Assembly (NCBI RefSeq): GCF_028583545.1
Contig: NZ_CP087106.1
Coordinates: forward strand, 1,612,001-1,676,000
Direction: 5' to 3'
Length of the DNA stretch: 64,000 bases
Origin: Methylobacterium sp. NMS14P
GTDB lineage: Bacteria; Pseudomonadota; Alphaproteobacteria; Rhizobiales; Beijerinckiaceae
A model generated the notes under the pieces. The model worked only from the letters and a program-made list of their open reading frames with translations, was not told where the DNA came from and ran no database searches. The translations under genes were made by a program, and so were the position numbers. Shown one piece after another: positions 1-64,000 of the stretch (within the stretch, counting starts at the first letter, position 1; each line of letters begins with the position of its first letter).

Positions 1-946
1 GGGTCTCGGCGATCCAGCGGGCGCGCTTGCCGAACTCGCTGCCGACCTGGGCGCGGTAGATCTCCCGCGAGACCGCCGAGAACGCCCCCTGCGCGGCCGC
101 CGCGGGCAGGACCTGCGGCGGGTGCCCGGCCTCCGCGTAGGTGACGAGGATCGCCTCGTCGAAGAACCCGGCCTGCGCCACCGAGAGGCGGCCGTAGGCC
201 ATGCGCAGCCGCGCGTCGCGCGCCACCGCCGCCACGAGGGCCGGCGCGAAGGCGGCGGCCGGCATCACCGCGAAGGTCGGCGTCAGGAGGCGGTTCGGCA
301 CCATCTCGACCACGAGGTCGACCACGACGCCGAACAGGCCGTAGCCGCCCATCGCCAGCCCGAACAGCTCGGCGTTCTCGGTGCGGGAGCAGGTCACGAG
401 GCTGCCGTCGGCCAGGACGAGGCGGAGGGCGCGGACCGTGGAGCCGAACGGGCCGTACGGCGCGGGCCAGCCGTGGGCGTTGACGCTGAAGGTCGAGCCG
501 ACCCCGAAATCGCTGTTCGACTGCATCACCGCGGGCGAGAACCCGATCCGGTCGAGCTGCCGGATGACCTGCGACCAGCGCGCGCCGGCACCGACGCGGT
601 AGAGGCCGGCGGCTTTGTCGGGCTCGATCGGGCCGCCCTCCAGGGTCACGGCGGTCCCGTCGCGGGCGAGGCTCTGGCCGCCCATGGAATGGCGGGCGAC
701 GCCGACGGCGACCGGCCGCCCGCCGGCGGCGGCGTCCCTGATCTCGGCGCGCACGGCCTCGATCAGGGCCTCGGTCGAGCCTGTCGGGAGGACGGCGTGG
801 CGCGTCACCGGGGTCGGGTTGAGGCCGCTCGCGTCGTTCAGGATGGTCCGCGGCGCGGCCCGGGCCGCCCGCGGCAGCAGCGCGGCGGCCGCCACGGCGC
901 CGCCGCCCGCGAGGATCCTGCGCCTGCTCGGTCCTGTCCCGGCCAT
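1..946 (-). CDS. FAD-binding oxidoreductase, Tat-exported, 3' end cut by window edge
   Basis: Reading the minus strand from the ATG at 944-946 gives 315 codons with no stop before the window edge, so the C-terminal part is missing. The N-terminus is a twin-arginine signal: SRRRILAGG followed by an alanine-rich hydrophobic stretch and an ARA-type cleavage region, so the protein is probably exported folded with its cofactor. The body resembles FAD-binding (PCMH/GlcD-like) oxidoreductases, with VGVARHSMGGQS, SNSDFGVGSTFSVNAHG and a FGLAMGGYGLFGVV segment typical of the nucleotide-binding domain. The substrate cannot be told. It lies outside the tRNA-Glu repeat and is probably part of the original chromosome. 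Family assignment is by motif recognition. Confidence 0.8.
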   Translation of the reverse strand, partial: MAGTGPSRRRILAGGGAVAAAALLPRAARAAPRTILNDASGLNPTPVTRHAVLPTGSTEALIEAVRAEIRDAAAGGRPVAVGVARHSMGGQSLARDGTAVTLEGGPIEPDKAAGLYRVGAGARWSQVIRQLDRIGFSPAVMQSNSDFGVGSTFSVNAHGWPAPYGPFGSTVRALRLVLADGSLVTCSRTENAELFGLAMGGYGLFGVVVDLVVEMVPNRLLTPTFAVMPAAAFAPALVAAVARDARLRMAYGRLSVAQAGFFDEAILVTYAEAGHPPQVLPAAAAQGAFSAVSREIYRAQVGSEFGKRARWIAET

Positions 947-1193
947 GCCCGCCCTCGATGCCCGCCCTCGATTCGCGCCGATGGGGCGGCCGGATCGCCC
1001 GCCGGCCAACCCTGCGACGGGTTCGGATCCGGCGGCGTGAGATCGCGCACGGTGCGCCGCCCGCCGGTGCGACGCGGGGCAATCAGCAGCATGGGCAGGG
1101 CGCGGTCAACAGCCCGACGGCGGACCGTTCCGGCCGTCGGCAGGTCTCCGGGACGGAGGCGACCCGGACGGCGCTCGAACCGGTCTGGACGAT

Positions 1194-1254
1194 GTGCTTG
1201 AAAACCCTGGCGCGCCCTACGGGAATCGAACCCGTGTTTTCGCCGTGAAAGGGC
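1194..1254 (-). repeat. attL-type repeat: 3' fragment of tRNA-Glu (TTC)
   Basis: This 61-bp sequence is identical to 49098-49158. On the minus strand, 1254 down to 1208 reads as the 3' part of a tRNA: anticodon arm with CCTTTCACGG (anticodon TTC, Glu), a T arm with GGTTCGATTCC, acceptor strand GGGCGCG and an encoded CCA. The D arm and 5' acceptor strand are absent, so it is not a functional tRNA gene here. It is the typical footprint of a tyrosine integrase that targets a tRNA 3' end. Confidence 0.9.
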
Positions 1255-1335
1255 CGCCACGAGACAAAGCGGACAGAAGTGAACTCCCCACTTCCCTCTG
1301 CACGCTCGCTTTTTTCGTCTCCTGCTATCATAGTT

Positions 1336-1370
1336 GGTCTCACCGTCTGTGTGAGACGCTCTGTGAGACC
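1336..1370. promoter_or_regulatory. Candidate integrase arm-type sites (GTGAGAC repeats)
   Basis: Three copies of a 7-mer lie just inside the left repeat and directly before the integrase start: GTCTCAC at 1337-1343, GTGAGAC at 1351-1357 and GTGAGAC at 1363-1369. A 12-nt string covering the middle copy (1348-1359) recurs at 49055-49066 near the other island end. That placement fits arm-type binding sites for the integrase, and possibly autoregulation, since the last copy ends 6 nt before the integrase ATG. Confidence 0.55.
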
Positions 1371-1375
1371 GATCA

Positions 1376-2686
1376 ATGGCAAAGCCTAGCAGCTTCGATA
1401 GCGTCGCTAAGCGGGTCCGACTTCCGTCGGCCAAGAATCCACGCTGGCAGGGTGTTTCGGGAGGCCGAGGTGGCGTCAGCCTGGGCTACCGCAAGCCAGC
1501 GCGAGGACCGGGTACCTGGATCGTCAAGCTGGTGATCGATGGGAACCGCGTCGAGCAACGCCTCGCCCAAGCTGACGATCCTGGCTCGGATCCGGATGCC
1601 CTCTCGTACCCAGCTGCCGTTACGGCAGCCATCGACTGGGCGCGCGCTCAGGTACGTCGTCTCGACGGAGAAGGGGAGGGGGACGATGCCGAGGTCCCGA
1701 GCGTGCGCACGGCTGTCCAGGCCTATGTCGCTGCTCGCTCAGAGCGTGCCCCCACAGCGGGGAAGGACGCCGAGAAGCGCCTCGGAAAGCACGTCCTCTC
1801 CGATCAAGCCTTCGCCGAGACGCAGTTGGCGAAGCTCAACGCGAGCACCATCCGGACTTGGCGACAGCGTCTATCGAGCGAGTTGCAACCCACGACCGTC
1901 AACCGGCTGCTGAACGACCTGCGCGCTGCGCTCAACGCAGCCGCAGAACACCATCGTCGCGTGCTTCCAGCTACGCTTGCCGCCGAGATCCGTGCCGGCA
2001 CGAAGGCGAACTCAGCAGGGTCGAGCGCGCGCAAGCAGGTCCTGCCTGATGCCGAGATCCGCCGCCTTGTCGACGCGGCCTTCGTCGTCGACGAGACCGG
2101 TGATTTCGGGCGGCTCGTGCTGGTCATGGCAGCCACAGGAGCTCGCCATTCTCAGGTCGCCAGGACCACCGTGGACGACGTGCAGGCCGCGCGTGGCAGG
2201 ATCATGGTGCCGCCCTCGAACAAAGGGCGCGCCGGCAAGCGCCCGACGCCGATCGCCGTGCCGGTCGGAGCTGACGTGATCGAGCGGCTCCAGGTCGCCC
2301 TCGCCGGCCGTCGAGGGCACGAGCCACTCTTGCTGCACTGGCGGCATCGACAGGTCGGGCCCGTTACCTGGGAGCGGGTTGATAGGGGGCCTTGGGCCAC
2401 GGCCTCGGCAGCGCTGCGCCTATGGGACAGAGCCCGGACCCGCGCAGAGGCGCCTCCTGGGACAGTCATGCTGTGCCTGCGCCATAGCTCGATCGTACGG
2501 GCGCTGAGTGCCGGCGTGCCGGTGAGGCTCGTCGCGGCGCTCCACGACACCAGCGTGCAGATGATCGAGGACCACTACTCCGCCTACATCGTCGAGGCGA
2601 CGGAGGAGATCGCCCGTCGAGCCGTCACCCCCCTGGCGCCGAGCGCAGTCGCCACGCTGCAGCCTGTCGACGGAGCCGCAGCGTGA
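1376..2686 (+). CDS. Tyrosine recombinase / phage-type integrase of island 1
   Basis: This 436-residue protein has the tyrosine-recombinase catalytic set in order: Arg257 in AATGARHSQ, the HxxR box in LRHSSIVRA (His370), His390 in LHDTS and the nucleophile Tyr401 in EDHYSAYI. The N-terminal part supplies arm-binding and core-binding (SAM-like) domains. It would cut and rejoin DNA at the tRNA-Glu repeat 122 bp upstream, integrating or excising the island. Its stop overlaps the GTG of the next gene, so the two are probably cotranscribed. The usual LGH before the tyrosine is LHD here, within known variation. Confidence 0.92.
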   Translation: MAKPSSFDSVAKRVRLPSAKNPRWQGVSGGRGGVSLGYRKPARGPGTWIVKLVIDGNRVEQRLAQADDPGSDPDALSYPAAVTAAIDWARAQVRRLDGEGEGDDAEVPSVRTAVQAYVAARSERAPTAGKDAEKRLGKHVLSDQAFAETQLAKLNASTIRTWRQRLSSELQPTTVNRLLNDLRAALNAAAEHHRRVLPATLAAEIRAGTKANSAGSSARKQVLPDAEIRRLVDAAFVVDETGDFGRLVLVMAATGARHSQVARTTVDDVQAARGRIMVPPSNKGRAGKRPTPIAVPVGADVIERLQVALAGRRGHEPLLLHWRHRQVGPVTWERVDRGPWATASAALRLWDRARTRAEAPPGTVMLCLRHSSIVRALSAGVPVRLVAALHDTSVQMIEDHYSAYIVEATEEIARRAVTPLAPSAVATLQPVDGAAA

Positions 2687-3030
2687 CGGAGCGGCAGCGC
2701 GCCAAGAAGAAGTGGACGAAGGCCGGCAAGCTCCGCGGTCGGCCGCCCGGAAGCCGATCCTACGATCCGGAAACGAGCCGCTCTGGCGATCCCATAGTTC
2801 GAAAACCCGAGAGACGTGGGCGCCCGCCTGTGGCGCTGAAGCCAATGATCTTGCGCTTCATTCAGATGGAGGTCGGCTTCAACAAAGCCGGCTTCGCGAA
2901 GCAACTAGCGGCAGAGGGGACAGGGAACGGGATCAAGGAGGAGACTGTAAAGCGGCGGCTGCGGCGAGACCGAAGCGAGGCACGCAAGCGGAAAGACCGT
3001 CGAAAAGATAGCAGATGGACTTTCGACTGA
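2683..3030 (+). CDS. Small basic AT-hook protein, coupled to integrase
   Basis: A 115-residue, very basic protein starting at a GTG that overlaps the integrase stop by 4 bp, which suggests translational coupling. It has two AT-hook-like cores, GRPPGS near residue 20 and GRPPVAL near residue 46, and a C-terminal Arg/Lys-rich tail (RRLRRDRSEARKRKDRR). AT hooks bind the minor groove of AT-rich DNA, so a role as an architectural or directionality factor for the integrase is possible, but this is inference. No family is recognised. Confidence 0.65.
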   Translation: MTERQRAKKKWTKAGKLRGRPPGSRSYDPETSRSGDPIVRKPERRGRPPVALKPMILRFIQMEVGFNKAGFAKQLAAEGTGNGIKEETVKRRLRRDRSEARKRKDRRKDSRWTFD

Positions 3031-3139
3031 TTATGCTTATCGCACAGCCAGATAGGGAATCATTTTAGCCCCGCCGTGACGCCCCTACGAAGCCGTGTCT
3101 CTTTGTCTTCAGACAGATCAGACAAAGGCGGGCTGTAGC

Positions 3140-3430
3140 ATGTCACGTCCAACCTCTAAGCATCGCGAGCGTCCCGACGCCATCCCGTGGCAGAAGCGCC
3201 CTCATCTACGGATGGACGTGGCGGCCGAGGTGACCGGGCTTTCGCGGAGCACGATCTACCGCCTCGCTTCTGATGGCCGGCTCACGCTCCGGCGTCTCGC
3301 CGGTCGGGTCGTCGTCGAGACCTCGGGTGTGCTCACGCTGGTCGAAAACGCTGAGCCTTGGCGGCCTGGGACTCGTGGCGCTGCAGCTCGGGCGAAGCGA
3401 TCCGAGGCAGCTCGCGCCGCGCTGCGCTGA
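3140..3430 (+). CDS. AlpA/MerR-like helix-turn-helix DNA-binding protein
   Basis: The 96-residue product contains a short winged helix-turn-helix of the excisionase/AlpA type: MDVAAEVTGLSRSTIYRLASDGRLTLRRL, with segment order helix-turn-helix then wing. Such proteins act as excisionases or regulators in integrative elements. The ATG at 3140 is preferred because AAAGGCGG lies upstream at Shine-Dalgarno distance; an in-frame GTG at 3095 would add 15 unconvincing residues. It sits between the integrase and the replication gene, the usual place for a directionality factor. Function is inferred from fold and position. Confidence 0.75.
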   Translation: MSRPTSKHRERPDAIPWQKRPHLRMDVAAEVTGLSRSTIYRLASDGRLTLRRLAGRVVVETSGVLTLVENAEPWRPGTRGAAARAKRSEAARAALR

Positions 3431-3440
3431 GGAGACTGCT

Positions 3441-3890
3441 ATGAGCGCCTCCCAGGGCAACACAATGTTTGCGTGGTTTCTGACCGCCGATGAAACAGGT
3501 CTCAACAATGTAGAGCTGGCGGTCGAACCGGATGTCGACGCGGGCAATCGGAAATTCTTTGATCCGAACCCAGAGTGCCTGATACAACTCCGACCGATGC
3601 TCAAAACTGACGTAGCGCCACACGGCGCTGGCAGGAGAAGTAACGCGCTCCTCTACGCGCATGACGGACATGGCGTCTCGTTCGTCTGTTACGTTCGGAT
3701 GCCCGCACAGTATCGAAAAAACAACCGCGCTTGCATCAGTCGCGCGCTCGATCAGGTCAGGCGCTTCGCGCCGAACCACGCCAGCCAGCTCGACGCCATC
3801 GCCTCTCGGACCCAATGGCCGACGCGTGGAGCCTGGTCATGGGAGCGCCAGCCAAACCACCGCGATGCGCTCCTCTATGATCCACCTTGA
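3441..3890 (+). CDS. Hypothetical protein, 149 aa
   Basis: The ORF starts at an ATG 10 nt after the previous stop with a clear GAGGAGA ribosome binding site overlapping the upstream stop, so it probably belongs to the same transcript as the AlpA-like gene. The product (MSASQGNTMFAWF... to DALLYDPP) shows no signal peptide, membrane segment or recognised domain. The minus strand is also open across part of this interval, but without a good start signal. Function unknown. Confidence 0.5.
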   Translation: MSASQGNTMFAWFLTADETGLNNVELAVEPDVDAGNRKFFDPNPECLIQLRPMLKTDVAPHGAGRRSNALLYAHDGHGVSFVCYVRMPAQYRKNNRACISRALDQVRRFAPNHASQLDAIASRTQWPTRGAWSWERQPNHRDALLYDPP

Positions 3891-4005
3891 GATCGTCACC
3901 TCCCTGCTGAGCACGAGCCGGCAACTCCCGCACCAGGGGGCCGCTTCGACTTTCCTATCCTGAATGTGGGCGTCGGATGACACCGCCACCCGCAGGAGAA
4001 TCGTC

Positions 4006-6720
4006 ATGGACGCGAACGGTCATGAGCCCGTGCGGGTCGGATCGCAGCTTGTCGATCCCGAGGCGTTGACCGCTGCGAGTGCCGGGCCGGCTGCGGCGTT
4101 GCTCCCGGCCTGGAATACGGATCAGGCCGCTTCCTTTCTAATCGACCTTGTCTGTTCGGGGCAGCTCTCGGTCGCGGCCATCCATCCCATCACGGGAGCC
4201 TGCCACGGGGCTACCTTCGCGGTACCAGACGAGCGGGATGAGCTCGTCGCATGGATCGAGTCACATCAGGGCAAAGCCAATCTGCATTTCCTCTTAAACG
4301 CGCCACTCCACCCGGAGAGACAAACTGGCAAGTCAGGTCGCGTGAAGCGCCAAGATCTGTCGGCATTGCGGGGCATCGTCATAGATCAGGATCCGCAGCG
4401 GGACGTCGAGGCGGAGCCCGGCGGGTTCGAGCGCGAGCGTCAAAGACTGTTGGGCGAGGCAAAGCGGCATATCGAGGATCCGAATGGGCCGAGTGCCGTC
4501 ATCGACAGCGGCGGCGGAATACAGATGGTCTTCCTGTTTCCCAAAGCCCTGTCTGCCACATCCGAGAACATCGCAGCCGTCGAGGCGCAGGCACGTGCCC
4601 TCGCTCAGCACTACGGCGGCGACGCCACAAGCGACGCCGCACACCTCTTCCGCATACCCTGGACGATCAACCTGCCGAACGCGAGTAAGCGGAAGCGCGG
4701 CCGTCAACCGGCCCTCGCGAGCGGGAAGGTGCTCAAGCCTTGGCGCTTCCACACGCTCGACGATCTCGCGAAGGTAGCACCGCCGGTCGCCGACGAGTCG
4801 GCAATCACGGAGACGACCGAGTTCGATCTCGGCGCCGCCTGGGAAGCGCGCGGCGATCCGGAGAGGCTCGACCCGGAACTGGCTGCGCGCCTGAAGGAGG
4901 CTCGCCGCGAGCGTCCGCGGCTGGACAAGCTTTTGAGCCGGGAGCCGGCCCCGCAGGGCGGCCGCTCGGATCGAGATTACGCGATCGCCGCCACGCTGAT
5001 TGAGGCCGGCTTCACCGATCCATCGGAGGTCGCCGCTCTTGTCGCGGCGCACTCGCCAGACAAGTTCGAGGCGGAGGCGGATGCCCATCACGACGAGCGG
5101 GCGGAATACTACCTGCGCAGGACGGTTGCGACCGCGCTGGCCAGGGTCAAACCGAGCGCCCGGCCGAGCGATTTCTTCAAGCCAATAGAGGAGGACGCCG
5201 GAGCGACCGCCAAGGAAACTACCGAGGATCACGGCGGCCCGGTGGACATCTTCGGGGACGACGATCCAGCGGATCTGTCGGCACCGCCCGCTGGAAGCCT
5301 GCCAAGCGTGGTGGAAGGAATCGCGAGCACCATCGCGACCCAGATGGGCGTTCCTGAGAGCTTCGTTGCGACCGCGGCCGTGGCGGCTCTCGCTGGCACG
5401 ATTGGCAACGCGCTCAAGCTCCAGGTGAACGCGCACAGCTCCGACTTCAGCGTGCCGGCCACATTATCCGTGGTGATTGTGGCTCGGCCCGGTCGGAAAA
5501 AGTCGCCCACGATCGCTGCGGTACTGCGACCGGTGAAACAGATTGATCGCGAGCTGTATCGCCAGAGCTGCCAGGAGCAGGCCGCTCGCGAAGCCATGGT
5601 GCGGGCGGCGAAGAGCAAGCGTGAGGCAGCCGGAGGACTCCCACCTGCACCGCCCATGCGGCGGCTCTGGGTCGATGATGCGACCCTGGAGAAGCAGGTT
5701 CGCATCCATGCAGACAATCCGTGCGGGATCATTCGCGCGCCCGACGAGCTGTTCGCGTTTCTCGGCAGCTTCGGAGCCTATAAGCGCAACGGCGACGGCG
5801 ATCGAAGCACCATGCTTCGCCTGATCGATGGCGGCGACATCAGCGTCGATCGCATGACGGGCTCCACACGGGCCGACAGTGCCCTGATGGGCCTCATCGC
5901 CTCGACGCAGCCAGACAAAATCCGTCAGCACGCGCAAAACCTCGGCACTGACGGCTTCCTACAGCGCCTGATCTTCGTGACAGATGACGGTGCGGAGCGG
6001 ACGCCGCTCGATGTGCCCGCAGACGGTGCTGCGGTCGCCGAGTACGAGCGAGCGGTGCGTGGGATGTTCGCGCTCCGCGCGGCGGCCGGGCGTACAGTGC
6101 AGCTCTCGCCGGAGGCCCGCACGATCCTAACCGGAACATGGGCGCGGGTACGGGCGCTGGGTCGCCTGCCGGGTGCTTCAGCGGCGTGGGAAGGGCACAT
6201 ATCCAAATGGGAGGGGCTGATCTACCGGATCGCCCTGACGTTCCACGCGCTCGACACCTGGGATCTAACGGGAGGCGTGTCGACAGAGTCGGGACACGAG
6301 GTGACCGGTGAGACCGCGCAACGCGCATCTCGCTTCGTCGCGTTCCTCGTCCGCCACGCTCTGCGCTTCTACACCGAGTTCTGCGAGCCGGCGGAAGAGA
6401 TGGTCGAGGCGCGCGAGGTGGCCGGATATCTGCTCACGCGACCAGACATCTTGTCCGTAACGGCAAGAGACATTGAGAAGGCGAGGCGGCCGCTCAGCGG
6501 CAAACGGCACCTTACGCGCTCCGCGATGCGCGCGCTCGCGGACGCTGGATGGGTAGCGGTCGCTGAGATGGGCGCGGACGGGCCGACGAAGTGGACTATC
6601 GATCCGAGAATCCATGTGCGGTTCGCCGAACGAGCCGACCGTGAGAAGGCGCGGCGCACCCAAGCGCACACCCAAATGCTAGCGGCATTGTCGGCGAAAC
6701 GGGAGCTTCGCGATGTCTGA
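4006..6720 (+). CDS. DUF3987-type primase/helicase, island replication protein
   Basis: The protein is about 904 residues from the ATG at 4006, chosen for the CAGGAGA ribosome binding site (an upstream in-frame ATG at 3964 has none). The N-terminal third resembles RepB-like primase domains (LRGIVIDQDPQ, VIDSGGGIQMVF, DAAHLFRIPWTINLPN). From about residue 430 it resembles DUF3987 helicase-like proteins, with a Walker A-like ARPGRKKSPT near residues 492-502, IIRAPDELFAFLGSF and RLIDGGDISVDR. Such proteins are common in integrated plasmids, ICEs and phage satellites, where they prime or unwind element DNA. The Walker A is atypical (PGRKKSP), as is usual in this family. Confidence 0.8.
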   Translation: MDANGHEPVRVGSQLVDPEALTAASAGPAAALLPAWNTDQAASFLIDLVCSGQLSVAAIHPITGACHGATFAVPDERDELVAWIESHQGKANLHFLLNAPLHPERQTGKSGRVKRQDLSALRGIVIDQDPQRDVEAEPGGFERERQRLLGEAKRHIEDPNGPSAVIDSGGGIQMVFLFPKALSATSENIAAVEAQARALAQHYGGDATSDAAHLFRIPWTINLPNASKRKRGRQPALASGKVLKPWRFHTLDDLAKVAPPVADESAITETTEFDLGAAWEARGDPERLDPELAARLKEARRERPRLDKLLSREPAPQGGRSDRDYAIAATLIEAGFTDPSEVAALVAAHSPDKFEAEADAHHDERAEYYLRRTVATALARVKPSARPSDFFKPIEEDAGATAKETTEDHGGPVDIFGDDDPADLSAPPAGSLPSVVEGIASTIATQMGVPESFVATAAVAALAGTIGNALKLQVNAHSSDFSVPATLSVVIVARPGRKKSPTIAAVLRPVKQIDRELYRQSCQEQAAREAMVRAAKSKREAAGGLPPAPPMRRLWVDDATLEKQVRIHADNPCGIIRAPDELFAFLGSFGAYKRNGDGDRSTMLRLIDGGDISVDRMTGSTRADSALMGLIASTQPDKIRQHAQNLGTDGFLQRLIFVTDDGAERTPLDVPADGAAVAEYERAVRGMFALRAAAGRTVQLSPEARTILTGTWARVRALGRLPGASAAWEGHISKWEGLIYRIALTFHALDTWDLTGGVSTESGHEVTGETAQRASRFVAFLVRHALRFYTEFCEPAEEMVEAREVAGYLLTRPDILSVTARDIEKARRPLSGKRHLTRSAMRALADAGWVAVAEMGADGPTKWTIDPRIHVRFAERADREKARRTQAHTQMLAALSAKRELRDV

Positions 6721-6919
6721 GGCCCAAGAGGCGCCGACAATGCCGCTCGCGTGCGCGATAGGTATGTCTCTTTCCTCTCTCTTCTACCTTTATATTCCAC
6801 AGACCCCTTCATTCCCGAACTTCTTCGCGCGCACGCGAGCGGCATCGCCGGCGCTGGATGAGATAGCCCATCGGGGCTGTGGAGGTCGGAACGACATACC
6901 GCATGGAGGAACGCCGTGA
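6713..6919 (+). CDS. Small hypothetical ORF, 68 aa
   Basis: This ORF begins at an ATG that overlaps the stop of the primase/helicase gene by 8 nt and ends by overlapping the GTG of the next gene by 4 nt. The overlaps at both ends are the only support. The product has a short hydrophobic stretch (IGMSLSSLFYLYIP) but otherwise looks like translated spacer. It could be a coupling ORF rather than a functional protein. Confidence 0.3.
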   Translation: MSEAQEAPTMPLACAIGMSLSSLFYLYIPQTPSFPNFFARTRAASPALDEIAHRGCGGRNDIPHGGTP

Positions 6920-7530
6920 GCCGCCGCCGTCCCCCCGCGAGCACGCGCCCTGAATCACAAGGCTCAGGCCGCACCGTTCGGCCGGACTTCCCGTCCATTG
7001 GGGCTCGGGCGCTGCGGCGCTTCCATGCCGAGCGCGAAACTTTCCCAATGTGTGGTGCCATGGCCCGATCAACCGGCGAGCCGTGCCGACAGACGCCCGC
7101 TAAAGGGCGCACCCGCTGCCGCTTTCACGGGGGAGCCACCCCACGCGGCGATGGGCCGGCTGGCTGGCACACGCCGGGATTTCCGGACGGCCTTCCGACC
7201 GGCAAGCCGCGTAGCGACGCACACAAAGCTCGCAAACGCAGACAGCGGCGCGCTGAGATCGCCGCCATGACCGCCGAGGAGCTGGCGCGGCTGGAGGCAT
7301 GGAGGAACACGCACAAACCGGGCAGCGAACGCGATCGGACGTTTGGGCGCCGCGCACGCGAAGCCCGGCACTGGCTCCATACGATCATGCAGGAGGCACC
7401 CTCAGCGCCCACGCTGGATCGAGCCGAGCTGGACGCGCTGCGGGCGAGGTTTCGTGCCCACCTGGCGCGGCTTGACGCCGAAATGACCGAGCTCGAAGGC
7501 GAGCCATCGATCGGCGGCCTATTCGACTGA
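6916..7530 (+). CDS. HGGxSTG-domain protein, 204 aa
   Basis: The product has a Cys/His motif, CGAMARSTGEPCRQ then TRCRFHGGATPRG (about residues 46-76). This matches the small HGGxSTG domain of mobile-element proteins, a likely metal-binding knuckle. The rest is Arg-rich and helical, including a coiled-coil-like C-terminus (ARFRAHLARLDAEMTELEGE). The GTG start is preceded by GGAGGA. The same arrangement after a DUF3987 protein is common in alphaproteobacterial islands; the biochemical role is unknown. Confidence 0.65.
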   Translation: MSRRRPPASTRPESQGSGRTVRPDFPSIGARALRRFHAERETFPMCGAMARSTGEPCRQTPAKGRTRCRFHGGATPRGDGPAGWHTPGFPDGLPTGKPRSDAHKARKRRQRRAEIAAMTAEELARLEAWRNTHKPGSERDRTFGRRAREARHWLHTIMQEAPSAPTLDRAELDALRARFRAHLARLDAEMTELEGEPSIGGLFD

Positions 7531-7619
7531 CCCATGGTCGTTCGAGGACTGCGTCGGGGCAGGGTAGGGCGACCACGACCAAGCCCCGGGCTTGCAGGAT
7601 TAGATCACAGCGTGGCCTG

Positions 7620-8306
7620 CTATTGCGAAGCGAGTGCGAGGCGAGCTCGCAGGCGCGCCACGGCGACCGGCGTCCATAGGCTGTGCCCCCGCGCCGTCGG
7701 CACGTTCTCGGCCGTTAGCGCCCGCGCCAGAGCATGCAGCGAGGCCGTACCGTCGGGATCGAGTCGCTCCAGGATTGGCGCTAGTGCTGTCGCCCGCGCG
7801 TCAGCGTTGCACTGGAGGGCAGCGCGGGCTCGGGCTGTATCGTCACCCGTACCGGCTCGACCGCGGAAGCCGCCGAGTACGCGACCGCGCGCCTTCGCAG
7901 CAGCAAGCGCCGCTTTCGTCCGTGCAGAGATCATCCGCCGCTCCTCCTCGGCCACTACGGCCATGATGCCGACGGTCATTCGATTAGCCGAAGGCATGTC
8001 GCAGGCGAGGAAGTCGACGCCGGCCTTGTGCAGGCCCAGGAGGAAGTGCGCGTCGCGGGCAAGGCGGTCGAGCTTGGCGACGACGAGGATCGCGCGGTGA
8101 GCCCGGCAGAGCGCCAGGGCTCGATCCAATTCAGGTCGATCGCTCTTAGCACCACTCTCGATCTCGACGACCTCTGCGATCAGCGTCCAGGCGCCGCCGT
8201 TTAGATAGTCGGTGACGGCTGCACGTTGCGCCTCTAGCCCGAGACCGGATCGGCCCTGACGATCAGTGCTGACGCGCAGGTATGAGATGAAGCGGCCATG
8301 GGTCAT
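7620..8306 (-). CDS. Serine recombinase (resolvase/invertase family)
   Basis: A 228-residue resolvase-type protein. The N-terminal catalytic domain has YLRVSTDRQ with the nucleophile Ser13, then the conserved LDRLARD region (VVAKLDRLARDAHF) and an E helix (VAEEERRMISARTKAAL). The C-terminal part has a helix-turn-helix-like region (LARALTAENVPTARGHSLW). Such enzymes resolve element dimers or invert DNA. An 11-bp inverted repeat lies immediately upstream and may be its res subsite or operator. It is transcribed towards the replication module. Confidence 0.88.
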   Translation of the reverse strand: MTHGRFISYLRVSTDRQGRSGLGLEAQRAAVTDYLNGGAWTLIAEVVEIESGAKSDRPELDRALALCRAHRAILVVAKLDRLARDAHFLLGLHKAGVDFLACDMPSANRMTVGIMAVVAEEERRMISARTKAALAAAKARGRVLGGFRGRAGTGDDTARARAALQCNADARATALAPILERLDPDGTASLHALARALTAENVPTARGHSLWTPVAVARLRARLALASQ

Positions 8307-8312
8307 CGAATG

Positions 8313-8356
8313 ACCATATCATCCTGCACAACGGTGATTGTTCATGATGATATGGT
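8313..8356. promoter_or_regulatory. Candidate res site / operator upstream of the resolvase
   Basis: Perfect 11-bp inverted arms ACCATATCATC (8313-8323) and GATGATATGGT (8346-8356) are separated by 22 nt and start 7 nt before the resolvase start codon. This geometry fits a resolvase crossover subsite or an autoregulatory operator. It is seen directly; binding is inferred. Confidence 0.5.
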
Positions 8357-8798
8357 ACGACTCGATGTCAACGCTGCTTGGGTGAGCGTCGCGGCGTCAT
8401 TGATCGTTGCACCACGCAGGTGCCCCCCGGCCCCGGCCCCCGGCCCCCGGCCCCCGGGTACACCCTCGCAGCGATCTGTCAGCGTTTGCCAGACGCCCGG
8501 ACAAAATTGCGCTCGTTGAAACGTTTCGGACAAATTGTCCGAGCCGTTGCATGCGTCCTCACGACCATCGTTGGCTGGTCCGCTTTGGAACCTACACGCC
8601 GAAAAAAGCGGACGGGCATCTATCGACCCAGACCAGCCATGCGGACCGCCGTCGAGGAGCCCCAGAAGCAGACATCTGTGAGCCGCTCGTCAAATACGGC
8701 CAAGGTGTCGGCAGCTATTTAGCGCCGAACATATATGCCCAGTTGTGGATCCCATGCTGGGCATATCGCTGTTAGGATACTTTCATCACGGCGCTTGC
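8357..8798. other. Gene-free spacer with GGCCCC tract and degenerate repeat
   Basis: No convincing gene. It holds a low-complexity tract of repeated GGCCCCC units at about 8421-8458. Further right is a copy of a degenerate intergenic repeat with AAAAGCGGAC and AGAAGCAGAC (about 8590-8690). Short ORFs here run through low-complexity sequence and have no ribosome binding sites. Confidence 0.6.
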
Positions 8799-11006
8799 TT
8801 AGAAATTGATCGACGCTGAAATAATGAACGTTCGAGGTGAGGCAACAGTGACGAAGGTGCCTGTCGTGAGCCAGTAGCGGTTATCGGCTATGTTCTCAAC
8901 ATTGAACCGCAGCGTAACCGGCTGATCGTAGACGATCGTTGAGTAGCGGAGGCCCAGATCAAAGCGGGCCCAGTCCGGAAAGCGCAGCGTGTTGGCGGTA
9001 GTGAGATAGGAGCCGGACGTGTAGATCACCCTGCCATTCAACGAGAGCCCAGGAACCCAGGGCGTATCCCATTCAAGGCCAGCAGAGACAGTCAGATCTG
9101 GAACGCCAGGAGCGTCATTCCCACGTTGGACCGGATTGGTCGGCTTGGTCAATTCAGGGCGGAGGAAAGTCGCACTGGCAAAGCCGCGCAGGTTCGGCAA
9201 GATCGCTCCGAACGCCGACAATTCCAACCCTTGATTACGCTGCTCGCCGTCGTAGGCAAGCGCACCGGATGCAGTCTGCACTTGGCTCGGCCGGCTGATC
9301 TGGAACAAGGCGGCCGTTGTCGTAATAGTGCCCCAGTCGACCTTGATACCGACCTCCTGCTGATCCGATTTGTAAGGGCTGAGGATCGCTCCCGTATTGC
9401 TATAGCCGGGTCCCACAATGGTGCCGGATGTCAGGCCCTCAGCGTAATTTGCGTAGAGTGCGACGTTCTGCCAAGGCTTGACCACAATCCCAGCAAGTGG
9501 CGACGTCGCGTCCGCATCGTACTCGCTCGTCCGCGCGCCAGTGGTCGTGTTGTAGGCTAGTTGGTTCACCATCTGGTAGCGAACACCGGCGGTGAGCAGG
9601 ACCGTATCGCCGAAGAACGACATCGTGTCCGCGACGGCGACGCTCGTGAGGGTCGTGTCTGAAGATCGACGCGGATCGAGGCGCGCGCCTGTCACGACAG
9701 GAAGCGGAGATGGCCTGTAGATGTTCGAAGGCACCGATTGGGCGGCAGTGTTCGCGACGTAGGCGAAGCCATCTTCACGGCTAAATCCAGTGAACACGAA
9801 GTTGAGCGAGTGATTGATGAACCCGGTGTCAAAGCGCGCCTTCATACCCGCATTGCCGCTTACCGAGCTGCTGTAGGAGTCATAATAGGCATTGATGAGC
9901 CGGAAGTTACCGAATGCGTCGGCTCCGCTTGTGAAGCCCGCCACGCGCGAGTCCGGGAAGGTCTGCTGGTTGGAGCCGGCGCGATAGCCGATCCCGCCGT
10001 AGGCCGTCAGCCAGTCGGTGATATCGTACTCGACGAAAGAGGCAATGGTATTGTCCCGCTGGTTGAGCAACGTCCCTGGGTACCAGTTGCTGCGGGCGTC
10101 TGGTGGTTGGGGGATGAACGGGATGTCGGACCGCAAGGTCATCTGCGGGCGGAAATTTTTGGTGTCGTCGTTCTGCGAGATGACGTCGAGCGCCCAGCGC
10201 AGGCGTTCGCCTTGATAGTCGAGCGACAGAGCGCCGAGCCCGGTCTGCCAGTTGCCATCGTTGATCGAGGCTTCCCCGGTGCGACCCAGGCCGTTGAAGC
10301 GAATACCCCACTCCTTGTTCTCGCCACCGCGGGTACTGGCATCGACGTGAACGCCAAAATTGCCGGGACTAATGTACTGTGGCGTCACTTGGAGAAGCGG
10401 GACATCAAGAGCGCGTTTGGTCACAATGTTGATACTGCCGCCGACACTGCCGCCAGGCGGAATGCCATACATGAACGCGCCTGGCCCTTTCAGTACCTCA
10501 ATCCGCTCGATGTATTGAGCGGCCACGCGATTTGACGAGATCAATCCATAGAGGCCGTTCAGGCCAACGTCCTGGGCAGGGACCGGGAAACCGCGGATCT
10601 GGAAAGTGTCGTCGAACCCGTTACTGCCTGTGGTAAGACGGACGGACGAGTCATTGACTAGCGTATCGGCGGCGGTTCGCGCCTGCTGATCCTGGATCAC
10701 CTGCTGCGTGAAGTTGACTGTGCTGAAAGGCGTGTTGAGTGCATCTCTCGTGCCGAGGACACCCAAGGATCCGCCGCGCGCGAACTGTCCACCGGCATAG
10801 GGTGCTGGCAAGTCTTTCTGAAGTCCGACCCCCTGACCAACCCTTCCAGAACTACCTGCTGCACTCGCTACCGAGAGCTCATTGAGCTGCACGGCCTCCT
10901 GGGCGATCACCTGTTGGGTTAGGCTCGTCCAGCTAAGGCCCAGCGAAGCTGCGCCAATCAAAGCGTGGATCGATGTAGTTCTAAGGACAGACTCAAGCTT
11001 ACGCAT
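8799..11006 (-). CDS. TonB-dependent siderophore receptor (FhuA/FpvA-like)
   Basis: The product is about 735 residues from the ATG at 11004-11006 (MRKLESVLRTT), chosen because it begins a plausible signal peptide; the upstream in-frame ATG at 11087 adds an unlikely leader. The plug domain has the siderophore-receptor pattern TFQIRGFPV, ERIEVLKGPGAFMYG and GGSINIVTKRA. The rest is a 22-strand-type barrel ending in SASINF with a terminal Phe. It would import a ferric siderophore across the outer membrane using TonB energy. No ABC importer or synthesis gene adjoins it, so the inner-membrane partner must be elsewhere. No cobalamin riboswitch precedes it, unlike the other three receptors here. Confidence 0.9.
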   Translation of the reverse strand: MRKLESVLRTTSIHALIGAASLGLSWTSLTQQVIAQEAVQLNELSVASAAGSSGRVGQGVGLQKDLPAPYAGGQFARGGSLGVLGTRDALNTPFSTVNFTQQVIQDQQARTAADTLVNDSSVRLTTGSNGFDDTFQIRGFPVPAQDVGLNGLYGLISSNRVAAQYIERIEVLKGPGAFMYGIPPGGSVGGSINIVTKRALDVPLLQVTPQYISPGNFGVHVDASTRGGENKEWGIRFNGLGRTGEASINDGNWQTGLGALSLDYQGERLRWALDVISQNDDTKNFRPQMTLRSDIPFIPQPPDARSNWYPGTLLNQRDNTIASFVEYDITDWLTAYGGIGYRAGSNQQTFPDSRVAGFTSGADAFGNFRLINAYYDSYSSSVSGNAGMKARFDTGFINHSLNFVFTGFSREDGFAYVANTAAQSVPSNIYRPSPLPVVTGARLDPRRSSDTTLTSVAVADTMSFFGDTVLLTAGVRYQMVNQLAYNTTTGARTSEYDADATSPLAGIVVKPWQNVALYANYAEGLTSGTIVGPGYSNTGAILSPYKSDQQEVGIKVDWGTITTTAALFQISRPSQVQTASGALAYDGEQRNQGLELSAFGAILPNLRGFASATFLRPELTKPTNPVQRGNDAPGVPDLTVSAGLEWDTPWVPGLSLNGRVIYTSGSYLTTANTLRFPDWARFDLGLRYSTIVYDQPVTLRFNVENIADNRYWLTTGTFVTVASPRTFIISASINF

Positions 11007-11606
11007 CGCTACGCCCTGCAATAATCCGGCAATTATACCAGCAGACGGCCATCTGGCAGCCTGGAACTCGTGTAAACTTCCAATCAATTTGATGGATTAA
11101 GCTGCGATTACGCGATCACGCAGAGGTGAACAAGAGCAATTTTCACAGTGAGGCGAGCAAGTGCCTTTGAGGCAACAAAAAACGAATTATTCCAAATTGT
11201 ATCTGCAGCGAATTCGCTAGTACAAATTGAGCAACAGCAGCGCTTTATGGATCTTTGTAGATCGGCCTAATATGAAACATCGCGGATATCAAGCCGCAGC
11301 GCAGCTATTAACTTGACTTATATTGCCAACGGAAAGTGTTGAGGCTGGCAAGGTTGAGGGAGCGGGAGAGTGGTCTTCGCTTTGATGCCCCAGCCGCCCT
11401 TAAGTAGACCGGCAAAAATCCACCCCGAGCCGCCGTTCCGCACCCGACCCTACCCAGCCGCCCGGACTGCCATCGAACTTTCCCAGAAGCGGACACTCGT
11501 CGGCCGCTGGGCAGGAAAGAGGTCATCCGCTCGGCTCGGTTCGCACGGTATGACGTTCGCCGCCATGCGAACCACGATTTGCAACTGGATCGCCGCGCGA
11601 TAGCGA
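11007..11606. other. Gene-free region, AT-richer, with degenerate repeat
   Basis: About 600 bases with no supportable gene. 11100-11340 is clearly richer in A+T than its surroundings and probably holds the receptor promoter. A 10-bp palindrome GCGAATTCGC is at 11209-11218. 11390-11510 carries a degenerate copy of the intergenic repeat with AGAAGCGGACA. I could not identify a Fur, Irr or RirA box with confidence. Confidence 0.5.
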
Positions 11607-12365
11607 TCAAACAGACGAGAGCTCAATCACCTCCGAAAACGTCAGGTTTGTCGGTGTGATCCACGCGGCCGCCCGTGACTGTGGTGGAGCTGGTGGAGCT
11701 GTCAACGCCGCTGTTGAGGCCTCTTCAACGCGAAAAACCGCAGCCCAAAGAGTGCCACGACCCTTCAGGAAGAAGCCGAAGTGCAAGGAGATTGCCTCGG
11801 CCGATACATCCAACACCACGCGACGTTCGACCCACGGCCTGCTACCGAACAGCCAGCCGTCGGCGGCATCCTTCAGGTTGTCGAAGGCGAAGGTGTTTCC
11901 CGGCATCGCGTCGACCCGGGCCCACAGCGTCGCCCCATGGGTCACGTCCTGGCAACGCAGCTTGGCGCTGATCGCGACCCGCTGGCCGTGAAACGGCACG
12001 GCTGACACAGTCTGCACGTAGCAGCCGAACGCGCGGGCCGGGTCGGGATAGCGCCGCAGCCCGAGCACGGGATCGTGCCGGATGAGGGCGGCACAGCCGC
12101 CGCGGACCATTGGGTCAGCATCGGCTCCGTGGTCGTAGGCCTCAGGATGCTCGGCCAGCAGCGCCCACCCCTTGAGCGCGGTGATGCGGCGGCGTGCGGT
12201 ATCCTCAGATCGCTTGGCCTGAGCAGAGAGGACGTTCCAGTCCTTCAATCCGAATTGGCGGGCCACGATGTCGAGGCACTCACCATGGGTAATGGCGACG
12301 TTCTTGGCACGTAGAGCGCTTTCCACGGCGCGGGCCATGGACTTGGCATCTTCGATGGTGGGCAT
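11607..12365 (-). CDS. Protein with N-terminal glyoxalase-related domain
   Basis: A 252-residue soluble protein. The N-terminus (MARAVESALRAKNVAITHGE, then ARQFGLKDWNVLSA) matches the short helical glyoxalase-related domain found on many alphaproteobacterial proteins. The C-terminal part has no recognised catalytic motif and ends with a proline/alanine-rich stretch. No signal peptide is seen. It sits alone between the TonB receptor and a metallopeptidase-like gene. The function is unknown; the domain assignment does not imply glyoxalase activity. Confidence 0.6.
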   Translation of the reverse strand: MPTIEDAKSMARAVESALRAKNVAITHGECLDIVARQFGLKDWNVLSAQAKRSEDTARRRITALKGWALLAEHPEAYDHGADADPMVRGGCAALIRHDPVLGLRRYPDPARAFGCYVQTVSAVPFHGQRVAISAKLRCQDVTHGATLWARVDAMPGNTFAFDNLKDAADGWLFGSRPWVERRVVLDVSAEAISLHFGFFLKGRGTLWAAVFRVEEASTAALTAPPAPPQSRAAAWITPTNLTFSEVIELSSV

Positions 12366-12591
12366 GCTGATGATCCCCGAACCGGATCGACCGCACTGTC
12401 AGTGCCCGCTTTGCCGACCGGCCGACCCTAAGTCAGGGACCGCGATCTCGTCCATCGATGCGTTCACCGTATCCCGAGGGACGCGAGCGGCAGGCCGCAT
12501 CAGCCTGCTCGCAGGAGAGCATCACACCGCCGACCGCGTCAACCGCCTGTTGCCCTATGAGGGTAGGAAGCCAGCCTCTCTGGCCGAGGGG

Positions 12592-13257
12592 TCAGAGGTC
12601 CGACAGGGTGCGCCCGCGCGCTGCGTCAATGACCTCATTCGCCAAGACGCTAACCCAGGCGTCACCACTGAGATCGGCCCCCGTCTCCAGCCAGTCGCCC
12701 ACGATCCGATAGCCGAGGGTGTAGCCGAGCCAGCGCGGATACCTTCCTCCGACGCCGAAGAACCATGCGCGGTGGTCGTGCCCGTTACCCACGAGCGTCG
12801 CGTCATCGGGAAGGTTGGCCGCCAGCACCTCGTCGGTCACGGCACATTCCCATGGGTCGGGCGGCGAGTTGAACAGGCGGCTGACGAACTGCCCCGCCAG
12901 GCCCTCGCTCACGAGGGCCTCACCCAGTGTCCAACCGTAGCCGGGGCCGTCCATGCGCATGCAGTGGTGAGCCTCGTGCGCCACAGTCCGGCGCAGATCC
13001 CCATCACGCAGCGATCGCGCAAAGTTGGGGTTGTCGGGATCGATGGTGAGAGAGAACAAGCCAGGGCGCATGGCTTGTCCCGTCGTGCCGGTCTCCGGGA
13101 TCACCGCGCCAGGCAACCGCTGCACGAGGATATCGAGCGGCGACACCGGCAGAACGCCCGCTACAGCCTTTCGAGCAACCTCGACCTCCTCGGCAACGAT
13201 GGCGCGCCACGCGCTCATATCGCCGGACGCCTCAAGCCAATGTAGCCGCCACGTCAT
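12592..13257 (-). CDS. Putative Zn-dependent protease, DUF2268-like
   Basis: About 221 residues from the ATG at 13255-13257. A HExxH zinc-metallopeptidase motif is present (VAHEAHHCMRM), followed by GEALVSEGLAGQF, where the Glu can act as third ligand; this pattern fits DUF2268-type predicted proteases. An upstream in-frame start at 13410 would extend into a region matching the degenerate intergenic repeat and is rejected. There is no signal peptide. Substrate unknown. Confidence 0.75.
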   Translation of the reverse strand: MTWRLHWLEASGDMSAWRAIVAEEVEVARKAVAGVLPVSPLDILVQRLPGAVIPETGTTGQAMRPGLFSLTIDPDNPNFARSLRDGDLRRTVAHEAHHCMRMDGPGYGWTLGEALVSEGLAGQFVSRLFNSPPDPWECAVTDEVLAANLPDDATLVGNGHDHRAWFFGVGGRYPRWLGYTLGYRIVGDWLETGADLSGDAWVSVLANEVIDAARGRTLSDL

Positions 13258-13533
13258 CCTGAACCTCGTCGGGCTCCATAGCCTCATCCTGCCGTTGGTG
13301 GCAGGACGGGACAACCCGCCGGCTCTTGGAGACGGGCGGGGCGGCGACGTCCGCTTCACGCCATTGCTGCCCGACAGCGGACCGGCAGAAATTCCACCCA
13401 ACCCAGTCATTCAGAGTTGTCCGCCAGTGCGACCGGAACTGGCCGAAAGCGGCGCAGCCGCTTTTGAATGCATCGCCATCGAAGCAGACAGCGAGGTCCC
13501 ACCCGCTGGGACGCCGGTCAGGGAGAGAGTTTC

Positions 13534-14703
13534 TCACAAGGCGGCGTTGAGGACCGACATGGCCGCGGTCGCACCGCCCCTTTGATGGGGCACGCCTGCC
13601 ACGCCCAGCGCCATCTCTACGCCGGAGAGCGCCCCCATCAGCATCAGGTCGTTGCACTCGCCGAGGTGGCCGATGCGAAACACCTTGCCGGACAACTTGG
13701 ACAGGCCGGCGCCGAGAGAGATGTTGAACCGGTCGAGGGCGAGCTGTCGGAAGGCGTCGGCGTCATGGCAGTCCGGCATGAGCACGGCGGTGAGGACCGG
13801 CGAGTACTCGCTCGCCTCCTCGCACAGGACCTCAAGCCCCCATCCCTGGACCGCAGCCCGCGTCGCCTTAGCCAGCCGCTCATGCCGGGTGAAGACTGCC
13901 GGCAGACCTTCTTCGCGCATCATGGCGATCGCCTCCCGCAGGCCGTACAAGAGGTTGGTCGCGGGCGTATAGGGGAAATAGCCGCCTTCGTTCGGCTTGA
14001 GCATCTCCTCCCAGTCCCAATACGAACGCGGCAGAGTGTTGGTCTTCGAAGCCGCGCGGGCCTTCTGCGAGATCGCCGTGAACCCAAGGCCCGGGGGCAG
14101 CATCAGGCCCTTCTGGGAGCAGGCGACGGTCACGTCGATGCCCCACTCGTCGTGGCGCAGGTCGGCCGAGCCCAGACCCGAGATGGAGTCGACCAGCAGA
14201 AGCGCCGGGTGATGCGCGGCGTCGATCGCCTGCCGGACCTGGGCGATGCGGCTCGTCACGCCCGTCGAGGTCTCGTTGTGGACGACCATCACCGCCTTGA
14301 TCGCGTGCGCCCTGTCCTCGGCGAGCTTGGCCTCCACGATGGCAGGGTCCGCACCGTGGCGCCAGTCGCCTGGTACGAACTCAACTGTGATGCCCCATCG
14401 GGCGGCCATCTTGCTCCATAGCGTGGCGAAATGCCCGGTCTCGAACATCAACACCCGGTCGCCCGGCGAGAGCGTGTTGACGATCGTCGCTTCCCACGCC
14501 CCCGTGCCGGAGCCAGGAAAAATCACGACCGGTCCCTCGGTCTGGAAGATTGCCCTGCACCCTTCGAGCACCTCCCGACCGAGCCGGCCGAATTCCGGCC
14601 CCCGGTGATCGATAACCTGCCGGTCCATCGCCTGGAGAACACGCTCGGGCACTGGGCTCGGGCCGGGGATGTTGAGAAAATGCCGTCCCTGCTGAAGGGT
14701 CAT
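13534..14703 (-). CDS. Class V aminotransferase, serine-glyoxylate type
   Basis: A 389-residue PLP enzyme from the ATG at 14701-14703, which has an AGAGGG ribosome binding site; the longer in-frame ORF is not supported. Family signatures are NIPGPSPVPERVLQAM, FPGSGTGAWEA, the PLP aspartate region LLVDSISGLGS and the Schiff-base lysine in ACSQKGLML. The closest known group is serine/alanine-glyoxylate aminotransferases, central to the methylotrophic serine cycle, so this may be an accessory paralogue using a related amino donor. It is third in a leftward transcript after the CoA-transferase and crotonase genes, which suggests it works on a product of that pathway. Exact substrates are unknown. 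Confidence 0.85.
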   Translation of the reverse strand: MTLQQGRHFLNIPGPSPVPERVLQAMDRQVIDHRGPEFGRLGREVLEGCRAIFQTEGPVVIFPGSGTGAWEATIVNTLSPGDRVLMFETGHFATLWSKMAARWGITVEFVPGDWRHGADPAIVEAKLAEDRAHAIKAVMVVHNETSTGVTSRIAQVRQAIDAAHHPALLLVDSISGLGSADLRHDEWGIDVTVACSQKGLMLPPGLGFTAISQKARAASKTNTLPRSYWDWEEMLKPNEGGYFPYTPATNLLYGLREAIAMMREEGLPAVFTRHERLAKATRAAVQGWGLEVLCEEASEYSPVLTAVLMPDCHDADAFRQLALDRFNISLGAGLSKLSGKVFRIGHLGECNDLMLMGALSGVEMALGVAGVPHQRGGATAAMSVLNAAL

Positions 14704-14767
14704 GACGTGCCCTCTTCCAAAGCTGTCGCGAACGAGCCGTGCTGATTGTCGGATCAGGGCCGCGACG

Positions 14768-15553
14768 TCAGGCGCCCGACCAGGCCGCGGGTCTTTTGTC
14801 GAGGAATGCCCGAACACCCTCGGCGAAATCCTGGCTGCCGTAGCAAGCTCGAATGCCGTCGCTGCCGTCGGCGTCGGGATCGAGGGCAAGCGCGGCCAGC
14901 ATCTCCCGGGTCACGCGCATGGTCACCGGCGCGTGGCTGATCAGACGCTGGCAGAGCTGCGCGACCGTGGCGTCCAGCGTCTCGGGGCTGGCGATCGCGG
15001 CAAGGTAGCCAAGCGGCTCCAGGCTCTCGGCCGTCGGCATGTCGGCGAGCAGAAGCATTCGTTTGACGGTGCTCAGGCCCAGCGTCGCCGTCAAACGACG
15101 CAAGTTCGCGGGCGACAGACAATTGCCGAGGGTGCGGGCGATCGGAACGCCGAACCGCGCGCCCGGTGTGGCCACGCGCAGGTCGCAGGCATTGGCGATC
15201 GCGAGTCCGCCGCCGACTGCCAGCCCCTCGATGACAGCGATTGTCGGGACGCGCGCGCGTTCCAGCCCAGCGACATAGGCATCGATCCGTGTCTCGTAGG
15301 CCACCCCGTCCTCCCCGGTGAACCCCACGAACTGCTCGATGTCGGTGCCGGCAACGAAGGCTTTGCCGCCAGCCCCGCGCAGGACCGCGACGCGGATCGA
15401 CGGGTCAGCCTCGATCCGGGCGAGGCCGTCGGCCAGCTCCTCGTACATCCGCCACGTCATCGCGTTGCGGGCGGCGGGCCGGTCGAACGTCAGATGGGCG
15501 ATGCCATCCTCGGCGCGATAGCGGACCGCGCCCTCCCGCTCGGTCGCGCTCAC
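14768..15553 (-). CDS. Crotonase-fold (enoyl-CoA hydratase family) protein lacking both catalytic Glu
   Basis: The product is 261 residues, normal for the family. The oxyanion-hole segments are present: AGGKAFVAGTDIEQF and EGLAVGGGLAIANACDLR. Compared with classical hydratases, the first catalytic Glu (GGGCEL pattern) is Ala in GGGLAIA and the second (PE after FG) is Ile in FGVPIA. Simple enoyl-CoA hydration is therefore unlikely; isomerase, lyase or thioesterase-type chemistry is possible. The GTG start overlaps the stop of the CoA-transferase by 4 bp, which indicates tight coupling. Confidence 0.85.
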   Translation of the reverse strand: MSATEREGAVRYRAEDGIAHLTFDRPAARNAMTWRMYEELADGLARIEADPSIRVAVLRGAGGKAFVAGTDIEQFVGFTGEDGVAYETRIDAYVAGLERARVPTIAVIEGLAVGGGLAIANACDLRVATPGARFGVPIARTLGNCLSPANLRRLTATLGLSTVKRMLLLADMPTAESLEPLGYLAAIASPETLDATVAQLCQRLISHAPVTMRVTREMLAALALDPDADGSDGIRACYGSQDFAEGVRAFLDKRPAAWSGA

Positions 15554-16818
15554 GGTGCGAACGCGCCGCCCGCGCGCAGCGCCTCGGTATCGTCGTCGTT
15601 AAGGCCGAGCTCCCGGAGCAGGCTCTCGGTATGCTCGCCAAGTAGCGGGGCATGCATCCGGGTGCGCGGCGGCGTCCCTGAGAACTTCACAGGGAAGCCG
15701 ATGTTGGGCACGCTGCCCTCGTTGGGATGCGGAACCTCAATCCGCATCTCACGATGGCGGCCGTGCTCGCTCTCGAACGCTTCCGGATAGCTGTTCATGC
15801 GCCCCGCCGGGATGCCGACCGCGAGCAGGTGGGTCACCCACTCCTCGGCGGGCCGTTCGGCGAAGCTCTTCTCCAATTCCTCGATCAGCACGTCGCGGTT
15901 GGCGAGTCGCGCCGGGATGTCTGCAAAGCGTGGATCGTCGACGAGGTCAGCTCGTGCCAGGACGTCGCAGAGAAGCCGCCAGAGCTTTTGGTTGGTCGCG
16001 CCCATGACGAAATAGCCGTCTGAGGCGCGCACCGCCTGATAGGGCGCGCTCATCAAGTTCGCAGTCCCGAGTGGTTTCGGGATGCGACCGGTGCCCCAAT
16101 ACTCCGAGATGTCCCAGATCGAGAACGCCAGAGCGGAGTCGAACAGCGAAGCGTCGATGTACTGGCCCTCACCGGTCGTCTGCCGGCCAATATACGCGCT
16201 CAGGATTCCGTAGACGCAGAACAGCGCGCAGCCGATGTCGGCAACCGGCACGCCAGCCTTGACGGGCGGCCCGCCGGGATGGCCGGTCACGCTCATCACC
16301 CCCGACATCGCCTGTGCCATTAGATCGTAGCCAGGCCGCATCGCCCAGGGACCAGACTGACCAAAACCCGAGATGCTGGCATAGATTAGACGCGGGTTGT
16401 GCTCGCGCAGCACCTCGTAGCCGAGCCCGAGCTTCTTCATCACACCCGGCCGGTAATTCTCGACCAAAATATCGGCGGTGGTCACGAGCTTCATGAACAG
16501 TGCGCGGCCAGCCTCGCTCTTCAGGTTGAGCGCGATGCTACGCTTGTTCCGGTTCATATTGAGGAAGCCCATGCTGTCGGGCCCCTTCATCTTGAACCCC
16601 ATGGCGCCACGGGTTTGGTCGCCCGTGCCCGGCGGCTCGACCTTGATGACGTCGGCGCCGAGATCCGCGAGCAGCATGCTGCAGAACGGCCCAGCCATGA
16701 CCTGCGTTACGTCGAGAACCCGCAGCCCCGCAAGTGGCAGCGGACGGGCGGGCACCGTAGCAACCTCATCCTCTGACGCCTGAGCCGAGCGATCGTCGGG
16801 ACGGCCGATCTTATCCAT
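15550..16818 (-). CDS. Family III CoA-transferase (CaiB/BaiF)
   Basis: About 422 residues from the ATG at 16816-16818, which follows a strong GGGAGGAGAG ribosome binding site; a longer in-frame start at 17028 crosses the divergent promoter. Family III features are LRVLDVTQVMAGPFCSMLLA, LGADVIKVEPPGTGD, NRNKRSIALNLKS and the Asp nucleophile region RPGYDLMAQAMSG. It transfers CoA between carboxylates and would activate the acid imported by the divergent MFS carrier. It is first in a three-gene leftward operon with the crotonase and aminotransferase. Confidence 0.9.
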   Translation of the reverse strand: MDKIGRPDDRSAQASEDEVATVPARPLPLAGLRVLDVTQVMAGPFCSMLLADLGADVIKVEPPGTGDQTRGAMGFKMKGPDSMGFLNMNRNKRSIALNLKSEAGRALFMKLVTTADILVENYRPGVMKKLGLGYEVLREHNPRLIYASISGFGQSGPWAMRPGYDLMAQAMSGVMSVTGHPGGPPVKAGVPVADIGCALFCVYGILSAYIGRQTTGEGQYIDASLFDSALAFSIWDISEYWGTGRIPKPLGTANLMSAPYQAVRASDGYFVMGATNQKLWRLLCDVLARADLVDDPRFADIPARLANRDVLIEELEKSFAERPAEEWVTHLLAVGIPAGRMNSYPEAFESEHGRHREMRIEVPHPNEGSVPNIGFPVKFSGTPPRTRMHAPLLGEHTESLLRELGLNDDDTEALRAGGAFAP

Positions 16819-16856
16819 CTGAAGCTCTCCTCCCGCGGCGCATCTTAGGCGTCGCT

Positions 16857-16947
16857 TTTTGCATTCTGCATGCATAAGACGATTTCCGGTGCGTGCAACG
16901 GAATTCCGAACATCGCGCGAAAAATGCATTTTGCGTGCAAAATGCAT
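16857..16947. promoter_or_regulatory. Divergent control region with GntR-type palindromes
   Basis: Between the CoA-transferase and MFS starts lies a palindrome with 11-bp perfect arms, ATGCATTTTGC (16924-16934) and GCAAAATGCAT (16937-16947). A related TTTTGCAT...TGCATGCAT cluster is at 16857-16874. AT-rich palindromes of this type in a divergent promoter suit dimeric GntR/FadR regulators such as the one at 18464-19189. Binding is inferred; the symmetry is seen. Confidence 0.55.
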
Positions 16948-17042
16948 CTTGCGGAGCCCAGCTCCGGCGCGCAGTCTGAGCCGAGGCAAGCAGCGACATG
17001 CGATGGGTGCGGAGACAACCGCGCCCACGGGAGGAACAGCCG

Positions 17043-18380
17043 ATGAGCCTAGGATCCGGCGGCGTCACGCACGCCCTACGCCGTACGTTCACGACGACGC
17101 GGGGGCGCGTCTTCGCGCTGCTCTGCCTCGTCTACTTCATCACGTACGTCGATCGGGTGAACCTATCTACGTTGGCGCCGCTGATGGCGACCGACCTTCA
17201 CCTGAACAACGTCGAGCTGGGCTTTGCCCTGTCCTCGTTCGGCTACACCTACGCGCTGTTCCAGATTCTAGGCGGAATGACCGCCGATCGCCTTGGCGCG
17301 CGTCGGACCCTGGTCCTGTGCGGGATTGTGTGGACGGTTGGAACGCTCCTGACCGGGTTTGTCGGCGGCCTAGTCACCCTCGTCCTCGCCCGACTGCTTC
17401 TCGGCGTAGGCGAGGGCGCGACCTTCCCTGCCGCGACCACCGCGATGACACGCTGGGTTCCGCAGGCCGAGCGCGGCTACGCACAAGGTGTCGTCCACTC
17501 GTGCTCGCGGCTGGCCAACACTGTAACGCCGCCCTTGGTCGTTCTGATGGCGGCCTATCTTGGCTGGCGGGGCACCTTCATAGCGCTCGCAGCGGTGAGT
17601 TTGTCCTGGATCGTCGTCTGGGGCCTTTACTTCCGGGATGAGCCGAGCGCCCATCCGGGTTGCACGCCGGAGGAGCTGGCGGAGTTGCCGGCACCGCGCA
17701 AGGCGATCGGTGGGCCGTCGGAGCCGACCCCTTGGTCGGCGCTCCTGCGCGGTATGCTGCCGACCACGCTGGTGTACTTCTGCTATAACTGGACCTTGTG
17801 GCTCTACGTGACTTGGCTGCCGAGCTACTTCGTCAAGGCGCAGGGCCTTAACATCAAGGAATCGGCGTTCTTCGCCTTCGGTGTGTTCGGTGCCGGCGTT
17901 GTCGGCGATGCCTTGGGTGGCATCTGGGCCGACCGCATCTATCGCCGTACCAACGACCTCGCGCGGGCGCGTCGCACGGTCATCGTCGTGAGCCTGCTCG
18001 GCTCGATGGTCTGCTTGCTTCCTGTGCTCTTCGTTCACGAACTCGCGGTCGTCGCCCTCTGTCTGAGCGGCGCGTTCTTCTTCCTCGAACTGACGGTTGG
18101 CCCGATCTGGGCGATCCCGATGGATGTGGCACCCAAGCACGCGGGTACGGCCAGCGGCATCATGAACACCGGCTCGGCGATCGCAGGCATCGTTTCGCCG
18201 CTGGCCTTCGGCGTGATCGCTCAGCTTTCCGGAAGCTATGCCCTGCCTTTCGTCGGCTCGATAGCCCTGCTGCTCGTCGGTGCGGTGTTGGCTTGGCGGC
18301 GCCTACCACGGGGCGAGGTGACAGGGAGCGAGACAGCGCATGCGCTGTCGCCGACGGCGGTAACCGGAAACGCGGTTTAG
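17043..18380 (+). CDS. MFS transporter, anion:cation symporter (ACS) type
   Basis: A 445-residue polytopic protein starting at the ATG with GGGAGGAAC upstream. It begins its first membrane segment with FALLCLVYFITYVDRVNLS, the typical start of ACS carriers (tartrate, phthalate, hexuronate type). The loop after TM2, GGMTADRLGARR, is the MFS signature, and the second half repeats it as GGIWADRIYRR. About 12 membrane segments are visible. It probably imports an organic acid for the divergent CoA-transferase operon. The substrate cannot be told. Confidence 0.88.
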   Translation: MSLGSGGVTHALRRTFTTTRGRVFALLCLVYFITYVDRVNLSTLAPLMATDLHLNNVELGFALSSFGYTYALFQILGGMTADRLGARRTLVLCGIVWTVGTLLTGFVGGLVTLVLARLLLGVGEGATFPAATTAMTRWVPQAERGYAQGVVHSCSRLANTVTPPLVVLMAAYLGWRGTFIALAAVSLSWIVVWGLYFRDEPSAHPGCTPEELAELPAPRKAIGGPSEPTPWSALLRGMLPTTLVYFCYNWTLWLYVTWLPSYFVKAQGLNIKESAFFAFGVFGAGVVGDALGGIWADRIYRRTNDLARARRTVIVVSLLGSMVCLLPVLFVHELAVVALCLSGAFFFLELTVGPIWAIPMDVAPKHAGTASGIMNTGSAIAGIVSPLAFGVIAQLSGSYALPFVGSIALLLVGAVLAWRRLPRGEVTGSETAHALSPTAVTGNAV

Positions 18381-18463
18381 CGGGATGCGGTCGCCGAAAG
18401 ATGTTGCCGGGCGCGCAGCTTCGATATGAAACGGCAGGACAGAGAGACCTCCTGACGAATGCG

Positions 18464-19189
18464 ATGACGCAGCCGACGACCCTTATCCGGACCAACCTCC
18501 ACGACATGCTCGTCGCGGGCATTCGCGAGATGGTGATCGCCGGGGCGCTGCGCCCCGGCGACAAAATCTCTGAACAAGCGCTCTGCCAGCGATACGGCGT
18601 CTCGCGTACGCCGTTGCGAGAAGCGCTGAAGGTGCTCGCCTCGGAAGGCATGCTCGAGCTGCTGCCTAGGCGCGGCGCCATCGTGGCGAATGTCAGTCCG
18701 GAGGAGATTGACGAGCTGTTCCCCGTAATGGCAGCCCTCGAGGCGCTCGCGGGTGAATTGGTATGCAAGTATGCCAGCGATGCAGACTTGGCGCGCTTAG
18801 GTGCCATCCATGAGCATATGATGCGCGCGCATGCAGCCAAGGATGAGCCGACATACTTGGAGGCGAACCGCAGCTTCCACGAGACCCTGGTGTCCGTAGC
18901 CGGAAACGCCACGCTGACAGCCAGCTATATGCAGATCCTGATGCGGACTCGGGCGTTTCGTTTCGTGGCTCGCAAGAGCCCGGAGAATTGGCAGACCGCA
19001 GTGCGTGATCACCACGCCATCATGGACGCGTTGAAGGTCCGCAACGCCACTCGATTGTCCCGGCTTCTGCGACGGCACGTGATGGGTGTGACGGTCAAGA
19101 TCGCTCGGGATGCCATCGCCGCAGCCGCAGCCGCAGCCGCAGACGGGAACGCCTCCATCGAAGCCGGCGAGCTGCCGAAATCCGCCTGA
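18464..19189 (+). CDS. GntR-family regulator, FadR (FCD) subfamily
   Basis: A 241-residue regulator from the ATG at 18464. The winged helix has ALRPGDKISEQALCQRYGVS and RTPLREALKVLASEGMLELL, the classic GntR pattern. The C-terminal all-helical FCD effector domain has the metal-ligand-type residues EANRSFHETL and DHHAIMDALKVRN. It lies 83 nt after the MFS gene and probably controls the divergent operons through the palindromes near 16924-16947. An alanine run near the C-terminus comes from a GCAGCC-type microsatellite at about 19120-19141. Confidence 0.88.
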   Translation: MTQPTTLIRTNLHDMLVAGIREMVIAGALRPGDKISEQALCQRYGVSRTPLREALKVLASEGMLELLPRRGAIVANVSPEEIDELFPVMAALEALAGELVCKYASDADLARLGAIHEHMMRAHAAKDEPTYLEANRSFHETLVSVAGNATLTASYMQILMRTRAFRFVARKSPENWQTAVRDHHAIMDALKVRNATRLSRLLRRHVMGVTVKIARDAIAAAAAAAADGNASIEAGELPKSA

Positions 19190-19347
19190 CAGCAGACCGA
19201 ACTTGGCCGAAAGCGGAACGGCCGTTTCAGGACAGGTCGGCCGTAGAAGCGGACGGCCTCCTACCAACCCAACCCAGACGCCAGGTGAACCGCACCCCGT
19301 TTTGACCGGACAGGCGGCATAGCTCACGAAGGCATAGGCGTTGGCCT

Positions 19348-19767
19348 ATGGGTAAGGCTATGTCATCCGATCCGACCGCCCCGCCGGTACACGGCGAGAT
19401 CCTGACCGGCGTTCAGCGTCGACGGCGCTGGTCCACCACCGAGAAGATCCGCCTCGTCGAGGAGAGCCAGCAGCCCGGCTCGTCCGTGTCGTTCGTCGCC
19501 CGCCGCTACGGCCTCTCGCCCAGCCTGCTGTTCTCGTGGAAGCGGCGCATGCTGGAGGGCGGCCATCAGGCCGTGCACGCCGACGAGGAGGTCGTCGGCA
19601 CCAGCCGGGTTCGTGAGCTGGAGCGGCGCGTGCGCGACCTCGAACGTCTGCTCGGGCGCAAGACCATGGAGGTCGAGATCCTGAAGGAGGCGCTCGACCT
19701 CGCCCGCACAAAAAAACCGACCTCGCCGCTCAGCTCCTGGGGCGGTTCGACGGGCGGTTCGCGGTGA
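19348..19767 (+). CDS. IS3-family transposase OrfA
   Basis: A 139-residue protein. The N-terminal helix-turn-helix has RRWSTTEKIRLVEES, then VSFVARRYGLSPSLLFSWKR, and is followed by a leucine-zipper-like helix (LERRVRDLERLLGRKTMEVE, ILKEAL). It binds the element ends and regulates transposition. A run of seven A at 19710-19716 near its 3' end allows a -1 shift into the OrfB frame, producing the OrfAB transposase. Confidence 0.9.
   Translation: MGKAMSSDPTAPPVHGEILTGVQRRRRWSTTEKIRLVEESQQPGSSVSFVARRYGLSPSLLFSWKRRMLEGGHQAVHADEEVVGTSRVRELERRVRDLERLLGRKTMEVEILKEALDLARTKKPTSPLSSWGGSTGGSR
19710..19716 (+). other. A7 slippery site for programmed -1 frameshift
   Basis: Seven consecutive A at the end of OrfA. 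The OrfB frame is open through this site and reads KTDLAAQLLGRFDGRFAVKA into the annotated OrfB start, so a -1 shift gives a continuous OrfAB protein as known for this IS family. Slippage itself is inferred. Confidence 0.7.
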
Positions 19768-20591
19768 AGGCGGTCGCCGACACGCTCGGCGTGGCCCGCT
19801 CCCACCTGGCCGAGCGCCTGAGCCGCCCCGTCCAGCCGCGCGGTCCCTACCGCAAGCCCGAGGATGCGCAGCTGCTGCCGACGATCCGCGCGATCGTCGA
19901 CGTCGATGCCCGCCCGAGCTACGGCTATCGCCGCGTCACCGCACTGGTGAACCGGGCCCTGCGCTCGCGCGGCGAAGCGAGCGTCAATGCCAAGCGGGTG
20001 CTGCGCATCCTGCGGGCGAACGGGCTCACCCTCGCGCCGCACACCGCCCGGCGGCCCGGCCGCACCCACGACGGCACCGTGGTGGCGTTACGCTCGAACG
20101 TGCGCTGGTGCTCGGATCACCTCGAACTGCGCTGCCGGGACGGTGCGGTCGTCCGCGTGCTGTTTGCCATCGACGCGTGCGACCGTGAGATCATCGCGTG
20201 GTCGGCGACCACGACGGGCGTCTCGGCCGAGATGGTCTGCAACCTGATGATCGCCGGCTGCGAGCGCCGGTTCGGCGCGACGAAGACCCCGCACCCGGTC
20301 GAGTGGCTGTCCGACAACGGCTCCGCCTACATCGCCAAGGAGACAGCGCAGACGGCCGCCGCGCTCGGCCTACGGCTGCTATTCACCCCGGTGCGTTCGC
20401 CGCAGAGCAACGGCATCGCGGAGGCGTTCGTGAAGACGCTCAAGCGCGACTATGCCCGCTTGGCGATCTTGGCCGACGCCGAGACCGTGATGCGGCTTCT
20501 GCCGGCTTGGTTCGAGGACTACAACACGATCCACCCGCACTCCGGCCTGCGCATGCTCTCGCCCCGAGAGTACCTCAGCCGGACTGCCTAA
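19764..20591 (+). CDS. IS3-family transposase OrfB (DDE integrase core)
   Basis: The 275-residue catalytic part, normally made as an OrfAB fusion. It has the HTH_21-like segment DARPSYGYRRVTALVNR and the rve integrase core with the DDE triad: the first Asp in RWCSDHLEL, the second in EWLSDNGSAYI and the Glu in QSNGIAEAFVKTLKRDY. The motif spacing is normal and there is no frameshift within the ORF. An internal GTG at 19764 is only a nominal start. Confidence 0.92.
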   Translation: MKAVADTLGVARSHLAERLSRPVQPRGPYRKPEDAQLLPTIRAIVDVDARPSYGYRRVTALVNRALRSRGEASVNAKRVLRILRANGLTLAPHTARRPGRTHDGTVVALRSNVRWCSDHLELRCRDGAVVRVLFAIDACDREIIAWSATTTGVSAEMVCNLMIAGCERRFGATKTPHPVEWLSDNGSAYIAKETAQTAAALGLRLLFTPVRSPQSNGIAEAFVKTLKRDYARLAILADAETVMRLLPAWFEDYNTIHPHSGLRMLSPREYLSRTA

Positions 20592-20785
20592 ACCCGCCCC
20601 GCTGCCTGTCCGGTCAAACAGGGTGCACTCCACCAGGACCGCTGTCGGAATTTCCCGAAAGCCGCCATTCATCGGCCGTTCGGCAACGTCTGCCTTGGGC
20701 TAGTCAGTCGTTATTGGGGTTCTATCCGAAAGACGATCATCGACTCGACGTCCTACTGATCGCTCGATTGCCGCTTACAAAGGGA

Positions 20786-22222
20786 TCACTGGGCGAGCAA
20801 GAGCTTGCCCGGTAGTGGCCCAACGCCTTTGGGTACCGGTACGCTCGTCCCATCGTAATTCGCGTTGAGGTAGAGATTGGGTCCCTCGTATAGGTTAAGC
20901 TGCGCAGCAACGATTACGGTGTAAGCAGACTGATCGGCTACGGGCTTATCCGCGTCGATTACCAGCCGGCCAACTGGTAGGTAGATCGTTCCAAGCATGG
21001 TCCGCGTGTTGTCACTGATGATGCGATAGGTGCGCAGCGGCCGCGTCAGACCGAGAGGCTGAGGTGTTGGCGCGGGTGCCGGCGTGAGCGGTGCGAGCAA
21101 TCCACCTACAAAACCGATGATCGCTGCAGTCGGGTCCACAGGGCTGCCAAGGGTCCGATCTTCGGCGATCAGCAGGCCAGCCATGACCCCCGTGGTCGGG
21201 GCCGACAAACTAACCGTAGACTGTTTGTCAAACAGCATCCCGGCTTTGTCGCCGGTGAAGAACAGGCCGACGTCCGTTCCAGTCAACGACCCTTTTTGAT
21301 CCACGACAAGCGGCCCGTCCTTCATGACGTAGATGCCGGACCGGAACTCGACGTTTGCCTTCTTCGTGATGTGCAGCCCGCCACAGTATGTACCTGGATC
21401 CAAGGTGACACTCTGGTCAATCAAGTTCTTGCTGGTGTCGCCCTTGCTGTTGGCGGCGGCTGGGATCTGCATACAGCTGCCCGGTGTTGGTAATGCACGA
21501 TCCTTGAGCGGATCACCTAGGGAGGGGCAGCTTGTCTGCGGTGGCGGCGCGAAATTGGCCCGCGGCCCGCTGTAGCCGCCAGCCGAGCAGATCGTCTGCG
21601 CCTTGGCTATAGCACTGTTGCCGCCGACCATACCGATTGCGTTCGTCGAGTTCGAATACAATGAGCACCCGTCTGCGGTGACCTCGGCCTTTTTCTGCAA
21701 GTTGAAGGCGCCAGGCGCGGCAGGATCGAGGGTGAGCAAGCACAGCCGCATCTTGCCGACAACCTTAACTCGCGACTGTGCTGCCACCGTCATGGCTGGT
21801 AGGCCAACGAAGGCGCCGAAGGCGAGTTTCACCGTCTCCTCAGCTCTGGCGAAGACGCTGGTCTTATCTTTTGCGACGTCAACGGTCAGCGTGAACGGGC
21901 GATCCGACCGAGGATGGGCGTTGTCTCGAATGACCTGTTCGGTCACGCCCTTGATCGAGTCGATGGTCGAGGACGCGAGCTTGAGGGTGTTGCCGGCAGC
22001 GAGCGTCCCTACGTCGACAGCATTCTGTAGCTCGCTGCGACGATACGAGAGGCGTGCATAGTCGATGCCACCGCCTACCAAGCCGATTAGGACTGTGGCG
22101 CTCAAACCGAAGATGAGCGCGACACCGCCGCGGCGATCACTATCAAGCTCAATCGCGACCCTAGCGACACGTCGCACGGCGGCCCGTGAGCAAAGCCGTG
22201 CCGCGCGACCGATGTCTATCAT
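20786..22222 (-). CDS. TadE/TadG-like pilus-assembly-type protein
   Basis: A 478-residue protein with the typical N-terminus of TadG-like proteins: RRGGVALIFGLSATVLIGLV, the single membrane helix, followed by GIDYARLSYRRSELQNAVD and GTLAAG. The large remaining part is exported, has several Cys and a proline-rich linker (LTPAPAPTPQPLG), and resembles the Flp-pilus-associated TadG_N class without an obvious VWA MIDAS. There are no other tad genes nearby, so it is an orphan copy. The role in surface assembly is family knowledge. Confidence 0.8.
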   Translation of the reverse strand: MIDIGRAARLCSRAAVRRVARVAIELDSDRRGGVALIFGLSATVLIGLVGGGIDYARLSYRRSELQNAVDVGTLAAGNTLKLASSTIDSIKGVTEQVIRDNAHPRSDRPFTLTVDVAKDKTSVFARAEETVKLAFGAFVGLPAMTVAAQSRVKVVGKMRLCLLTLDPAAPGAFNLQKKAEVTADGCSLYSNSTNAIGMVGGNSAIAKAQTICSAGGYSGPRANFAPPPQTSCPSLGDPLKDRALPTPGSCMQIPAAANSKGDTSKNLIDQSVTLDPGTYCGGLHITKKANVEFRSGIYVMKDGPLVVDQKGSLTGTDVGLFFTGDKAGMLFDKQSTVSLSAPTTGVMAGLLIAEDRTLGSPVDPTAAIIGFVGGLLAPLTPAPAPTPQPLGLTRPLRTYRIISDNTRTMLGTIYLPVGRLVIDADKPVADQSAYTVIVAAQLNLYEGPNLYLNANYDGTSVPVPKGVGPLPGKLLLAQ

Positions 22223-22354
22223 CCTGTTTAAGCCTCAGTCTATAAACCGATTGAGGTTTGGCATGCAGCGATGGCGGAGAAGTTAATAGCGCTCAGAACT
22301 TAGCCGTGCCCACATATGTCAAGCAATCATGATTAATTTTCGTCCTCTTGCCGC

Positions 22355-22771
22355 TCACGGACGAATGGTCGAGCAAGGATAAGCTGCGCGAAGCGCCTGT
22401 CGTAACGGAAGCACGTAGACGACCTTCAGGTATGCCGGGTTCTGGATCACGTACAAGGAAAACGCGATCACAGCGTCGATCAACTTGGTGTTCTCTGTGG
22501 GGCAGATGGCGTCATCCGCAATCTCGGTCGCCAGCATGGTCCTAACTGCACCAACGCATTCGCCGAGCTGCCGCATTGAGCCCGGATCTTGCCGCCAACG
22601 GCCTTTGCGCGCGAACTTGATGAACTGATTGCACCCGCCGATGATGTCTTCGGTTGTCTCGCCACTGGGTGCGCTGTGCGCGGAACCGGCGAGGGCAGCT
22701 GTAACAATCAGGGCGGCTGCAGAGCGACTGAAAAAAGCAGGGTGTCCCACGGCCATTAGCAACCTGTGCAT
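22355..22771 (-). CDS. Secreted Rap1a/Tai-type immunity-like protein
   Basis: About 138 residues from the ATG at 22769-22771, with a signal peptide (FFSRSAAALIVTAALAGSAHSA). The mature part has the Rap1a/Tai-like arrangement: GGCNQF near the start, ICPTENTKLIDAVIAF, VIQNPAYL and a final ALRAAYPC with paired cysteines. Rap1a/Tai proteins neutralise peptidoglycan-targeting type VI effectors, but many chromosomal homologues have unknown roles and no effector gene adjoins it. The alternative in-frame ATG is at 22754-22756. Confidence 0.6.
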   Translation of the reverse strand: MHRLLMAVGHPAFFSRSAAALIVTAALAGSAHSAPSGETTEDIIGGCNQFIKFARKGRWRQDPGSMRQLGECVGAVRTMLATEIADDAICPTENTKLIDAVIAFSLYVIQNPAYLKVVYVLPLRQALRAAYPCSTIRP

Positions 22772-23240
22772 TTGAACTGCCGTGCTAGATAGCACAGTCC
22801 GGAAGTGGACCTGTCCAGGTGCTGTTCTAAGTCGTAAGCGGGAGCGAAATTGGCGTCCGCTTGCGCGCTTGGGTGGCCCGAAGCGGACTGGCAGAAAGCC
22901 ACCCCTAGCAGCCATCCCGCTTGCGACCGAGACTGTGTCAGAACGCGGATGTGCTGCGAAGTCGTAGAACAAACGTCTCTGCAGCAACCGCGAGGGAGTT
23001 TAAAGCGACTAGCCGATGGCAACGAGTAGCCCGTCAGGCTGGTGTCACCCTCCTTCGAGAGAACTTTTCTCTACAACGGCCGACAGCATTCGAGTTTTGA
23101 CACATGGGGTAATCGCGGGAGCGTTCCCCTCAGGGCCGGAGTGAGCTGGCCCCCAATGGAAGAGGTGGTTGTTCCCCGGCAGGATGAAGCTGCGGGCTCA
23201 CGACTGGACGCCGGGCCCATACATCGAGCGGAGAACAACC
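22772..23240. other. Spacer: degenerate repeat plus likely IS110 left end
   Basis: No gene is supported. 22840-22910 matches the degenerate intergenic repeat (CGAAGCGGACTGGCAGAAAG). The segment from about 23040 to the transposase ATG at 23241 is probably the non-coding end of the IS110-family element. In IS110 relatives this is where the bridge RNA is encoded. I cannot fix the element end or fold the RNA by eye. Confidence 0.45.
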
Positions 23241-24263
23241 ATGGGTGAGTATATCGGTCTCGACGTGTCCTTGAAAGACACCGCGATCTGTGTGCGGCGG
23301 GACGGCAAGCGGGTCTGGCGCGGCAAGTGCGCTTCCGATCCCGCAGCCATTGCCGGTGTTCTGCGCAAGCATGCGGCCGATGCCCAACGGATCGTGTTCG
23401 AAACGGGCCCTTTGTCGATCTGGTTCTTCCATGCCCTCACGGCGGAAGGCCTTCCGGCGATCTGTATCGATGCTCGTCACGCCAAGGCCGCCCTCGATAT
23501 GGCCACCAACAAGACCGACGCCAACGATGCCGATGGGCTGGCTCATCTGGCCGAGGTCGGCTTCTTCCGCGAGGTGCGCGTGAACGGCTACGACAGCATG
23601 CGCGTGCGAACGCTCGTCGCCGGGCGCAGCAAGCTCGGGCGGGTAGCGACCGAGCTGTCCAATCAGATCCGCGGCCTGATGAAGACGTTCGGCTTGATCG
23701 TGCCGGGAGCAAAGGGCGGATCATTCGAAGCGGAGGTTCGCCGCCTCTTGTCGGACGAAGACGGTCTGGCTCGCGTCATCCTTCCGCTACTGGAGGCCTG
23801 GGGCGCGGTTCGCCGGCGGGCGGCGGAACTCGGTCGCCAGCTCCTGGCTGGCGCCCGGCAAAACCAGGACTGCCGGCGGCTGATGGCGATCCCCGGGATC
23901 GGAGCGATCACCGCGACCGCCTTCGTGACCGCGATCGAGGACCCAGCCAACTTCAGATCGTCGCGCTCCGTCGCCGCCTGGTTCGGCCTGACCACGCGGC
24001 GCTATCAGTCAGGCGAGGTCGACTATGACGGGCACATCTCCCGGAGAGGAGACGCGCACATGCGCGGGCTCCTCTACGAGGCCGCAGTCGTCGTCCTGAC
24101 GCGCAGCCGGGCGGACAGCGACCTGCGCGCGTGGGGGCTCAAGCTGCGCGAGCGACTGGGCTTCAAGCGTGCCGCCGTGGCCGTCGCACGCAAGCTGTCT
24201 GTCGTCATGCACGCGATGTTGAGGTCCGGCCAACCCTACTGCGCGAAGGTAGCCATGGCCTGA
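23241..24263 (+). CDS. IS110-family transposase (DEDD RuvC-like + Tnp_IS116/IS110)
   Basis: A 340-residue protein from the ATG with AGCGGAGAAC upstream. The N-terminal DEDD domain has Asp in YIGLDVSLKDT, Glu in IVFETGPLS and the Asp pair in NKTDANDADGLAHLAE. The C-terminal domain has MAIPGIGAITATAFVTAI, SVAAWFGLTTRRYQSG and RRGDAHMRGLLYEAA, including the catalytic-serine region of IS110 proteins. IS110 enzymes recombine DNA guided by an RNA from the element's non-coding end. The element has no long inverted repeats that I can see, as expected. Confidence 0.9.
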   Translation: MGEYIGLDVSLKDTAICVRRDGKRVWRGKCASDPAAIAGVLRKHAADAQRIVFETGPLSIWFFHALTAEGLPAICIDARHAKAALDMATNKTDANDADGLAHLAEVGFFREVRVNGYDSMRVRTLVAGRSKLGRVATELSNQIRGLMKTFGLIVPGAKGGSFEAEVRRLLSDEDGLARVILPLLEAWGAVRRRAAELGRQLLAGARQNQDCRRLMAIPGIGAITATAFVTAIEDPANFRSSRSVAAWFGLTTRRYQSGEVDYDGHISRRGDAHMRGLLYEAAVVVLTRSRADSDLRAWGLKLRERLGFKRAAVAVARKLSVVMHAMLRSGQPYCAKVAMA

Positions 24264-24723
24264 TCCGACAACACCCGAGCTTGCCGCGCGTCGAAGCGCG
24301 TCGAGGCGTCCCTGCCGGGACGTGGGCGAACCATTCCGCCGAGGCTGTTGCACCTTGAGATCCTCGCCGATCCATCGAGTGCGCTTCACACATCGGAAGG
24401 TTCATCCTGCGAAGCCCCATCATGCGGCGGCTCATGCCGACCGCGAAGACGACCGTGCTCCCGGCAAACGACAGCCCGACGGACCAAAAATGACTTGCTT
24501 TAGCCGAGGCGATTAGACGACAGCCTCGACCCAACGCCGTCATTTATGTCTCAGGACGCCAAATCCCGGAAGCGAGGCGCCCTCGAATTTCGACCCTGGG
24601 CAGGTCCGAGGGATTGTGGCTCTGCCGCTACACAGGAGCGGCCAAGCTGGAAGGCTGCCCTCCCTCCTGACCGATATCCGCCTTGTCCATTGACTTCGGA
24701 CACGGGAAGGTGCGGGTGGAATC
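24264..24723. other. Gene-free region between IS110 transposase and riboswitch
   Basis: About 460 bases without a supportable gene. The first part is likely the right non-coding end of the IS110 element. The stretch before 24724 should contain the promoter of the cobalamin-regulated operon. No promoter could be assigned confidently. Confidence 0.45.
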
Positions 24724-24903
24724 GTCAAGGTTCTCACGGTTTCGTGACCGTGAGCTAAGAGGGAATTCGGTGAAGCCCGCGTGGGCGAAACCGAAGCTGC
24801 CCCCGCAACTGTGAGCGGCGAGCCGCTGCCGAGAACGACCACTGGTGCGTCGCACTGGGAAGGTCAGGCAGAGGTGATGACCCGTGAGCCAGGAGACCTG
24901 CCT
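24724..24903 (+). promoter_or_regulatory. Cobalamin riboswitch 1
   Basis: The conserved elements of the adenosylcobalamin aptamer appear in order: GCTAAGAGGGAA (24754-24765), GCTGCCCCCGCAACTGTGAG, CACTGGGAAGGTC and the B12 box GAGCCAGGAGACCTGCC ending at 24902. It lies 127 nt before the TonB receptor at 25030. When cobalamin is plentiful it should lower expression of the receptor-BtuFCD-methyltransferase operon. A GGGCGGGGTGTCC element at 24924-24936 follows, as in the other three copies. Confidence 0.93.
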
Positions 24904-25029
24904 TGGCGTGGTTTTCGTCTCGCGGGCGGGGTGTCCGGTGGGCTGCTGGTCGACATGGGCCCTCTCGCCCCTCGTCGCGCACGCGCTCTCCATCGACACG
25001 CGGCCCCGGCAAGCGGTGGGGCTCGCCTG

Positions 25030-27231
25030 ATGGTCTTCGAACTACCCTCGTTTCCCTCGCCGGGCGGGCGCCTGGCGCTTAAGTTTTGCCGAGGCACGCT
25101 CCTTGTAGCCAGCCTGTCGACCGGGGCGGCGCAAGCCCAGGAGGCCAGGGTCGCCCTCGACGCGCTCTCAGTCGAGGCGAGCGCGGGCGGTCCGATCCAG
25201 CCGGACCTCCTCGGCCGCTCGGTCGACGCGATCAGCCTGATCGGACCGACGCCGGGCTTCCGGTCCGACAGGGCTGTGAGCGCCACCAAGACGAATACTC
25301 GCCAGCTCGACGTTCCGCAGGTAGTGACGGTCATCCCGCGTGAACTCATCACCGACGTCAACGCCACCCGCGTCGACCGCGCCTTCGACTACGTGCCCGG
25401 CCTCACGCAGACGAACAACTTCGGCGGCCTCGGCACCTTCGCCTACGCCATCCGCGGCGTGACCACGGCCGAGATCTACCGCAATGGGCTCGCGGCCAAC
25501 CGCGGCGGCCCGCCTCCGCTCATCGACACCCAGAACATCGAGCGCATCGAGGTGCTCAAGGGGGCCGGTGGCGCGCTGTTCGGGCGCAGTGACCCGGGCG
25601 GGCTCGTCAACATCATCACCAAGCAGCCCACCGCGACCCGCTTCGTCGAGATGGGTGGTCTTTGGGGTTCGTTCGAGCAATTCCGGGGCACTATAGACTC
25701 CGGCGGCGCCCTCAACGACGAGGGGACACTGCTCTACCGCTTCAATTTTGCCGGGGGCAGCCAGAACAGCTACCGCGATTTCGTCGGCGACGACCGGCTG
25801 TTCATCGCGCCCGTCCTCAGCTGGCAGATCACACCTGACACCAAGCTCACGGTCGAGTCGGCCATCACCCGCAACAACGTCGTCGTCGATCGTGGCGTTG
25901 TCGCCGTGAACAAGCAGCTCGGGTTCGTGCCGATCAGCCGCTTTTTGGGCGAGCCCGGGCAGGTCTCCCGTCAGTCAGACGAGGTGCTGCAGGTGCGCCT
26001 CGACCACCGCTTCGACGCGGACTGGCAGATGCGGCTCGCCGCGCAATTCAACACGGGCACCCTCAACGGCGAGAGCGCTGAGGGGCGTGGCCTTCGGTCC
26101 GACAACCGCACAGTCATCCGCGACCGGAACTATCGCGACTACAGCTACGACTCGGCCATCGGTCAGGCCGAGCTTGTCGGTCGCTTCCGAACGGGCGACA
26201 TCGGCCACACCCTGCTGCTCGGCTTCGACCGCGAGGATTTCGACAACCGACAGCTCTACCTGCGCTCGAACTTCAACACATTCCCGTACGCGATCGACAT
26301 TTACAACCCGCGCTACGCCCAGCCCCTGCCGCCGCTGACGCGCGCCTCCAATACCCTGGAGAGCGTGACCGACACCGGCTTCTACGCTCAGGACCTGATC
26401 GACCTCTCCCCACAGTGGAAGGCGCTGGCGGGCGTGCGCTTCGACCTGTTCGAGCGCTTCTACAAGCAGCGCGTCGGGGGAAACAGCGCCGAGCAGACGC
26501 GGGCGGCCGCCTCGCCGCGGGCAGGGCTCGTCTACCAGCCCATTCCCGAGCTCGCTCTCTACGCCAATGTCAGCACCAGCTTCCGGCCGAACATAGGCAC
26601 GGACGCCGGGCTCGGCGCGCAGTCGCGGCCCTTCGAGCCGGAAACCGGTCTCGGGTACGAGGCGGGCGCCAAGGTCGAGCTCTACGGTGGCGCGCTCCTT
26701 CTGACGGCCGCAGCCTTCCACATCGACCGTCAGAACGTGCTCACCGCCGACCCCAGCAACAGCGGCTTCCAGATCGCCGTGGGTGGCGTGCGCAGCCAGG
26801 GCTTCGAGTTCACCGCTGCAGGCCAGCTCACGCCAGAGCTACGCATCATCGGCGGCTACACCTTCACGGACGCTTTCATCACCAAGGACAACGTTCTCCC
26901 GGTCGGCGCGCCGCTGCTGAATATCCCAGAGCACAGCGGCACGATGCTCGCCGTCTACGAGGTCCAGAGCGGCCCCCTGCGGGGCCTCGGCATCGGCGGT
27001 GGCGTGCGCGCGGCCGGCGAGCGTGCGGGGGACGCATCGAATTCCGGGTTCAAGCTACCGGCCTACGTCGTGGCGGACGCGCTGGCCTACTACAAGTACG
27101 AGAACTTCCGCTTCGGCCTGAACGTGGAGAACGTCTTCGATACCGCCTACTATGTCGGCTCCGTCAGCCAGTTCCGGGTCGATACCGGCTCGCCCCGCCG
27201 CATCACCGGCTCCCTGCTGGTGCGGTTCTGA
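25030..27231 (+). CDS. TonB-dependent receptor, siderophore-receptor type, cobalamin-riboswitch controlled
   Basis: About 733 residues from the ATG at 25030; the same frame is open back through the riboswitch but that part is not translated. A signal peptide ends near AQAQEARVAL. The plug has DVPQVVTVIPRELI, AYAIRGVTTAE, ERIEVLKGAGGALFGRSDPG and VNIITKQPT, the pattern of FhuE/FpvA-like siderophore receptors rather than of BtuB. The barrel ends in ITGSLLVRF with a terminal Phe. With a cobalamin riboswitch upstream and BtuFCD-type genes downstream, the ligand is likely a corrinoid or a cobalt complex. The ligand is inferred. Confidence 0.9.
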   Translation: MVFELPSFPSPGGRLALKFCRGTLLVASLSTGAAQAQEARVALDALSVEASAGGPIQPDLLGRSVDAISLIGPTPGFRSDRAVSATKTNTRQLDVPQVVTVIPRELITDVNATRVDRAFDYVPGLTQTNNFGGLGTFAYAIRGVTTAEIYRNGLAANRGGPPPLIDTQNIERIEVLKGAGGALFGRSDPGGLVNIITKQPTATRFVEMGGLWGSFEQFRGTIDSGGALNDEGTLLYRFNFAGGSQNSYRDFVGDDRLFIAPVLSWQITPDTKLTVESAITRNNVVVDRGVVAVNKQLGFVPISRFLGEPGQVSRQSDEVLQVRLDHRFDADWQMRLAAQFNTGTLNGESAEGRGLRSDNRTVIRDRNYRDYSYDSAIGQAELVGRFRTGDIGHTLLLGFDREDFDNRQLYLRSNFNTFPYAIDIYNPRYAQPLPPLTRASNTLESVTDTGFYAQDLIDLSPQWKALAGVRFDLFERFYKQRVGGNSAEQTRAAASPRAGLVYQPIPELALYANVSTSFRPNIGTDAGLGAQSRPFEPETGLGYEAGAKVELYGGALLLTAAAFHIDRQNVLTADPSNSGFQIAVGGVRSQGFEFTAAGQLTPELRIIGGYTFTDAFITKDNVLPVGAPLLNIPEHSGTMLAVYEVQSGPLRGLGIGGGVRAAGERAGDASNSGFKLPAYVVADALAYYKYENFRFGLNVENVFDTAYYVGSVSQFRVDTGSPRRITGSLLVRF

Positions 27232-27255
27232 GCGAGATAGAAGGTTGCGACTCCT

Positions 27256-28314
27256 GTGACGGACACCTTCATGAGCCGAAGTGCTTCGACGTTCTGCTGC
27301 CGGGCCGGCGCAACCTTGCTTGCAATGGGTCTGTTCCTGCCAGCCACTTGCCAAGTGCGGGCGGAGCCGACGCGCTATCCGCTGACCCTGGAGAATTGCG
27401 GAGCGACCACGACGGTGAAGGCGCCGCCCCGACGCGTGGTATCGGTCGGCCAGACGCAGACCGAGATCCTGTACGCCCTCGGGCTCGCGGACCGCGTCGT
27501 CGGGACAGCCGTCTGGTTCGGCCCCGTGGTCAAGCCCTACGAGGCGGCAAACGCCGGGGTGAAGCGGCTGGCTGATAACTCGCCGAGCTTCGAGGCCGTG
27601 CTCGGCGAGGCGCCGGATCTCGTGACCGCAACGTTCGCCTGGCACATCGGCCCTCACGGGGCGGTCGCCCGACGCGAGCAGTTCGGCGACCTGGGCGTGC
27701 CGGTCTACGTCTCCCCGGCCGATTGCGTCGGAAAGGATAACTCGGCGCCGGGCGACGGCGTGCGCACGCGGCCCTTCGCCATGGAGCTCGTCTACCGCAA
27801 CATCCGCGAACTCGGGCAGCTCTTCGACGTCTCGTCCCGGGCGGAGACGCTCGTGGCCGATCTGAAGGCCCGGGAGGATGCCGCGGTCGCATCCATGGCC
27901 GAGCACCCGGCGCGCGACTTGCCCGTCGTGGTCTGGTTCTCCAGCCGGGACGTGAAGGGCGACGCCTTCGTGGCGGGCGCCAAGGGTGTGCCGGCCTACC
28001 TCCTCGATAAGCTCGGGGCCCGCAACGTGATCACCACGGACGAGGAGTGGCCCCTGGTCGGCTGGGAGAGCATCGCGGCCGCCGACCCCGCCGTGATCGT
28101 GCTGGTGCGAATGGACCGGCGCCTGTTCCCGGCCGACGACGTCGCGGCGAAGCTCGATTTCCTGCGGACCGACCCGGTCGCCAGCCAACTCACCGCCGTG
28201 CGCGAGAACCGCATCGTCGTCATGGATGTCGCGGCGACACGGCCAGGGCTCGGGACCGTCGACGGCATCGGGGCGCTGGCCAACGACCTCAAGGCGCTTG
28301 GGCTCGCTCGATGA
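27256..28314 (+). CDS. ABC transporter periplasmic binding protein, BtuF/FepB type
   Basis: About 352 residues with a signal peptide (GATLLAMGLFLPATCQVRA). The TroA/BtuF-like fold is indicated by PPRRVVSVGQTQTEILYALG, LGEAPDLVTA and the C-terminal VRENRIVVMDVAATRPGLG. It would capture the ligand delivered by the upstream receptor and pass it to the permease. The GTG at 27256 has GAAGG upstream; the ATG at 27271 is an alternative start. Its stop overlaps the permease ATG (ATGA), showing operon structure. Confidence 0.88.
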   Translation: MTDTFMSRSASTFCCRAGATLLAMGLFLPATCQVRAEPTRYPLTLENCGATTTVKAPPRRVVSVGQTQTEILYALGLADRVVGTAVWFGPVVKPYEAANAGVKRLADNSPSFEAVLGEAPDLVTATFAWHIGPHGAVARREQFGDLGVPVYVSPADCVGKDNSAPGDGVRTRPFAMELVYRNIRELGQLFDVSSRAETLVADLKAREDAAVASMAEHPARDLPVVVWFSSRDVKGDAFVAGAKGVPAYLLDKLGARNVITTDEEWPLVGWESIAAADPAVIVLVRMDRRLFPADDVAAKLDFLRTDPVASQLTAVRENRIVVMDVAATRPGLGTVDGIGALANDLKALGLAR

Positions 28315-29347
28315 GGAGAGCCGCGCTTCCGGGTTCCGGGTGGCTGCCCTGGGCGGCCGCGGCCCTCGCGTCGTTGGCACTCCTCTGTCTTGCCGTCGCG
28401 CTCGGCATGACGGTCGGCGAGATGCGCATTCCGCTCCCGGTCGCCCTGCAGGCGCTCGGCAATGCGCTGTTCGGCCTCGGCTACGCGGTGAACCCGATCC
28501 AGCAGGGCGTGCTCGTCGACTACCGACTGAGCCGCGCCCTGTTCGCTGCCTGCTGCGGAGCCGCGCTCGCGGTCTGCGGCGTTATCCTGCAGGCACTCCT
28601 GCGCAACCCGCTTGCCGAACCTTATCTGCTGGGTATCTCGGCGGGCGCCTCCACCGGCGCCGTCGCGGTCATGGTGCTCGGCCTCGGCGGTGCGGCGGTC
28701 GGGGTCTCGGGCGGCGCCCTGCTCGGCGCCGTCCTGGCCCTCGTGACGGTCGCCCTTCTCGCCATGGGCGCCGGCGGCACCAGCGAGCGCATGATCCTTT
28801 CGGGCGTGGCCGCGGGCCAGATCTTCAATGCCGCGACGGCCACCGTCGTGACCACCTTCGCCAGCGCCGAGCAGGCGCGCGGCGTGATGTTCTGGCTCCT
28901 CGGCAGTCTGGGCGGGGTGCGCTGGCCAGACGTGTGGCTGGCGGCACCGGTGACGCTCGCCGGGTTCGCGGTCTGCCTCGCGCATGCCCGCAGTCTCGAC
29001 GCATTCACCTTCGGCGAGGACGCCGCCGCCGCGCTCGGCGTGTCGGTATCCCGGGTCCGCCTCGTGCTGTTCGGGACGACGGCCGCGATGACCGCCATCA
29101 TGGTCAGTATCGCGGGGGCGGTCGGCTTCGTCGGCCTCTTGGTCCCGCACGCCGTCCGGCTTGTCGTCGGGCCGCGCCACAGCCGCCTGCTGCCGGCAGC
29201 GCTCGTGACCGGAGCGGTGTTCCTGGTGCTGGCCGACATCCTGTCCCGCGTCCTGATCGCGCGGCAGGTCGTGCCCATCGGGGTTGTCACGGCCCTGTTC
29301 GGGGCTCCGGCCTTCGCCCTGATCCTCATTCGCTCGCGGCGGCCCGC

Positions 29348-29351
<4 letters not shown>
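28311..29351 (+). CDS. FecCD/BtuC-type ABC permease
   Basis: A 346-residue polytopic permease. The start ATG overlaps the binding-protein stop. The FecCD hallmark LLRNPLAEPYLLGISAGAS is present, with about ten membrane segments, the VGFVGLLVPHAVRLVVG segment and a final VVPIGVVTALFGAPAF. It forms the inner-membrane channel with the ATPase of the next gene. Large cofactor-type ligands such as cobalamin, siderophores and heme use this class. Confidence 0.92.
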
Positions 29352-30111
<760 letters not shown>

Positions 30112-30112
<1 letters not shown>

Positions 30113-30783
30113 TGGAGCCCTACGACATGAGCGCATCCGAGGTCGCCGCGGGCGTGACCGCCTATTGGGACAGCCGGGCCCCCCACTTCAATGGCGCGGC
30201 GTCCCATGTCCGAACCCCGGACCTTTGGGAGGAGGTGCTCGCCGCGGCGTTCGCTGCCGGCGAGCCGAAGGACGTCGTCGACCTCGGAACGGGCACGGGG
30301 GCGTGCGCTCTGGCCGCGGCAGCGCTTGGTCATCGAGTACGAGCCGTTGACGGTTCGGCGGAGATGCTGGGCGTCGCACGGGAGGCTGCGAGGCATGCAA
30401 TGCTCGACGTCCAGTTCGTTCAAACCCTCATCGCGGAGGCGCCACTGGAGCCTGCCAGCGCCGACATCGTCACGATCCGAAACGTCCTCTGGACGCTGGA
30501 GCGGCCCGCTGAAGCGCTTGAGGTCGCGCGCCGCATCCTGCGGCAGGGAGGGCGCATCGTCGTCTCCGACGGTCTGTGGTCGGCAGCACCAGAGAATCGT
30601 TCGGACTACGCCGCCGAGCTCGCACGGCTCCTCCCGTTCCATGCTGGGCTCACCGAGGCCGATGCACGAGACCTCCTGACAGAAGCTGGGTTCACCGACA
30701 CGACGGCTTGGCAGCATCTTTTCCGAACGCCGCCTTATCCGGGGGATGTCCCCGTTTTTGTCCTCTCTGCCGTCAAGCGGTGA
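30112..30783 (+). CDS. Class I SAM-dependent methyltransferase in cobalamin operon 1
   Basis: A 223-residue protein from the ATG at 30112, which shares a base with the ATPase stop. The SAM-binding motif is VVDLGTGTGACALAAAALG, followed by the acidic ribose-binding residue in VRAVDGSAEM and the post-motif region ADIVTIRNVLWTLERP. It resembles UbiE/Methyltransf_11-type enzymes acting on small molecules. Its place at the end of a riboswitch-controlled import operon suggests a role in handling the imported compound. The substrate is unknown. Confidence 0.85.
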
Positions 30784-30880
30784 TTTTGCAGCAGGTCGAG
30801 CGACGAACGCGGGAAGCCTAGCCTTGGGGTCGGCTCAAGGCAGTTGACAATCATCGCACCGCTTGGTTCTTGAACCACGG

Positions 30881-31064
30881 TCAAGGTTCTCGTCATCACA
30901 TGATGGCGAGCTAAGAGGGAATCCGGTGCGGCGTTTCACGCCCAGGCCGGAGCTGTCCCCGCAACTGTAAGCGGCGAGTCCTCCGTCGATCAGCGTCACT
31001 GGTGAGTCTCTCACCGGGAAGGCCTGACGGATGACGGCGACCCGCGAGCCAGGAGACCTGCCCT
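30881..31064 (+). promoter_or_regulatory. Cobalamin riboswitch 2
   Basis: The aptamer core is clear: GCTAAGAGGGAATCCGG, GCTGTCCCCGCAACTGTAAG, CACCGGGAAGGCC and the B12 box GAGCCAGGAGACCTGCC ending at 31062. The common GGGCGGGGTGTCC element follows at 31083-31095. Next comes a small hairpin GCAGCC...GGCTGC about 90 nt before the next start. It controls the second operon (31187-37592). Confidence 0.93.
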
Positions 31065-31186
31065 GACCAAGACATGTCTCGTGGGCGGGGTGTCCCGACG
31101 GGCCGTATGCGGCGTGCAGCCTCGAAGGCTGCGCCGGCTGCCTACGCCCATCGACGCCATCCCCGCTCGGGTTCGGGGAAGGACCG

Positions 31187-31981
31187 ATGGAACAGGCGCG
31201 ATCAACCAGGGTGCCTCCGGGCACTACACACCCATTCACGTCCGTCGCTGATCCGACCGGCATCGATCCGCTCGAACTCTACGCCGCAGGCATTGACGCC
31301 TCGGATTATGTTGCCCGCGTTGCTCCATTGGTGCGCGCGGCCGTACCGGAGATTGGCGACCTGCTCGATATCGGCGCCGGGGGCGGGCAACTCGGCCGCG
31401 CCTTGCGGGACCGGGAAGCAGTCTGGGCAGCGATCGAGCCTGCGCCGACCATGCAGGATCGGCTGCGAGCTGTGGCACCGCCGCCGCGGCTGTACGAGAT
31501 TGGCTGGCGGGAAGCCGACTTGCCGGAGGCTTGTGCCGATACGGTGCTTGCCGCCAACATGCCGGCACCGCTCACAGAGGCTGCGGCGTTCCTCGTCCGC
31601 TGCCGGCGATGGGCCCGGCGCAGCGTCGTCTGGGTGGTGCCAGCCCAGAACGGCCCGCGCGGGCTCTGCCTTGCGGGCTGCCTTCCGCGGGAGTGGCACG
31701 GCGAGGACGAGACGCCAGGCGTCGACCTCGTTCTGGCGAACCTGCCACGGGCCGACCAACCGGCGATCGCCGCCCGCACCGATTGGACCTTCAGCGCGAT
31801 CGTGCCTGACCTGGTGCGCCTGTCCTCCTACCTCGCCGATCGCCTGAGCTGGTCACGGACGGACACCAGACGCCTAGCGCTTGCCGATCACCTCTCCGCG
31901 CAGGCCGTCCCCGTCGCGGGTGGCCATCGCCTTTCCGTGCCCCGCGCATCGACCATCCTCGTTTGGAGGCAAGACTCGTGA
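31187..31981 (+). CDS. SAM-dependent methyltransferase in cobalamin operon 2
   Basis: A 264-residue protein beginning at an ATG with GGGGAAGGA upstream. The SAM-binding core is LLDIGAGGGQLGRALRD with the acidic residue in AAIEPAPTM, and the post-motif is CADTVLAANMPAPL. It is not closely similar to the other methyltransferase at 30112-30783. It is the first gene after riboswitch 2 and its stop overlaps the GTG of the BtuB-like receptor. The linkage suggests modification of a corrinoid or metallophore; this is inference. Confidence 0.8.
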   Translation: MEQARSTRVPPGTTHPFTSVADPTGIDPLELYAAGIDASDYVARVAPLVRAAVPEIGDLLDIGAGGGQLGRALRDREAVWAAIEPAPTMQDRLRAVAPPPRLYEIGWREADLPEACADTVLAANMPAPLTEAAAFLVRCRRWARRSVVWVVPAQNGPRGLCLAGCLPREWHGEDETPGVDLVLANLPRADQPAIAARTDWTFSAIVPDLVRLSSYLADRLSWSRTDTRRLALADHLSAQAVPVAGGHRLSVPRASTILVWRQDS

Positions 31982-34155
31982 CGCTCCGCCGCCTCGTATC
32001 CCTGGCTCTCTCGTTCGCCTGCGGCAGTGCGCTTTCAACGACCGCAACGGCGCAGGACAGCCCCGAGGTCAGCCTTGACCAGCTCGTCGTGACTGCGACC
32101 GGCCGACCGGAACCGCGCTCGGAGATCGCCGGCACGGTGCAGGTCATCGACCGTTCGATGATCGAGAACTCGACGGCCAAATCCGTCACGGGCGTGCTGG
32201 AGGACTACGCCGTCGGCTTCTTCTCGGAGTGGACGCCCGGTCAAACCTCGATAAATATCCGAGGCGGTGCCACGGATGGGCAGGGCAAGGATTTCAAGAG
32301 CCAAGTCCTCGTCTTGATGAACGGCCGGCGCGCCGGTACCGCCAACTTGTCGAAACTCTCCATCGCCGACGTCGAGCGCATCGAGATCATCCGTGGCCCG
32401 TCCTCGGTGATCTATGGCAGCCAGAACATCGGCGGCGTCATCAACATCATCCTCAAGACCGGCCGCACCGCGCCCGGCACCTTGATCCAGGGCATCGGTG
32501 GCAACTGGGGCCTCGCCGACGGTTGGGCACAGACTGGCGGCGTCGCCGGCCCGTTCGACTACTATCTCGGCGTCTCTGGCGCCCAACGCGACGACTACTT
32601 CGCCGGATCGGGTGGCGGCCGCATGGCCAACACGCAATGGAGCCGCATGGGTATCACCGGCGCGCTCGGCCTGCAGGTGGACCCAAACAACCGGTTCGAT
32701 TTCACGCTGCGCAGCGACGGCATCTACGGTGTCGGCTTCCGCGGCTCCGGCGGCAACATCTACAGCAAGGACGATCGCCTCAACGGCTCGTTCGACGCGA
32801 GTTACACCGGTCGGTCAGACGACGGCCGAATGAGCCTGTTCGCGCAGTTCTACCGCGTCAACGACGAGGATCGCTTCAAGTGGGCCTCGCCGGTTCAGCG
32901 TGGCAACACCGGGCTTCCGGTTCGCGGTACGGCGGCCGACTTCAACACACGCTACCTCGACATCACCGGCACCCGCTTTCAACCGCGGTTCAACCTATTC
33001 GCCGGGAACGATCTCCTCCTGGGCTGGGACTGGGAGACGAGTCAGCTGCGCTCCGACCGCTTCCGAGCCGGCGTCCCGGGGAACCCGCTGGCGCAGGTCT
33101 CGCCGCAGGACAACAACCAGACCGACCAGTTCCATGCCCTCTACCTGGAAGATACGCAGCGCCTGTTCGACGACCGGGTGACCCTGCGTGGTGGCATCCG
33201 CCAAACCTTCGGCACCACGAGTTTCGACCCGACACCCTATCTCACGGGGCAGGTGAACGGGTCGCGCCCCTACGAGGCGACGACCTACTCTGTGGGTGCG
33301 ACCTACAAGGCGACTGACTGGGCAGCCTTCCGGGTCGGCGCGTCCTCCGGCTTTCGGGCGCCAACCGCTACGGAACTCGCTGCCGACTTCAACACGCTCG
33401 GCGGCGGCCGCGTCTTTGGCAACCCCAACATCCGACCCGAGACCAGTCAGCAGATCGAGGTCGGCATGACCTTGGCCGACACGGTCTCCCGCCTGGACGT
33501 CGCCCTGTTTCAGAACGTCATCTCGAACCGGATCATCACGCGCGCTCGGCCGGGGAACGTCAACACCTCGGATTACATCAACAATCCCGGCGACGTCCTC
33601 ATCCGCGGCGTGGAAGTCCAGTACGAGACCGACATGCTGCGCATGCTCGCGTGGGAGCCCGGGATCTGGCGCTGGAAGGCCTACGCCAACGGCAACTACA
33701 ACTTCGACATGAAGGACGAAGGCTCACTCTCCGTGGCCTCGGCCAACACCCATCGGGTGGAGCGAGTCTACCTCTACCAGCTCGCCCTCGGCACGCGCTT
33801 CGGACAGGCAGGGGTGCCCTATCCCTGGACCATACAGCTGCAGGGCGTGCTCAATGGTCCGGTCTGGTACAACACCGAGGAGAACCTGCTTGTGCCGGCT
33901 GCCGAGCCCTACCGGGAGTACATCTGGCGCAAGGATCCGTTCTTCCTCGTCAACGTCCGTGGCGAAGTCGAGGTGCTGCCGGGCGCGAAGCTGTTCGTGC
34001 AGGTGCGCAACCTTCTGGATGTGAACTACCACCCGCTGTTCATCGCCACGGCCGGTGCGGGGACTGCGCTCGCCGACCTCCGCTTCTACAATGGCAGCGG
34101 CGGCACCTCCGCACCGGGTCGCGATGTGCAGGTCGGCTTTCAGGTGCGGTTCTGA
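31978..34155 (+). CDS. BtuB-like TonB-dependent receptor
   Basis: A 725-residue receptor; the GTG at 31978 is preferred for its GGAGG site and 4-bp overlap with the methyltransferase stop. A signal peptide ends around TTATAQD. The TonB box/plug reads LDQLVVTATGRPEPRSE, then INIRGGATDGQ, VLVLMNGRRAG, VERIEIIRGPSSVIYGSQ and GGVINIILKTG. This is the BtuB-type plug pattern. The barrel ends VQVGFQVRF. It likely imports cobalamin or a related corrinoid and is paired with the binding protein that follows. Confidence 0.9.
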   Translation: MTLRRLVSLALSFACGSALSTTATAQDSPEVSLDQLVVTATGRPEPRSEIAGTVQVIDRSMIENSTAKSVTGVLEDYAVGFFSEWTPGQTSINIRGGATDGQGKDFKSQVLVLMNGRRAGTANLSKLSIADVERIEIIRGPSSVIYGSQNIGGVINIILKTGRTAPGTLIQGIGGNWGLADGWAQTGGVAGPFDYYLGVSGAQRDDYFAGSGGGRMANTQWSRMGITGALGLQVDPNNRFDFTLRSDGIYGVGFRGSGGNIYSKDDRLNGSFDASYTGRSDDGRMSLFAQFYRVNDEDRFKWASPVQRGNTGLPVRGTAADFNTRYLDITGTRFQPRFNLFAGNDLLLGWDWETSQLRSDRFRAGVPGNPLAQVSPQDNNQTDQFHALYLEDTQRLFDDRVTLRGGIRQTFGTTSFDPTPYLTGQVNGSRPYEATTYSVGATYKATDWAAFRVGASSGFRAPTATELAADFNTLGGGRVFGNPNIRPETSQQIEVGMTLADTVSRLDVALFQNVISNRIITRARPGNVNTSDYINNPGDVLIRGVEVQYETDMLRMLAWEPGIWRWKAYANGNYNFDMKDEGSLSVASANTHRVERVYLYQLALGTRFGQAGVPYPWTIQLQGVLNGPVWYNTEENLLVPAAEPYREYIWRKDPFFLVNVRGEVEVLPGAKLFVQVRNLLDVNYHPLFIATAGAGTALADLRFYNGSGGTSAPGRDVQVGFQVRF

Positions 34156-34156
34156 C

Positions 34157-35047
34157 ATGCGCGTCGCGATCGGAGGCCTCGTCGTCCTTTCGGTCGCGGC
34201 TGCCCCACTTGCGGCCGATCCGATCCACCTTTCCGACGCCATCGGCCGGCAAGTTGTGCTGCCGAGGTCGCCTCGACGTATCGTCACGATCTTTTCATCG
34301 AACACCGAACTGGTGGCGGCCTTGGGGTTGGCAGACCGGATCGTCGGCATCGACGCATTCACGCGCTTCCCGCCGGACATCGCTTCAAAGCCTGTGGTCG
34401 GCGGCAGGCTCGGTTTTTCGGTGGACGCAGTGGTGGCCCAGATGCCCGATTTGGTACTGGTCACTCCCGCCCGGCAGGCGGCGCACCAGCTCGTCGCCCC
34501 GATGGAGCGGCTCGGCGTGCCGGTGCTGGTGCTGACGAGCCGCAGCGTCGAGGAGGTGCTCGGCAACATCCGCCTCGTCGGCCGCGCGACGGGTGAGGAT
34601 GAGCGTGGGAAGCAGCTCGCCGACGCCCTGGCATCCCGCCTCTCGCGAGTCACCACATCCGTCTCGAACAGAGTTTGCCCGCGGCTCGTCCTCATCACGG
34701 GGCGGCTCGGCAATGGCCTGCTTCTCACAGCGCGGCCAGGAACCTACACCGCCGACGCCTTGGCGCGGGCTGGTGGCTGCCCGGCACTAGCCGGGAGGGG
34801 TGACCTCGCGCAGGTATCGCCGGAAGCGTTGCTGGCTTCGGATCCAGACGTGCTGCTGCTCGCAGGTCGCCCCGATGAATTGCGGGAGCTTAAGGCGCGA
34901 TCGGGGTTTCGTTCGATGCGGGCCGTGCGTGAGGGTCGCGCCTATGTGGTCCCACGTGCCGAGTTCCTGATCCCTGGGCCCCGTACCGTCGACGGCATCG
35001 AGCGTCTCGCGAGCCTGCTGCATCCGCCGGTAGAGGGCGGTCCGTGA
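34157..35047 (+). CDS. Periplasmic binding protein, BtuF-type, second system
   Basis: A 296-residue protein starting one base after the receptor stop. The signal peptide is MRVAIGGLVVLSVAAAPLAA. BtuF/TroA-type features are SPRRIVTIFSSNTELVAALG, ADRIVGIDAFTRFPP, VVAQMPDLVLV and VREGRAYVVP. It carries ligand from the BtuB-like receptor to the permease. The stop overlaps the permease GTG (GTGA). It differs clearly from the binding protein at 27256-28314, so the two systems are not a recent duplication. Confidence 0.88.
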   Translation: MRVAIGGLVVLSVAAAPLAADPIHLSDAIGRQVVLPRSPRRIVTIFSSNTELVAALGLADRIVGIDAFTRFPPDIASKPVVGGRLGFSVDAVVAQMPDLVLVTPARQAAHQLVAPMERLGVPVLVLTSRSVEEVLGNIRLVGRATGEDERGKQLADALASRLSRVTTSVSNRVCPRLVLITGRLGNGLLLTARPGTYTADALARAGGCPALAGRGDLAQVSPEALLASDPDVLLLAGRPDELRELKARSGFRSMRAVREGRAYVVPRAEFLIPGPRTVDGIERLASLLHPPVEGGP

Positions 35048-36024
35048 GCCCCGTCTTACGCCTCCTGCCCCTCATCGCGCTCGCGCTCGCGTTCGGGGCC
35101 AGCGCTGGGCATGATTGGGTCAGCCCCGTGGATCTCGTTCGAGCGCTCGCCGGAGCGGACGACCTGCGCAGCCGGCTGCTGCTCGAATGGCGTATGCCCC
35201 GCGTGCTCGCCTCAGCCTGCGTCGGCGCGATGCTCGGGATCGGCGGCGCGATCTTCCAAGGGGTGTTCCGCAACCCCCTTGCCGAGCCATACCTGCTCGG
35301 CTCCGCCGGAGGCGCTGCGATCGGTGCCACGGTGGCGCTTCTGGTTCCACTCGGGATGCCATCCGCCCTCGCTCTTGGAGGCCTGTCGTTCGTCGGGGCC
35401 TGGGGAGCGACGGTTCTGGTACTCGCGGTCGCCCGGGGCGCATCCGCCACCGATGCGGCCGGCCTCCTCCTCGCCGGTGTCGCGGTGGCGGCGATGCTTG
35501 GGGCCGTGCGCTCGTTTCTGATGCTCGCCCTCTCCGACGAGAGCGTCAGTCTCCAAGTGGTGCTGAGTTGGACGCTCGGTGGGATTCAGACTCCGACGTG
35601 GGAAGGACTGGCCCTCCTCGCTACGCTTTGTGTCGCCACTTTACTGTTGAGTCTGACGCTGGCGAACGGCCTCGACCTGCTCGGTCTTGGCGAAGAACAG
35701 TCGCGCGCCTTCGGCCTGGACGCAGATCGCTTCGTTCGTCGCGCAGTCCTCGTCGGTGCGGCGGTGGTCGCGCTTGCGGTGGCCTATGGTGGACTCGTCG
35801 CGTTCGTCGGGTTGGTCGCGCCGCACATCGCGCGCTGGCTCGTCGGCCCGCGTCATCTGCGATTGCTCCTGGTCTCCGCGATGATCGGCGCCATCGTCGT
35901 CATGTGCTGTGATGGCATTGCTCGCGCGCTGCTGCCACCCGCTGAGATCCCTCTCGGACTGATCACGGCGGCGGCCGGCGGCCCATTCTTCCTGTTTCTT
36001 CTCCGCCGGCGAGCGCGGTCGTGA
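35044..36024 (+). CDS. FecCD/BtuC-type permease, second system
   Basis: A 326-residue polytopic protein with a GTG start overlapping the upstream stop. The hallmark is FRNPLAEPYLLGSAGGAAIG, with GGLVAFVGLVAPHIARWLVG and IPLGLITAAAGGPFF at the C-terminus. It forms the membrane channel of the second importer. Confidence 0.92.
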   Translation: MSPVLRLLPLIALALAFGASAGHDWVSPVDLVRALAGADDLRSRLLLEWRMPRVLASACVGAMLGIGGAIFQGVFRNPLAEPYLLGSAGGAAIGATVALLVPLGMPSALALGGLSFVGAWGATVLVLAVARGASATDAAGLLLAGVAVAAMLGAVRSFLMLALSDESVSLQVVLSWTLGGIQTPTWEGLALLATLCVATLLLSLTLANGLDLLGLGEEQSRAFGLDADRFVRRAVLVGAAVVALAVAYGGLVAFVGLVAPHIARWLVGPRHLRLLLVSAMIGAIVVMCCDGIARALLPPAEIPLGLITAAAGGPFFLFLLRRRARS

Positions 36025-36034
36025 GGACGCTGCC

Positions 36035-36787
36035 ATGAGCCGCCTCATCGCCAACAGCGCGGTCGTGATGGCTGGCAAGCGCCGAATTCTCGACACGGTC
36101 TCCCTCGACTTTGCTCCTGGAACGCTCGTCGGGCTGATCGGGCCGAACGGTGCGGGTAAATCGACACTGTTACGCTGCCTCGCCGGGCTGCAGTCCGTTG
36201 CGTCTGGGGAGGTCGCACTCGACGGCAGCGCATTGACGTCCCTGAAGGCGGCCGAGCGCGGACGACGAATCGGTTATCTGCCACAAGCCTTCCAGCCGGC
36301 CTGGGACTATTCGGTGCGCGAGGTTGTCGAACTGGGAGCAAGCCGGGCGATCGGCGCCTCCGTTCGTATCCCGGCCGTGCTCCGCGATCATGAACTCGGA
36401 GATCTCGCCGACCGCCCCTGGTCGCGTATCTCAGGGGGCGAGCGTGCGCGAGCGTTGCTGGCAGCGGTCCTCGTCGCCGCCCCGCCTGTGCTGCTGGCAG
36501 ACGAGCCCGGCGCCAGCTTGGATATCGGTCATCGGATCGATCTGATGCGCCGCCTACGCCTCCATGCGCGGGAGGCCGTCGTCATCGTGGTCTTGCATGA
36601 TCTCGAGCGGGCTGCGTGCGATTGCGATCGCCTTGTCCTGCTGGAGCATGGTCGCGTTGTCCTCGACGGCGAAGCGTCCACTGTAGCCCAGGCGCCCGAT
36701 CTCGACCGCGTGTTCGGGGTACGGTTCGCACGCCGGCCTGCTGATCCGGATGCAGACGCGCTCGTGACGTTTGCACCGGCATCGTGA
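36035..36787 (+). CDS. ABC transporter ATPase, BtuD-type, second system
   Basis: A 250-residue ATPase. Walker A is GPNGAGKST, the Q-loop is IGYLPQAFQP, the signature is ISGGERARALLAAVL, Walker B is VLLADEPGASLD and the switch His is in VVLHDLERA. The start is 10 nt after the permease stop. It completes the second receptor-BtuFCD set. Confidence 0.93.
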   Translation: MSRLIANSAVVMAGKRRILDTVSLDFAPGTLVGLIGPNGAGKSTLLRCLAGLQSVASGEVALDGSALTSLKAAERGRRIGYLPQAFQPAWDYSVREVVELGASRAIGASVRIPAVLRDHELGDLADRPWSRISGGERARALLAAVLVAAPPVLLADEPGASLDIGHRIDLMRRLRLHAREAVVIVVLHDLERAACDCDRLVLLEHGRVVLDGEASTVAQAPDLDRVFGVRFARRPADPDADALVTFAPAS

Positions 36788-36806
36788 CGAAGAGGCTCAG
36801 AGACGC

Positions 36807-37592
36807 ATGGCGGTAAATCTCGCAGATGGCCATGAGGGTCGCGTCGCCGTTATCCTGGTGGCGCGCGGTGCGATCGCCGCGGCGCCGCGATCAGAGATGG
36901 AGAACCTCGCGAGGCAGATCGCGGAGCTTCCCGGCGTCACGTTCGCGACCTACGCCTTCACCGAGCAGGGCCTCCCGCCATTGCGTGAAGTGGTCGCCGA
37001 TCTTCGCAAGGGTCCGTACGATGAAATTCGGTTGGTGCCGCTCATCGTCCCCATGGAACCGAATTTCCGCGCATGGATGACCCGCACACTCATACGGTGG
37101 CAGTCGGGTTGGGAAACGGGAGGGCCTTGTGTCCGCATCGGGCCAGGGCCGACGGTTGGCCCCAACATGCTGGCCCTTGTGGCTGATCTAATTGGCCTCG
37201 CCGGGCTGCAGCCGTCGTTCACACCTCCTGCCAAGTCCTTGCCCCCAGCGGGTTCGGTGGTCGCGGCCGCAACGCGACGCGTGCTCGTTTGCCAGGGTTC
37301 TCCCTGCAACGAGGCCGGCGCGGCCGCGATTTGGGGTCATCTCCGTAACGCGCAGGAACGCCTTGGCCTGCGCACGGCGGGGTGCGGAACGATGAGCGCG
37401 ACCACAAGCTGCCTCGGTCCCTGCAGCCTCGCGCCGGTAGTCCAGGTCTGGCCAGAGGGAACGGTCTACGGAGGCGTGGACGAGGAGGGTATTGACCGGA
37501 TCATAGCCGAGCATCTTCTTGCTGATATTCCTGTGGCAGACCTCGTCTATCCGGCTGATGGGCGAAAGCACGTCCTGCGACCACGAAGATGA
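36807..37592 (+). CDS. CbiX-like domain fused to thioredoxin-like [2Fe-2S] ferredoxin; chelatase His missing
   Basis: A 261-residue protein, last gene of cobalamin operon 2. The N-terminal half resembles CbiX/SirB chelatases (VAVILVARGAIAAAPRSEME, FTEQGLPPLREVVADL, EIRLVPLIVPMEPNFRAW). However, the metal-binding HGS is ARGA and the second His region reads EPNFRAW, so both metal ligands are absent. The C-terminal half has RVLVCQGSPCNEAGA, then TAGCGTMSATTSCLGPC, the cysteine pattern of thioredoxin-like [2Fe-2S] ferredoxins. It is unlikely to insert cobalt; an electron-transfer or binding role in corrinoid handling is possible. Confidence 0.75.
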   Translation: MAVNLADGHEGRVAVILVARGAIAAAPRSEMENLARQIAELPGVTFATYAFTEQGLPPLREVVADLRKGPYDEIRLVPLIVPMEPNFRAWMTRTLIRWQSGWETGGPCVRIGPGPTVGPNMLALVADLIGLAGLQPSFTPPAKSLPPAGSVVAAATRRVLVCQGSPCNEAGAAAIWGHLRNAQERLGLRTAGCGTMSATTSCLGPCSLAPVVQVWPEGTVYGGVDEEGIDRIIAEHLLADIPVADLVYPADGRKHVLRPRR

Positions 37593-37615
37593 TCGGCCCC
37601 GCCCGGATCCATGTC

Positions 37616-37978
37616 TCAGACGGCCTCCTCGACGGATAACAGACGCGCCGCATAATACCGGCCCACTGTCTCGATCATCGGAGCGAACTGCCAAACGATT
37701 GAAGGAACGAGGGCCTCGACATGCAGGCTGTCCTCGTTCACCTGAATGACGCCGCTTCCTCTCTGGCCGTAGCCGCCGACTGTGAAGCCGCGCCTATTGC
37801 CGAACCATTCATCGAACTCAACGATGATATTTTTTCGCTCCAAATCTTGAAGAGTCCAAATCGTGCGCCGTTCGAAGCGCCGGCGGGCCTCAGACAGTCC
37901 GATGTTATGGTGCAGGGTCAAAGCAAGGCGCTTCGGTATCATCGGAGAACGATGGATATTCATCGAGATTGACCGCAT
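37616..37978 (-). CDS. Polyhydroxyalkanoic acid system-like small protein
   Basis: A 120-residue protein. The pattern of a HHNIG/SEARRRFE N-terminal helix, a central beta stretch with repeated glycines (FTVGGYGQRGSGVIQVNEDS) and a C-terminal VGRYYAARL helix resembles the small PHA-granule region proteins. The match is by general pattern only. Other in-frame ATGs exist at 37961-37963 and 37940-37942. It is convergent with the cobalamin operon. Confidence 0.5.
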   Translation of the reverse strand: MRSISMNIHRSPMIPKRLALTLHHNIGLSEARRRFERRTIWTLQDLERKNIIVEFDEWFGNRRGFTVGGYGQRGSGVIQVNEDSLHVEALVPSIVWQFAPMIETVGRYYAARLLSVEEAV

Positions 37979-38033
37979 TGGGTGGTAATTCCTGGGTTAC
38001 AGCCTGTGCTAGCGCGTCAGTTTTGCATTCGAT

Positions 38034-38507
38034 TCAGCGTTCATCGGCCTCAGGATCGTTCGTCAGTGCGGTCACGAGTGCGAACACCATCGCGAGAGCA
38101 GGTGTCGGGAAAGCCTCGGCGACATGCCTCCGATAAGCATTCGCCCCCCAGGAACGCCACACGGCACAATGAAAGCCCTCCTCAGAACGACCTCCCGTGT
38201 GCACCTGCCATGACCATCCAGGTAGGATGCGTTGCAACAATCCTTGCGCGGCATCTAGGCTTGCGGTGAAGGCGGGACAGCTATCCTTGCCAAGGCGGAG
38301 AACCGTACCGTCTGGGCTGTGGCCCCAAAGCATCTTGGTGCCGTCGCGATATGGCCGCCACTCGATCCGGTGGATGACCGTGTCGATCTGGCAATCCAAG
38401 TCGCGATCTGGTCCTTCAGTCTCGCGCAAGCGCACGATCAGTCCGCGCAGCACTGTAGGCCGAGGTGCTTCCATGCCGCGTCGCGTTTCCGTCGCCTGAA
38501 CCTGCAT
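38034..38507 (-). CDS. Hypothetical protein, 157 aa
   Basis: A soluble protein of unknown function. The segment CPAFTASLDAAQGLLQRILP followed by GWSWQVHTGG and ending with ALAMVFALVTALTNDPEAD resembles small hypothetical proteins often found in alphaproteobacterial mobile DNA. No signal peptide or catalytic motif is seen. It is the nearest leftward gene downstream of riboswitch 4, but more than 600 nt away. Confidence 0.55.
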   Translation of the reverse strand: MQVQATETRRGMEAPRPTVLRGLIVRLRETEGPDRDLDCQIDTVIHRIEWRPYRDGTKMLWGHSPDGTVLRLGKDSCPAFTASLDAAQGLLQRILPGWSWQVHTGGRSEEGFHCAVWRSWGANAYRRHVAEAFPTPALAMVFALVTALTNDPEADER

Positions 38508-39106
38508 CAGGCATCCCTAATAGTCAGCGCACTCGAGCGGCGGCGAAGCGGCCGGCACTCGCCTGCAGGTCGCTTCGCCATGAACCGCATCACGACAGCA
38601 GCCGTGAATTGAAGTCGAAACAAAAAATTTGCTGCGACCCGGATAACAGGCGTGCGATTGTCATTCGAAGGATAGGGGAGGCTGATTGGCCAGTATCGGA
38701 TGCTGCACGACACCACATATCGCTCGTGAGGCGGGCCAATAATCAGGAATGGATATTTGTATCGGCACCATATACGATCGCCTGTTTCATGATCGCTTGC
38801 AGAGCCACGCGGCTGAAGTTGCGGGACGGACGTACTACCGAATTGCTTATCTTTTTCGGCGCATGTTACCCCGGGACCACCCGGAGAACTGCGAGCACCG
38901 CGCACCACACAACCTGGTCGACCGAACCCGACGTTGGGGTCAAGTCTCTCCGACGTCGCGAGGGAGTCGGCATGGGGAAACAGTACACAAGGGTGGATAT
39001 TTGACACCGACCGGACCCCAATCGACAAGGGGCAGAGGTCAGGCGGACGCATTGCATCTAGGCGCGGGCAAGCCAAGCCGGCATAGCCGCTGCAAGCGAC
39101 CCACCG
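38508..39106. other. Gene-free region downstream of the leftward riboswitch
   Basis: About 600 bases with no supportable coding region on either strand; ORFs here lack ribosome binding sites and recognisable proteins. Because a complete cobalamin riboswitch points into it, it may mark a deleted or decayed cobalamin-regulated gene. Confidence 0.45.
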
Positions 39107-39139
39107 GGACACCCCGCCCGAGAGACGTTCATCGATCGA

Positions 39140-39315
39140 GGCAGGTCTCCTGGCTCACGGGTCACCGTCTCTGCCTGGCCTTCCCGGCGCGAACGCCAGT
39201 GACCATTGTCGACAAAGACTCACCGCTTACAGTTGCGGGGGCAGCTCCGGCATCGCCCTTTCAGGCTCACCGAATTCCCTCTTAGCCTCGAGCCAGCAAG
39301 CCGGTTCGAGGAACC
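39140..39315 (-). promoter_or_regulatory. Cobalamin riboswitch 4, leftward, no clear target gene
   Basis: On the minus strand the full aptamer pattern is present: GCTAAGAGGGAATTCGG, GCTGCCCCCGCAACTGTAAG, CGCCGGGAAGGCC and the B12 box GAGCCAGGAGACCTGCC ending at 39140. The common GGGCGGGGTGTCC element follows (39119 down to 39107). No gene starts within 600 nt downstream. Confidence 0.9.
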
Positions 39316-39614
39316 ACGATAGCCAAGCATGGCGCGAAGCTATGCGGTTTGTCAAAGCGGCTTGTTGATATGCCTCGGGTACGGCCGACCGAGCCAGCGA
39401 CCAGGGCCCGTTGCGAGCTTTAGGCAGATCGATCGAAATGCGTCGAGACCGATCGTTCAGAAGATCCCGAACGATCCGAGGCGGTCAGTCGCCCGCCGTC
39501 GAGGGTGGCGACATGCGGGAGTCGCCGCCCCGACACACCACCCGGATGAAAATGCGAGTTCAAACGTAACCGCAGTATCGAGCCTTGACGGCGAGCGTTA
39601 CCCGAATGCTAAGC
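39316..39614. other. Intergenic region between two divergent riboswitches
   Basis: About 300 bases between riboswitches 4 (leftward) and 3 (rightward). It must hold promoters for both transcripts. I see no gene and no confident promoter match. Confidence 0.45.
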
Positions 39615-39787
39615 TTTGCTGGACGGTTCCCCTCGGGGATCAAAAGGGAACGTGGTGAGGGGGCAGCCCTGAAGCCACGGCTGCCCCCGCAACTGTAAGC
39701 GGCGAGCCCAGCACCACCGCGTCACTGGATGCGTGTCATCCGGGAAGACGGTGCAAGGGCGGCGACCCGCGAGCCAGGAGACCTGCC
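39615..39787 (+). promoter_or_regulatory. Cobalamin riboswitch 3
   Basis: Aptamer elements: AAAAGGGAACGTGGTG, GGCTGCCCCCGCAACTGTAA, CATCCGGGAAGACGG and the B12 box GAGCCAGGAGACCTGCC ending at 39787. GGGCGGGGTGTCC follows at 39817-39829. It lies about 125 nt before the TonB receptor at 39913. Confidence 0.92.
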
Positions 39788-39912
39788 GTCAGTCGTGGTC
39801 ACACGCGAAACGCGTCGGGCGGGGTGTCCTGACGGGTGTCGAAGCGCTGGGCTCTAGCCGGGCGCGACGACTTCGTTCGCGGTGACGTGCCACTGCCGCC
39901 GTTGAGGCTCCC

Positions 39913-42069
39913 GTGTCCCGTCGTTCAATGCGTGCCCTGCTCGCGCTATCCGGTTGCAGCCTCGCTGCGCTGTCGACCGCCTCCCATGCTCAGGACCGTA
40001 CTCCCCAGGCCGCTTCCACCTCCGAGACGACGTTGGAGGAGATCTCGGTCACCTCTGAAACGGCAGCTGCAAAGCCGCAGGCTGCACCTGCCGCAAGCGC
40101 CGGATACGTCGGCGGTGTCACCGGTATCGGCGGCTCGTTGCTCAGCGTGGATTCGGCTAGCGCCGGGATCCTGACTGGGGCGCAGGTCAACAACCGGCCC
40201 GTCACCCGCCCCGGCGAGGTGCTGGAGGCCGTCCCGGGGCTCATCGTCACGCAGCACTCGGGCGAGGGCAAAGCCAACCAGTTCTTCCTGCGCGGCTTCA
40301 ACCTCGACCACGGCACCGACATCGCCCTGTTCCTCGACGGCATGCCGCTCAACATGCGCACCCACGCCCACGGGCAGGGCTACGCCGATATCAACTTCCT
40401 GATCCCCGAGCTCGTCGGCGCGGTGGAGTTCCACAAGGGGCCGTACTTCGTCCGCGACGGCGATTTCGCCTCCGCCGGCTCGGTGCGCATCGACTATCTC
40501 GACAGCGTGCAGAAGAACCTCGCGCTCACCTCGATCGGCTCGTTCGGCTACAAGCGCGCCCTTTCCATCGCCTCGACCCCGTTCGCTGACGGCAACCTAC
40601 TCGTCGCCGCCGATGCGCAGGTCTACGACGGGCCCTGGACTGTGCCGGATGCGCTGCGCAAGATCAGCACGGTCGCCCGCTACAGCCAGGGCACGGCGCT
40701 CGACGGCTTCTCCGTCACCGGCATGGCCTACGCAGCCCGGTGGACGGCCACCAACCAGATCCCGGAGCGGGTCGTCGTCTCAGGTCTGATAAGCCGGTAC
40801 GGCACGATCAACCCGACCGACGGCGGTGACACCTCTCGGTTCTCCCTGTCGGGACGGTTCAGCGCCACGGACGACACCGGCGTGACGCGGGCCTCGGCTT
40901 ACGTCATCCGCTCGCAGCTCAATCTGTTCAACGACTTCACCTACTTCCTGAACGACCCGGTCAACGGCGACCAGTTCCACCAGCTCGACCAGCGGATTAT
41001 CGGCGGCGGCGAGGCGCTGCACATCTTCCAAGGCGACCTGTTCGGCCTGCCGATGGAGAACGAGATCGGCGTACAGACCCGCACCGACTCGATCCGGGTC
41101 GGCCTGTTCAACACGACGAACCGGCAGTACCGCTCCGGCGTGCTCGACGACCGGGTGCTGGAGACGAGCGGCGCGTTCTACTTCGACAACCGAGTACGCT
41201 GGACCGACTGGCTGCGCACCAGCCTCGGCTTCCGGGCCGATGGCTACTACGCGAACGTCGTCTCGGACACGCCGGCCAATTCCGGCCGCGCGCGCGATGG
41301 CATCGTCAACCCGAAGCTCGGCCTGACGCTCGGCCCCTGGTTCGACACTGAGCTGTACGTGAACTACGGCGGCGGCTTCCACTCGAACGACGTGCGCGGC
41401 GTGACTGCCACCGTCGACCCGACGAGCTCGCTGTTCAACACGACCCGCTCGCCGTTCCTCGTGCCCTCGACGGGTTACGAGATCGGCCTGCGCAATCGCT
41501 CCATCGCCGGGCTGGAGACAAGCCTCGCCCTGTTCAGGCTCGATTTCGCCTCCGAGAACCTGTTCCAAGGCGACACCGGCACGACCGAACCGAGCCGCCC
41601 GACTCGCCGCTTCGGCGTGGAATGGACGAACCGCTACGCGGTGACACCGTGGCTCTCGCTGGAGGGCGACCTGACGATCACCAACGCCCGCTTCTCGGAC
41701 TACGACCCCGTGGGCAACCGGGTCCCAGAGGCCCCTACCACCATCGCGTCGGCGGGCGTCACCTTCGGCGAGCCGCTCGGCTGGTTCGGCTCCCTACGCC
41801 TCCGCTACTTCGGACCGCGCCCACTGATTGAGGACAACTCCATTCGTTCGCGCCCGACCGCACTCCTCAACGGTCGGATTGGCTACGCCTTCGAGAACGG
41901 CGTCAGCGTCTCGTTGGACGTGCTGAACCTGACGAACAGTAAGTCCGATCAGATCACCTATGCCTACGTCTCGCGCTTGCCCGGCGAGCCGGCCGAGGGG
42001 CTGATCGACCGTGTGCTTCATCCGGTCGAGCCCACGGCGGTGCGTCTCACCATCGCCGGGCGGTTCTGA
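39913..42069 (+). CDS. TonB-dependent receptor, cobalamin-riboswitch controlled, stand-alone
   Basis: A 718-residue receptor starting at a GTG with TTGAGG upstream. A signal peptide ends near STASHAQD. The plug is RPGEVLEAVPGLIVTQHSGE, FFLRGFNLDHGTDIALFLDG, then NMRTHAHGQGYADINFLIPE and VEFHKGPYFVRDGDFASAG, a recognisable receptor class with an unusual His-rich plug loop. The barrel ends RLTIAGRF. No ABC genes follow, so it probably feeds one of the two BtuFCD systems. The His-rich loop might favour a metal complex as ligand; this is inference. Confidence 0.88.
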   Translation: MSRRSMRALLALSGCSLAALSTASHAQDRTPQAASTSETTLEEISVTSETAAAKPQAAPAASAGYVGGVTGIGGSLLSVDSASAGILTGAQVNNRPVTRPGEVLEAVPGLIVTQHSGEGKANQFFLRGFNLDHGTDIALFLDGMPLNMRTHAHGQGYADINFLIPELVGAVEFHKGPYFVRDGDFASAGSVRIDYLDSVQKNLALTSIGSFGYKRALSIASTPFADGNLLVAADAQVYDGPWTVPDALRKISTVARYSQGTALDGFSVTGMAYAARWTATNQIPERVVVSGLISRYGTINPTDGGDTSRFSLSGRFSATDDTGVTRASAYVIRSQLNLFNDFTYFLNDPVNGDQFHQLDQRIIGGGEALHIFQGDLFGLPMENEIGVQTRTDSIRVGLFNTTNRQYRSGVLDDRVLETSGAFYFDNRVRWTDWLRTSLGFRADGYYANVVSDTPANSGRARDGIVNPKLGLTLGPWFDTELYVNYGGGFHSNDVRGVTATVDPTSSLFNTTRSPFLVPSTGYEIGLRNRSIAGLETSLALFRLDFASENLFQGDTGTTEPSRPTRRFGVEWTNRYAVTPWLSLEGDLTITNARFSDYDPVGNRVPEAPTTIASAGVTFGEPLGWFGSLRLRYFGPRPLIEDNSIRSRPTALLNGRIGYAFENGVSVSLDVLNLTNSKSDQITYAYVSRLPGEPAEGLIDRVLHPVEPTAVRLTIAGRF

Positions 42070-42518
42070 TGCGTCGCCATCAATCGGGTGACGTTGCGAA
42101 CGAGCCCACAAAGCATCTGAAACCGGCATCGGTTCGCGATGGCGTCGGATCCATGCGCTGCGGCGACGCCGGGCGCCGCGCTTTGACGGCTCGCGCGCAT
42201 CGATACGTAGCTGTTATCGAGCCGTTGTTGGAGGCCATCATACGTGATCAAGGGCGCTCCGCTCAGGCCGTCGCGAATGAACTGACGCGCCGCGCCGTCC
42301 GAAAACCACGCGGCGGAGTGATCTGGACATCGGCGGACGCGCAAAAGCTTCTACGCCGCTTAAGCATCGGCACGAAGATACATCATCCCGGTGAGCGGGC
42401 GAGTGCCCGAGGGGATCGCGCTGAACCCGGGATCCTCGTCCCAAAGACCCCAGATGGGCCCTGCCACGTGAAAGGGCCGGCGGCAAAGCAGGCCTCGACC
42501 TTGGCAACAGCACGATGA
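42069..42518 (+). CDS. Short protein resembling a serine-recombinase C-terminal segment
   Basis: A 149-residue ORF whose ATG shares a base with the receptor stop. The middle part (RSAQAVANELTRRAVRKPRG, then GVIWTSADAQKLLRRL) resembles the recombinase-family DNA-binding region found after the catalytic domain in serine recombinases. There is no catalytic domain, so it may be a remnant or a stand-alone DNA-binding protein. The C-terminal 40 residues look like spacer. Confidence 0.4.
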   Translation: MRRHQSGDVANEPTKHLKPASVRDGVGSMRCGDAGRRALTARAHRYVAVIEPLLEAIIRDQGRSAQAVANELTRRAVRKPRGGVIWTSADAQKLLRRLSIGTKIHHPGERASARGDRAEPGILVPKTPDGPCHVKGPAAKQASTLATAR

Positions 42519-42829
42519 AGATGCCGAACGGGTCGATCCGGTCGATCCCCCGGGGCGGCTTCAAGATCCCGAACCGGCGGCGGGCGGGATCGGCGGAGGC
42601 GCCGGGCGCGGAATGTCGGAACTCCGCGAGCATGTGGCTGAGCTAGGGATCGAGCGCGACTACGCCGACGCGTAGACTCAACCTGAGGTGCGATCCCGCC
42701 CAGACATGCGTAGCAACTAGGCCCAACGCCGACAGATATCCAACGCTCTCTGATGTCCTCGCATAGATACGCCTTGACTAGGAATCGATGTTGCTGCGTG
42801 GGTCGCCACAACATATGCAGGAGGCCTCA
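42519..42829. other. Gene-free region
   Basis: About 310 bases with only short ORFs without ribosome binding sites. It probably contains the promoter of the MucR-type regulator. Nothing else seen. Confidence 0.45.
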
Positions 42830-43390
42830 TTGGACGACGTAACATCAACCGCGGTTTCGGATCAGACCAGCCTCATCGAGCTTACGGCCGATATTGTGGC
42901 TGCTTACGTTTCGAACAATTCCGTGCCTGTATCAGAGATGCCGGCGCTTCTATCCGCGATCCATAGCGCGATCAGCGGGTTGAACAGCCCTACCGCTCCG
43001 GCTGAGCCGAAGGTTGACCGCGCAACTCCGGGCCAGATCCGGAAGTCGATCACTCCCGACGCGTTGATCAGCTTCGAGGACGGCAGGCCGTACAAGACCC
43101 TGAAGCGGCACCTCAAAGGAGTAGGTCTTACTCCGGACCAGTACCGGGAGAAGTGGGGTCTGCCGCGCGATTACCCGATGACCGCCCCAAGCTACTCCGA
43201 GATGCGCTCGGCCCTGGCGAAGAACAATGGTCTCGGCAATCTGCGCCGGAACGCAGCTGCGAAGGCTGCACCCGTCGACGAGACGATCGTTGAGACGCCC
43301 AAGGCCAGCCGTCGGAAGAAGGCTGCAGAGCCACCCGCTGTGCCGGCAGAGAAGCCCGCTCGAGGTCGGAAGAACGCTGTTGCCTCCTGA
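42830..43390 (+). CDS. MucR/Ros-family regulator without canonical zinc ligands
   Basis: About 186 residues from a TTG at 42830, which has a perfect AGGAGG 5 nt upstream; an ATG at 42788 is the alternative. The core LIELTADIVAAYVSNNSVPV, ISFEDGRPYKTLKRHLKGVG, LTPDQYREKWGLPRDYPMTA and RSALAKNNGLG is clearly MucR/Ros. The first zinc-ligand Cys (usually CLED/CLEC) is Ser, and the His after LKRHL is replaced in KGVG, so it may be a zinc-independent member. The tail is Ala/Lys/Pro-rich. Such proteins are global H-NS-like repressors in alphaproteobacteria. Confidence 0.88.
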   Translation: MDDVTSTAVSDQTSLIELTADIVAAYVSNNSVPVSEMPALLSAIHSAISGLNSPTAPAEPKVDRATPGQIRKSITPDALISFEDGRPYKTLKRHLKGVGLTPDQYREKWGLPRDYPMTAPSYSEMRSALAKNNGLGNLRRNAAAKAAPVDETIVETPKASRRKKAAEPPAVPAEKPARGRKNAVAS

Positions 43391-43440
43391 GAGGGAAGCT
43401 CTCGGTAGTGCCTTGGGCTGTTGATTCACCTCTTGCGCGC

Positions 43441-43550
43441 TATAATGCGGCCGGGTGCTCGTCTCAACCACAAGCGCCGAGCCAGAGGTTCCGCGTTGAC
43501 ACTACGGCCTTTGGTGAGAAGCCCGCCCGGTTCGCCGGCGCGGGCTTTTT
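43441..43550 (+). ncRNA. Candidate small RNA with own promoter and terminator
   Basis: A consensus -10 TATAAT at 43441-43446 (weak -35) is followed after about 70 nt by a strong intrinsic terminator hairpin and T-run (43519-43550). No ORF with a start signal lies between. The transcript would be about 100 nt. The hairpin has a near-identical partner at 44223-44253. This is a prediction from promoter plus terminator only. Confidence 0.4.
43519..43550 (+). terminator. Intrinsic terminator
   Basis: The stem AAGCCCGC/GCGGGCTT extended by CCGG/CCGG around a TTCG loop is followed by five T. It ends either the candidate small RNA or read-through from the MucR-type gene. Confidence 0.75.
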
Positions 43551-43689
43551 CGTGCCTGGCCTCCCCCGAACAGGTGATGTCGCGAGGCTGGCAACGCTGA
43601 TATCTCGTCAGCGAGACTCAACCACCTTCGGCCCCGCCGGCACCGCCGCGCGGGGCTTCTTCGCATTCTGCTCTGGCCTTCAGATGCGC

Positions 43690-44040
43690 TTAATTGCAGG
43701 TCAACTTCCGACCTTCCGCCATCCCGACCTTGCGGTAGTGTTCCAGACCGGACTTGATCGCTCGGCCTATGACCGCTCGGCGCACGTCCGGATTGCAGCG
43801 CAGATACTCCTCCTCGTTGAAAGCGTAGTCGCCACGCCCGCCCCGCGAGCCTCGATCATAGTCCCGATCGTATTCGCGGCGGTCACGGTCGCCATAGCCC
43901 CGGTCTCCGTAGCCTCGGTCACGGGGGCCGTAGTCGCCGCGATCGTAGCCGTAGTCGCGTCCGCCGTAGGGTTGTGCGAAGGCCGGCGCGACTCCGCTGA
44001 GTAGCGCCAAGCCAAGGACGGTCGCTGAGATCACCTTCAT
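43690..44040 (-). CDS. Secreted Gly/Arg/Tyr/Asp-rich repeat protein
   Basis: About 116 residues from the ATG at 44038-44040 with GGAGAG upstream. The signal peptide is MKVISATVLGLALLSGVAPA. The mature protein is a low-complexity run of RDYGYDRG/DRGYGDR-type units, then a compact domain NEEEYLRCNPDVRRAVIGR... SGLEHYRKVG..EGRK. That domain is like the short YxxxNPDV..A repeat found in extracellular bacterial proteins. Probably periplasmic or surface-associated; function unknown. Confidence 0.7.
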   Translation of the reverse strand: MKVISATVLGLALLSGVAPAFAQPYGGRDYGYDRGDYGPRDRGYGDRGYGDRDRREYDRDYDRGSRGGRGDYAFNEEEYLRCNPDVRRAVIGRAIKSGLEHYRKVGMAEGRKLTCN

Positions 44041-44379
44041 GTCGTGCTCTCCGTTGTTGAGGGGCGTGAACGCTTTCAACGCTGGCTCGTTCGATTTGCC
44101 TGGACGGGTGCCGCGCCCTCGCGCCCTGCATCACTACCGGCAGTGGGCTTTCCTTTCCCTACGTCCGGCCTGCTCTCAGTCCAGTTTAGCTAAACTTCCC
44201 CCCTTCGGCGCCCGACCTAAGAAGTCCGCTCGGTCCGCCGGCGCGGCCTTTTTCGTACCCCGAATCCCGGCGCGGGACGGCCTGCCCGCCGGCATCTGTT
44301 CGGCCTGGTAACCGCCGCCGGCCATCTAGCCCACCAGCCGCAATGCGCATCAACTCCACCGTCGAGGCAGCCCAGACCC
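44041..44379. other. Intergenic region with palindrome and terminator-like repeat
   Basis: No gene is seen. It has a 12-bp perfect palindrome GTTTAGCTAAAC (44184-44195) and a hairpin with T-run at 44223-44253 that is nearly identical in layout and sequence to the terminator at 43519-43550. Confidence 0.5.
44223..44253 (+). terminator. Terminator-like hairpin, second copy
   Basis: The stem AGTCCGC/GCGGCCT with one mismatch, inner TCGG/CCGG, is followed by five T. Sequence and flanks (GAAG...CCTTTTTCGT) mirror the terminator at 43519-43550, pointing to duplication of a terminator module. Confidence 0.5.
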
Positions 44380-44667
44380 ATGTCGCCGCAGAGCGAACCC
44401 CTACCTCCCGCCACCCGCGGCGAGAAGGCTGGCCGGCTTGCAGCAAGCGAGATGATCAAGACGGCAAGCCCCGAGACCAGCGGGCTTAATGGCGTCATGA
44501 GCCGGTTGGGAGCGGTCGGGAACATCTTGGTCGAGGGGCATCTGAAAGCCGGGATCCCGCCGGCTGAAGTCCGGGCGTGGCACATTGGCTTCCAGGCGGG
44601 GATCAGTCTTGAGCTCGCGGAGCACATGCACCGCCTTCGCACGGCCACCGCCCGCGCCGTCCCGTGA
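44380..44667 (+). CDS. Hypothetical protein, 95 aa
   Basis: A small soluble helical protein (GVMSRLGAVGNILVEGHLKA, SLELAEHMHRL) with a weak ribosome binding site. No signal peptide and no recognised domain. Function unknown. Confidence 0.4.
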   Translation: MSPQSEPLPPATRGEKAGRLAASEMIKTASPETSGLNGVMSRLGAVGNILVEGHLKAGIPPAEVRAWHIGFQAGISLELAEHMHRLRTATARAVP

Positions 44668-44701
44668 GCAGACCGGGGCGGAACGAGGGGACGAAACCCC
44701 G

Positions 44702-45400
44702 TCAGCCTCGCGCCGCCCTCCAGCCCGCGGCCTTCGCCTCGCCCTCGCTGCAGAACATGCGCTCGCCGGAACCCATGTCGATCACGGTCCGCTCGTAGTC
44801 CCGCGTCCCGGGTAGGTGGTAGATCTTGTCGCCCTTGCGCGAGATGTTGCCCTTGATCGCGCAGGCGGCTTGTACGGGCGTCGGAGCAGCAGCCGGAGGC
44901 TTCTCCATCTCCGGTCGGGTCTCGACGCCGCTGGCGCGCTTGGCGCGCCTCCAGTCCGACGGCGGATCAAAGGTGCCGGCCCAGAGCCCGCGCTTCAGCG
45001 CCCTCGCGGTCGTCTCCGCCCCGACGTAGTCGCGCGAGTAGCGCTGGTAGGCTGTGGCGTAGCCCTGACTCACCATCCAGGCACTCAGGTCCTCGTCGCC
45101 CTTCCGGCACACCGCAACGGTGCGGCCGTACCTGTCGGTGTCGCGAGGCTCGCACGCGATGTTGGCCTCGCCGATCCGGTCCGCCAGCGCGAGCGCCGCG
45201 ACCTGCCCGCAGCGGTAGGACTTGCCGGCCGTGTCCTGGCAGAGCTGCGCGCTCTCTGGCGCGTCGATGCCGTGCAATCGGATCCGTGTCCCGCGGATCA
45301 CCACAGTGTCGCCGTCCGTAACGGAGGCTCGGCCGACGATCGACTCCGCGGCCAGGGCCGGACCGGCGAGCAGCAGGAGGACGGCGAGGGCTGAGCGCAT
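44702..45400 (-). CDS. Secreted thermonuclease-family (SNase-like) protein
   Basis: A 232-residue protein with signal peptide MRSALAVLLLLAGPALAAE. The SNase fold is clear: VTDGDTVVIRGTRIRLHGID, APESAQLCQ, DTDRYGRTVAVC and LSAWMVSQGYATAY, which include the Asp/Arg/Glu active-site region of this family. The C-terminal extension IKGNISRKGDKIYHLPGT and CSEGEAKAAGWRAAR is a frequent companion of nuclease domains in proteobacteria. It probably degrades nucleic acids in the periplasm or outside the cell. Confidence 0.9.
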   Translation of the reverse strand: MRSALAVLLLLAGPALAAESIVGRASVTDGDTVVIRGTRIRLHGIDAPESAQLCQDTAGKSYRCGQVAALALADRIGEANIACEPRDTDRYGRTVAVCRKGDEDLSAWMVSQGYATAYQRYSRDYVGAETTARALKRGLWAGTFDPPSDWRRAKRASGVETRPEMEKPPAAAPTPVQAACAIKGNISRKGDKIYHLPGTRDYERTVIDMGSGERMFCSEGEAKAAGWRAARG

Positions 45401-45443
45401 CCCGCCAGGCTAGAGGCACTGCGGGCGCCGGCAACCAGAGGCT

Positions 45444-45851
45444 TCACCGACGCCGCGGAATGCTCATGTCGATCTCGGGCGTGTCGATGATGGTCACGCC
45501 GTCCTCGAAGCCCGAGCCGGTAAGAACGAACGTCACGTCAAAGGTGTAGGTCGGCTTGGCGAGCGCGGCGATCCCGTTGCACGGGCCAATCAGCTCTTCG
45601 GCAATCGCCTCCGTCGTCCCACCGCCGAGCCCGGAGGCATCCAGCCGCAGCTGCTGGCCACCTACCGTGGCCTCGCAGATGAACCCGCCAGGCCCGGGAT
45701 CAACGCACCGAATCCTACGGACGGTGACCGTTTCGCCTCGATGCCCTTTCGGATCTGCCAGAAGCTGGCTGACGGTCAGGGTGACCTTGCCCGCGGACCG
45801 GACCTCACCGGCCGCGACGACGGGAGCGGTGGCGGCGAGGGCTGTGCGCAT
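45444..45851 (-). CDS. Hypothetical exported protein
   Basis: About 135 residues from the ATG at 45849-45851. The N-terminus (MRTALAATAPVVAAGEVRSA) could be a short signal peptide. The body (VTLTVSQLLADPKGHRGETV, TVRRIRCVDPGPGGFICEA) has a beta-rich pattern with two Cys, like small OB-fold proteins. It follows the nuclease gene's orientation with a 43-nt gap and may be expressed separately upstream of it. Function unknown. Confidence 0.55.
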   Translation of the reverse strand: MRTALAATAPVVAAGEVRSAGKVTLTVSQLLADPKGHRGETVTVRRIRCVDPGPGGFICEATVGGQQLRLDASGLGGGTTEAIAEELIGPCNGIAALAKPTYTFDVTFVLTGSGFEDGVTIIDTPEIDMSIPRRR

Positions 45852-46120
45852 GGCGGGAGAGGATAATCGAGCGTCCAACGCCAGCAACCTCCGTGGGCGT
45901 CATACGTCGAAGAGGGCGCATGGTAACGAGATTGGACGGGCACCGAAGCCAGAACGAAAAAAGGTATGGCTTGAAACCCGAGAGAGGCTTGGAGCTCATG
46001 TGCCACGGAGAGTTGGCTACGCGAACGGCGGTCACTACCCCTGGATGTACGCGGGTTTCTACCTTAGGACCGTGCAACCGTAGAATTCCGCCTCTCACCG
46101 CCGCGGAGCGCATCCAAGTC

Positions 46121-47620
46121 ATGGACCGCCTCACACTATTAAAATCCCTCTCTTTTGGTTCACAGGTGGCCGAAGAGGAAATCCAGGATCTGGGAAAATA
46201 TTTCGTCCAGACAGATCAATGGAATAGAATCATAAAGGGCGAGATTGATATTATACGCGGGGAGAAGGGCGCCGGGAAAAGCGCTATCTATCTCCTACTC
46301 AACCAAAACATCAACGAACTTTTTGACAAAAGAGTCTTGCTAGTCAACGCAGAAAATCCGAAGGGCAGCACCGTATTCAAGGATCTGGTATCAGACCCGC
46401 CTGCATCTGAAGCAGAATTTATCTTGCTTTGGAAACTCTACATTCTGGTTCTGATCGTCTCTCAGATGAGAGAATATGGCTTAAGCGGAAAGAACATGGG
46501 AGCCGTGCTCCTCGCCTTGGAAGAGGCGCAGCTCATAGAGACCGAGCTGAATCTCAGCGGACTCCTCAGAACGGCGCAGATCCTCGCGCGACGCCTTCTA
46601 TCCAAGAGCCGCATAGAAACGGGCGTCGAGCTTGAACCTGTGTCAGGCATGCCTGCGGGCATCATCGGCCGCATCTCGCTCGCGGAGCCGGATCGCAAGT
46701 TGCGCGAAAGAGGGGTCAATTCCCTTGATGGATATCTGCGCATAGTCAATGATGTTTTGGCCGAAAACAAAATTTCGGTTTGGGTGCTCCTCGATCGACT
46801 CGACGTCGCCTTCGCAGAAAATCACACCCTCGAAGCCAACGCGATAAGAGCGCTGCTTCGAGTATACGGGGACCTTAGATCTCTGGACAATATCGCACTC
46901 AAGATCTTTCTGCGCGAAGACATATGGAAACGCATTACTGAAAATTTTAGAGAAGCAAGCCACCTAATCCGATACGAGATTGTCGAGTGGACTCAACCAA
47001 CCCTCTTGAATCTTATACTGAGACGGGTTCTCAATAACGAAACTTTAGTGAGTGAACTAAATCTCGATCCGGTAGCCATTCTTGCGGACGTAAATAAACA
47101 AAACGATCTATTTGAATTGATTTTCCCGCCACAGGTTGAGCAGGGAACGCAAAAATCTCCGACTTTTAAGTGGATGGTCACACGATGCGCCGATGGAAAG
47201 GGTAAAACCGCACCGAGAGAACTGATCCATCTTTTAAAGAGCATCAAAGACCAAGAAGTTCGAAGAATGGAGCGCGGCGGAGGCCTGCCGCCAAGCGGCC
47301 AATTGTTCGATAGGTCCGTATTCAAAGCCGCCCTACCCGCGGTTTCTGACGCTCGCCTGAAAACGTACATTTTCGCCGAGTACATGTCGGAGAAGCCGTT
47401 TATTGAGCGACTCTACAGGCAGAAGACTGAACACACTCCGGAAAGCCTTGGCGCACTCTGGGGAGTAAATAGAGATACGGCTATCCGCAAGGCTGACCAG
47501 CTTGTCGAGCTTGGGTTTTTTGAAAGACGCGGCACCAACCAGGAGCCAACTTTTTGGATCCCATTCCTGTACCGCGATGCCTTGAATTCAGTCCAAGGAA
47601 AAGCTGACGCCGACGATTGA
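46121..47620 (+). CDS. P-loop ATPase, Sll1717-like, possible defence ATPase
   Basis: A 499-residue protein from the ATG at 46121; the frame is open further upstream but the extension looks non-coding. Walker A is RGEKGAGKSAIY (about residue 46), Walker B is VWVLLDRLDVAF (about 222), and arginine-finger and sensor candidates lie in LKIFLREDIWKRI. The C-terminal part has a winged-helix-like region (SLGALWGVNRDTAIRKADQL). The architecture resembles STAND/Sll1717-type ATPases often near defence genes. Codon use is visibly more A/T-rich than its neighbours, suggesting separate acquisition. Confidence 0.7.
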   Translation: MDRLTLLKSLSFGSQVAEEEIQDLGKYFVQTDQWNRIIKGEIDIIRGEKGAGKSAIYLLLNQNINELFDKRVLLVNAENPKGSTVFKDLVSDPPASEAEFILLWKLYILVLIVSQMREYGLSGKNMGAVLLALEEAQLIETELNLSGLLRTAQILARRLLSKSRIETGVELEPVSGMPAGIIGRISLAEPDRKLRERGVNSLDGYLRIVNDVLAENKISVWVLLDRLDVAFAENHTLEANAIRALLRVYGDLRSLDNIALKIFLREDIWKRITENFREASHLIRYEIVEWTQPTLLNLILRRVLNNETLVSELNLDPVAILADVNKQNDLFELIFPPQVEQGTQKSPTFKWMVTRCADGKGKTAPRELIHLLKSIKDQEVRRMERGGGLPPSGQLFDRSVFKAALPAVSDARLKTYIFAEYMSEKPFIERLYRQKTEHTPESLGALWGVNRDTAIRKADQLVELGFFERRGTNQEPTFWIPFLYRDALNSVQGKADADD

Positions 47621-47777
47621 TGCCTATCACGGCGCGACCCACGATTGCTGTGTGGGTTGTGCATCTCCTTATCAGCCCCCCGGCCTCTCGCCGTTCTCGT
47701 CGATGAAGATGACGCCGGCGGCCGCTGGTATAGTCGTTGCAGGCGCTGTGCGATCGCCCCCTGCAGAAGGCTTCGCC

Positions 47778-48026
47778 ATGCCGACCAGGAGCCAGGATCC
47801 AGCCGAGTACAGCACGCTCACCGAGCGATGCGCGGTCGCAATCGCCGACGCACACTGGTTCCGCAACATGGCGACCCGGGCGCTGCGTGACGGGAAGCCT
47901 AGGGGGCGGATCCGGGCCGAGAGGGCACGGACCGCGGCTCGCATCATCCTGATGCGGGCGAAGCAAGACGCTGCCATGAATCGGATGATTGTCGAGGCAG
48001 CGGCAGCTGGGCGGCAGCCTACCTGA
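47778..48026 (+). CDS. Small hypothetical protein, 82 aa
   Basis: An Ala/Arg-rich helical protein from the ATG at 47778 with AGAAGG upstream; a longer start at 47652 lacks a binding site. The sequence (YSTLTERCAVAIADAHWFRN, ARTAARIILMRAKQDAAM) resembles small uncharacterised proteins common in Methylobacterium-type genomes, but this is only an impression. Confidence 0.45.
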   Translation: MPTRSQDPAEYSTLTERCAVAIADAHWFRNMATRALRDGKPRGRIRAERARTAARIILMRAKQDAAMNRMIVEAAAAGRQPT

Positions 48027-48066
48027 CGCTCCGCCTTCAGCGTCTCTTCCACGAGGCAAGGAAGTT

Positions 48067-48142
48067 TGGTGGGCCCGGCAGGACTCGAACCTGCAACCAG
48101 GCCGTTATGAGCGGTCGGCTCTAACCATTGAGCTACAGGCCC
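48067..48142 (-). tRNA. tRNA with CAU anticodon, probably tRNA-Ile2 (or Met)
   Basis: Read on the minus strand from 48142, the 5' acceptor strand GGGCCTG pairs with CGGGCCC. The D arm has TAGCTCAATGGTTAGAGC, the anticodon loop is CTCATAA (anticodon CAU), the T arm has GGTTCGAGTCC and CCA is encoded. The overall pattern resembles the lysidine-modified tRNA-Ile2 that reads AUA. One A-C mismatch is apparent in the anticodon stem. It lies inside island 1. Confidence 0.8.
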
Positions 48143-48210
48143 CGCGCCCGATTAGCCCTCGCCGCCCTGCGGACGCAATCTGCCTTTCCGCAGGGCGACA
48201 ATGAAAGAGG

Positions 48211-48729
48211 TTATTCGGCTGCCTCAGCCCTTTCGCTCTCTTCCTGACCGTCCTCGGTCCGATCGTCCTCGGCAGCGTCTAGGTCCGCTGTGCTCGCCGC
48301 CTGTGCGCCGGCACGGTACTTATCTCCGTGCCGCTCCAACTCGCCGCTGTTGGACATGACGCTGAGGTACGTGTTCAGGGTGTTGGCCGCCACGTCTGTC
48401 AGGCGCTCGCTGATTTCGGCGTGCGTCAGACCCTCAGAGCCAGCTTCCTCGAGCAGCGTCTTCAGCCGCCCCTTGGCCGAGTTGGCGCGCGGTCCCCGGG
48501 GGCCACGGCTACCACGAGGCCGGTCCTCACTCGCCGGCGCGCGACGGCGAGCCGACAGATCGTCGTGGGGCTCGTCCAGCGGTGTGCCTTCCACGATAGA
48601 TGCAAGTGACCGCTCAGCGAGGCGGAGCTTCGTCAGCTCGCCGCTCACGCGCTCGAACTCAGCCTCAAGGCTCTCGCGTTGGTGCCTGACGTTGGCCAAG
48701 GCCTTAGCGAGCGTGTCGTCATTTGCCAT
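48211..48729 (-). CDS. Coiled-coil protein with winged-helix-like domain
   Basis: About 172 residues from the ATG at 48727-48729 (a start at 48792 is possible). The N-terminal coiled coil (ANVRHQRESLEAEFERVSGE) is followed by an Arg/Gly/Pro-rich linker (RPRGSRGPRGPRANSAKGRL) and a winged-helix-like segment (GLTHAEISERLTDVAANTLN, TYLSVMSNSGELERHGDKY). The C-terminal tail is acidic. Probably a DNA-binding accessory protein of the island; no known family. Confidence 0.6.
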   Translation of the reverse strand: MANDDTLAKALANVRHQRESLEAEFERVSGELTKLRLAERSLASIVEGTPLDEPHDDLSARRRAPASEDRPRGSRGPRGPRANSAKGRLKTLLEEAGSEGLTHAEISERLTDVAANTLNTYLSVMSNSGELERHGDKYRAGAQAASTADLDAAEDDRTEDGQEESERAEAAE

Positions 48730-49001
48730 CGGTAACTCGACTTCTTCCTTCTTGGCGCTCGGGATCAGAGGCGCGGTCGCAAACCGTATCATTGCACGGC
48801 CCCCCTGGCCGTCGTGGTGCTGAACGTGATGCCCGCCCGGAGCCTATCAACTTCACACGGCATGCTGCCACGTTTCGTTGATGCGATCTCTCGGTCAACT
48901 GGTTCCGCCGTGGCTCCGCGACCAACCACAAACGACAGGGGCATCGTGGTCGTATGAAACCGCGAGGTTCCCGCCATGGCGTGGCCGGCCACGCTAGCAG
49001 C

Positions 49002-49078
49002 GTCTCACTCGGTGACGCACGCAAGCTGCAACCACACACGCTGTCGAGATCGTTTGTGTGAGACGCCAGTGTGAGCCG
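49002..49078. promoter_or_regulatory. Candidate integrase arm-type sites, right end of island 1
   Basis: GTCTCAC at 49002-49008 and GTGAGAC at 49058-49064, with a 12-nt string TGTGTGAGACGC (49055-49066) identical to 1348-1359 at the left end. GTGAGCC at 49071-49077 is a one-mismatch copy. The matching motif at both ends, just inside each 61-bp repeat, supports these being the two ends of one integrase's element. Confidence 0.55.
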
Positions 49079-49097
49079 CGTCAGCAATTTCAGCTAA

Positions 49098-49158
49098 GTG
49101 CTTGAAAACCCTGGCGCGCCCTACGGGAATCGAACCCGTGTTTTCGCCGTGAAAGGGC
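49098..49158 (-). repeat. Second tRNA-Glu 3' fragment: island 1/island 2 junction
   Basis: A perfect 61-bp copy of 1194-1254. The tRNA sequence again stops in the anticodon arm: upstream on the minus strand there is no D arm or 5' acceptor strand, so this is also a fragment. It marks the right end of island 1 and the left end of island 2. Confidence 0.9.
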
Positions 49159-49298
49159 GACATCTGGCACATGATGGCACCTCACGATACGCCCTGGCAC
49201 TCGTTTAATCACAACGACTTGTATCACCTGATGCCTTTGCGTTCCAGTTCGTTTCGTGGCATTGTTGGCAACGAATTTGACAACGAAAAGGGTCGACG

Positions 49299-50552
49299 AT
49301 GCCGCGCCGCCGCAGCGTCCTCGCAAGCCGCACGAGCCGATCCGATCTGCCGCCCTCGGACGCGCCGGAATGGGAGCTGATCAGCCCAGGCGTGCGCCTC
49401 GGCTATCGCCGCGGGCGGGGCACGCGGGGGCAGGGCGGATCGTGGCTCGCCGCCTCCCGCTCAGCCGACGGTAGGCGCGCACAGACCAAGCTCGGGAAGG
49501 CGGACGATCTGACCGTCGCGGACGGGACCGGCATCCTCACGCACGAGCAGGCCAAGGATGCGGCCCGGGCTTGGGTGAAGTCGCTGCGCGTCGCACCTGA
49601 CGCGCAGCCAGCTCTGACGGTCGCCGACGCGCTGGAGCGCTACCTCGAAGCGCGCACTGCTGAGGGGATGAAGGCGGTCTATGACGCCCGATCACGGGCG
49701 CGCGTCCACATTCTCCCCAAACTCGGACTGCTGCGCGTGGCGGATCTGACGCTCGACAAGCTGCGACGCTGGCGCGACGCGTTGGTGACAGCCCCGAAGC
49801 GCCTGAGGACCGGCCGGCACGCTGCAAAGGCTAACACCCGGGATGTGGACATTTCGGACCCGGAAGCGCTGCGCCGCCGCCGCGATACGGCCAACCGCAC
49901 GCTCACCCTGCTCAAGGCCGCGCTGAACTGGGCCTACCAGCATCAGCTCGTCGAAAGCGATCGCGCGTGGCGCCTGCTCAAGCCGTTCCGGGACACGGGA
50001 GCCGCCCGGGTGCGCTTCCTAGACTCAGCCGAGCAGCAGCGACTGCTCAACACTGCGCAAGGCGCCCTGCGGGACCTGGTTGCGGCGGCGCTTATGACGG
50101 GCGCCCGCTTCGGCGAGCTGGCTGCCCTCAAGGTTCAGGACTTCGAGCGTGCGAACGGCACGGTGTTCATCGAGCGGAGCAAGAATGGCCGAGCTCGCCA
50201 CATCCCCCTGACTGCCGGAGGCTCGGCGCTCTTCAAACGGCTGGCGGTCGGGCGGGATCCTCTCGCGCCGCTACTGCGCGGCGACACCGGCACGGCCTGG
50301 AAGCCGGCGCAGTATCAGCGAGCGTTTAAAGCTGCGCTGGAGCAGGCGAAGCTTGAGAGCATTACCCTGCACGAACTGCGGCACTCCTACGCGAGTGCGA
50401 TGGTGCGGAACGGCGCACCATTAATCGTCGTCGCTGAAGCGCTTGGTCATTCCGGCACCCGGATGGCCGAAAAGCACTACGCGCACTTGGCGCCATCGTA
50501 CGTTGCGGACACAATCCGCCTAACGGCACCTAATTTATCCGCCCCAATCTAA
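49299..50552 (+). CDS. Tyrosine recombinase / phage-type integrase of island 2
   Basis: A 417-residue integrase. The catalytic set is Arg270 in MTGARFGELAAL, the HxxR box in HELRHSYAS (about residues 359-365), His in EALGHSGTR and the nucleophile Tyr394 in EKHYAHLAP. The sequence differs substantially from the integrase at 1376-2686, although both lie next to the same tRNA-Glu fragment. Two unlike enzymes therefore appear to use the same target. No partner gene follows in the same direction. Confidence 0.93.
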   Translation: MPRRRSVLASRTSRSDLPPSDAPEWELISPGVRLGYRRGRGTRGQGGSWLAASRSADGRRAQTKLGKADDLTVADGTGILTHEQAKDAARAWVKSLRVAPDAQPALTVADALERYLEARTAEGMKAVYDARSRARVHILPKLGLLRVADLTLDKLRRWRDALVTAPKRLRTGRHAAKANTRDVDISDPEALRRRRDTANRTLTLLKAALNWAYQHQLVESDRAWRLLKPFRDTGAARVRFLDSAEQQRLLNTAQGALRDLVAAALMTGARFGELAALKVQDFERANGTVFIERSKNGRARHIPLTAGGSALFKRLAVGRDPLAPLLRGDTGTAWKPAQYQRAFKAALEQAKLESITLHELRHSYASAMVRNGAPLIVVAEALGHSGTRMAEKHYAHLAPSYVADTIRLTAPNLSAPI

Positions 50553-50638
50553 TAGTCGAAATCCTGCAATTGGCACTCGCCGCGAGAGGCTGCCCGCGAC
50601 CCCATTGCGGATTTAAGAACTGCTCCCCTCAGGTCTGG

Positions 50639-51544
50639 CTATGGTTGCTGGAGCACAGATCGGAAAGCGCTCGATACTGATTGTTCAGTCTGGCCAGCCG
50701 AGTGGAGCGCAATCGATTGAGCACTTGGCGAGGCCTTTCCCTTCTTAACATCCGCCGGACCAAAAGTCAGCAGCAAGTCGTGAGTCCTTGTGCGATTGCC
50801 GGAGACAAGGGGCAAGTTGCCCACGGCGGTGCTGACGGGTGCAAGCCTCCAAGTCGGATTGACTGTCCCTGCCGTAATTACTACGAACTTGATGTCGTAC
50901 TGTATGACACCATCCTTGAAGGTCGCTCCAGCAGATGAGGGAGGATAGTAGTTGGCCTGGATTGCACTCTTCAGCCAGCTTTTAATGCCTACATTTCCGG
51001 TCAGAAGGTAAGATGAGCCGTGACGATCCATCGGCTTATGAGGATCGTTGATGTCGCTGCACGAAGTTTCTTTCTCGTCAAAATCCGACTTTAGACCTTT
51101 TGCTGAATAAAATGAATAATAACTGTCTATCCGCACAGCTTGCGAAGAAAGTTGCGCAGAGATCGGAAGAGAAAACGACTGGGGAAAGTTAACAGGAGGC
51201 CTCAAAGGGATAACAGCCGTTCTGAAAGTTTCATTATACGATGCGCTTGGATTGACGCTCCCTGTCTCGTCCATAGTGAGCTTGAGTGTTTCCTGGACGC
51301 CCCAGCTATCCGGGATCGCGTCCTCCATGGGACCTCGGACCTGTCCTTTGAGGCGTCCAAGATCGTGAACCGAAGTCCTCAACTCGCAGTAGATGCTCCG
51401 CTTGATTCTGTTGACTAGATCAAAATCGACCTCATCCGATTCCTCCCAGGGCTCGTGGATCTGCGGCACCACGGTGCCGCAAGAGCACATAGAAATTGCA
51501 AGCAGGCTAAGAGGAAGCGCCGTCTTCAACACAGGAACGCGCAT
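50639..51544 (-). CDS. Putative lipoprotein, unknown function
   Basis: A 301-residue protein with a lipoprotein-type N-terminus (LPLSLLAISMCSCGTV), so it is probably anchored in the membrane facing the periplasm. The rest is soluble and beta-rich (GVIQYDIKFVVITAGTVNPT, WRLAPVS) without a recognised domain. Base composition is lower in GC than the surrounding island. The upstream neighbour (51551-51826) is also exported and closely spaced, so the two may form an operon. Confidence 0.6.
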   Translation of the reverse strand: MRVPVLKTALPLSLLAISMCSCGTVVPQIHEPWEESDEVDFDLVNRIKRSIYCELRTSVHDLGRLKGQVRGPMEDAIPDSWGVQETLKLTMDETGSVNPSASYNETFRTAVIPLRPPVNFPQSFSLPISAQLSSQAVRIDSYYSFYSAKGLKSDFDEKETSCSDINDPHKPMDRHGSSYLLTGNVGIKSWLKSAIQANYYPPSSAGATFKDGVIQYDIKFVVITAGTVNPTWRLAPVSTAVGNLPLVSGNRTRTHDLLLTFGPADVKKGKASPSAQSIALHSAGQTEQSVSSAFRSVLQQP

Positions 51545-51550
51545 CCTACA

Positions 51551-51826
51551 CTATTGAGCCTTAGCGGGAGATGTCCGGCTAACGGGATCGGGTGTTTGAC
51601 TAATCTTCTTAAGCTTAGCCGCTATCAACGCCAGGTCGGCCTTGGTCTGCAAGCGAGCGGTAATATTATATAGTCCTGACGCTTCACGTTTTATAAGCGG
51701 CGGAAAACAGCCGTGACATCCCGGATCAAACGGACTGCATGATGGCACGCACTTCGCTTCTGCTGTGCCAGCGCCGGCTAGCACCATAAGGGTTAAGATG
51801 GGTGCAGCTATCAGAGTCGGCTTCAT
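51551..51826 (-). CDS. Small Cys-rich exported protein
   Basis: About 91 residues from the ATG at 51824-51826 with GAGAG upstream. The signal peptide is MKPTLIAAPILTLMVLAGAG. The mature N-terminus has four Cys in KCVPSCSPFDPGCHGCFPP, followed by a helical region. It is 6 nt upstream of the lipoprotein gene, so the pair is probably cotranscribed. Function unknown. Confidence 0.55.
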   Translation of the reverse strand: MKPTLIAAPILTLMVLAGAGTAEAKCVPSCSPFDPGCHGCFPPLIKREASGLYNITARLQTKADLALIAAKLKKISQTPDPVSRTSPAKAQ

Positions 51827-52170
51827 TTCGCTCTCCACGAGAGAGAACAATACTAACTCGACCATAAAAATTGACGCAACGCCCTAATTCTGTCTTCGCA
51901 ACGAACCCGCCGTCAGTGATGCAGTTTAGCAACGGCTATTCTGGTTAGCGTTTTGTGAGAGAACTAGAGGCATGGTTTAAATCCTGTTGAAACTTCGCAG
52001 CAGCTTAGACCGTATAGACGGGCTCGCCTCGGGTAAAAACTGGCGCGGAAAACCGGTCCCATAAAGCCGGCCATCCTGAGGCGCATAAGTAATACAGATC
52101 AAGAAACAGTCGCAACCGGGCCACAAAAACGAGTTAACTTGTTAGAAGCGCTGCCAGCCGTCCGTAGCAC
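51827..52170. other. Gene-free region
   Basis: About 340 bases of AT-richer sequence between two leftward gene groups. It should hold the promoter of the exported-protein pair. I see no ORF or structured RNA that I can support. Confidence 0.5.
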
Positions 52171-52788
52171 TTAGCTGTCTTCCGGCTTCCAATAGAGAGG
52201 AACGGCATGATGCTTGACGTAGAAAGTTTCTCCACTACCCTTGTGCGGGTGAGCTGAATTGAATTGGAGGCTACTCACTTTTTCGACCGCCTCAGTGAAC
52301 GCCCACCGTCGAGCGAGCGCTTGCTCCCACTTTCCCAGCAGCGCGCCTGCATTTTCTTGATCAAAGTAGATAATCATTGCACCGTTGTTCTGGTTCGGCA
52401 GGCCGGTAGCATAGCGGGTCATCAGCTGGCGGAAACCTTTGAAAATCCACGCCTTACCCGTCCAGTTCTTTGCCTCCCCAATCCATAGAAAGCCGTCCCG
52501 CATCTCAACAGAAATGTCTGTATGACCGCCTATTTTCACATCATGGTACGCCGGAAATCCCGCCATCTGGAGCAGCGATACGAGTTCAACCGTGCGCTGA
52601 TCCTCGCTCAAATCATGCTTGTATTTGCGATTGCGCACCAATTGCCCGATCGCCAACGCCAGAGCACGCTCCAGCTGCTGCAGCATCTCTGCCGGTGTTT
52701 CGGCAGCCTGAATTCGCAGCTGAATTTCGAGCGGGGTGTTATTATGCGCGCGGTTGAGCAGATCTCGGAGAGTTATTTCAGACGTCAT
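52171..52788 (-). CDS. PD-(D/E)XK-like nuclease, third gene of unknown cassette
   Basis: About 205 residues from the ATG at 52786-52788. A restriction-endonuclease-like core is suggested by GGHTDISVEMRDGFLWIGEA followed by KNW: an Asp, then E-x-K after a hydrophobic strand. A helical N-terminus (LRDLLNRAHNNTPLEIQLRI) precedes it. The start lies within the end of the upstream gene (11-bp overlap), so translation is coupled. It probably cleaves nucleic acid as the effector of this three-gene unit; this is inference. Confidence 0.6.
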   Translation of the reverse strand: MTSEITLRDLLNRAHNNTPLEIQLRIQAAETPAEMLQQLERALALAIGQLVRNRKYKHDLSEDQRTVELVSLLQMAGFPAYHDVKIGGHTDISVEMRDGFLWIGEAKNWTGKAWIFKGFRQLMTRYATGLPNQNNGAMIIYFDQENAGALLGKWEQALARRWAFTEAVEKVSSLQFNSAHPHKGSGETFYVKHHAVPLYWKPEDS

Positions 52789-53218
52789 GGCTACCCGTAA
52801 GCGCGGCCACAAACTCGGTTGATGCTCGAAACACAGGCTTCAGCTGCTGCTCGAAATTGGCCACCTCCTCACCCGTACGAGGATGAATGAACAACGCCTC
52901 ATCCACTGACTGCATCGCCTCCTTAACTGAGAGGGCAATTTCTCGGTCCTCATCAGCATCGTAGAATACAAAATACATAGTCAGCGGGTGGTGCTTGATT
53001 GTAGTTAAGGCTGTCAGAGCCGACTGGAAAACGTCGTCATCGGGTCGCCGCTGCACGAATTCTGCTAACAGCATATATGTGAGCCGCTGAAGCTGATTTG
53101 GCTTCATCGTCGACAAGCGATCCACAAGCGCACGGCAGACAGGCAGAAGCGGTTCGCGAATGTCGCGATCTATGTTCTGCCTGATGTCATCCAACGCCAT
53201 CGGACCGATATCACTCAC
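52778..53218 (-). CDS. Hypothetical protein, second gene of nuclease cassette
   Basis: A 146-residue soluble protein starting at a GTG that overlaps the upstream gene by 8 bp. It is mainly helical (PLLPVCRALVDRLSTMKPNQ, LQRLTYMLLAEFV) with a short strand segment (HPLTMYFVFYDADED). No motif is recognised. Overlaps on both sides make it an obligate part of the cassette. Confidence 0.6.
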   Translation of the reverse strand: MSDIGPMALDDIRQNIDRDIREPLLPVCRALVDRLSTMKPNQLQRLTYMLLAEFVQRRPDDDVFQSALTALTTIKHHPLTMYFVFYDADEDREIALSVKEAMQSVDEALFIHPRTGEEVANFEQQLKPVFRASTEFVAALTGSHDV

Positions 53219-54275
53219 GGTATTCTAGATGGTCAAGGATGCGATCGCGAACATAATCATAATCCTCGAAGGAAGCGCAGTTCCTCACAGCCATTTCTCC
53301 GATAAACGGATTAGCTTCGGCGGTATGAGCGGATGTGCCACTAATTGTCACCTCGGGCGCCGATGACACATCACGACCGAGATCGACGTGCCACAGCACG
53401 CTGGTCTTATAGATCTGGATCGGAGCATCCAGCACACCAATACCGCCTTGATGGTAGGCCTCATCGCGACAGCACTGTTCACCCCTTCGCGTTTTCTCAA
53501 GCTTCTGCGACGAGCCGGCTACCATGAAGCCCAGCTCAACCATCGCGCCATCACCCCGGGCATCGTATAGAGATTGCATTACGGGGAAAAGATTGACGCG
53601 GCCCGGAGCGAGATTACTCCCGAGGAGGCCATCAAAGCGCATCCGAGCTTGGTCAAGCGCGATCAAACCGTGGCGTTGATACATGCCAAATGGGAAGTCG
53701 ACTCGTAGTTCGACGTGCCTCCCCTCATTAGGAATCCAGAGCACATCTAAAGCCTCAAGCCACTGATGGCGGACTCCGATTAGCTCATTGAAGCCAGCGA
53801 GTTCATTGGCAGCTTCGTCGGTTAGTTCGGCCACAACGACCGTCTCTCGGGTGGCGAGATGGCGAACTGAAGCGAGGACGAGGGCTTTGCCCCCTCGATA
53901 GTTTACGCTTGCGATCAGGACCGGCGCCACGCCTTGCTGCGCTGCAAGGCGGTCTTCACCAAGGAGCACCGGGTACGCCTCACTGAACGGCCCCTCAGGC
54001 ACCTCCAGCGCTTCAGCGGCCTCCCGCAACCTAGCTATCTCGTTGTCGTCCAACTCGAAAAGCTGGACGATTTTCTCGCCGCACATGATGTGCTCTTCGA
54101 GGGCGCTTCGCAGCTCTTCCTCGGCCTCGTCGTACTGATCGTCACCATTGGCGACGCGAGCCACCATTCTGTTCCATCCACGGGCCCGAGCCAGACCCCG
54201 GGACTTGAGGAGACGCTTTGCCACCGCCCATGGCATCCTTGCGCGCATACTGCGGACCACATCGACGGTAGCCAA
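53211..54275 (-). CDS. Hypothetical protein, first gene of nuclease cassette
   Basis: A 354-residue protein starting at a TTG with AGAGGG upstream. The N-terminal 90 residues are helical and charged. The middle holds APVLIASVNYRGGKALVLAS, LTDEAANELAGFNELIG and VELRVDFPFGMYQRHGLIAL, with beta-rich regions further on. No family is recognised. It could be a sensor or regulator for the nuclease of the cassette. Confidence 0.6.
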   Translation of the reverse strand: MATVDVVRSMRARMPWAVAKRLLKSRGLARARGWNRMVARVANGDDQYDEAEEELRSALEEHIMCGEKIVQLFELDDNEIARLREAAEALEVPEGPFSEAYPVLLGEDRLAAQQGVAPVLIASVNYRGGKALVLASVRHLATRETVVVAELTDEAANELAGFNELIGVRHQWLEALDVLWIPNEGRHVELRVDFPFGMYQRHGLIALDQARMRFDGLLGSNLAPGRVNLFPVMQSLYDARGDGAMVELGFMVAGSSQKLEKTRRGEQCCRDEAYHQGGIGVLDAPIQIYKTSVLWHVDLGRDVSSAPEVTISGTSAHTAEANPFIGEMAVRNCASFEDYDYVRDRILDHLEYRE

Positions 54276-54386
54276 GCTTAACCCTCTTATTTTGTCCGAC
54301 GGAATTATCGCAGAGCGACACCAGCCTCACAAGCTGAGCCGGTCCGCGCTCATGACAGGGACTCGCTCAGAATTAAGAAAAACATC

Positions 54387-56450
54387 TTATCCTAGGTCAC
54401 CGAGGAACTCCGAAACGGGATGTACTCCGGTGATAAGGAGGCGGTCCCGCGCACGCGTGCTAGCGACGTAGAGCAGGTGCCGCTCGGTCTCGTAGACCTC
54501 CTCCAGCTCTGCCTCGTCGCCGACCGTGTCAATCCGCTCCTGAAGCGGCAGCACGCCATCGTCGCAGGCGAGCACGGCCACGGCCTTGAACTCTAGGCCC
54601 TTTGCCATGTGCATCGTGCCGACAATCACGCTCTCGACCGCTTTATTGAGCGCATCTCCCGGCTCTACAGGCACAAGGCCAGCCGCTTGGGCGACTGTGC
54701 GAGCGCGATCGAGCTGAGCACGGCTTCGAACGAACAGGCCGATCTCGGCCGGAGCGATGCCCTCTGCTCGAGCCGTGGACAGGAAGGCCAGGATTGCCTC
54801 GCGCTCAGCGGTCTCGTCGACGAGCTTCAGCACCTGAGGATGTGGCCCGTCAAAGACTGAGACTGTGCCTTTCCGCGTCTCCTCGCGCCCATCCATATCC
54901 TGGACAGCGCCAGGAAGCAGGCGGTCAGCCGCCTCGCGGATCTGATGGGAAGTCCGGTAGTTCACCTTGAGCGTGGTCGAGCGACCGCGCACGTCGATGC
55001 CCAGAGCCTTCCACGAGAACGGCGGCTGGAAGATACGCTGGCCGAGGTCGCCTGCGAAAAACAGGCGATCCTCGCCCTCGGGTGCGAGAGCGCGCAGGAA
55101 GCGCAGTTCCGGCACGCCGAGATCCTGGGCCTCGTCTACAACTACGTGTGTGAAGGGCGGTGCGGCGGACGCGCCGTAATCTGCCGCGAGGCTGCTGAAC
55201 ACACTCGCCCAGGTCGCAAGCCCTTGGGCGGCGAGGCGGGTGCGGGCTGCCATAAAAATCGGCCAGAGGGCGGTACGCTGCTTGGCGCCTAGCCGGCTGC
55301 GGCGGCCGGGGCGGGGCGTGTCGGCGTAAGCCATCTCGTCGGCGACCTGCCACGCATCGACCACATGGCGGAACTCGCTGACCAGGAACCGCTCGGACCA
55401 TACCATCGACCCGCTCGCAGCCTCGACGAGGGCGGCCCGGATCTGCTCCAGCGTCGCGACCCGAGGCCTGCGCGCGTGCACGAGTTGGTGCAGCTCATCC
55501 GCCAGCCCATCCCAGGATGCGACAGTGATGCGGCCCCGGGCGCTAGGCTCTGTCGCGACCAGGATGTCGACCTTGCGCTGGAGCGCATTGGCAAGCGGCT
55601 TCGAGAAGGTCGTGAGCAGCACCCGAGCGTGCGGGTTGGCGCGTGCGAGCCGCACGGCGCGGTGCACTGCCACCACGGACTTACCAGTGCCAGCCGAGCC
55701 GGCGACTCGGGCGGGACCGCTATAGGTCTTCTCGATTACGCCGGCCTGGGAGGGATGCAGGAACACCGACCAGCGCTCCCAGGGCGCGTCGAGGGCAGCC
55801 CGCAGCGCCTCAACATCCTCGATGACGCGGAAGCGGCGCTGCGCGTCCGGGTGCGCGAAGGGGTCGGCCGCCGGTTCGACGGGCTTCGGCAGGCGGCCGG
55901 TAGCTGCGAATTCCAGAAGAGCCTCGGCGGCTTCGGCCGGCAAGTGCGCGGCGAGGTCGAAGAAGCGCGCTTCGGTCGCTGCGCGGACCGGCTCGATCCA
56001 GTCCTCGGGGACGCCGACGCCGAGCAGGTCGTCGAGCTGGAGCGCGTCGAACAACGCAGGCTCCGGCGCCAGCCACTCGGCCTGCGCCTTTGCGAATAGG
56101 GCAGGGGCAGCCTCCTCGACCCGCTCGCGTGACTCAACAATCTGTAAGGCGCCGGTTCTCGGATGCGCCTCGATGCGCCGGCGCTCGGCCCAGGCGTAGG
56201 CCTTGTCGTGATGGTCGACGTAGGCGAGCAGCAGGCTGCCGGCGGTGCGGTGGACAATGATGCGGATGTCGCGGTTGGCCCGAACCGACCAGAAGTTCGG
56301 GTCCCGCGCTGCCTCGATTCGGTGAAACTGAAGGCCGGGTCCGGACGGATCAAGCTGCATGTCGAAGGCCGAGGTCTTCACAGCCTTCTGCTCCTGGGCA
56401 GGCAAGCGAGCGAGGGCGGCCGTGAAGGTGTCAGCTATACGGAACTCCAC
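54387..56450 (-). CDS. UvrD/Rep-type helicase with RelE-like N-terminal domain
   Basis: About 687 residues from a GTG at 56448-56450 with CAGGGAG upstream, 5 nt after the DUF429 gene. Residues 1-95 look like a RelE/ParE-type toxin fold (FTAALARLPAQEQKAVKTSA, FHRIEAARDPNFWSVRANRD, IRIIVHR). An SF1 helicase follows: Walker A GSAGTGKSVVA (about 253), DEAQD in HVVVDEAQDLG (about 437), VNYRTSHQIR, HMAKGLEFKAVAV and LLYVASTRARDRL. It is the last gene of the defence-type operon. Confidence 0.85.
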   Translation of the reverse strand: MEFRIADTFTAALARLPAQEQKAVKTSAFDMQLDPSGPGLQFHRIEAARDPNFWSVRANRDIRIIVHRTAGSLLLAYVDHHDKAYAWAERRRIEAHPRTGALQIVESRERVEEAAPALFAKAQAEWLAPEPALFDALQLDDLLGVGVPEDWIEPVRAATEARFFDLAAHLPAEAAEALLEFAATGRLPKPVEPAADPFAHPDAQRRFRVIEDVEALRAALDAPWERWSVFLHPSQAGVIEKTYSGPARVAGSAGTGKSVVAVHRAVRLARANPHARVLLTTFSKPLANALQRKVDILVATEPSARGRITVASWDGLADELHQLVHARRPRVATLEQIRAALVEAASGSMVWSERFLVSEFRHVVDAWQVADEMAYADTPRPGRRSRLGAKQRTALWPIFMAARTRLAAQGLATWASVFSSLAADYGASAAPPFTHVVVDEAQDLGVPELRFLRALAPEGEDRLFFAGDLGQRIFQPPFSWKALGIDVRGRSTTLKVNYRTSHQIREAADRLLPGAVQDMDGREETRKGTVSVFDGPHPQVLKLVDETAEREAILAFLSTARAEGIAPAEIGLFVRSRAQLDRARTVAQAAGLVPVEPGDALNKAVESVIVGTMHMAKGLEFKAVAVLACDDGVLPLQERIDTVGDEAELEEVYETERHLLYVASTRARDRLLITGVHPVSEFLGDLG

Positions 56451-56455
56451 CAGAG

Positions 56456-57256
56456 CTACTCCCTGCGACTCGGAATCCAGATTGCTGAAACATCGTCCCC
56501 GTGCGGCACCGCCTGCCCTTTCAAGGCAGTGATGCCGACCCAAGCGCAGACGATAGCGTCGAGCATGTCCTCCCACGATTTCAGGTCGCGGGTCTTATTC
56601 AAAAGGTTCGGTGCCCCGAGAGCAGCCCGTGTGCCAGCGATCTCATTGTCGAGCAGGTCGACGATCTTCTCCCAGGTCCCGAGAAGTGAGGTCCGTCTCT
56701 CCGCGGCGTCACGGCCGGGCCAATACTTCGCGGCCTTCTGCACCTTGTAGGGCAGTCGCTTCTCCGCTTGCGCAAGCTCGACAAGGGCGGGATGCGGATA
56801 GACCTCGATCAGGGCAGGCTCGTGCAGACGTTGCGTCGCCAGAGGGTAGCCGGCGCCTTCGAACGCGTCCTTGAGACGATTGGCAATCACACCCGGTCTC
56901 ACAGCGCTTGGCGTGTGCGTTGCGCACCAGCTCGCGCCATAGGCCCGAGAAACCGCATCGTCTGATGCTCGTCGTCCTGTGATCGGCTCGTGGGATAGCG
57001 GGATATCGACTGCAACTATGTCGATGGGGCATTCGCAATACGATCTTGCAGCTTGCAACAGCCGAGCAGGGTCAGGCAGCGAGCCTTTCGCGTCAGCCGG
57101 TGCGGCCTCGCTCGCTGTCGTCGGCGCCATGAACCGCTCATAGGACGGCGCCACCGAGACGAGATGCCATTGACCACTCCCTTCGGTGGCCAGGGCAATG
57201 CCGCTTCTCTGGTTCGAGGTCCAAGCCGCGTCGATGCCGAGGACAGCCCTGTTCAC
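56456..57256 (-). CDS. DUF429 family protein (RNase H-like fold)
   Basis: A 266-residue protein starting at a GTG, 3 nt after the methyltransferase gene. DUF429 features are AVLGIDAAWTSNQRSGIALA, IVAVDIPLSHEPITGRRASD and EVYPHPALVELAQ, with acidic residues placed as in RNase H-like folds. It ends with a WEDMLDAIVCAWVG helix that carries another Asp. DUF429 proteins are predicted nucleases, but their activity is not generally established. Position between Mod-like and helicase genes ties it to the defence operon. Confidence 0.8.
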   Translation of the reverse strand: MNRAVLGIDAAWTSNQRSGIALATEGSGQWHLVSVAPSYERFMAPTTASEAAPADAKGSLPDPARLLQAARSYCECPIDIVAVDIPLSHEPITGRRASDDAVSRAYGASWCATHTPSAVRPGVIANRLKDAFEGAGYPLATQRLHEPALIEVYPHPALVELAQAEKRLPYKVQKAAKYWPGRDAAERRTSLLGTWEKIVDLLDNEIAGTRAALGAPNLLNKTRDLKSWEDMLDAIVCAWVGITALKGQAVPHGDDVSAIWIPSRRE

Positions 57257-57259
57257 GCT

Positions 57260-60200
57260 CTACACCCCATAGACCTTCATCACCTCGTCCCCAAAGTGAT
57301 TGATAACCTTCACGGCGATGCGTCCCGTCTTCGGCCGCACGAACGGCCGGCTTGTGGCGCGGTAGAGAGTCGCCCAGGCAGCCTCGTCGATCTCCGCCTT
57401 CAGTGCGGTCTTCAGCGTCTTGTAGGGGTCGTTCGCGCCCAGGAAATAAGCGTGTCGGACGAAGAAGCTCTCCTCGTCGTAGTCGGTGTCGACGAACCAA
57501 GCGGCAATACCCGACGTGTCGTCCGAGCGGACATCGCCGGTGTTGGGGTCGAATACGTCGATCCCCTTCACCTCCACCTCCAGCCGATCACCGTCGAGGC
57601 GGCGAATCTCAATGTCCGGTTCGCCGAACACCACGAATAGGTTCCCCTTGCCCGTGGTCTTAAGGTCATCGGCCATGTGCAGGTCGGGGTTCATCTTGGC
57701 CTGCAGGATCGGCAGGGGCCCGAGCTTGGTCAGCTCGCTTGCATGCGCGTCGTACGCGAAGGCGCAAGCGACCAGAACGTCGAAGCGCGCGTCGGCCGCC
57801 TCACGGGCGGCAGCCACAAGATCCGGGCGGGAGAGCGTGCCAAATTCGGGGCCGATCAGGATCGCGGCGCGGCGCTCGACACCCTCGCCTTCTGTGAACC
57901 GCCCCTCGGCGCCGATAAAGCGACCGGGCCAGGGCTGGAGCATAGTGAAGCGCAACCGGTCAGCGCGGTCACGGCCCTGAACGCCGGCGGCCGAAAGGTT
58001 CTCTAGCACCATAGAGGAGAAGTCTTGCGCCGGGGCGGTGGCCTGGTCGCGGAGCCGGCGCCCGCCCAGCGCCTCGAACTCCTCGTTGAGGTCGAGACTG
58101 TCTGCGGGGATGACGCGGTGGGGCGATAGGCTCTCCACCGTGAACGGGCCGGCGACCCGGACCTTGCCAGCGTCTACATAGGGCCGGTCGTAGAGCATCT
58201 CTACGTCGGCGGCCCGAGCAATCGCAGCGTCGATCTCGCGCTGCCGAGCGAGCCGCGCCTCCCACCACGCAGCATGGATACGGACCGCGTCCGGATAGAA
58301 TTCCTCCAGCGCATCTGCCGGACGCTCGGGCAGAGTGGCGAGAGTGTAGTCCCACTCCCACTCGGCATTCATCCGATCGATGGCGCGCTGCCGGGCTGGA
58401 GTAGGTTGCCTGGGATCTTTTGCGCAGGCGTGCAGCACCTGAAATTCGGCGTCCCAGGGCCGCTCAGGCTCCCGCGGGATCTGCCACTCCTCCCAAGCGG
58501 TCTCCAGCAGCGCGTTCAGTTCCGCGCGAAGCGGCTCTAAGGTCGCTTGCCATCGCTCCCAGATCACGTCGATCTCGGCGTTGTTGGCGATTGACTTGAG
58601 GGTGACGTGTGGCGCGCGCTCGTAGACGAAGCCCTGACGGATGTCGCCATAGGCTGCGCTTTGCGGCTGCGGGCGGCCCGAGATCGCCTGCTCCTTTGCC
58701 CGGCCTTCAGGGCTGTCATTTAGCAGGTAGTAAGGGTAGCGAGCCGACATTAGCCGCGTACGGGCAAGCGCAAGCGCCACGCGGCTTGTGTCGACAGTGA
58801 TCCAGCGCCGGCCCCACTGCTCAGCGACCGTCGCGGTTGTGCCAGAACCGCAGGTGGGATCTAGGACGAGATCACCGGGGTCAGTGGCCATTAGGATGCA
58901 GCGTTCGATCACTCGCGGAGTTGTTTGCACTACATACAATTTTTCCTGACCGAACCCACTCTGCCTCGTGTCATCCCACAAGTTATTATACGACTGGAAT
59001 GGAAAATCATAAAAGTTCCGAGCGAATGTCAAAGTGTTTCCCATGCCGTAAAGCCTGTTAGCTTTATGCAATCTGCCAAAACCAATAATATTAGTCTTCC
59101 ATCCACCCTTTGACGGCTTGTATTCTGTCCCACAAACTGTGTAAGGAAATCGAGTGGTGGGGGCACCAGTCTGCGATGTGAGAGGGCTAGCCCTAAAAAT
59201 CGTCTTTTTTTCGAGATCCGAACGATCCGAGAGGTTTTCCTTAGAGGTTAGCGTCTTTACCTCATTACTTTCATTACGATAAAAGCGATAATTCGAGTCG
59301 TCCGACGGATCTCTCAGGAAGTACATTTGACGATACTTAACACATGATCGATCTTTGCAATACCAAATTACATAATCAGCAACCGATGCCAATACATCTG
59401 TCCCGATTGAAGGACTACCGGCACCGGTAGTCTTCAGGACGAAAATCAAAGAACAGAAATTTGCTGCTCCAAAGACCTCATCCATGACCGCGCGAACACG
59501 GTGAACATTCTCATCACCAATTTGCACAAAGATCGACCCGCTCTCATGCAGCAGCTCTCGAGCCACAGTGAGCCGGTCGCGCAGATAGGTGAGATACGAG
59601 TGGATGCCCTCCTTCCAGGTATCGCGGAACGCCTTCACCTGCTCGGGCTCGCGGGAGATGTCAGTCTGCTTGCCGTCCTTGACGTCGCGCGACTGCGTCG
59701 AGACCTGCCAGTTCGAGTTGAACTTGATGCCGTAGGGGGGGTCGAAGTAGATGCACTGCACCTGCCCCTTCACCTTCTCGCGCTGCGCGAGCGAGGCCAT
59801 CACCTGGAGCGAGTCGCCCAGGATCATCCGGTTCGACCAATGCTGGTCGTGAGTGTAGAACTCGGTGCGCGCCTTTGAGTCGAGACCGTTAAAATCAGCA
59901 AACAGGTCGGGAACGTCGTCTTCGCGCGCGCGCGCGTCGGTGCGGCGCAAGTCGTCGATAATCGCCTTGGGGTGGATCTTCTCCTGGATGTATAGGGGCG
60001 GCGCCTGAACGATGAGGTCGGACCAGTCCTGCTGGTCTTTGCCGCGCCAAACGAGCTGCGCGTCGCCGATCGCTGTCTCGCCGGTCGCGACTAGTGCGCG
60101 CACCTGCTCCTCGGTGAGCTTGATACGGGCGCCGTTCCAGACGATCTGCGGATCGAGGTCCGGGTCGCGCGGTCGCGTCTCGCCTTTTGGAAGCGGCCGG

Positions 60201-60355
60201 GCGCGAGGATATGACTCGGGCCTAAAACCTGTGATTGCCTCCTCGGCCTCAGCGAAGCTCTGCAACTCGGCGGTGGGGATGTTCTTCCGCGCAGCCTCGT
60301 CATGCGTGAGGGTCTCGACCGACTTGGTCGCGTTGCGGGCGGGTCCACGAGCCAT
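57260..60355 (-). CDS. Adenine-specific DNA methyltransferase, type III Mod-like
   Basis: A 1031-residue methyltransferase, longer than usual type III Mod proteins. Motif IV DPPY in CIYFDPPYGIKFNSNW (about residue 203) comes before motif I LDPTCGSGTTATVAEQWG (about 500), the beta-class order of type III and similar N6-adenine enzymes. The N-terminal 150 residues and a large C-terminal region are extra. The latter (FRASPL, DPNTGDVRSDDTSG, DFSSMVLENLSAAGVQG) may bind DNA or the partner helicase. The ATG shares a base with the DUF262 gene stop. Confidence 0.9.
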   Translation of the reverse strand: MARGPARNATKSVETLTHDEAARKNIPTAELQSFAEAEEAITGFRPESYPRARPLPKGETRPRDPDLDPQIVWNGARIKLTEEQVRALVATGETAIGDAQLVWRGKDQQDWSDLIVQAPPLYIQEKIHPKAIIDDLRRTDARAREDDVPDLFADFNGLDSKARTEFYTHDQHWSNRMILGDSLQVMASLAQREKVKGQVQCIYFDPPYGIKFNSNWQVSTQSRDVKDGKQTDISREPEQVKAFRDTWKEGIHSYLTYLRDRLTVARELLHESGSIFVQIGDENVHRVRAVMDEVFGAANFCSLIFVLKTTGAGSPSIGTDVLASVADYVIWYCKDRSCVKYRQMYFLRDPSDDSNYRFYRNESNEVKTLTSKENLSDRSDLEKKTIFRASPLTSQTGAPTTRFPYTVCGTEYKPSKGGWKTNIIGFGRLHKANRLYGMGNTLTFARNFYDFPFQSYNNLWDDTRQSGFGQEKLYVVQTTPRVIERCILMATDPGDLVLDPTCGSGTTATVAEQWGRRWITVDTSRVALALARTRLMSARYPYYLLNDSPEGRAKEQAISGRPQPQSAAYGDIRQGFVYERAPHVTLKSIANNAEIDVIWERWQATLEPLRAELNALLETAWEEWQIPREPERPWDAEFQVLHACAKDPRQPTPARQRAIDRMNAEWEWDYTLATLPERPADALEEFYPDAVRIHAAWWEARLARQREIDAAIARAADVEMLYDRPYVDAGKVRVAGPFTVESLSPHRVIPADSLDLNEEFEALGGRRLRDQATAPAQDFSSMVLENLSAAGVQGRDRADRLRFTMLQPWPGRFIGAEGRFTEGEGVERRAAILIGPEFGTLSRPDLVAAAREAADARFDVLVACAFAYDAHASELTKLGPLPILQAKMNPDLHMADDLKTTGKGNLFVVFGEPDIEIRRLDGDRLEVEVKGIDVFDPNTGDVRSDDTSGIAAWFVDTDYDEESFFVRHAYFLGANDPYKTLKTALKAEIDEAAWATLYRATSRPFVRPKTGRIAVKVINHFGDEVMKVYGV

Positions 60356-62223
60356 CAGCGGACCTCACTCAGAAGTGCAGCGTCGTCCGCTAGCGCGGCG
60401 TTCTCAGAAAACGCCTCAGCCTCATCGTCCGGGTCAAGCGGGGGTTGCGGGTCCAGTCCGGACGCAACGGCGTCTGTCGGAGGCGGCACGTCCCGTAAGG
60501 CCGGTCGCTTGGTCGCGTCGTCGATCAGGTCGAGGAGGCCGTCGAGGCGCGCGGCGAAGAACCCATGAAAGTCGTCGGCGCGCAACCGCGCCGGGTCGAT
60601 GGCATGGCTGCGCAAGTAGGTGTCGAGGTTCGCTGGATCAACTGGCGGCTTCGCCGCCTCCAGGCGGTGGAGATACTTGCTCGGCGCGACGCCGCCGAGC
60701 ATCCGGTTCGTCTTGGCAGACAGGGGTGTCTTGTTAACGATCGAGTCGAACGCACTCGCAGGCAGCTTCTGCTCCTGACACCAATCACGCGGAAAGATGT
60801 GGTGGATGTCGACGCTCTCGTCGAAGAACACCGCATGGTCATAGTCCTGACCCGACCGGAAATCCGTGGCCCCACTCTTCATCAGCAGGGCGTTGACGCC
60901 CTTGTAGGCCGCGGAGCCACGGGAGCGCAGCTCGCGGATGCGGCTGGCGCGCACGCTCGTATCCTTGAGCGTCGAGGGCTCCGGCCCGCCGTCGATCCAG
61001 GCCAACACCTCCACGACATCCTTGGCGAAGCGGGACTCGGCGGCCGAGCCGTAGAGTTCACCGAAGACGCCGCACCAGTACCAGGTGCGCACGCACTGTT
61101 TGGGCTGCTGGTGCTCCCAGCGGTCACCCAGCGAGGCGAGGATCGCAGCGAGCGGCACGATCTGGCTCTGGTAGGGCAGGTCGAACGAACGGTAGATCCG
61201 CTGCGTATGAAGGAACTTCGCGGCGCGCTCGAAGCCGAGTTGCAATCGATCGGCGTGGGTCTGGTAGGCCTCAACAGGCAGCGCCAGCAGGGCGTTGCGG
61301 GTGGCGCTCACCGGCGGCCGTCGATCATCGCTGCCGGCAGCGGCGTCCCGCTGGGCCTTCGAGTGCAGGAGCGCAATACCCTGCAAGAAATCCGTCGGAG
61401 CGATCTTCTCAAGCGCACGGAATTTCTTAAGTGCAGCGGCGCGCTTCGCCCAGTCCTCCCGCAGCTTGAAGCCCTTGCCGGCGAACATGGCTGTTATCAG
61501 CTCGAAAGCGTCGAGCGCTTTGCCGCCAGTATTCACCTTCTCGAAGACCAGACATACGGCTTCGTTTGTCGTTGATTTATCCAATGATATGACGGGAACT
61601 TGATACTTTCTAAATGAATCCACAATCTTTTCGCGAAATGCCTTCAAAATCAGCCGCTTGGACTTATTATCGTCCCAATAGTCCCAAAAGCCCTCTTGCC
61701 AACTTTCGTGGTCAAAGATTTTGTTCAAAGGGAAGCGAAGATGCTCATATTCTTTATCAGACGTCGAGAGATCAAGGACAACATCTTTGCCGAAATTGGT
61801 CCGTAAAATGCGGTCTTTGGGAAAAGCTTCGATCGCATCCTCGCGGTCGACGGATGGATCGAGGGCTTTATCAATGTTGAAATAGTAGAAGACATCGATC
61901 TTCTCGATCGGGTTCTGCCGGACGAGCGCCTGATACAGCGACGTCATACGCTGCTGGCCGTCGAGGAGCAGTTCACTCTCCGTCGCTACTTCGGCCTGAA
62001 CCGGCGCACCTTGGATTGCGCGCGGCGTGAACGTCTTCCCGGACGACTTCAACGTCATCAGGGCTCCCACCGGAAATGCTTGAGAAAGGGACGCGATTAG
62101 ACTCCGGATGCGATACTCATCCCAAACCCAATTGCGCTGAAAGTCCGGGAGCTTGATGTCGCCCTGTTCACAACGCTGCAGGAGAGTGTGGAGCGAGACA
62201 GGGTTGGTGGTGAACGTGGTCAT
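60355..62223 (-). CDS. DUF262/HNH protein (GmrSD-like) inside the RM-type operon
   Basis: About 622 residues from the ATG at 62221-62223, which overlaps the upstream stop. The N-terminal DUF262 (ParB-like) domain has SLHTLLQRCEQGDIKLPDFQ, RNWVWDEYRIRSLI and LLLDGQQRMTSLYQALV (about 82-98). The C-terminal HNH nuclease is VDIHHIFPRDWCQEQ (about 470). GmrSD-type proteins are NTP-dependent nucleases that attack modified DNA. Here it lies between the helicase-nuclease and the methyltransferase. Confidence 0.9.
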   Translation of the reverse strand: MTTFTTNPVSLHTLLQRCEQGDIKLPDFQRNWVWDEYRIRSLIASLSQAFPVGALMTLKSSGKTFTPRAIQGAPVQAEVATESELLLDGQQRMTSLYQALVRQNPIEKIDVFYYFNIDKALDPSVDREDAIEAFPKDRILRTNFGKDVVLDLSTSDKEYEHLRFPLNKIFDHESWQEGFWDYWDDNKSKRLILKAFREKIVDSFRKYQVPVISLDKSTTNEAVCLVFEKVNTGGKALDAFELITAMFAGKGFKLREDWAKRAAALKKFRALEKIAPTDFLQGIALLHSKAQRDAAAGSDDRRPPVSATRNALLALPVEAYQTHADRLQLGFERAAKFLHTQRIYRSFDLPYQSQIVPLAAILASLGDRWEHQQPKQCVRTWYWCGVFGELYGSAAESRFAKDVVEVLAWIDGGPEPSTLKDTSVRASRIRELRSRGSAAYKGVNALLMKSGATDFRSGQDYDHAVFFDESVDIHHIFPRDWCQEQKLPASAFDSIVNKTPLSAKTNRMLGGVAPSKYLHRLEAAKPPVDPANLDTYLRSHAIDPARLRADDFHGFFAARLDGLLDLIDDATKRPALRDVPPPTDAVASGLDPQPPLDPDDEAEAFSENAALADDAALLSEVR

Positions 62224-64000
62224 CACGCAGCCTTGGAGGGGTTGATCAATGTGTCGACGAGTTCGCCAAAAGCCGTCTCGATGGCGAACACATCGCGGAA
62301 TTCGTGGAAAGCGAAGCGGCCGTGCGCGCCCAGCGCGTTGACCCCCGGCACCCAGGACACAGCCATTGTCTCGGCTTTGAGCTGTGCGTCGGTACCGCGA
62401 TAGCCCTTGGTCTCCAGCACTAGAGTGAGCGGGTCGGGCCGACCGTCGTCCAGGCGCACGAGAAAATCCGGTCGGTAGCGGCGCGGGACAGCCCCGTCGC
62501 GATAAGGCACCTCGAAGCCAAGCCCCTGGTTCTTCACGTAGGCGAGCACCCGCGGGTGCGCCTCCAGCACCCGAGCGAGCTCGCCCTCCCACTCGGAGTC
62601 GAGCACGACGTGGCTGACGTGACACTTACTGGGGTCGGTCTCCCAGACCGGCTTTGAGGTGGTGAAGTTCACGAACCGGGTCGAGCCCACCGGGTTATAA
62701 GGGTCGGGCACGGCCTTGATGCGCTTAGCATCTGGGATCGAGCGCTGACAGGCGAGATAGATGAACTCCACCGCCTGCTCGGCGAGTTGCGGGTAGAGCA
62801 CGGCGGCCCGCGGGACACCCTTAGCAACGAGGTAGTCCCCGTCGAGCCAGAGCCGCACGACGCGCTGGGCCTGCCCGAACAGGTGGACAGGCAGGTGATC
62901 ATCCGGATCTCGCAAGCGCGTCTCTAGCAGGCGCTTGGCGAGCTTGAACGACAGCTCACTCGGGCGCATCGTCTTGAAGGCTTCCTCAGCGTCCAGCGTC
63001 TCCTGCTCACCGACGATGCCGGCCATAAGCACCTTGGCCGGGCCAACGTTCTCTGGTGTCAGGACGAGGCGGCTGTCGTCAGTGAAGGTCGCGGTCAGCC
63101 GCTCATTCGGCAGGTCGAAGCGGTAGCCCTCGATGCGGGGGAAGCCGATCTCCAAGTCTGCGCGCTCACGCAGGGCCTGGACGCGGGTAAGCTTGCGAGG
63201 CGCGGCTGGCACCGAGACCACGGGCTCGGCCGTAAACGAGAACGGGATGCCGAGGATGTCGGCATACTCGACATTGAACAGCCCCTGGTCGTTGAGCTCA
63301 TAGGACTGACGGCGCAGGCCGCGCCCGACCACCTGCTCGCATAGGAGCTGCGTGCCGAAGGCGCGCACGCCGAGGATGTGAGTGACGGTGTTGGCGTCCC
63401 AGCCCTCAGTCAGCATTGAGACCGAGACGACGCAACGCACACGTTCGCCGAGCCGCCCCTTGCGGCCGACCGTATTCATCACCTCACGCAGCAAGTCTGC
63501 GTCTGTGGTCTCGGCCGCCGTGACCGCGTCGACGCCGCGCTCGATCCGCTCGCGGCGGAACTGCTCAATCTCCGACCCCATCATGTCGCGGAAGGCGGGG
63601 TCGAGGGCCTCGCCCGACTCGAGCTGCTCGCTGTCGATGAGCAGCGTGTTAGGTTTGGCGAGGCGTTGACGGTTGTCATCGTAGTTGCGGAATAGGCGCA
63701 GGTGCCCGACGTGCCGCGTCTCGGCCTCACCGTCTGCGTTGGCGCGCTCGAAGCCGGCGATCCACTCGTAGACGAGCTTGGAAGTCGCCGTGTTGTTGCA
63801 CACAACGATGAACACGGGCGGCACATCTATGCCGGCCCGCTCCCAGGCCTCGCTGGTCTTCTCGTAATGCGCGTAAAGGGCGTGGAGCGCCGTTTGGAGC
63901 TGGCTCGGGAAGACGTGAGAGAGCGGGTCGAGGGTGCCGGCCTTGCCTGCGCCCTTCTTCGGCATCGCCTTGCCGATGTGCTCCCACAGCTCACGGTAGA
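62223..64000 (-). CDS. Type III Res-like helicase-nuclease, N-terminal part beyond window
   Basis: The frame is open to the window edge (reading YRELWEHIGKAMPKKGAG), so the protein continues to the right and only its C-terminal ~590 residues are seen. SF2 helicase motifs V and VI are present: VSVSMLTEGWDANTVTHILG and QVVGRGLRRQ. A C-terminal PD-(D/E)XK nuclease is visible as YRPDFLVRLDDGRPDPLTLV followed by LETKGYRG. With the Mod-like protein it forms a type III-like restriction pair. The stop overlaps the DUF262 start (ATGA). Confidence 0.9.
   Translation of the reverse strand, partial: YRELWEHIGKAMPKKGAGKAGTLDPLSHVFPSQLQTALHALYAHYEKTSEAWERAGIDVPPVFIVVCNNTATSKLVYEWIAGFERANADGEAETRHVGHLRLFRNYDDNRQRLAKPNTLLIDSEQLESGEALDPAFRDMMGSEIEQFRRERIERGVDAVTAAETTDADLLREVMNTVGRKGRLGERVRCVVSVSMLTEGWDANTVTHILGVRAFGTQLLCEQVVGRGLRRQSYELNDQGLFNVEYADILGIPFSFTAEPVVSVPAAPRKLTRVQALRERADLEIGFPRIEGYRFDLPNERLTATFTDDSRLVLTPENVGPAKVLMAGIVGEQETLDAEEAFKTMRPSELSFKLAKRLLETRLRDPDDHLPVHLFGQAQRVVRLWLDGDYLVAKGVPRAAVLYPQLAEQAVEFIYLACQRSIPDAKRIKAVPDPYNPVGSTRFVNFTTSKPVWETDPSKCHVSHVVLDSEWEGELARVLEAHPRVLAYVKNQGLGFEVPYRDGAVPRRYRPDFLVRLDDGRPDPLTLVLETKGYRGTDAQLKAETMAVSWVPGVNALGAHGRFAFHEFRDVFAIETAFGELVDTLINPSKAA

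Follow-up and report, generated by a model that had tools for sequence, protein, structure and literature searches.

Cleavage by type III restriction-modification (RM) systems requires two inverted unmethylated sites, the complex being Mod2Res1. GmrSD-type (type IV) nucleases cleave modified DNA only. For EcoP15, a passage of PMC12707154 places the methylase gene upstream; for BrxU, it describes a location within a BREX island combined with activity independent of BREX. Hma-embedded and other embedded candidates have been described under guilt-by-embedding (Payne et al. 2024, as cited in PMC12988326), and ptuXYZ, according to PMC11980606, has an operon in which a DUF262 protein occurs together with a YoeB-like domain; neither 'UvrD' nor 'helicase' occurs in the main text of that source.

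The window, i.e. the whole stretch of 64,000 nucleotides analysed here, contains what is probably a type III-like RM operon, in which a core of three genes (Res, Mod and RelE-UvrD) is combined with two positions for exchangeable cargo (Table 1). Five leftward genes (Res, DUF262/HNH, Mod, DUF429, RelE-UvrD) are confirmed with small corrections only, packed as tightly as the first-pass annotation had described them: on the coding strand, the junctions Res/DUF262 and DUF262/Mod are 1-nt overlaps (TGATG each), and gaps of 3 nt and 5 nt separate Mod from DUF429 and DUF429 from UvrD, respectively. Res extends 1.26 kb beyond the end of the window. A tRNA-Arg called by ARAGORN at 55039-55134 lies within the UvrD gene and is regarded as a false positive. 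The type III Res/Mod pair proposed in the same annotation is borne out as 'type III-like' by family matches and conserved motifs, and the proposed RelE-like domain on the UvrD helicase by comparison of its predicted structure with RelE-superfamily toxins. Likewise, no named system having such a gene set was found, and neither the Res-Mod-RelE-UvrD arrangement nor the two slots are described among the literature matches listed (titles and abstract openings).

Table 1. Positions of the operon genes, their subregions and the bounds of the integrative element (window coordinates).
Feature	Position	Strand	Remarks
71-bp exact direct repeat, left, att-like	49091..49161	.	bounds integrative element
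Repeat partner, right	72114-72184 (in L003)		3' part of tRNA-Glu
Tyrosine integrase	49299..50552	+	Pfam Phage_integrase 7.3e-26; just within left repeat
RelE-UvrD	54387..56450	-	GTG start; UvrD-family helicase; putative core gene
RelE-like domain, N-terminal of RelE-UvrD	56124-56450	-	fused to helicase
DUF429 protein	56456..57256	-	266 aa; PADLOC PDC-S44; putative slot 2 cargo
Mod	57260..60355	-	1031 aa; type III-like beta-class N6 methyltransferase; putative core gene
Mod target-recognition region, exchangeable	58912..59458	-	about residues 300-480
DUF262/HNH	60355..62223	-	622 aa; ATG start, GTG at 62226 alternative; putative slot 1 cargo
Res	62223-65261 (62223..64000 within window; L003:223-3261)	-	GTG start; putative core gene

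Res appears to be a BPTD_3080-like SF2 helicase with a PD-(D/E)XK nuclease motif. Its part within the window matches the NCBIfam BPTD_3080 family (4.4e-198, 660 bits, below the curated cut-off of 800), the whole protein matches Pfam ResIII above the cut-off (38 bits) and RE_endonuc just under it, and the motifs Walker A G-K-T, D-E-x-H, P-D and E-x-K are kept in 54 of 54 aligned Res proteins. A search for PDB relatives of Res by sequence found none at E 1e-3. Mod (Pfam N6_N4_Mtase, 6.8e-31; PADLOC MTase_III, 1149 bits) has as its nearest solved relatives by sequence the Mod methyltransferase 6k0w (6.5e-16) and EcoP15I Mod 4zcf (1.7e-11). In an alignment of the window and 79 loci (L013 has no intact Mod frame and was omitted), DPPY and DPTCGSG occur in all 80 Mod proteins with a variable region between them; the C-terminal third is conserved and matches no Pfam family. 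The locus shares with type III RM systems of the EcoP15I class the succession of DPPY, recognition region and motif I in Mod, as well as a Res with SF2 helicase and PD-(D/E)XK motifs. It differs in the order Res then Mod, in a Mod of about 1000 aa with the extra conserved C-terminal third, and in the addition of RelE-UvrD as third core gene and of two slots. Since gene order does not define mechanism, we consider the operon a type III-like variant despite the reversed order.

RelE-UvrD (Pfam UvrD_C, 1.1e-16) has a helicase part whose fold is nearest to the UvrD and Rep helicases, and its weak PADLOC matches are to defence helicases, namely NERD-UvrD (91 bits) and GajB (up to 78 bits). Gabija likewise has a UvrD-like helicase in a defence operon, whereas the helicase of the window carries an N-terminal RelE-like domain; GajA is not among the PADLOC matches listed for the other four operon proteins (all matches for Res, DUF262 and DUF429, 25 of 56 for Mod). 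The N-terminal domain is predicted to have the RelE (BECR) fold: its predicted model (pLDDT 93.6) was compared with known structures (Foldseek, VIA), and the 50 matches listed, among them the RelE-bearing defence effector Cami1 (8phj), all belong to RelE-superfamily toxins or to proteins that include a domain of this kind. The fold is seen only by structure comparison, because single-sequence and profile searches of the PDB found nothing for this domain; the Pfam HigB-like match (E 0.0084) is under the cut-off. Unlike the RelE, YoeB and YafQ toxins, whose fold it resembles, the domain does not belong to a type II toxin-antitoxin pair; it is fused to UvrD, and the gene before it, DUF429 in the window, differs among other loci. 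Across 59 sequences (the window and 58 of 63 full-length UvrD relatives; L013, L021, L030, L047 and L077 were left out for an uncertain start or unusual length), 17 residues of the domain are invariant, including W, S, R, H and Y. A search of 50,697 phage records at 1e-30 gave no match for RelE-UvrD. On plasmids, the gene is often annotated as '3'-5' exonuclease'.

The DUF262 protein (Pfam GmrSD_N, 1.6e-28; PADLOC PDC-M55C) is a candidate single-chain GmrSD-like nuclease with a C-terminal HNH-like motif. Profile search found as its PDB relatives the DUF262 proteins 7p9k and 20yv and SspE (6jiv). The DGQQR motif is invariant and an HNH-like HH.FP...NKT motif is common to seven of seven aligned relatives; HNH is assigned by reading this motif, the protein having no match to Pfam HNH. 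A DUF262 N-domain and a C-terminal HNH-like motif in one chain also characterize GmrSD, BrxU and SspE, from which the protein of the window differs by its place inside a type III-like operon. The DUF429 protein matches its Pfam family at 1.9e-15.

Conservation of the operon was surveyed in 80 loci, the best of 143 stretches that were all picked by Mod patterns. Res lies upstream of Mod in 78 of the 80 (the two misses are both at contig ends), and the order Res then Mod holds in 78 of 78 loci having both. UvrD is found downstream of Mod in 66 loci; 8 of the 14 misses are contig-limited, and UvrD is absent in 6 of 72 testable Mod loci. A class survey (385 genomes) yielded 18 RelE-UvrD genes at an identity of at least 48%, of which 14 lie no more than 6 kb from Mod and the other four at contig starts, so that all 14 testable genes are near Mod. 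Of the 21 Mod genes found there at an identity of at least 54%, 7 are without a UvrD match, some of them contig-limited. Given Mod loci without UvrD, Res and Mod can probably function without RelE-UvrD. Of 11 plasmid records in which RelE-UvrD reaches 48% identity, ten carry a Mod nearby; three Pseudomonas amygdali plasmids among the records are near copies, and the plasmid and class surveys share at least one record (G260 and NC_017958, with identical coordinates). RelE-UvrD is not exclusive to the Res/Mod core, because one relative (52% identity) has a TM0106 nuclease and a DUF4011 protein instead of Res or Mod within 9 kb, and another (37%) neighbours a DEAD helicase and another methylase. 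Judged from their sequences, Res, Mod and RelE-UvrD keep their order and diverge in step: in the 54 of 81 loci (window included) where each core protein is intact and uncut, the identities correlate with 0.943 (Res-Mod), 0.937 (Res-UvrD) and 0.908 (Mod-UvrD), compared to 0.19 for the best of 500 permutations. Correlated distances can also stem from plain co-inheritance.

The interval between Res and Mod (slot 1) and that between Mod and UvrD (slot 2) appear to be fixed sites at which secondary genes can be swapped. When only same-strand ORFs of 70 aa or longer are counted, the slots of the 80 loci contain 150 ORFs in 100 blastp clusters, many of them without a named family. One of the 22 multi-locus clusters occurs in both slots, whereas 2000 label shuffles gave 14.0 on average and never fewer than 8, a contrast that is inflated because the shuffle ignores shared descent. 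This slot specificity refers to blastp clusters; a RhuM-type family occurs in both slots. One slot 2 ORF of locus L071 reads like a further DUF262 protein. The operon strand carries the longest ORF in 54 of 55 cases for slot 2 and in only 34 of 44 for slot 1, hence part of the ORFs in slot 1 could be spurious. In 22 pairs of loci with Res at least 90% identical, the recognition region could be aligned in one pair, the occupied slot 2 in 2 of 21 and the occupied slot 1 in 3 of 9, the turnover contrast being inflated since these pairs are drawn from few clades. The turnover of slot 1 is modest among close relatives: seven of nine pairs (Res at least 85%, both slots filled) share a family. Three Methylobacterium loci can be compared directly with the window: L015 has slot 1 in common and differs in recognition region and slot 2, L013 has slot 2 in common and differs in the recognition region, and L014 differs in all three. 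The recognition region of the window gives no nucleotide alignment with any of them, between flanks about 80-87% identical, and its residue identity to L014 and L015 is 0.1-0.5. These comparisons indicate that the core is replaced far more slowly than slot 2 and the Mod recognition region, that slot 1, although its content is diverse over all loci, changes more slowly among close relatives, and that slots and recognition region change separately.

Many of the swappable slot genes seem to resemble known or candidate defence genes. Among the slot ORFs of 120 aa or longer (136, from 48 + 88), a family scan covered 133, three slot 2 ORFs of L071 being omitted, and many of the proteins match PADLOC embedded-candidate profiles (HEC, PDC) at E <= 1e-3; the tallies comprise the best 25 of 60 Pfam families for slot 2 and the best 25 of 103 and 25 of 440 for PADLOC, and they overlap, as a single protein may match several profiles. 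Six ATPases in slot 2 have GajA profile matches, yet score better with the HEC-01 and AriA profiles. The locus resembles the embedded candidates in that a defence operon encloses additional defence genes. It differs from them, as far as the citing paper portrays them, in that the host operon is a type III-like RM operon with RelE-UvrD, that there are two positions, and that the repertoires are largely distinct. Hma itself combines the Hma helicase with a methylase and an ATPase; no Hma profile is among the PADLOC matches listed for the five operon proteins (25 of 56 for Mod, 25 of 34 for UvrD).

The two cargo genes of the window are themselves found elsewhere. Its DUF262 subfamily occurs in 4 of 78 Res-Mod intervals and is absent from 74; the class survey places it in slot 1 in three of seven instances (e.g. 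G169:C11 and G159:C25) and away from the core in four. DUF429 is absent from 79 of 80 loci. Its plasmid relatives (8 loci out of 10 matching records) lie next to an annotated 3'-5' exonuclease gene in seven loci, two of these genes being in pieces or partial, and the Res/Mod/RelE-UvrD core in none. All five genes together are present in the window alone and in none of the 80 other loci.

The operon rides on an integrative element bounded by the direct repeats of Table 1. A tRNA-Met at 48067 was rejected as integration site, as a search for exact repeats of at least 16 bp was negative there, whereas the tRNA-Glu end is repeated exactly over 71 bp. Cargo and recognition regions are most likely exchanged by homologous recombination between the conserved core flanks.

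We suggest that Mod would N6-methylate the host DNA at sites set by its recognition region and that Res would cut foreign DNA without this mark. RelE-UvrD may act downstream, loading on Res-made ends or forks, where its helicase part would process the cut DNA and its RelE-like domain, in which 17 residues are invariant, may serve as a fallback by cleaving RNA. The slot genes would constitute independent added layers: the GmrSD-like DUF262 enzyme could target phages whose modified bases evade Res, and the DUF429 protein could be another such layer.

A tentative extension of this scheme, of rather low probability, adds a suicide or growth-arrest arm: RelE-UvrD would sense Res-made DNA ends or stalled cut DNA, its RelE-like domain would cleave ribosome-bound mRNA, and the slots would be landing sites that reload secondary defences independently of methylation specificity. 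Equally doubtful is a role of RelE-UvrD as host protector that repairs or unloads breaks from accidental Res cuts, the RelE-like domain being only a nucleic-acid-binding adaptor; the fold nearest to UvrD and Rep and the existence of Mod loci without RelE-UvrD would suit this role, but the invariant residues suggest more than a scaffold, and the weak likeness to NERD-UvrD and GajB points to defence. That the locus is a passive defence island, in which genes accumulate by chance insertion and Res/Mod alone matters, is unlikely: the location in an integrative element and the neighbouring putative defence genes speak for it, whereas the fixed core order, the single mixed cluster among 22, the strong core correlation and the nearly uniform strand of slot 2 genes, seen for insertions surveyed in two slots, are unlike random insertion. 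Least likely of all is the dedicated five-gene system envisaged in the first-pass annotation, with DUF262 and DUF429 as subunits working with Res/Mod and DUF262 tuned to non-self modification, which the tight packing and the recurrence of the DUF262 subfamily in slot 1 favour, but which is largely refuted by slot turnover and rejected for the lack of conservation of DUF262 and DUF429. In the neighbourhood search set beforehand, UvrD is kept with Res/Mod, DUF429 is not, its plasmid relatives pairing with the annotated exonuclease gene, and the result for DUF262 is mixed; tuning of DUF262 to the methylation by Mod is weakened by L015, where a DUF262 88% identical to that of the window is kept under a different recognition region.

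If the three-gene core with two cargo slots is correct, a widespread family that databases list as a site-specific methyltransferase plus a restriction endonuclease would be a three-gene system, and its slots would offer two predictable positions in which to find unknown defence genes. Natural alleles that share one slot and differ elsewhere would then be ready tests of the cooperation of embedded genes with their host operon.

The five genes at the right end of the window follow one another on their coding strand in the order Res, DUF262, Mod, DUF429 and RelE-UvrD. Because successive junctions consist of two 1-nt overlaps followed by gaps of 3 and 5 nt, the genes are, judging from the sequence, likely to form one transcript.

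Genes of the operon, in window coordinates
Gene	Position	Direction	Remark
RelE-UvrD	54387-56450	leftward	right end of window
DUF429	56456-57256	leftward	right end of window
Mod	57260-60355	leftward	right end of window
GmrSD-like DUF262/HNH protein	60355-62223	leftward	right end of window
Res	62223-65261	leftward	continues beyond window end

Two identical 71-bp direct repeats, at 49091-49161 and 72114-72184, flank the operon. The one on the right spans the 3' part of a tRNA-Glu gene; 138 bp inward of the one on the left begins a tyrosine integrase. Given the repeats, the tRNA-Glu end and the integrase, an integrative element of 23.1 kb very likely carries the operon as cargo. Upstream of Res lie genes for a serine recombinase and a DUF3987 protein. 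Directly downstream of the operon, three overlapping leftward genes (52171-54275) show no Pfam families; their 213-aa protein has a weak PDC-S54 match and a 26.6% identical relative in the Res-Mod interval of locus L067. Outside the element, in a low-GC stretch, the gene at 45893-47620 encodes a Sll1717-family P-loop ATPase (NCBIfam 3.9e-60; PADLOC PDC-M28C 5.2e-20) and is a putative further defence gene. The tRNA-Arg called by ARAGORN at 55039-55134 lies inside the UvrD coding sequence and is probably a false positive.

A search of one genome per species with Mod as bait gave 143 matching stretches, of which the best 80 were retained and searched with the five window proteins by tblastn. The strand of Mod carries Res upstream in 78 of the 80 loci, the two exceptions lying at contig ends, and RelE-UvrD downstream in 66; among the other 14 loci, the downstream contig is shorter than 9.9 kb in 8, and the absence is real in 6. 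Since 63 of the 66 UvrD matches begin in the first 12 residues and extend to residue 680 or beyond (the remaining 3 are partial), the RelE-like part is fused to UvrD in these 63 loci. Pairwise identities of the core proteins are correlated across the 54 loci with all three intact (Res-Mod 0.943, Res-UvrD 0.937, Mod-UvrD 0.908; highest value among 500 permutations 0.19). Most of the loci are from Proteobacteria; other groups named in record titles are Planctomycetaceae, Acidobacteria, Verrucomicrobia, Caldilineaceae, Nitrospinaceae, Hydrogenedentota and Desulfobacteraceae. The complete five-gene set was found in none of the 80 Mod loci. The first-pass annotation had proposed a five-gene unit: its tight packing stands, its conservation as five does not.

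The association of UvrD with Res and Mod, also proposed there, is borne out when RelE-UvrD is searched independently. In a survey of 385 genomes of the class to which the window belongs, 18 RelE-UvrD genes have at least 48% identity; Mod lies within 6 kb for 14, and 4 of the 18 sit at contig starts where the neighbourhood cannot be judged. Genomes G162 and G260 carry RelE-UvrD on the strand opposite to the nearby Mod, and one additional match (35%) comes from a genome without a Mod match. Conversely, UvrD is present with 14 of 21 Mod genes of at least 54% identity, and two of the other seven (L107, L108) hold Res and Mod with no UvrD over the 20 kb examined. Eleven plasmid records carry RelE-UvrD (at least 48%), 9 of them with a strong Mod match nearby; the gene of a Sphingomonas aliaeris plasmid is accompanied by Res and by Mod in two pieces. 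In the remaining record, from Qipengyuania citrea (L110 8986-11043, 52% identity), RelE-UvrD is accompanied by a TM0106 nuclease and by a DUF4011 protein, with neither Res nor Mod inside 9 kb. A Thermus relative (L113 7989-9983, 37%) adjoins a DEAD helicase and an N-6 methylase, and the Res-Mod core is absent. Both relatives are annotated as '3'-5' exonuclease'.

Of 78 loci, 34 have a Res-Mod interval (slot 1) of less than 300 nt and 44 a longer one; for the Mod-UvrD interval (slot 2) the corresponding counts are 11 and 55 of 66. In the longer intervals, the median coverage by same-strand ORFs is 94% for slot 1 and 98% for slot 2. The longest ORF lies on the operon strand in 54 of 55 cases for slot 2 versus 34 of 44 for slot 1, which supports the genes of slot 2 well and suggests that some ORFs of slot 1 may not be real genes. 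The 150 slot ORFs of at least 70 aa group into 100 clusters. Families comprise Fic (7), Bro-N (5), GmrSD_N (4) and PIN (3) among 48 scanned slot 1 proteins, and AAA_21/SMC-type ATPases (6), DUF488 (2), DUF4276 (2) and many singletons among 85 from slot 2. Frequent PADLOC embedded-candidate matches (E <= 1e-3) are HEC-05, SoFic, PDC-S04 and PDC-S13 in slot 1, HEC-01 and PDC-M32 in slot 2. One of 22 multi-locus clusters occurs in both slots, whereas 2000 label shuffles averaged 14.0 such clusters and never gave fewer than 8; locus relatedness inflates this contrast. At superfamily level the slots mix: a RhuM-type family occurs in both, and one slot 2 ORF of locus L071 resembles, by reading, another DUF262 protein.

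Slot 2 does not track core divergence, and slot 1 is steadier: for pairs with Res identity of at least 85% and the respective slot filled in both, the family is common to 8 of 39 pairs in slot 2 and 7 of 9 in slot 1. At Res identities of at least 90%, where pairs come from a few clades and are not independent, nucleotide alignment spans the recognition region of Mod in 1 of 22 pairs. If a slot counts as occupied when it reaches 300 nt in one or both partners, the alignment passes through an occupied slot 2 in 2 of 21 pairs and through slot 1 in 3 of 9. Homology between the window and the Methylobacterium locus L015 is continuous over Res, DUF262 and the Mod N-terminus, breaks at the recognition region, returns, and breaks again at slot 2 until UvrD; residue identity of Mod is 0.1-0.4 in 301-480 and mostly 0.7-1.0 elsewhere, except for an insertion near 631-690. 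Of two further Methylobacterium loci, L013 (contig starting just before Mod) shows replacement at the recognition region only, and L014 at the recognition region and both slots. Around Mod residues 630-690 (window 58285-58470), positions 631-660 are gapped in most and 661-690 in all of 79 other aligned Mods; L013, outside that alignment, aligns through this part.

The two remaining genes behave as cargo. The window DUF262 subfamily occupies slot 1 of L015 (88%), L022, L047 and L074 (41-44%), and L046 has a weak match (24%) after UvrD. Its supposed retention with Res and Mod holds in part: of 7 places in the class survey, slot 1 accounts for 3 (window, G169:C11, G159:C25); the other 4 lie elsewhere, one on a short contig. 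For DUF429 the same supposition fails, as none of its relatives in 8 opened plasmid loci (of 10 records) adjoins the Res-Mod-RelE-UvrD core; 7 of the 8 adjoin a gene annotated as 3'-5' exonuclease (split in L011, partial in L012). On these rhizobial plasmids (L005-L012) the two genes are a recurring pair, often close to other defence-type genes. Among the 80 Mod loci, the window DUF429 occurs in slot 2 of L013 only. This sole other DUF429-bearing locus (541-4459) is, by its reading frames, decayed or mis-sequenced: its Mod contains an in-frame stop, and its DUF429 changes frame.

The best explanation, which is likely to hold, is a three-gene core operon with two exchangeable slots; the steadier slot 1 and its less certain ORFs lower confidence in it slightly. 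From motifs and family knowledge, the core would be predicted to work in the manner of type III restriction-modification, as a type III-like system in which RelE-UvrD would preferably be read as working on DNA ends produced by Res; an RNA-cutting backup by RelE-UvrD is possible. The main rival, a protective repair role for RelE-UvrD, appears rather unlikely. Chance insertion of genes, made slightly less improbable by these features of slot 1, is nevertheless unlikely. Within the core-and-slots reading, DUF262 may be an independent type IV layer, by analogy with BrxU, whose function is described in PMC12707154 as independent of BREX. The suggestion that DUF262 is tuned to methylation by the window Mod is weakened, because L015 keeps the same DUF262 beside a different recognition region.

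The main text of a study of RelE/ParE multidomain toxins (PMC11980606) mentions neither UvrD nor helicase. A preprint on embedding may already contain part of these findings. That defence operons can have further defence genes embedded in them is known (published work, as cited in PMC12988326); what is without match in the literature searched is the Res-Mod-RelE-UvrD core and its two slots.
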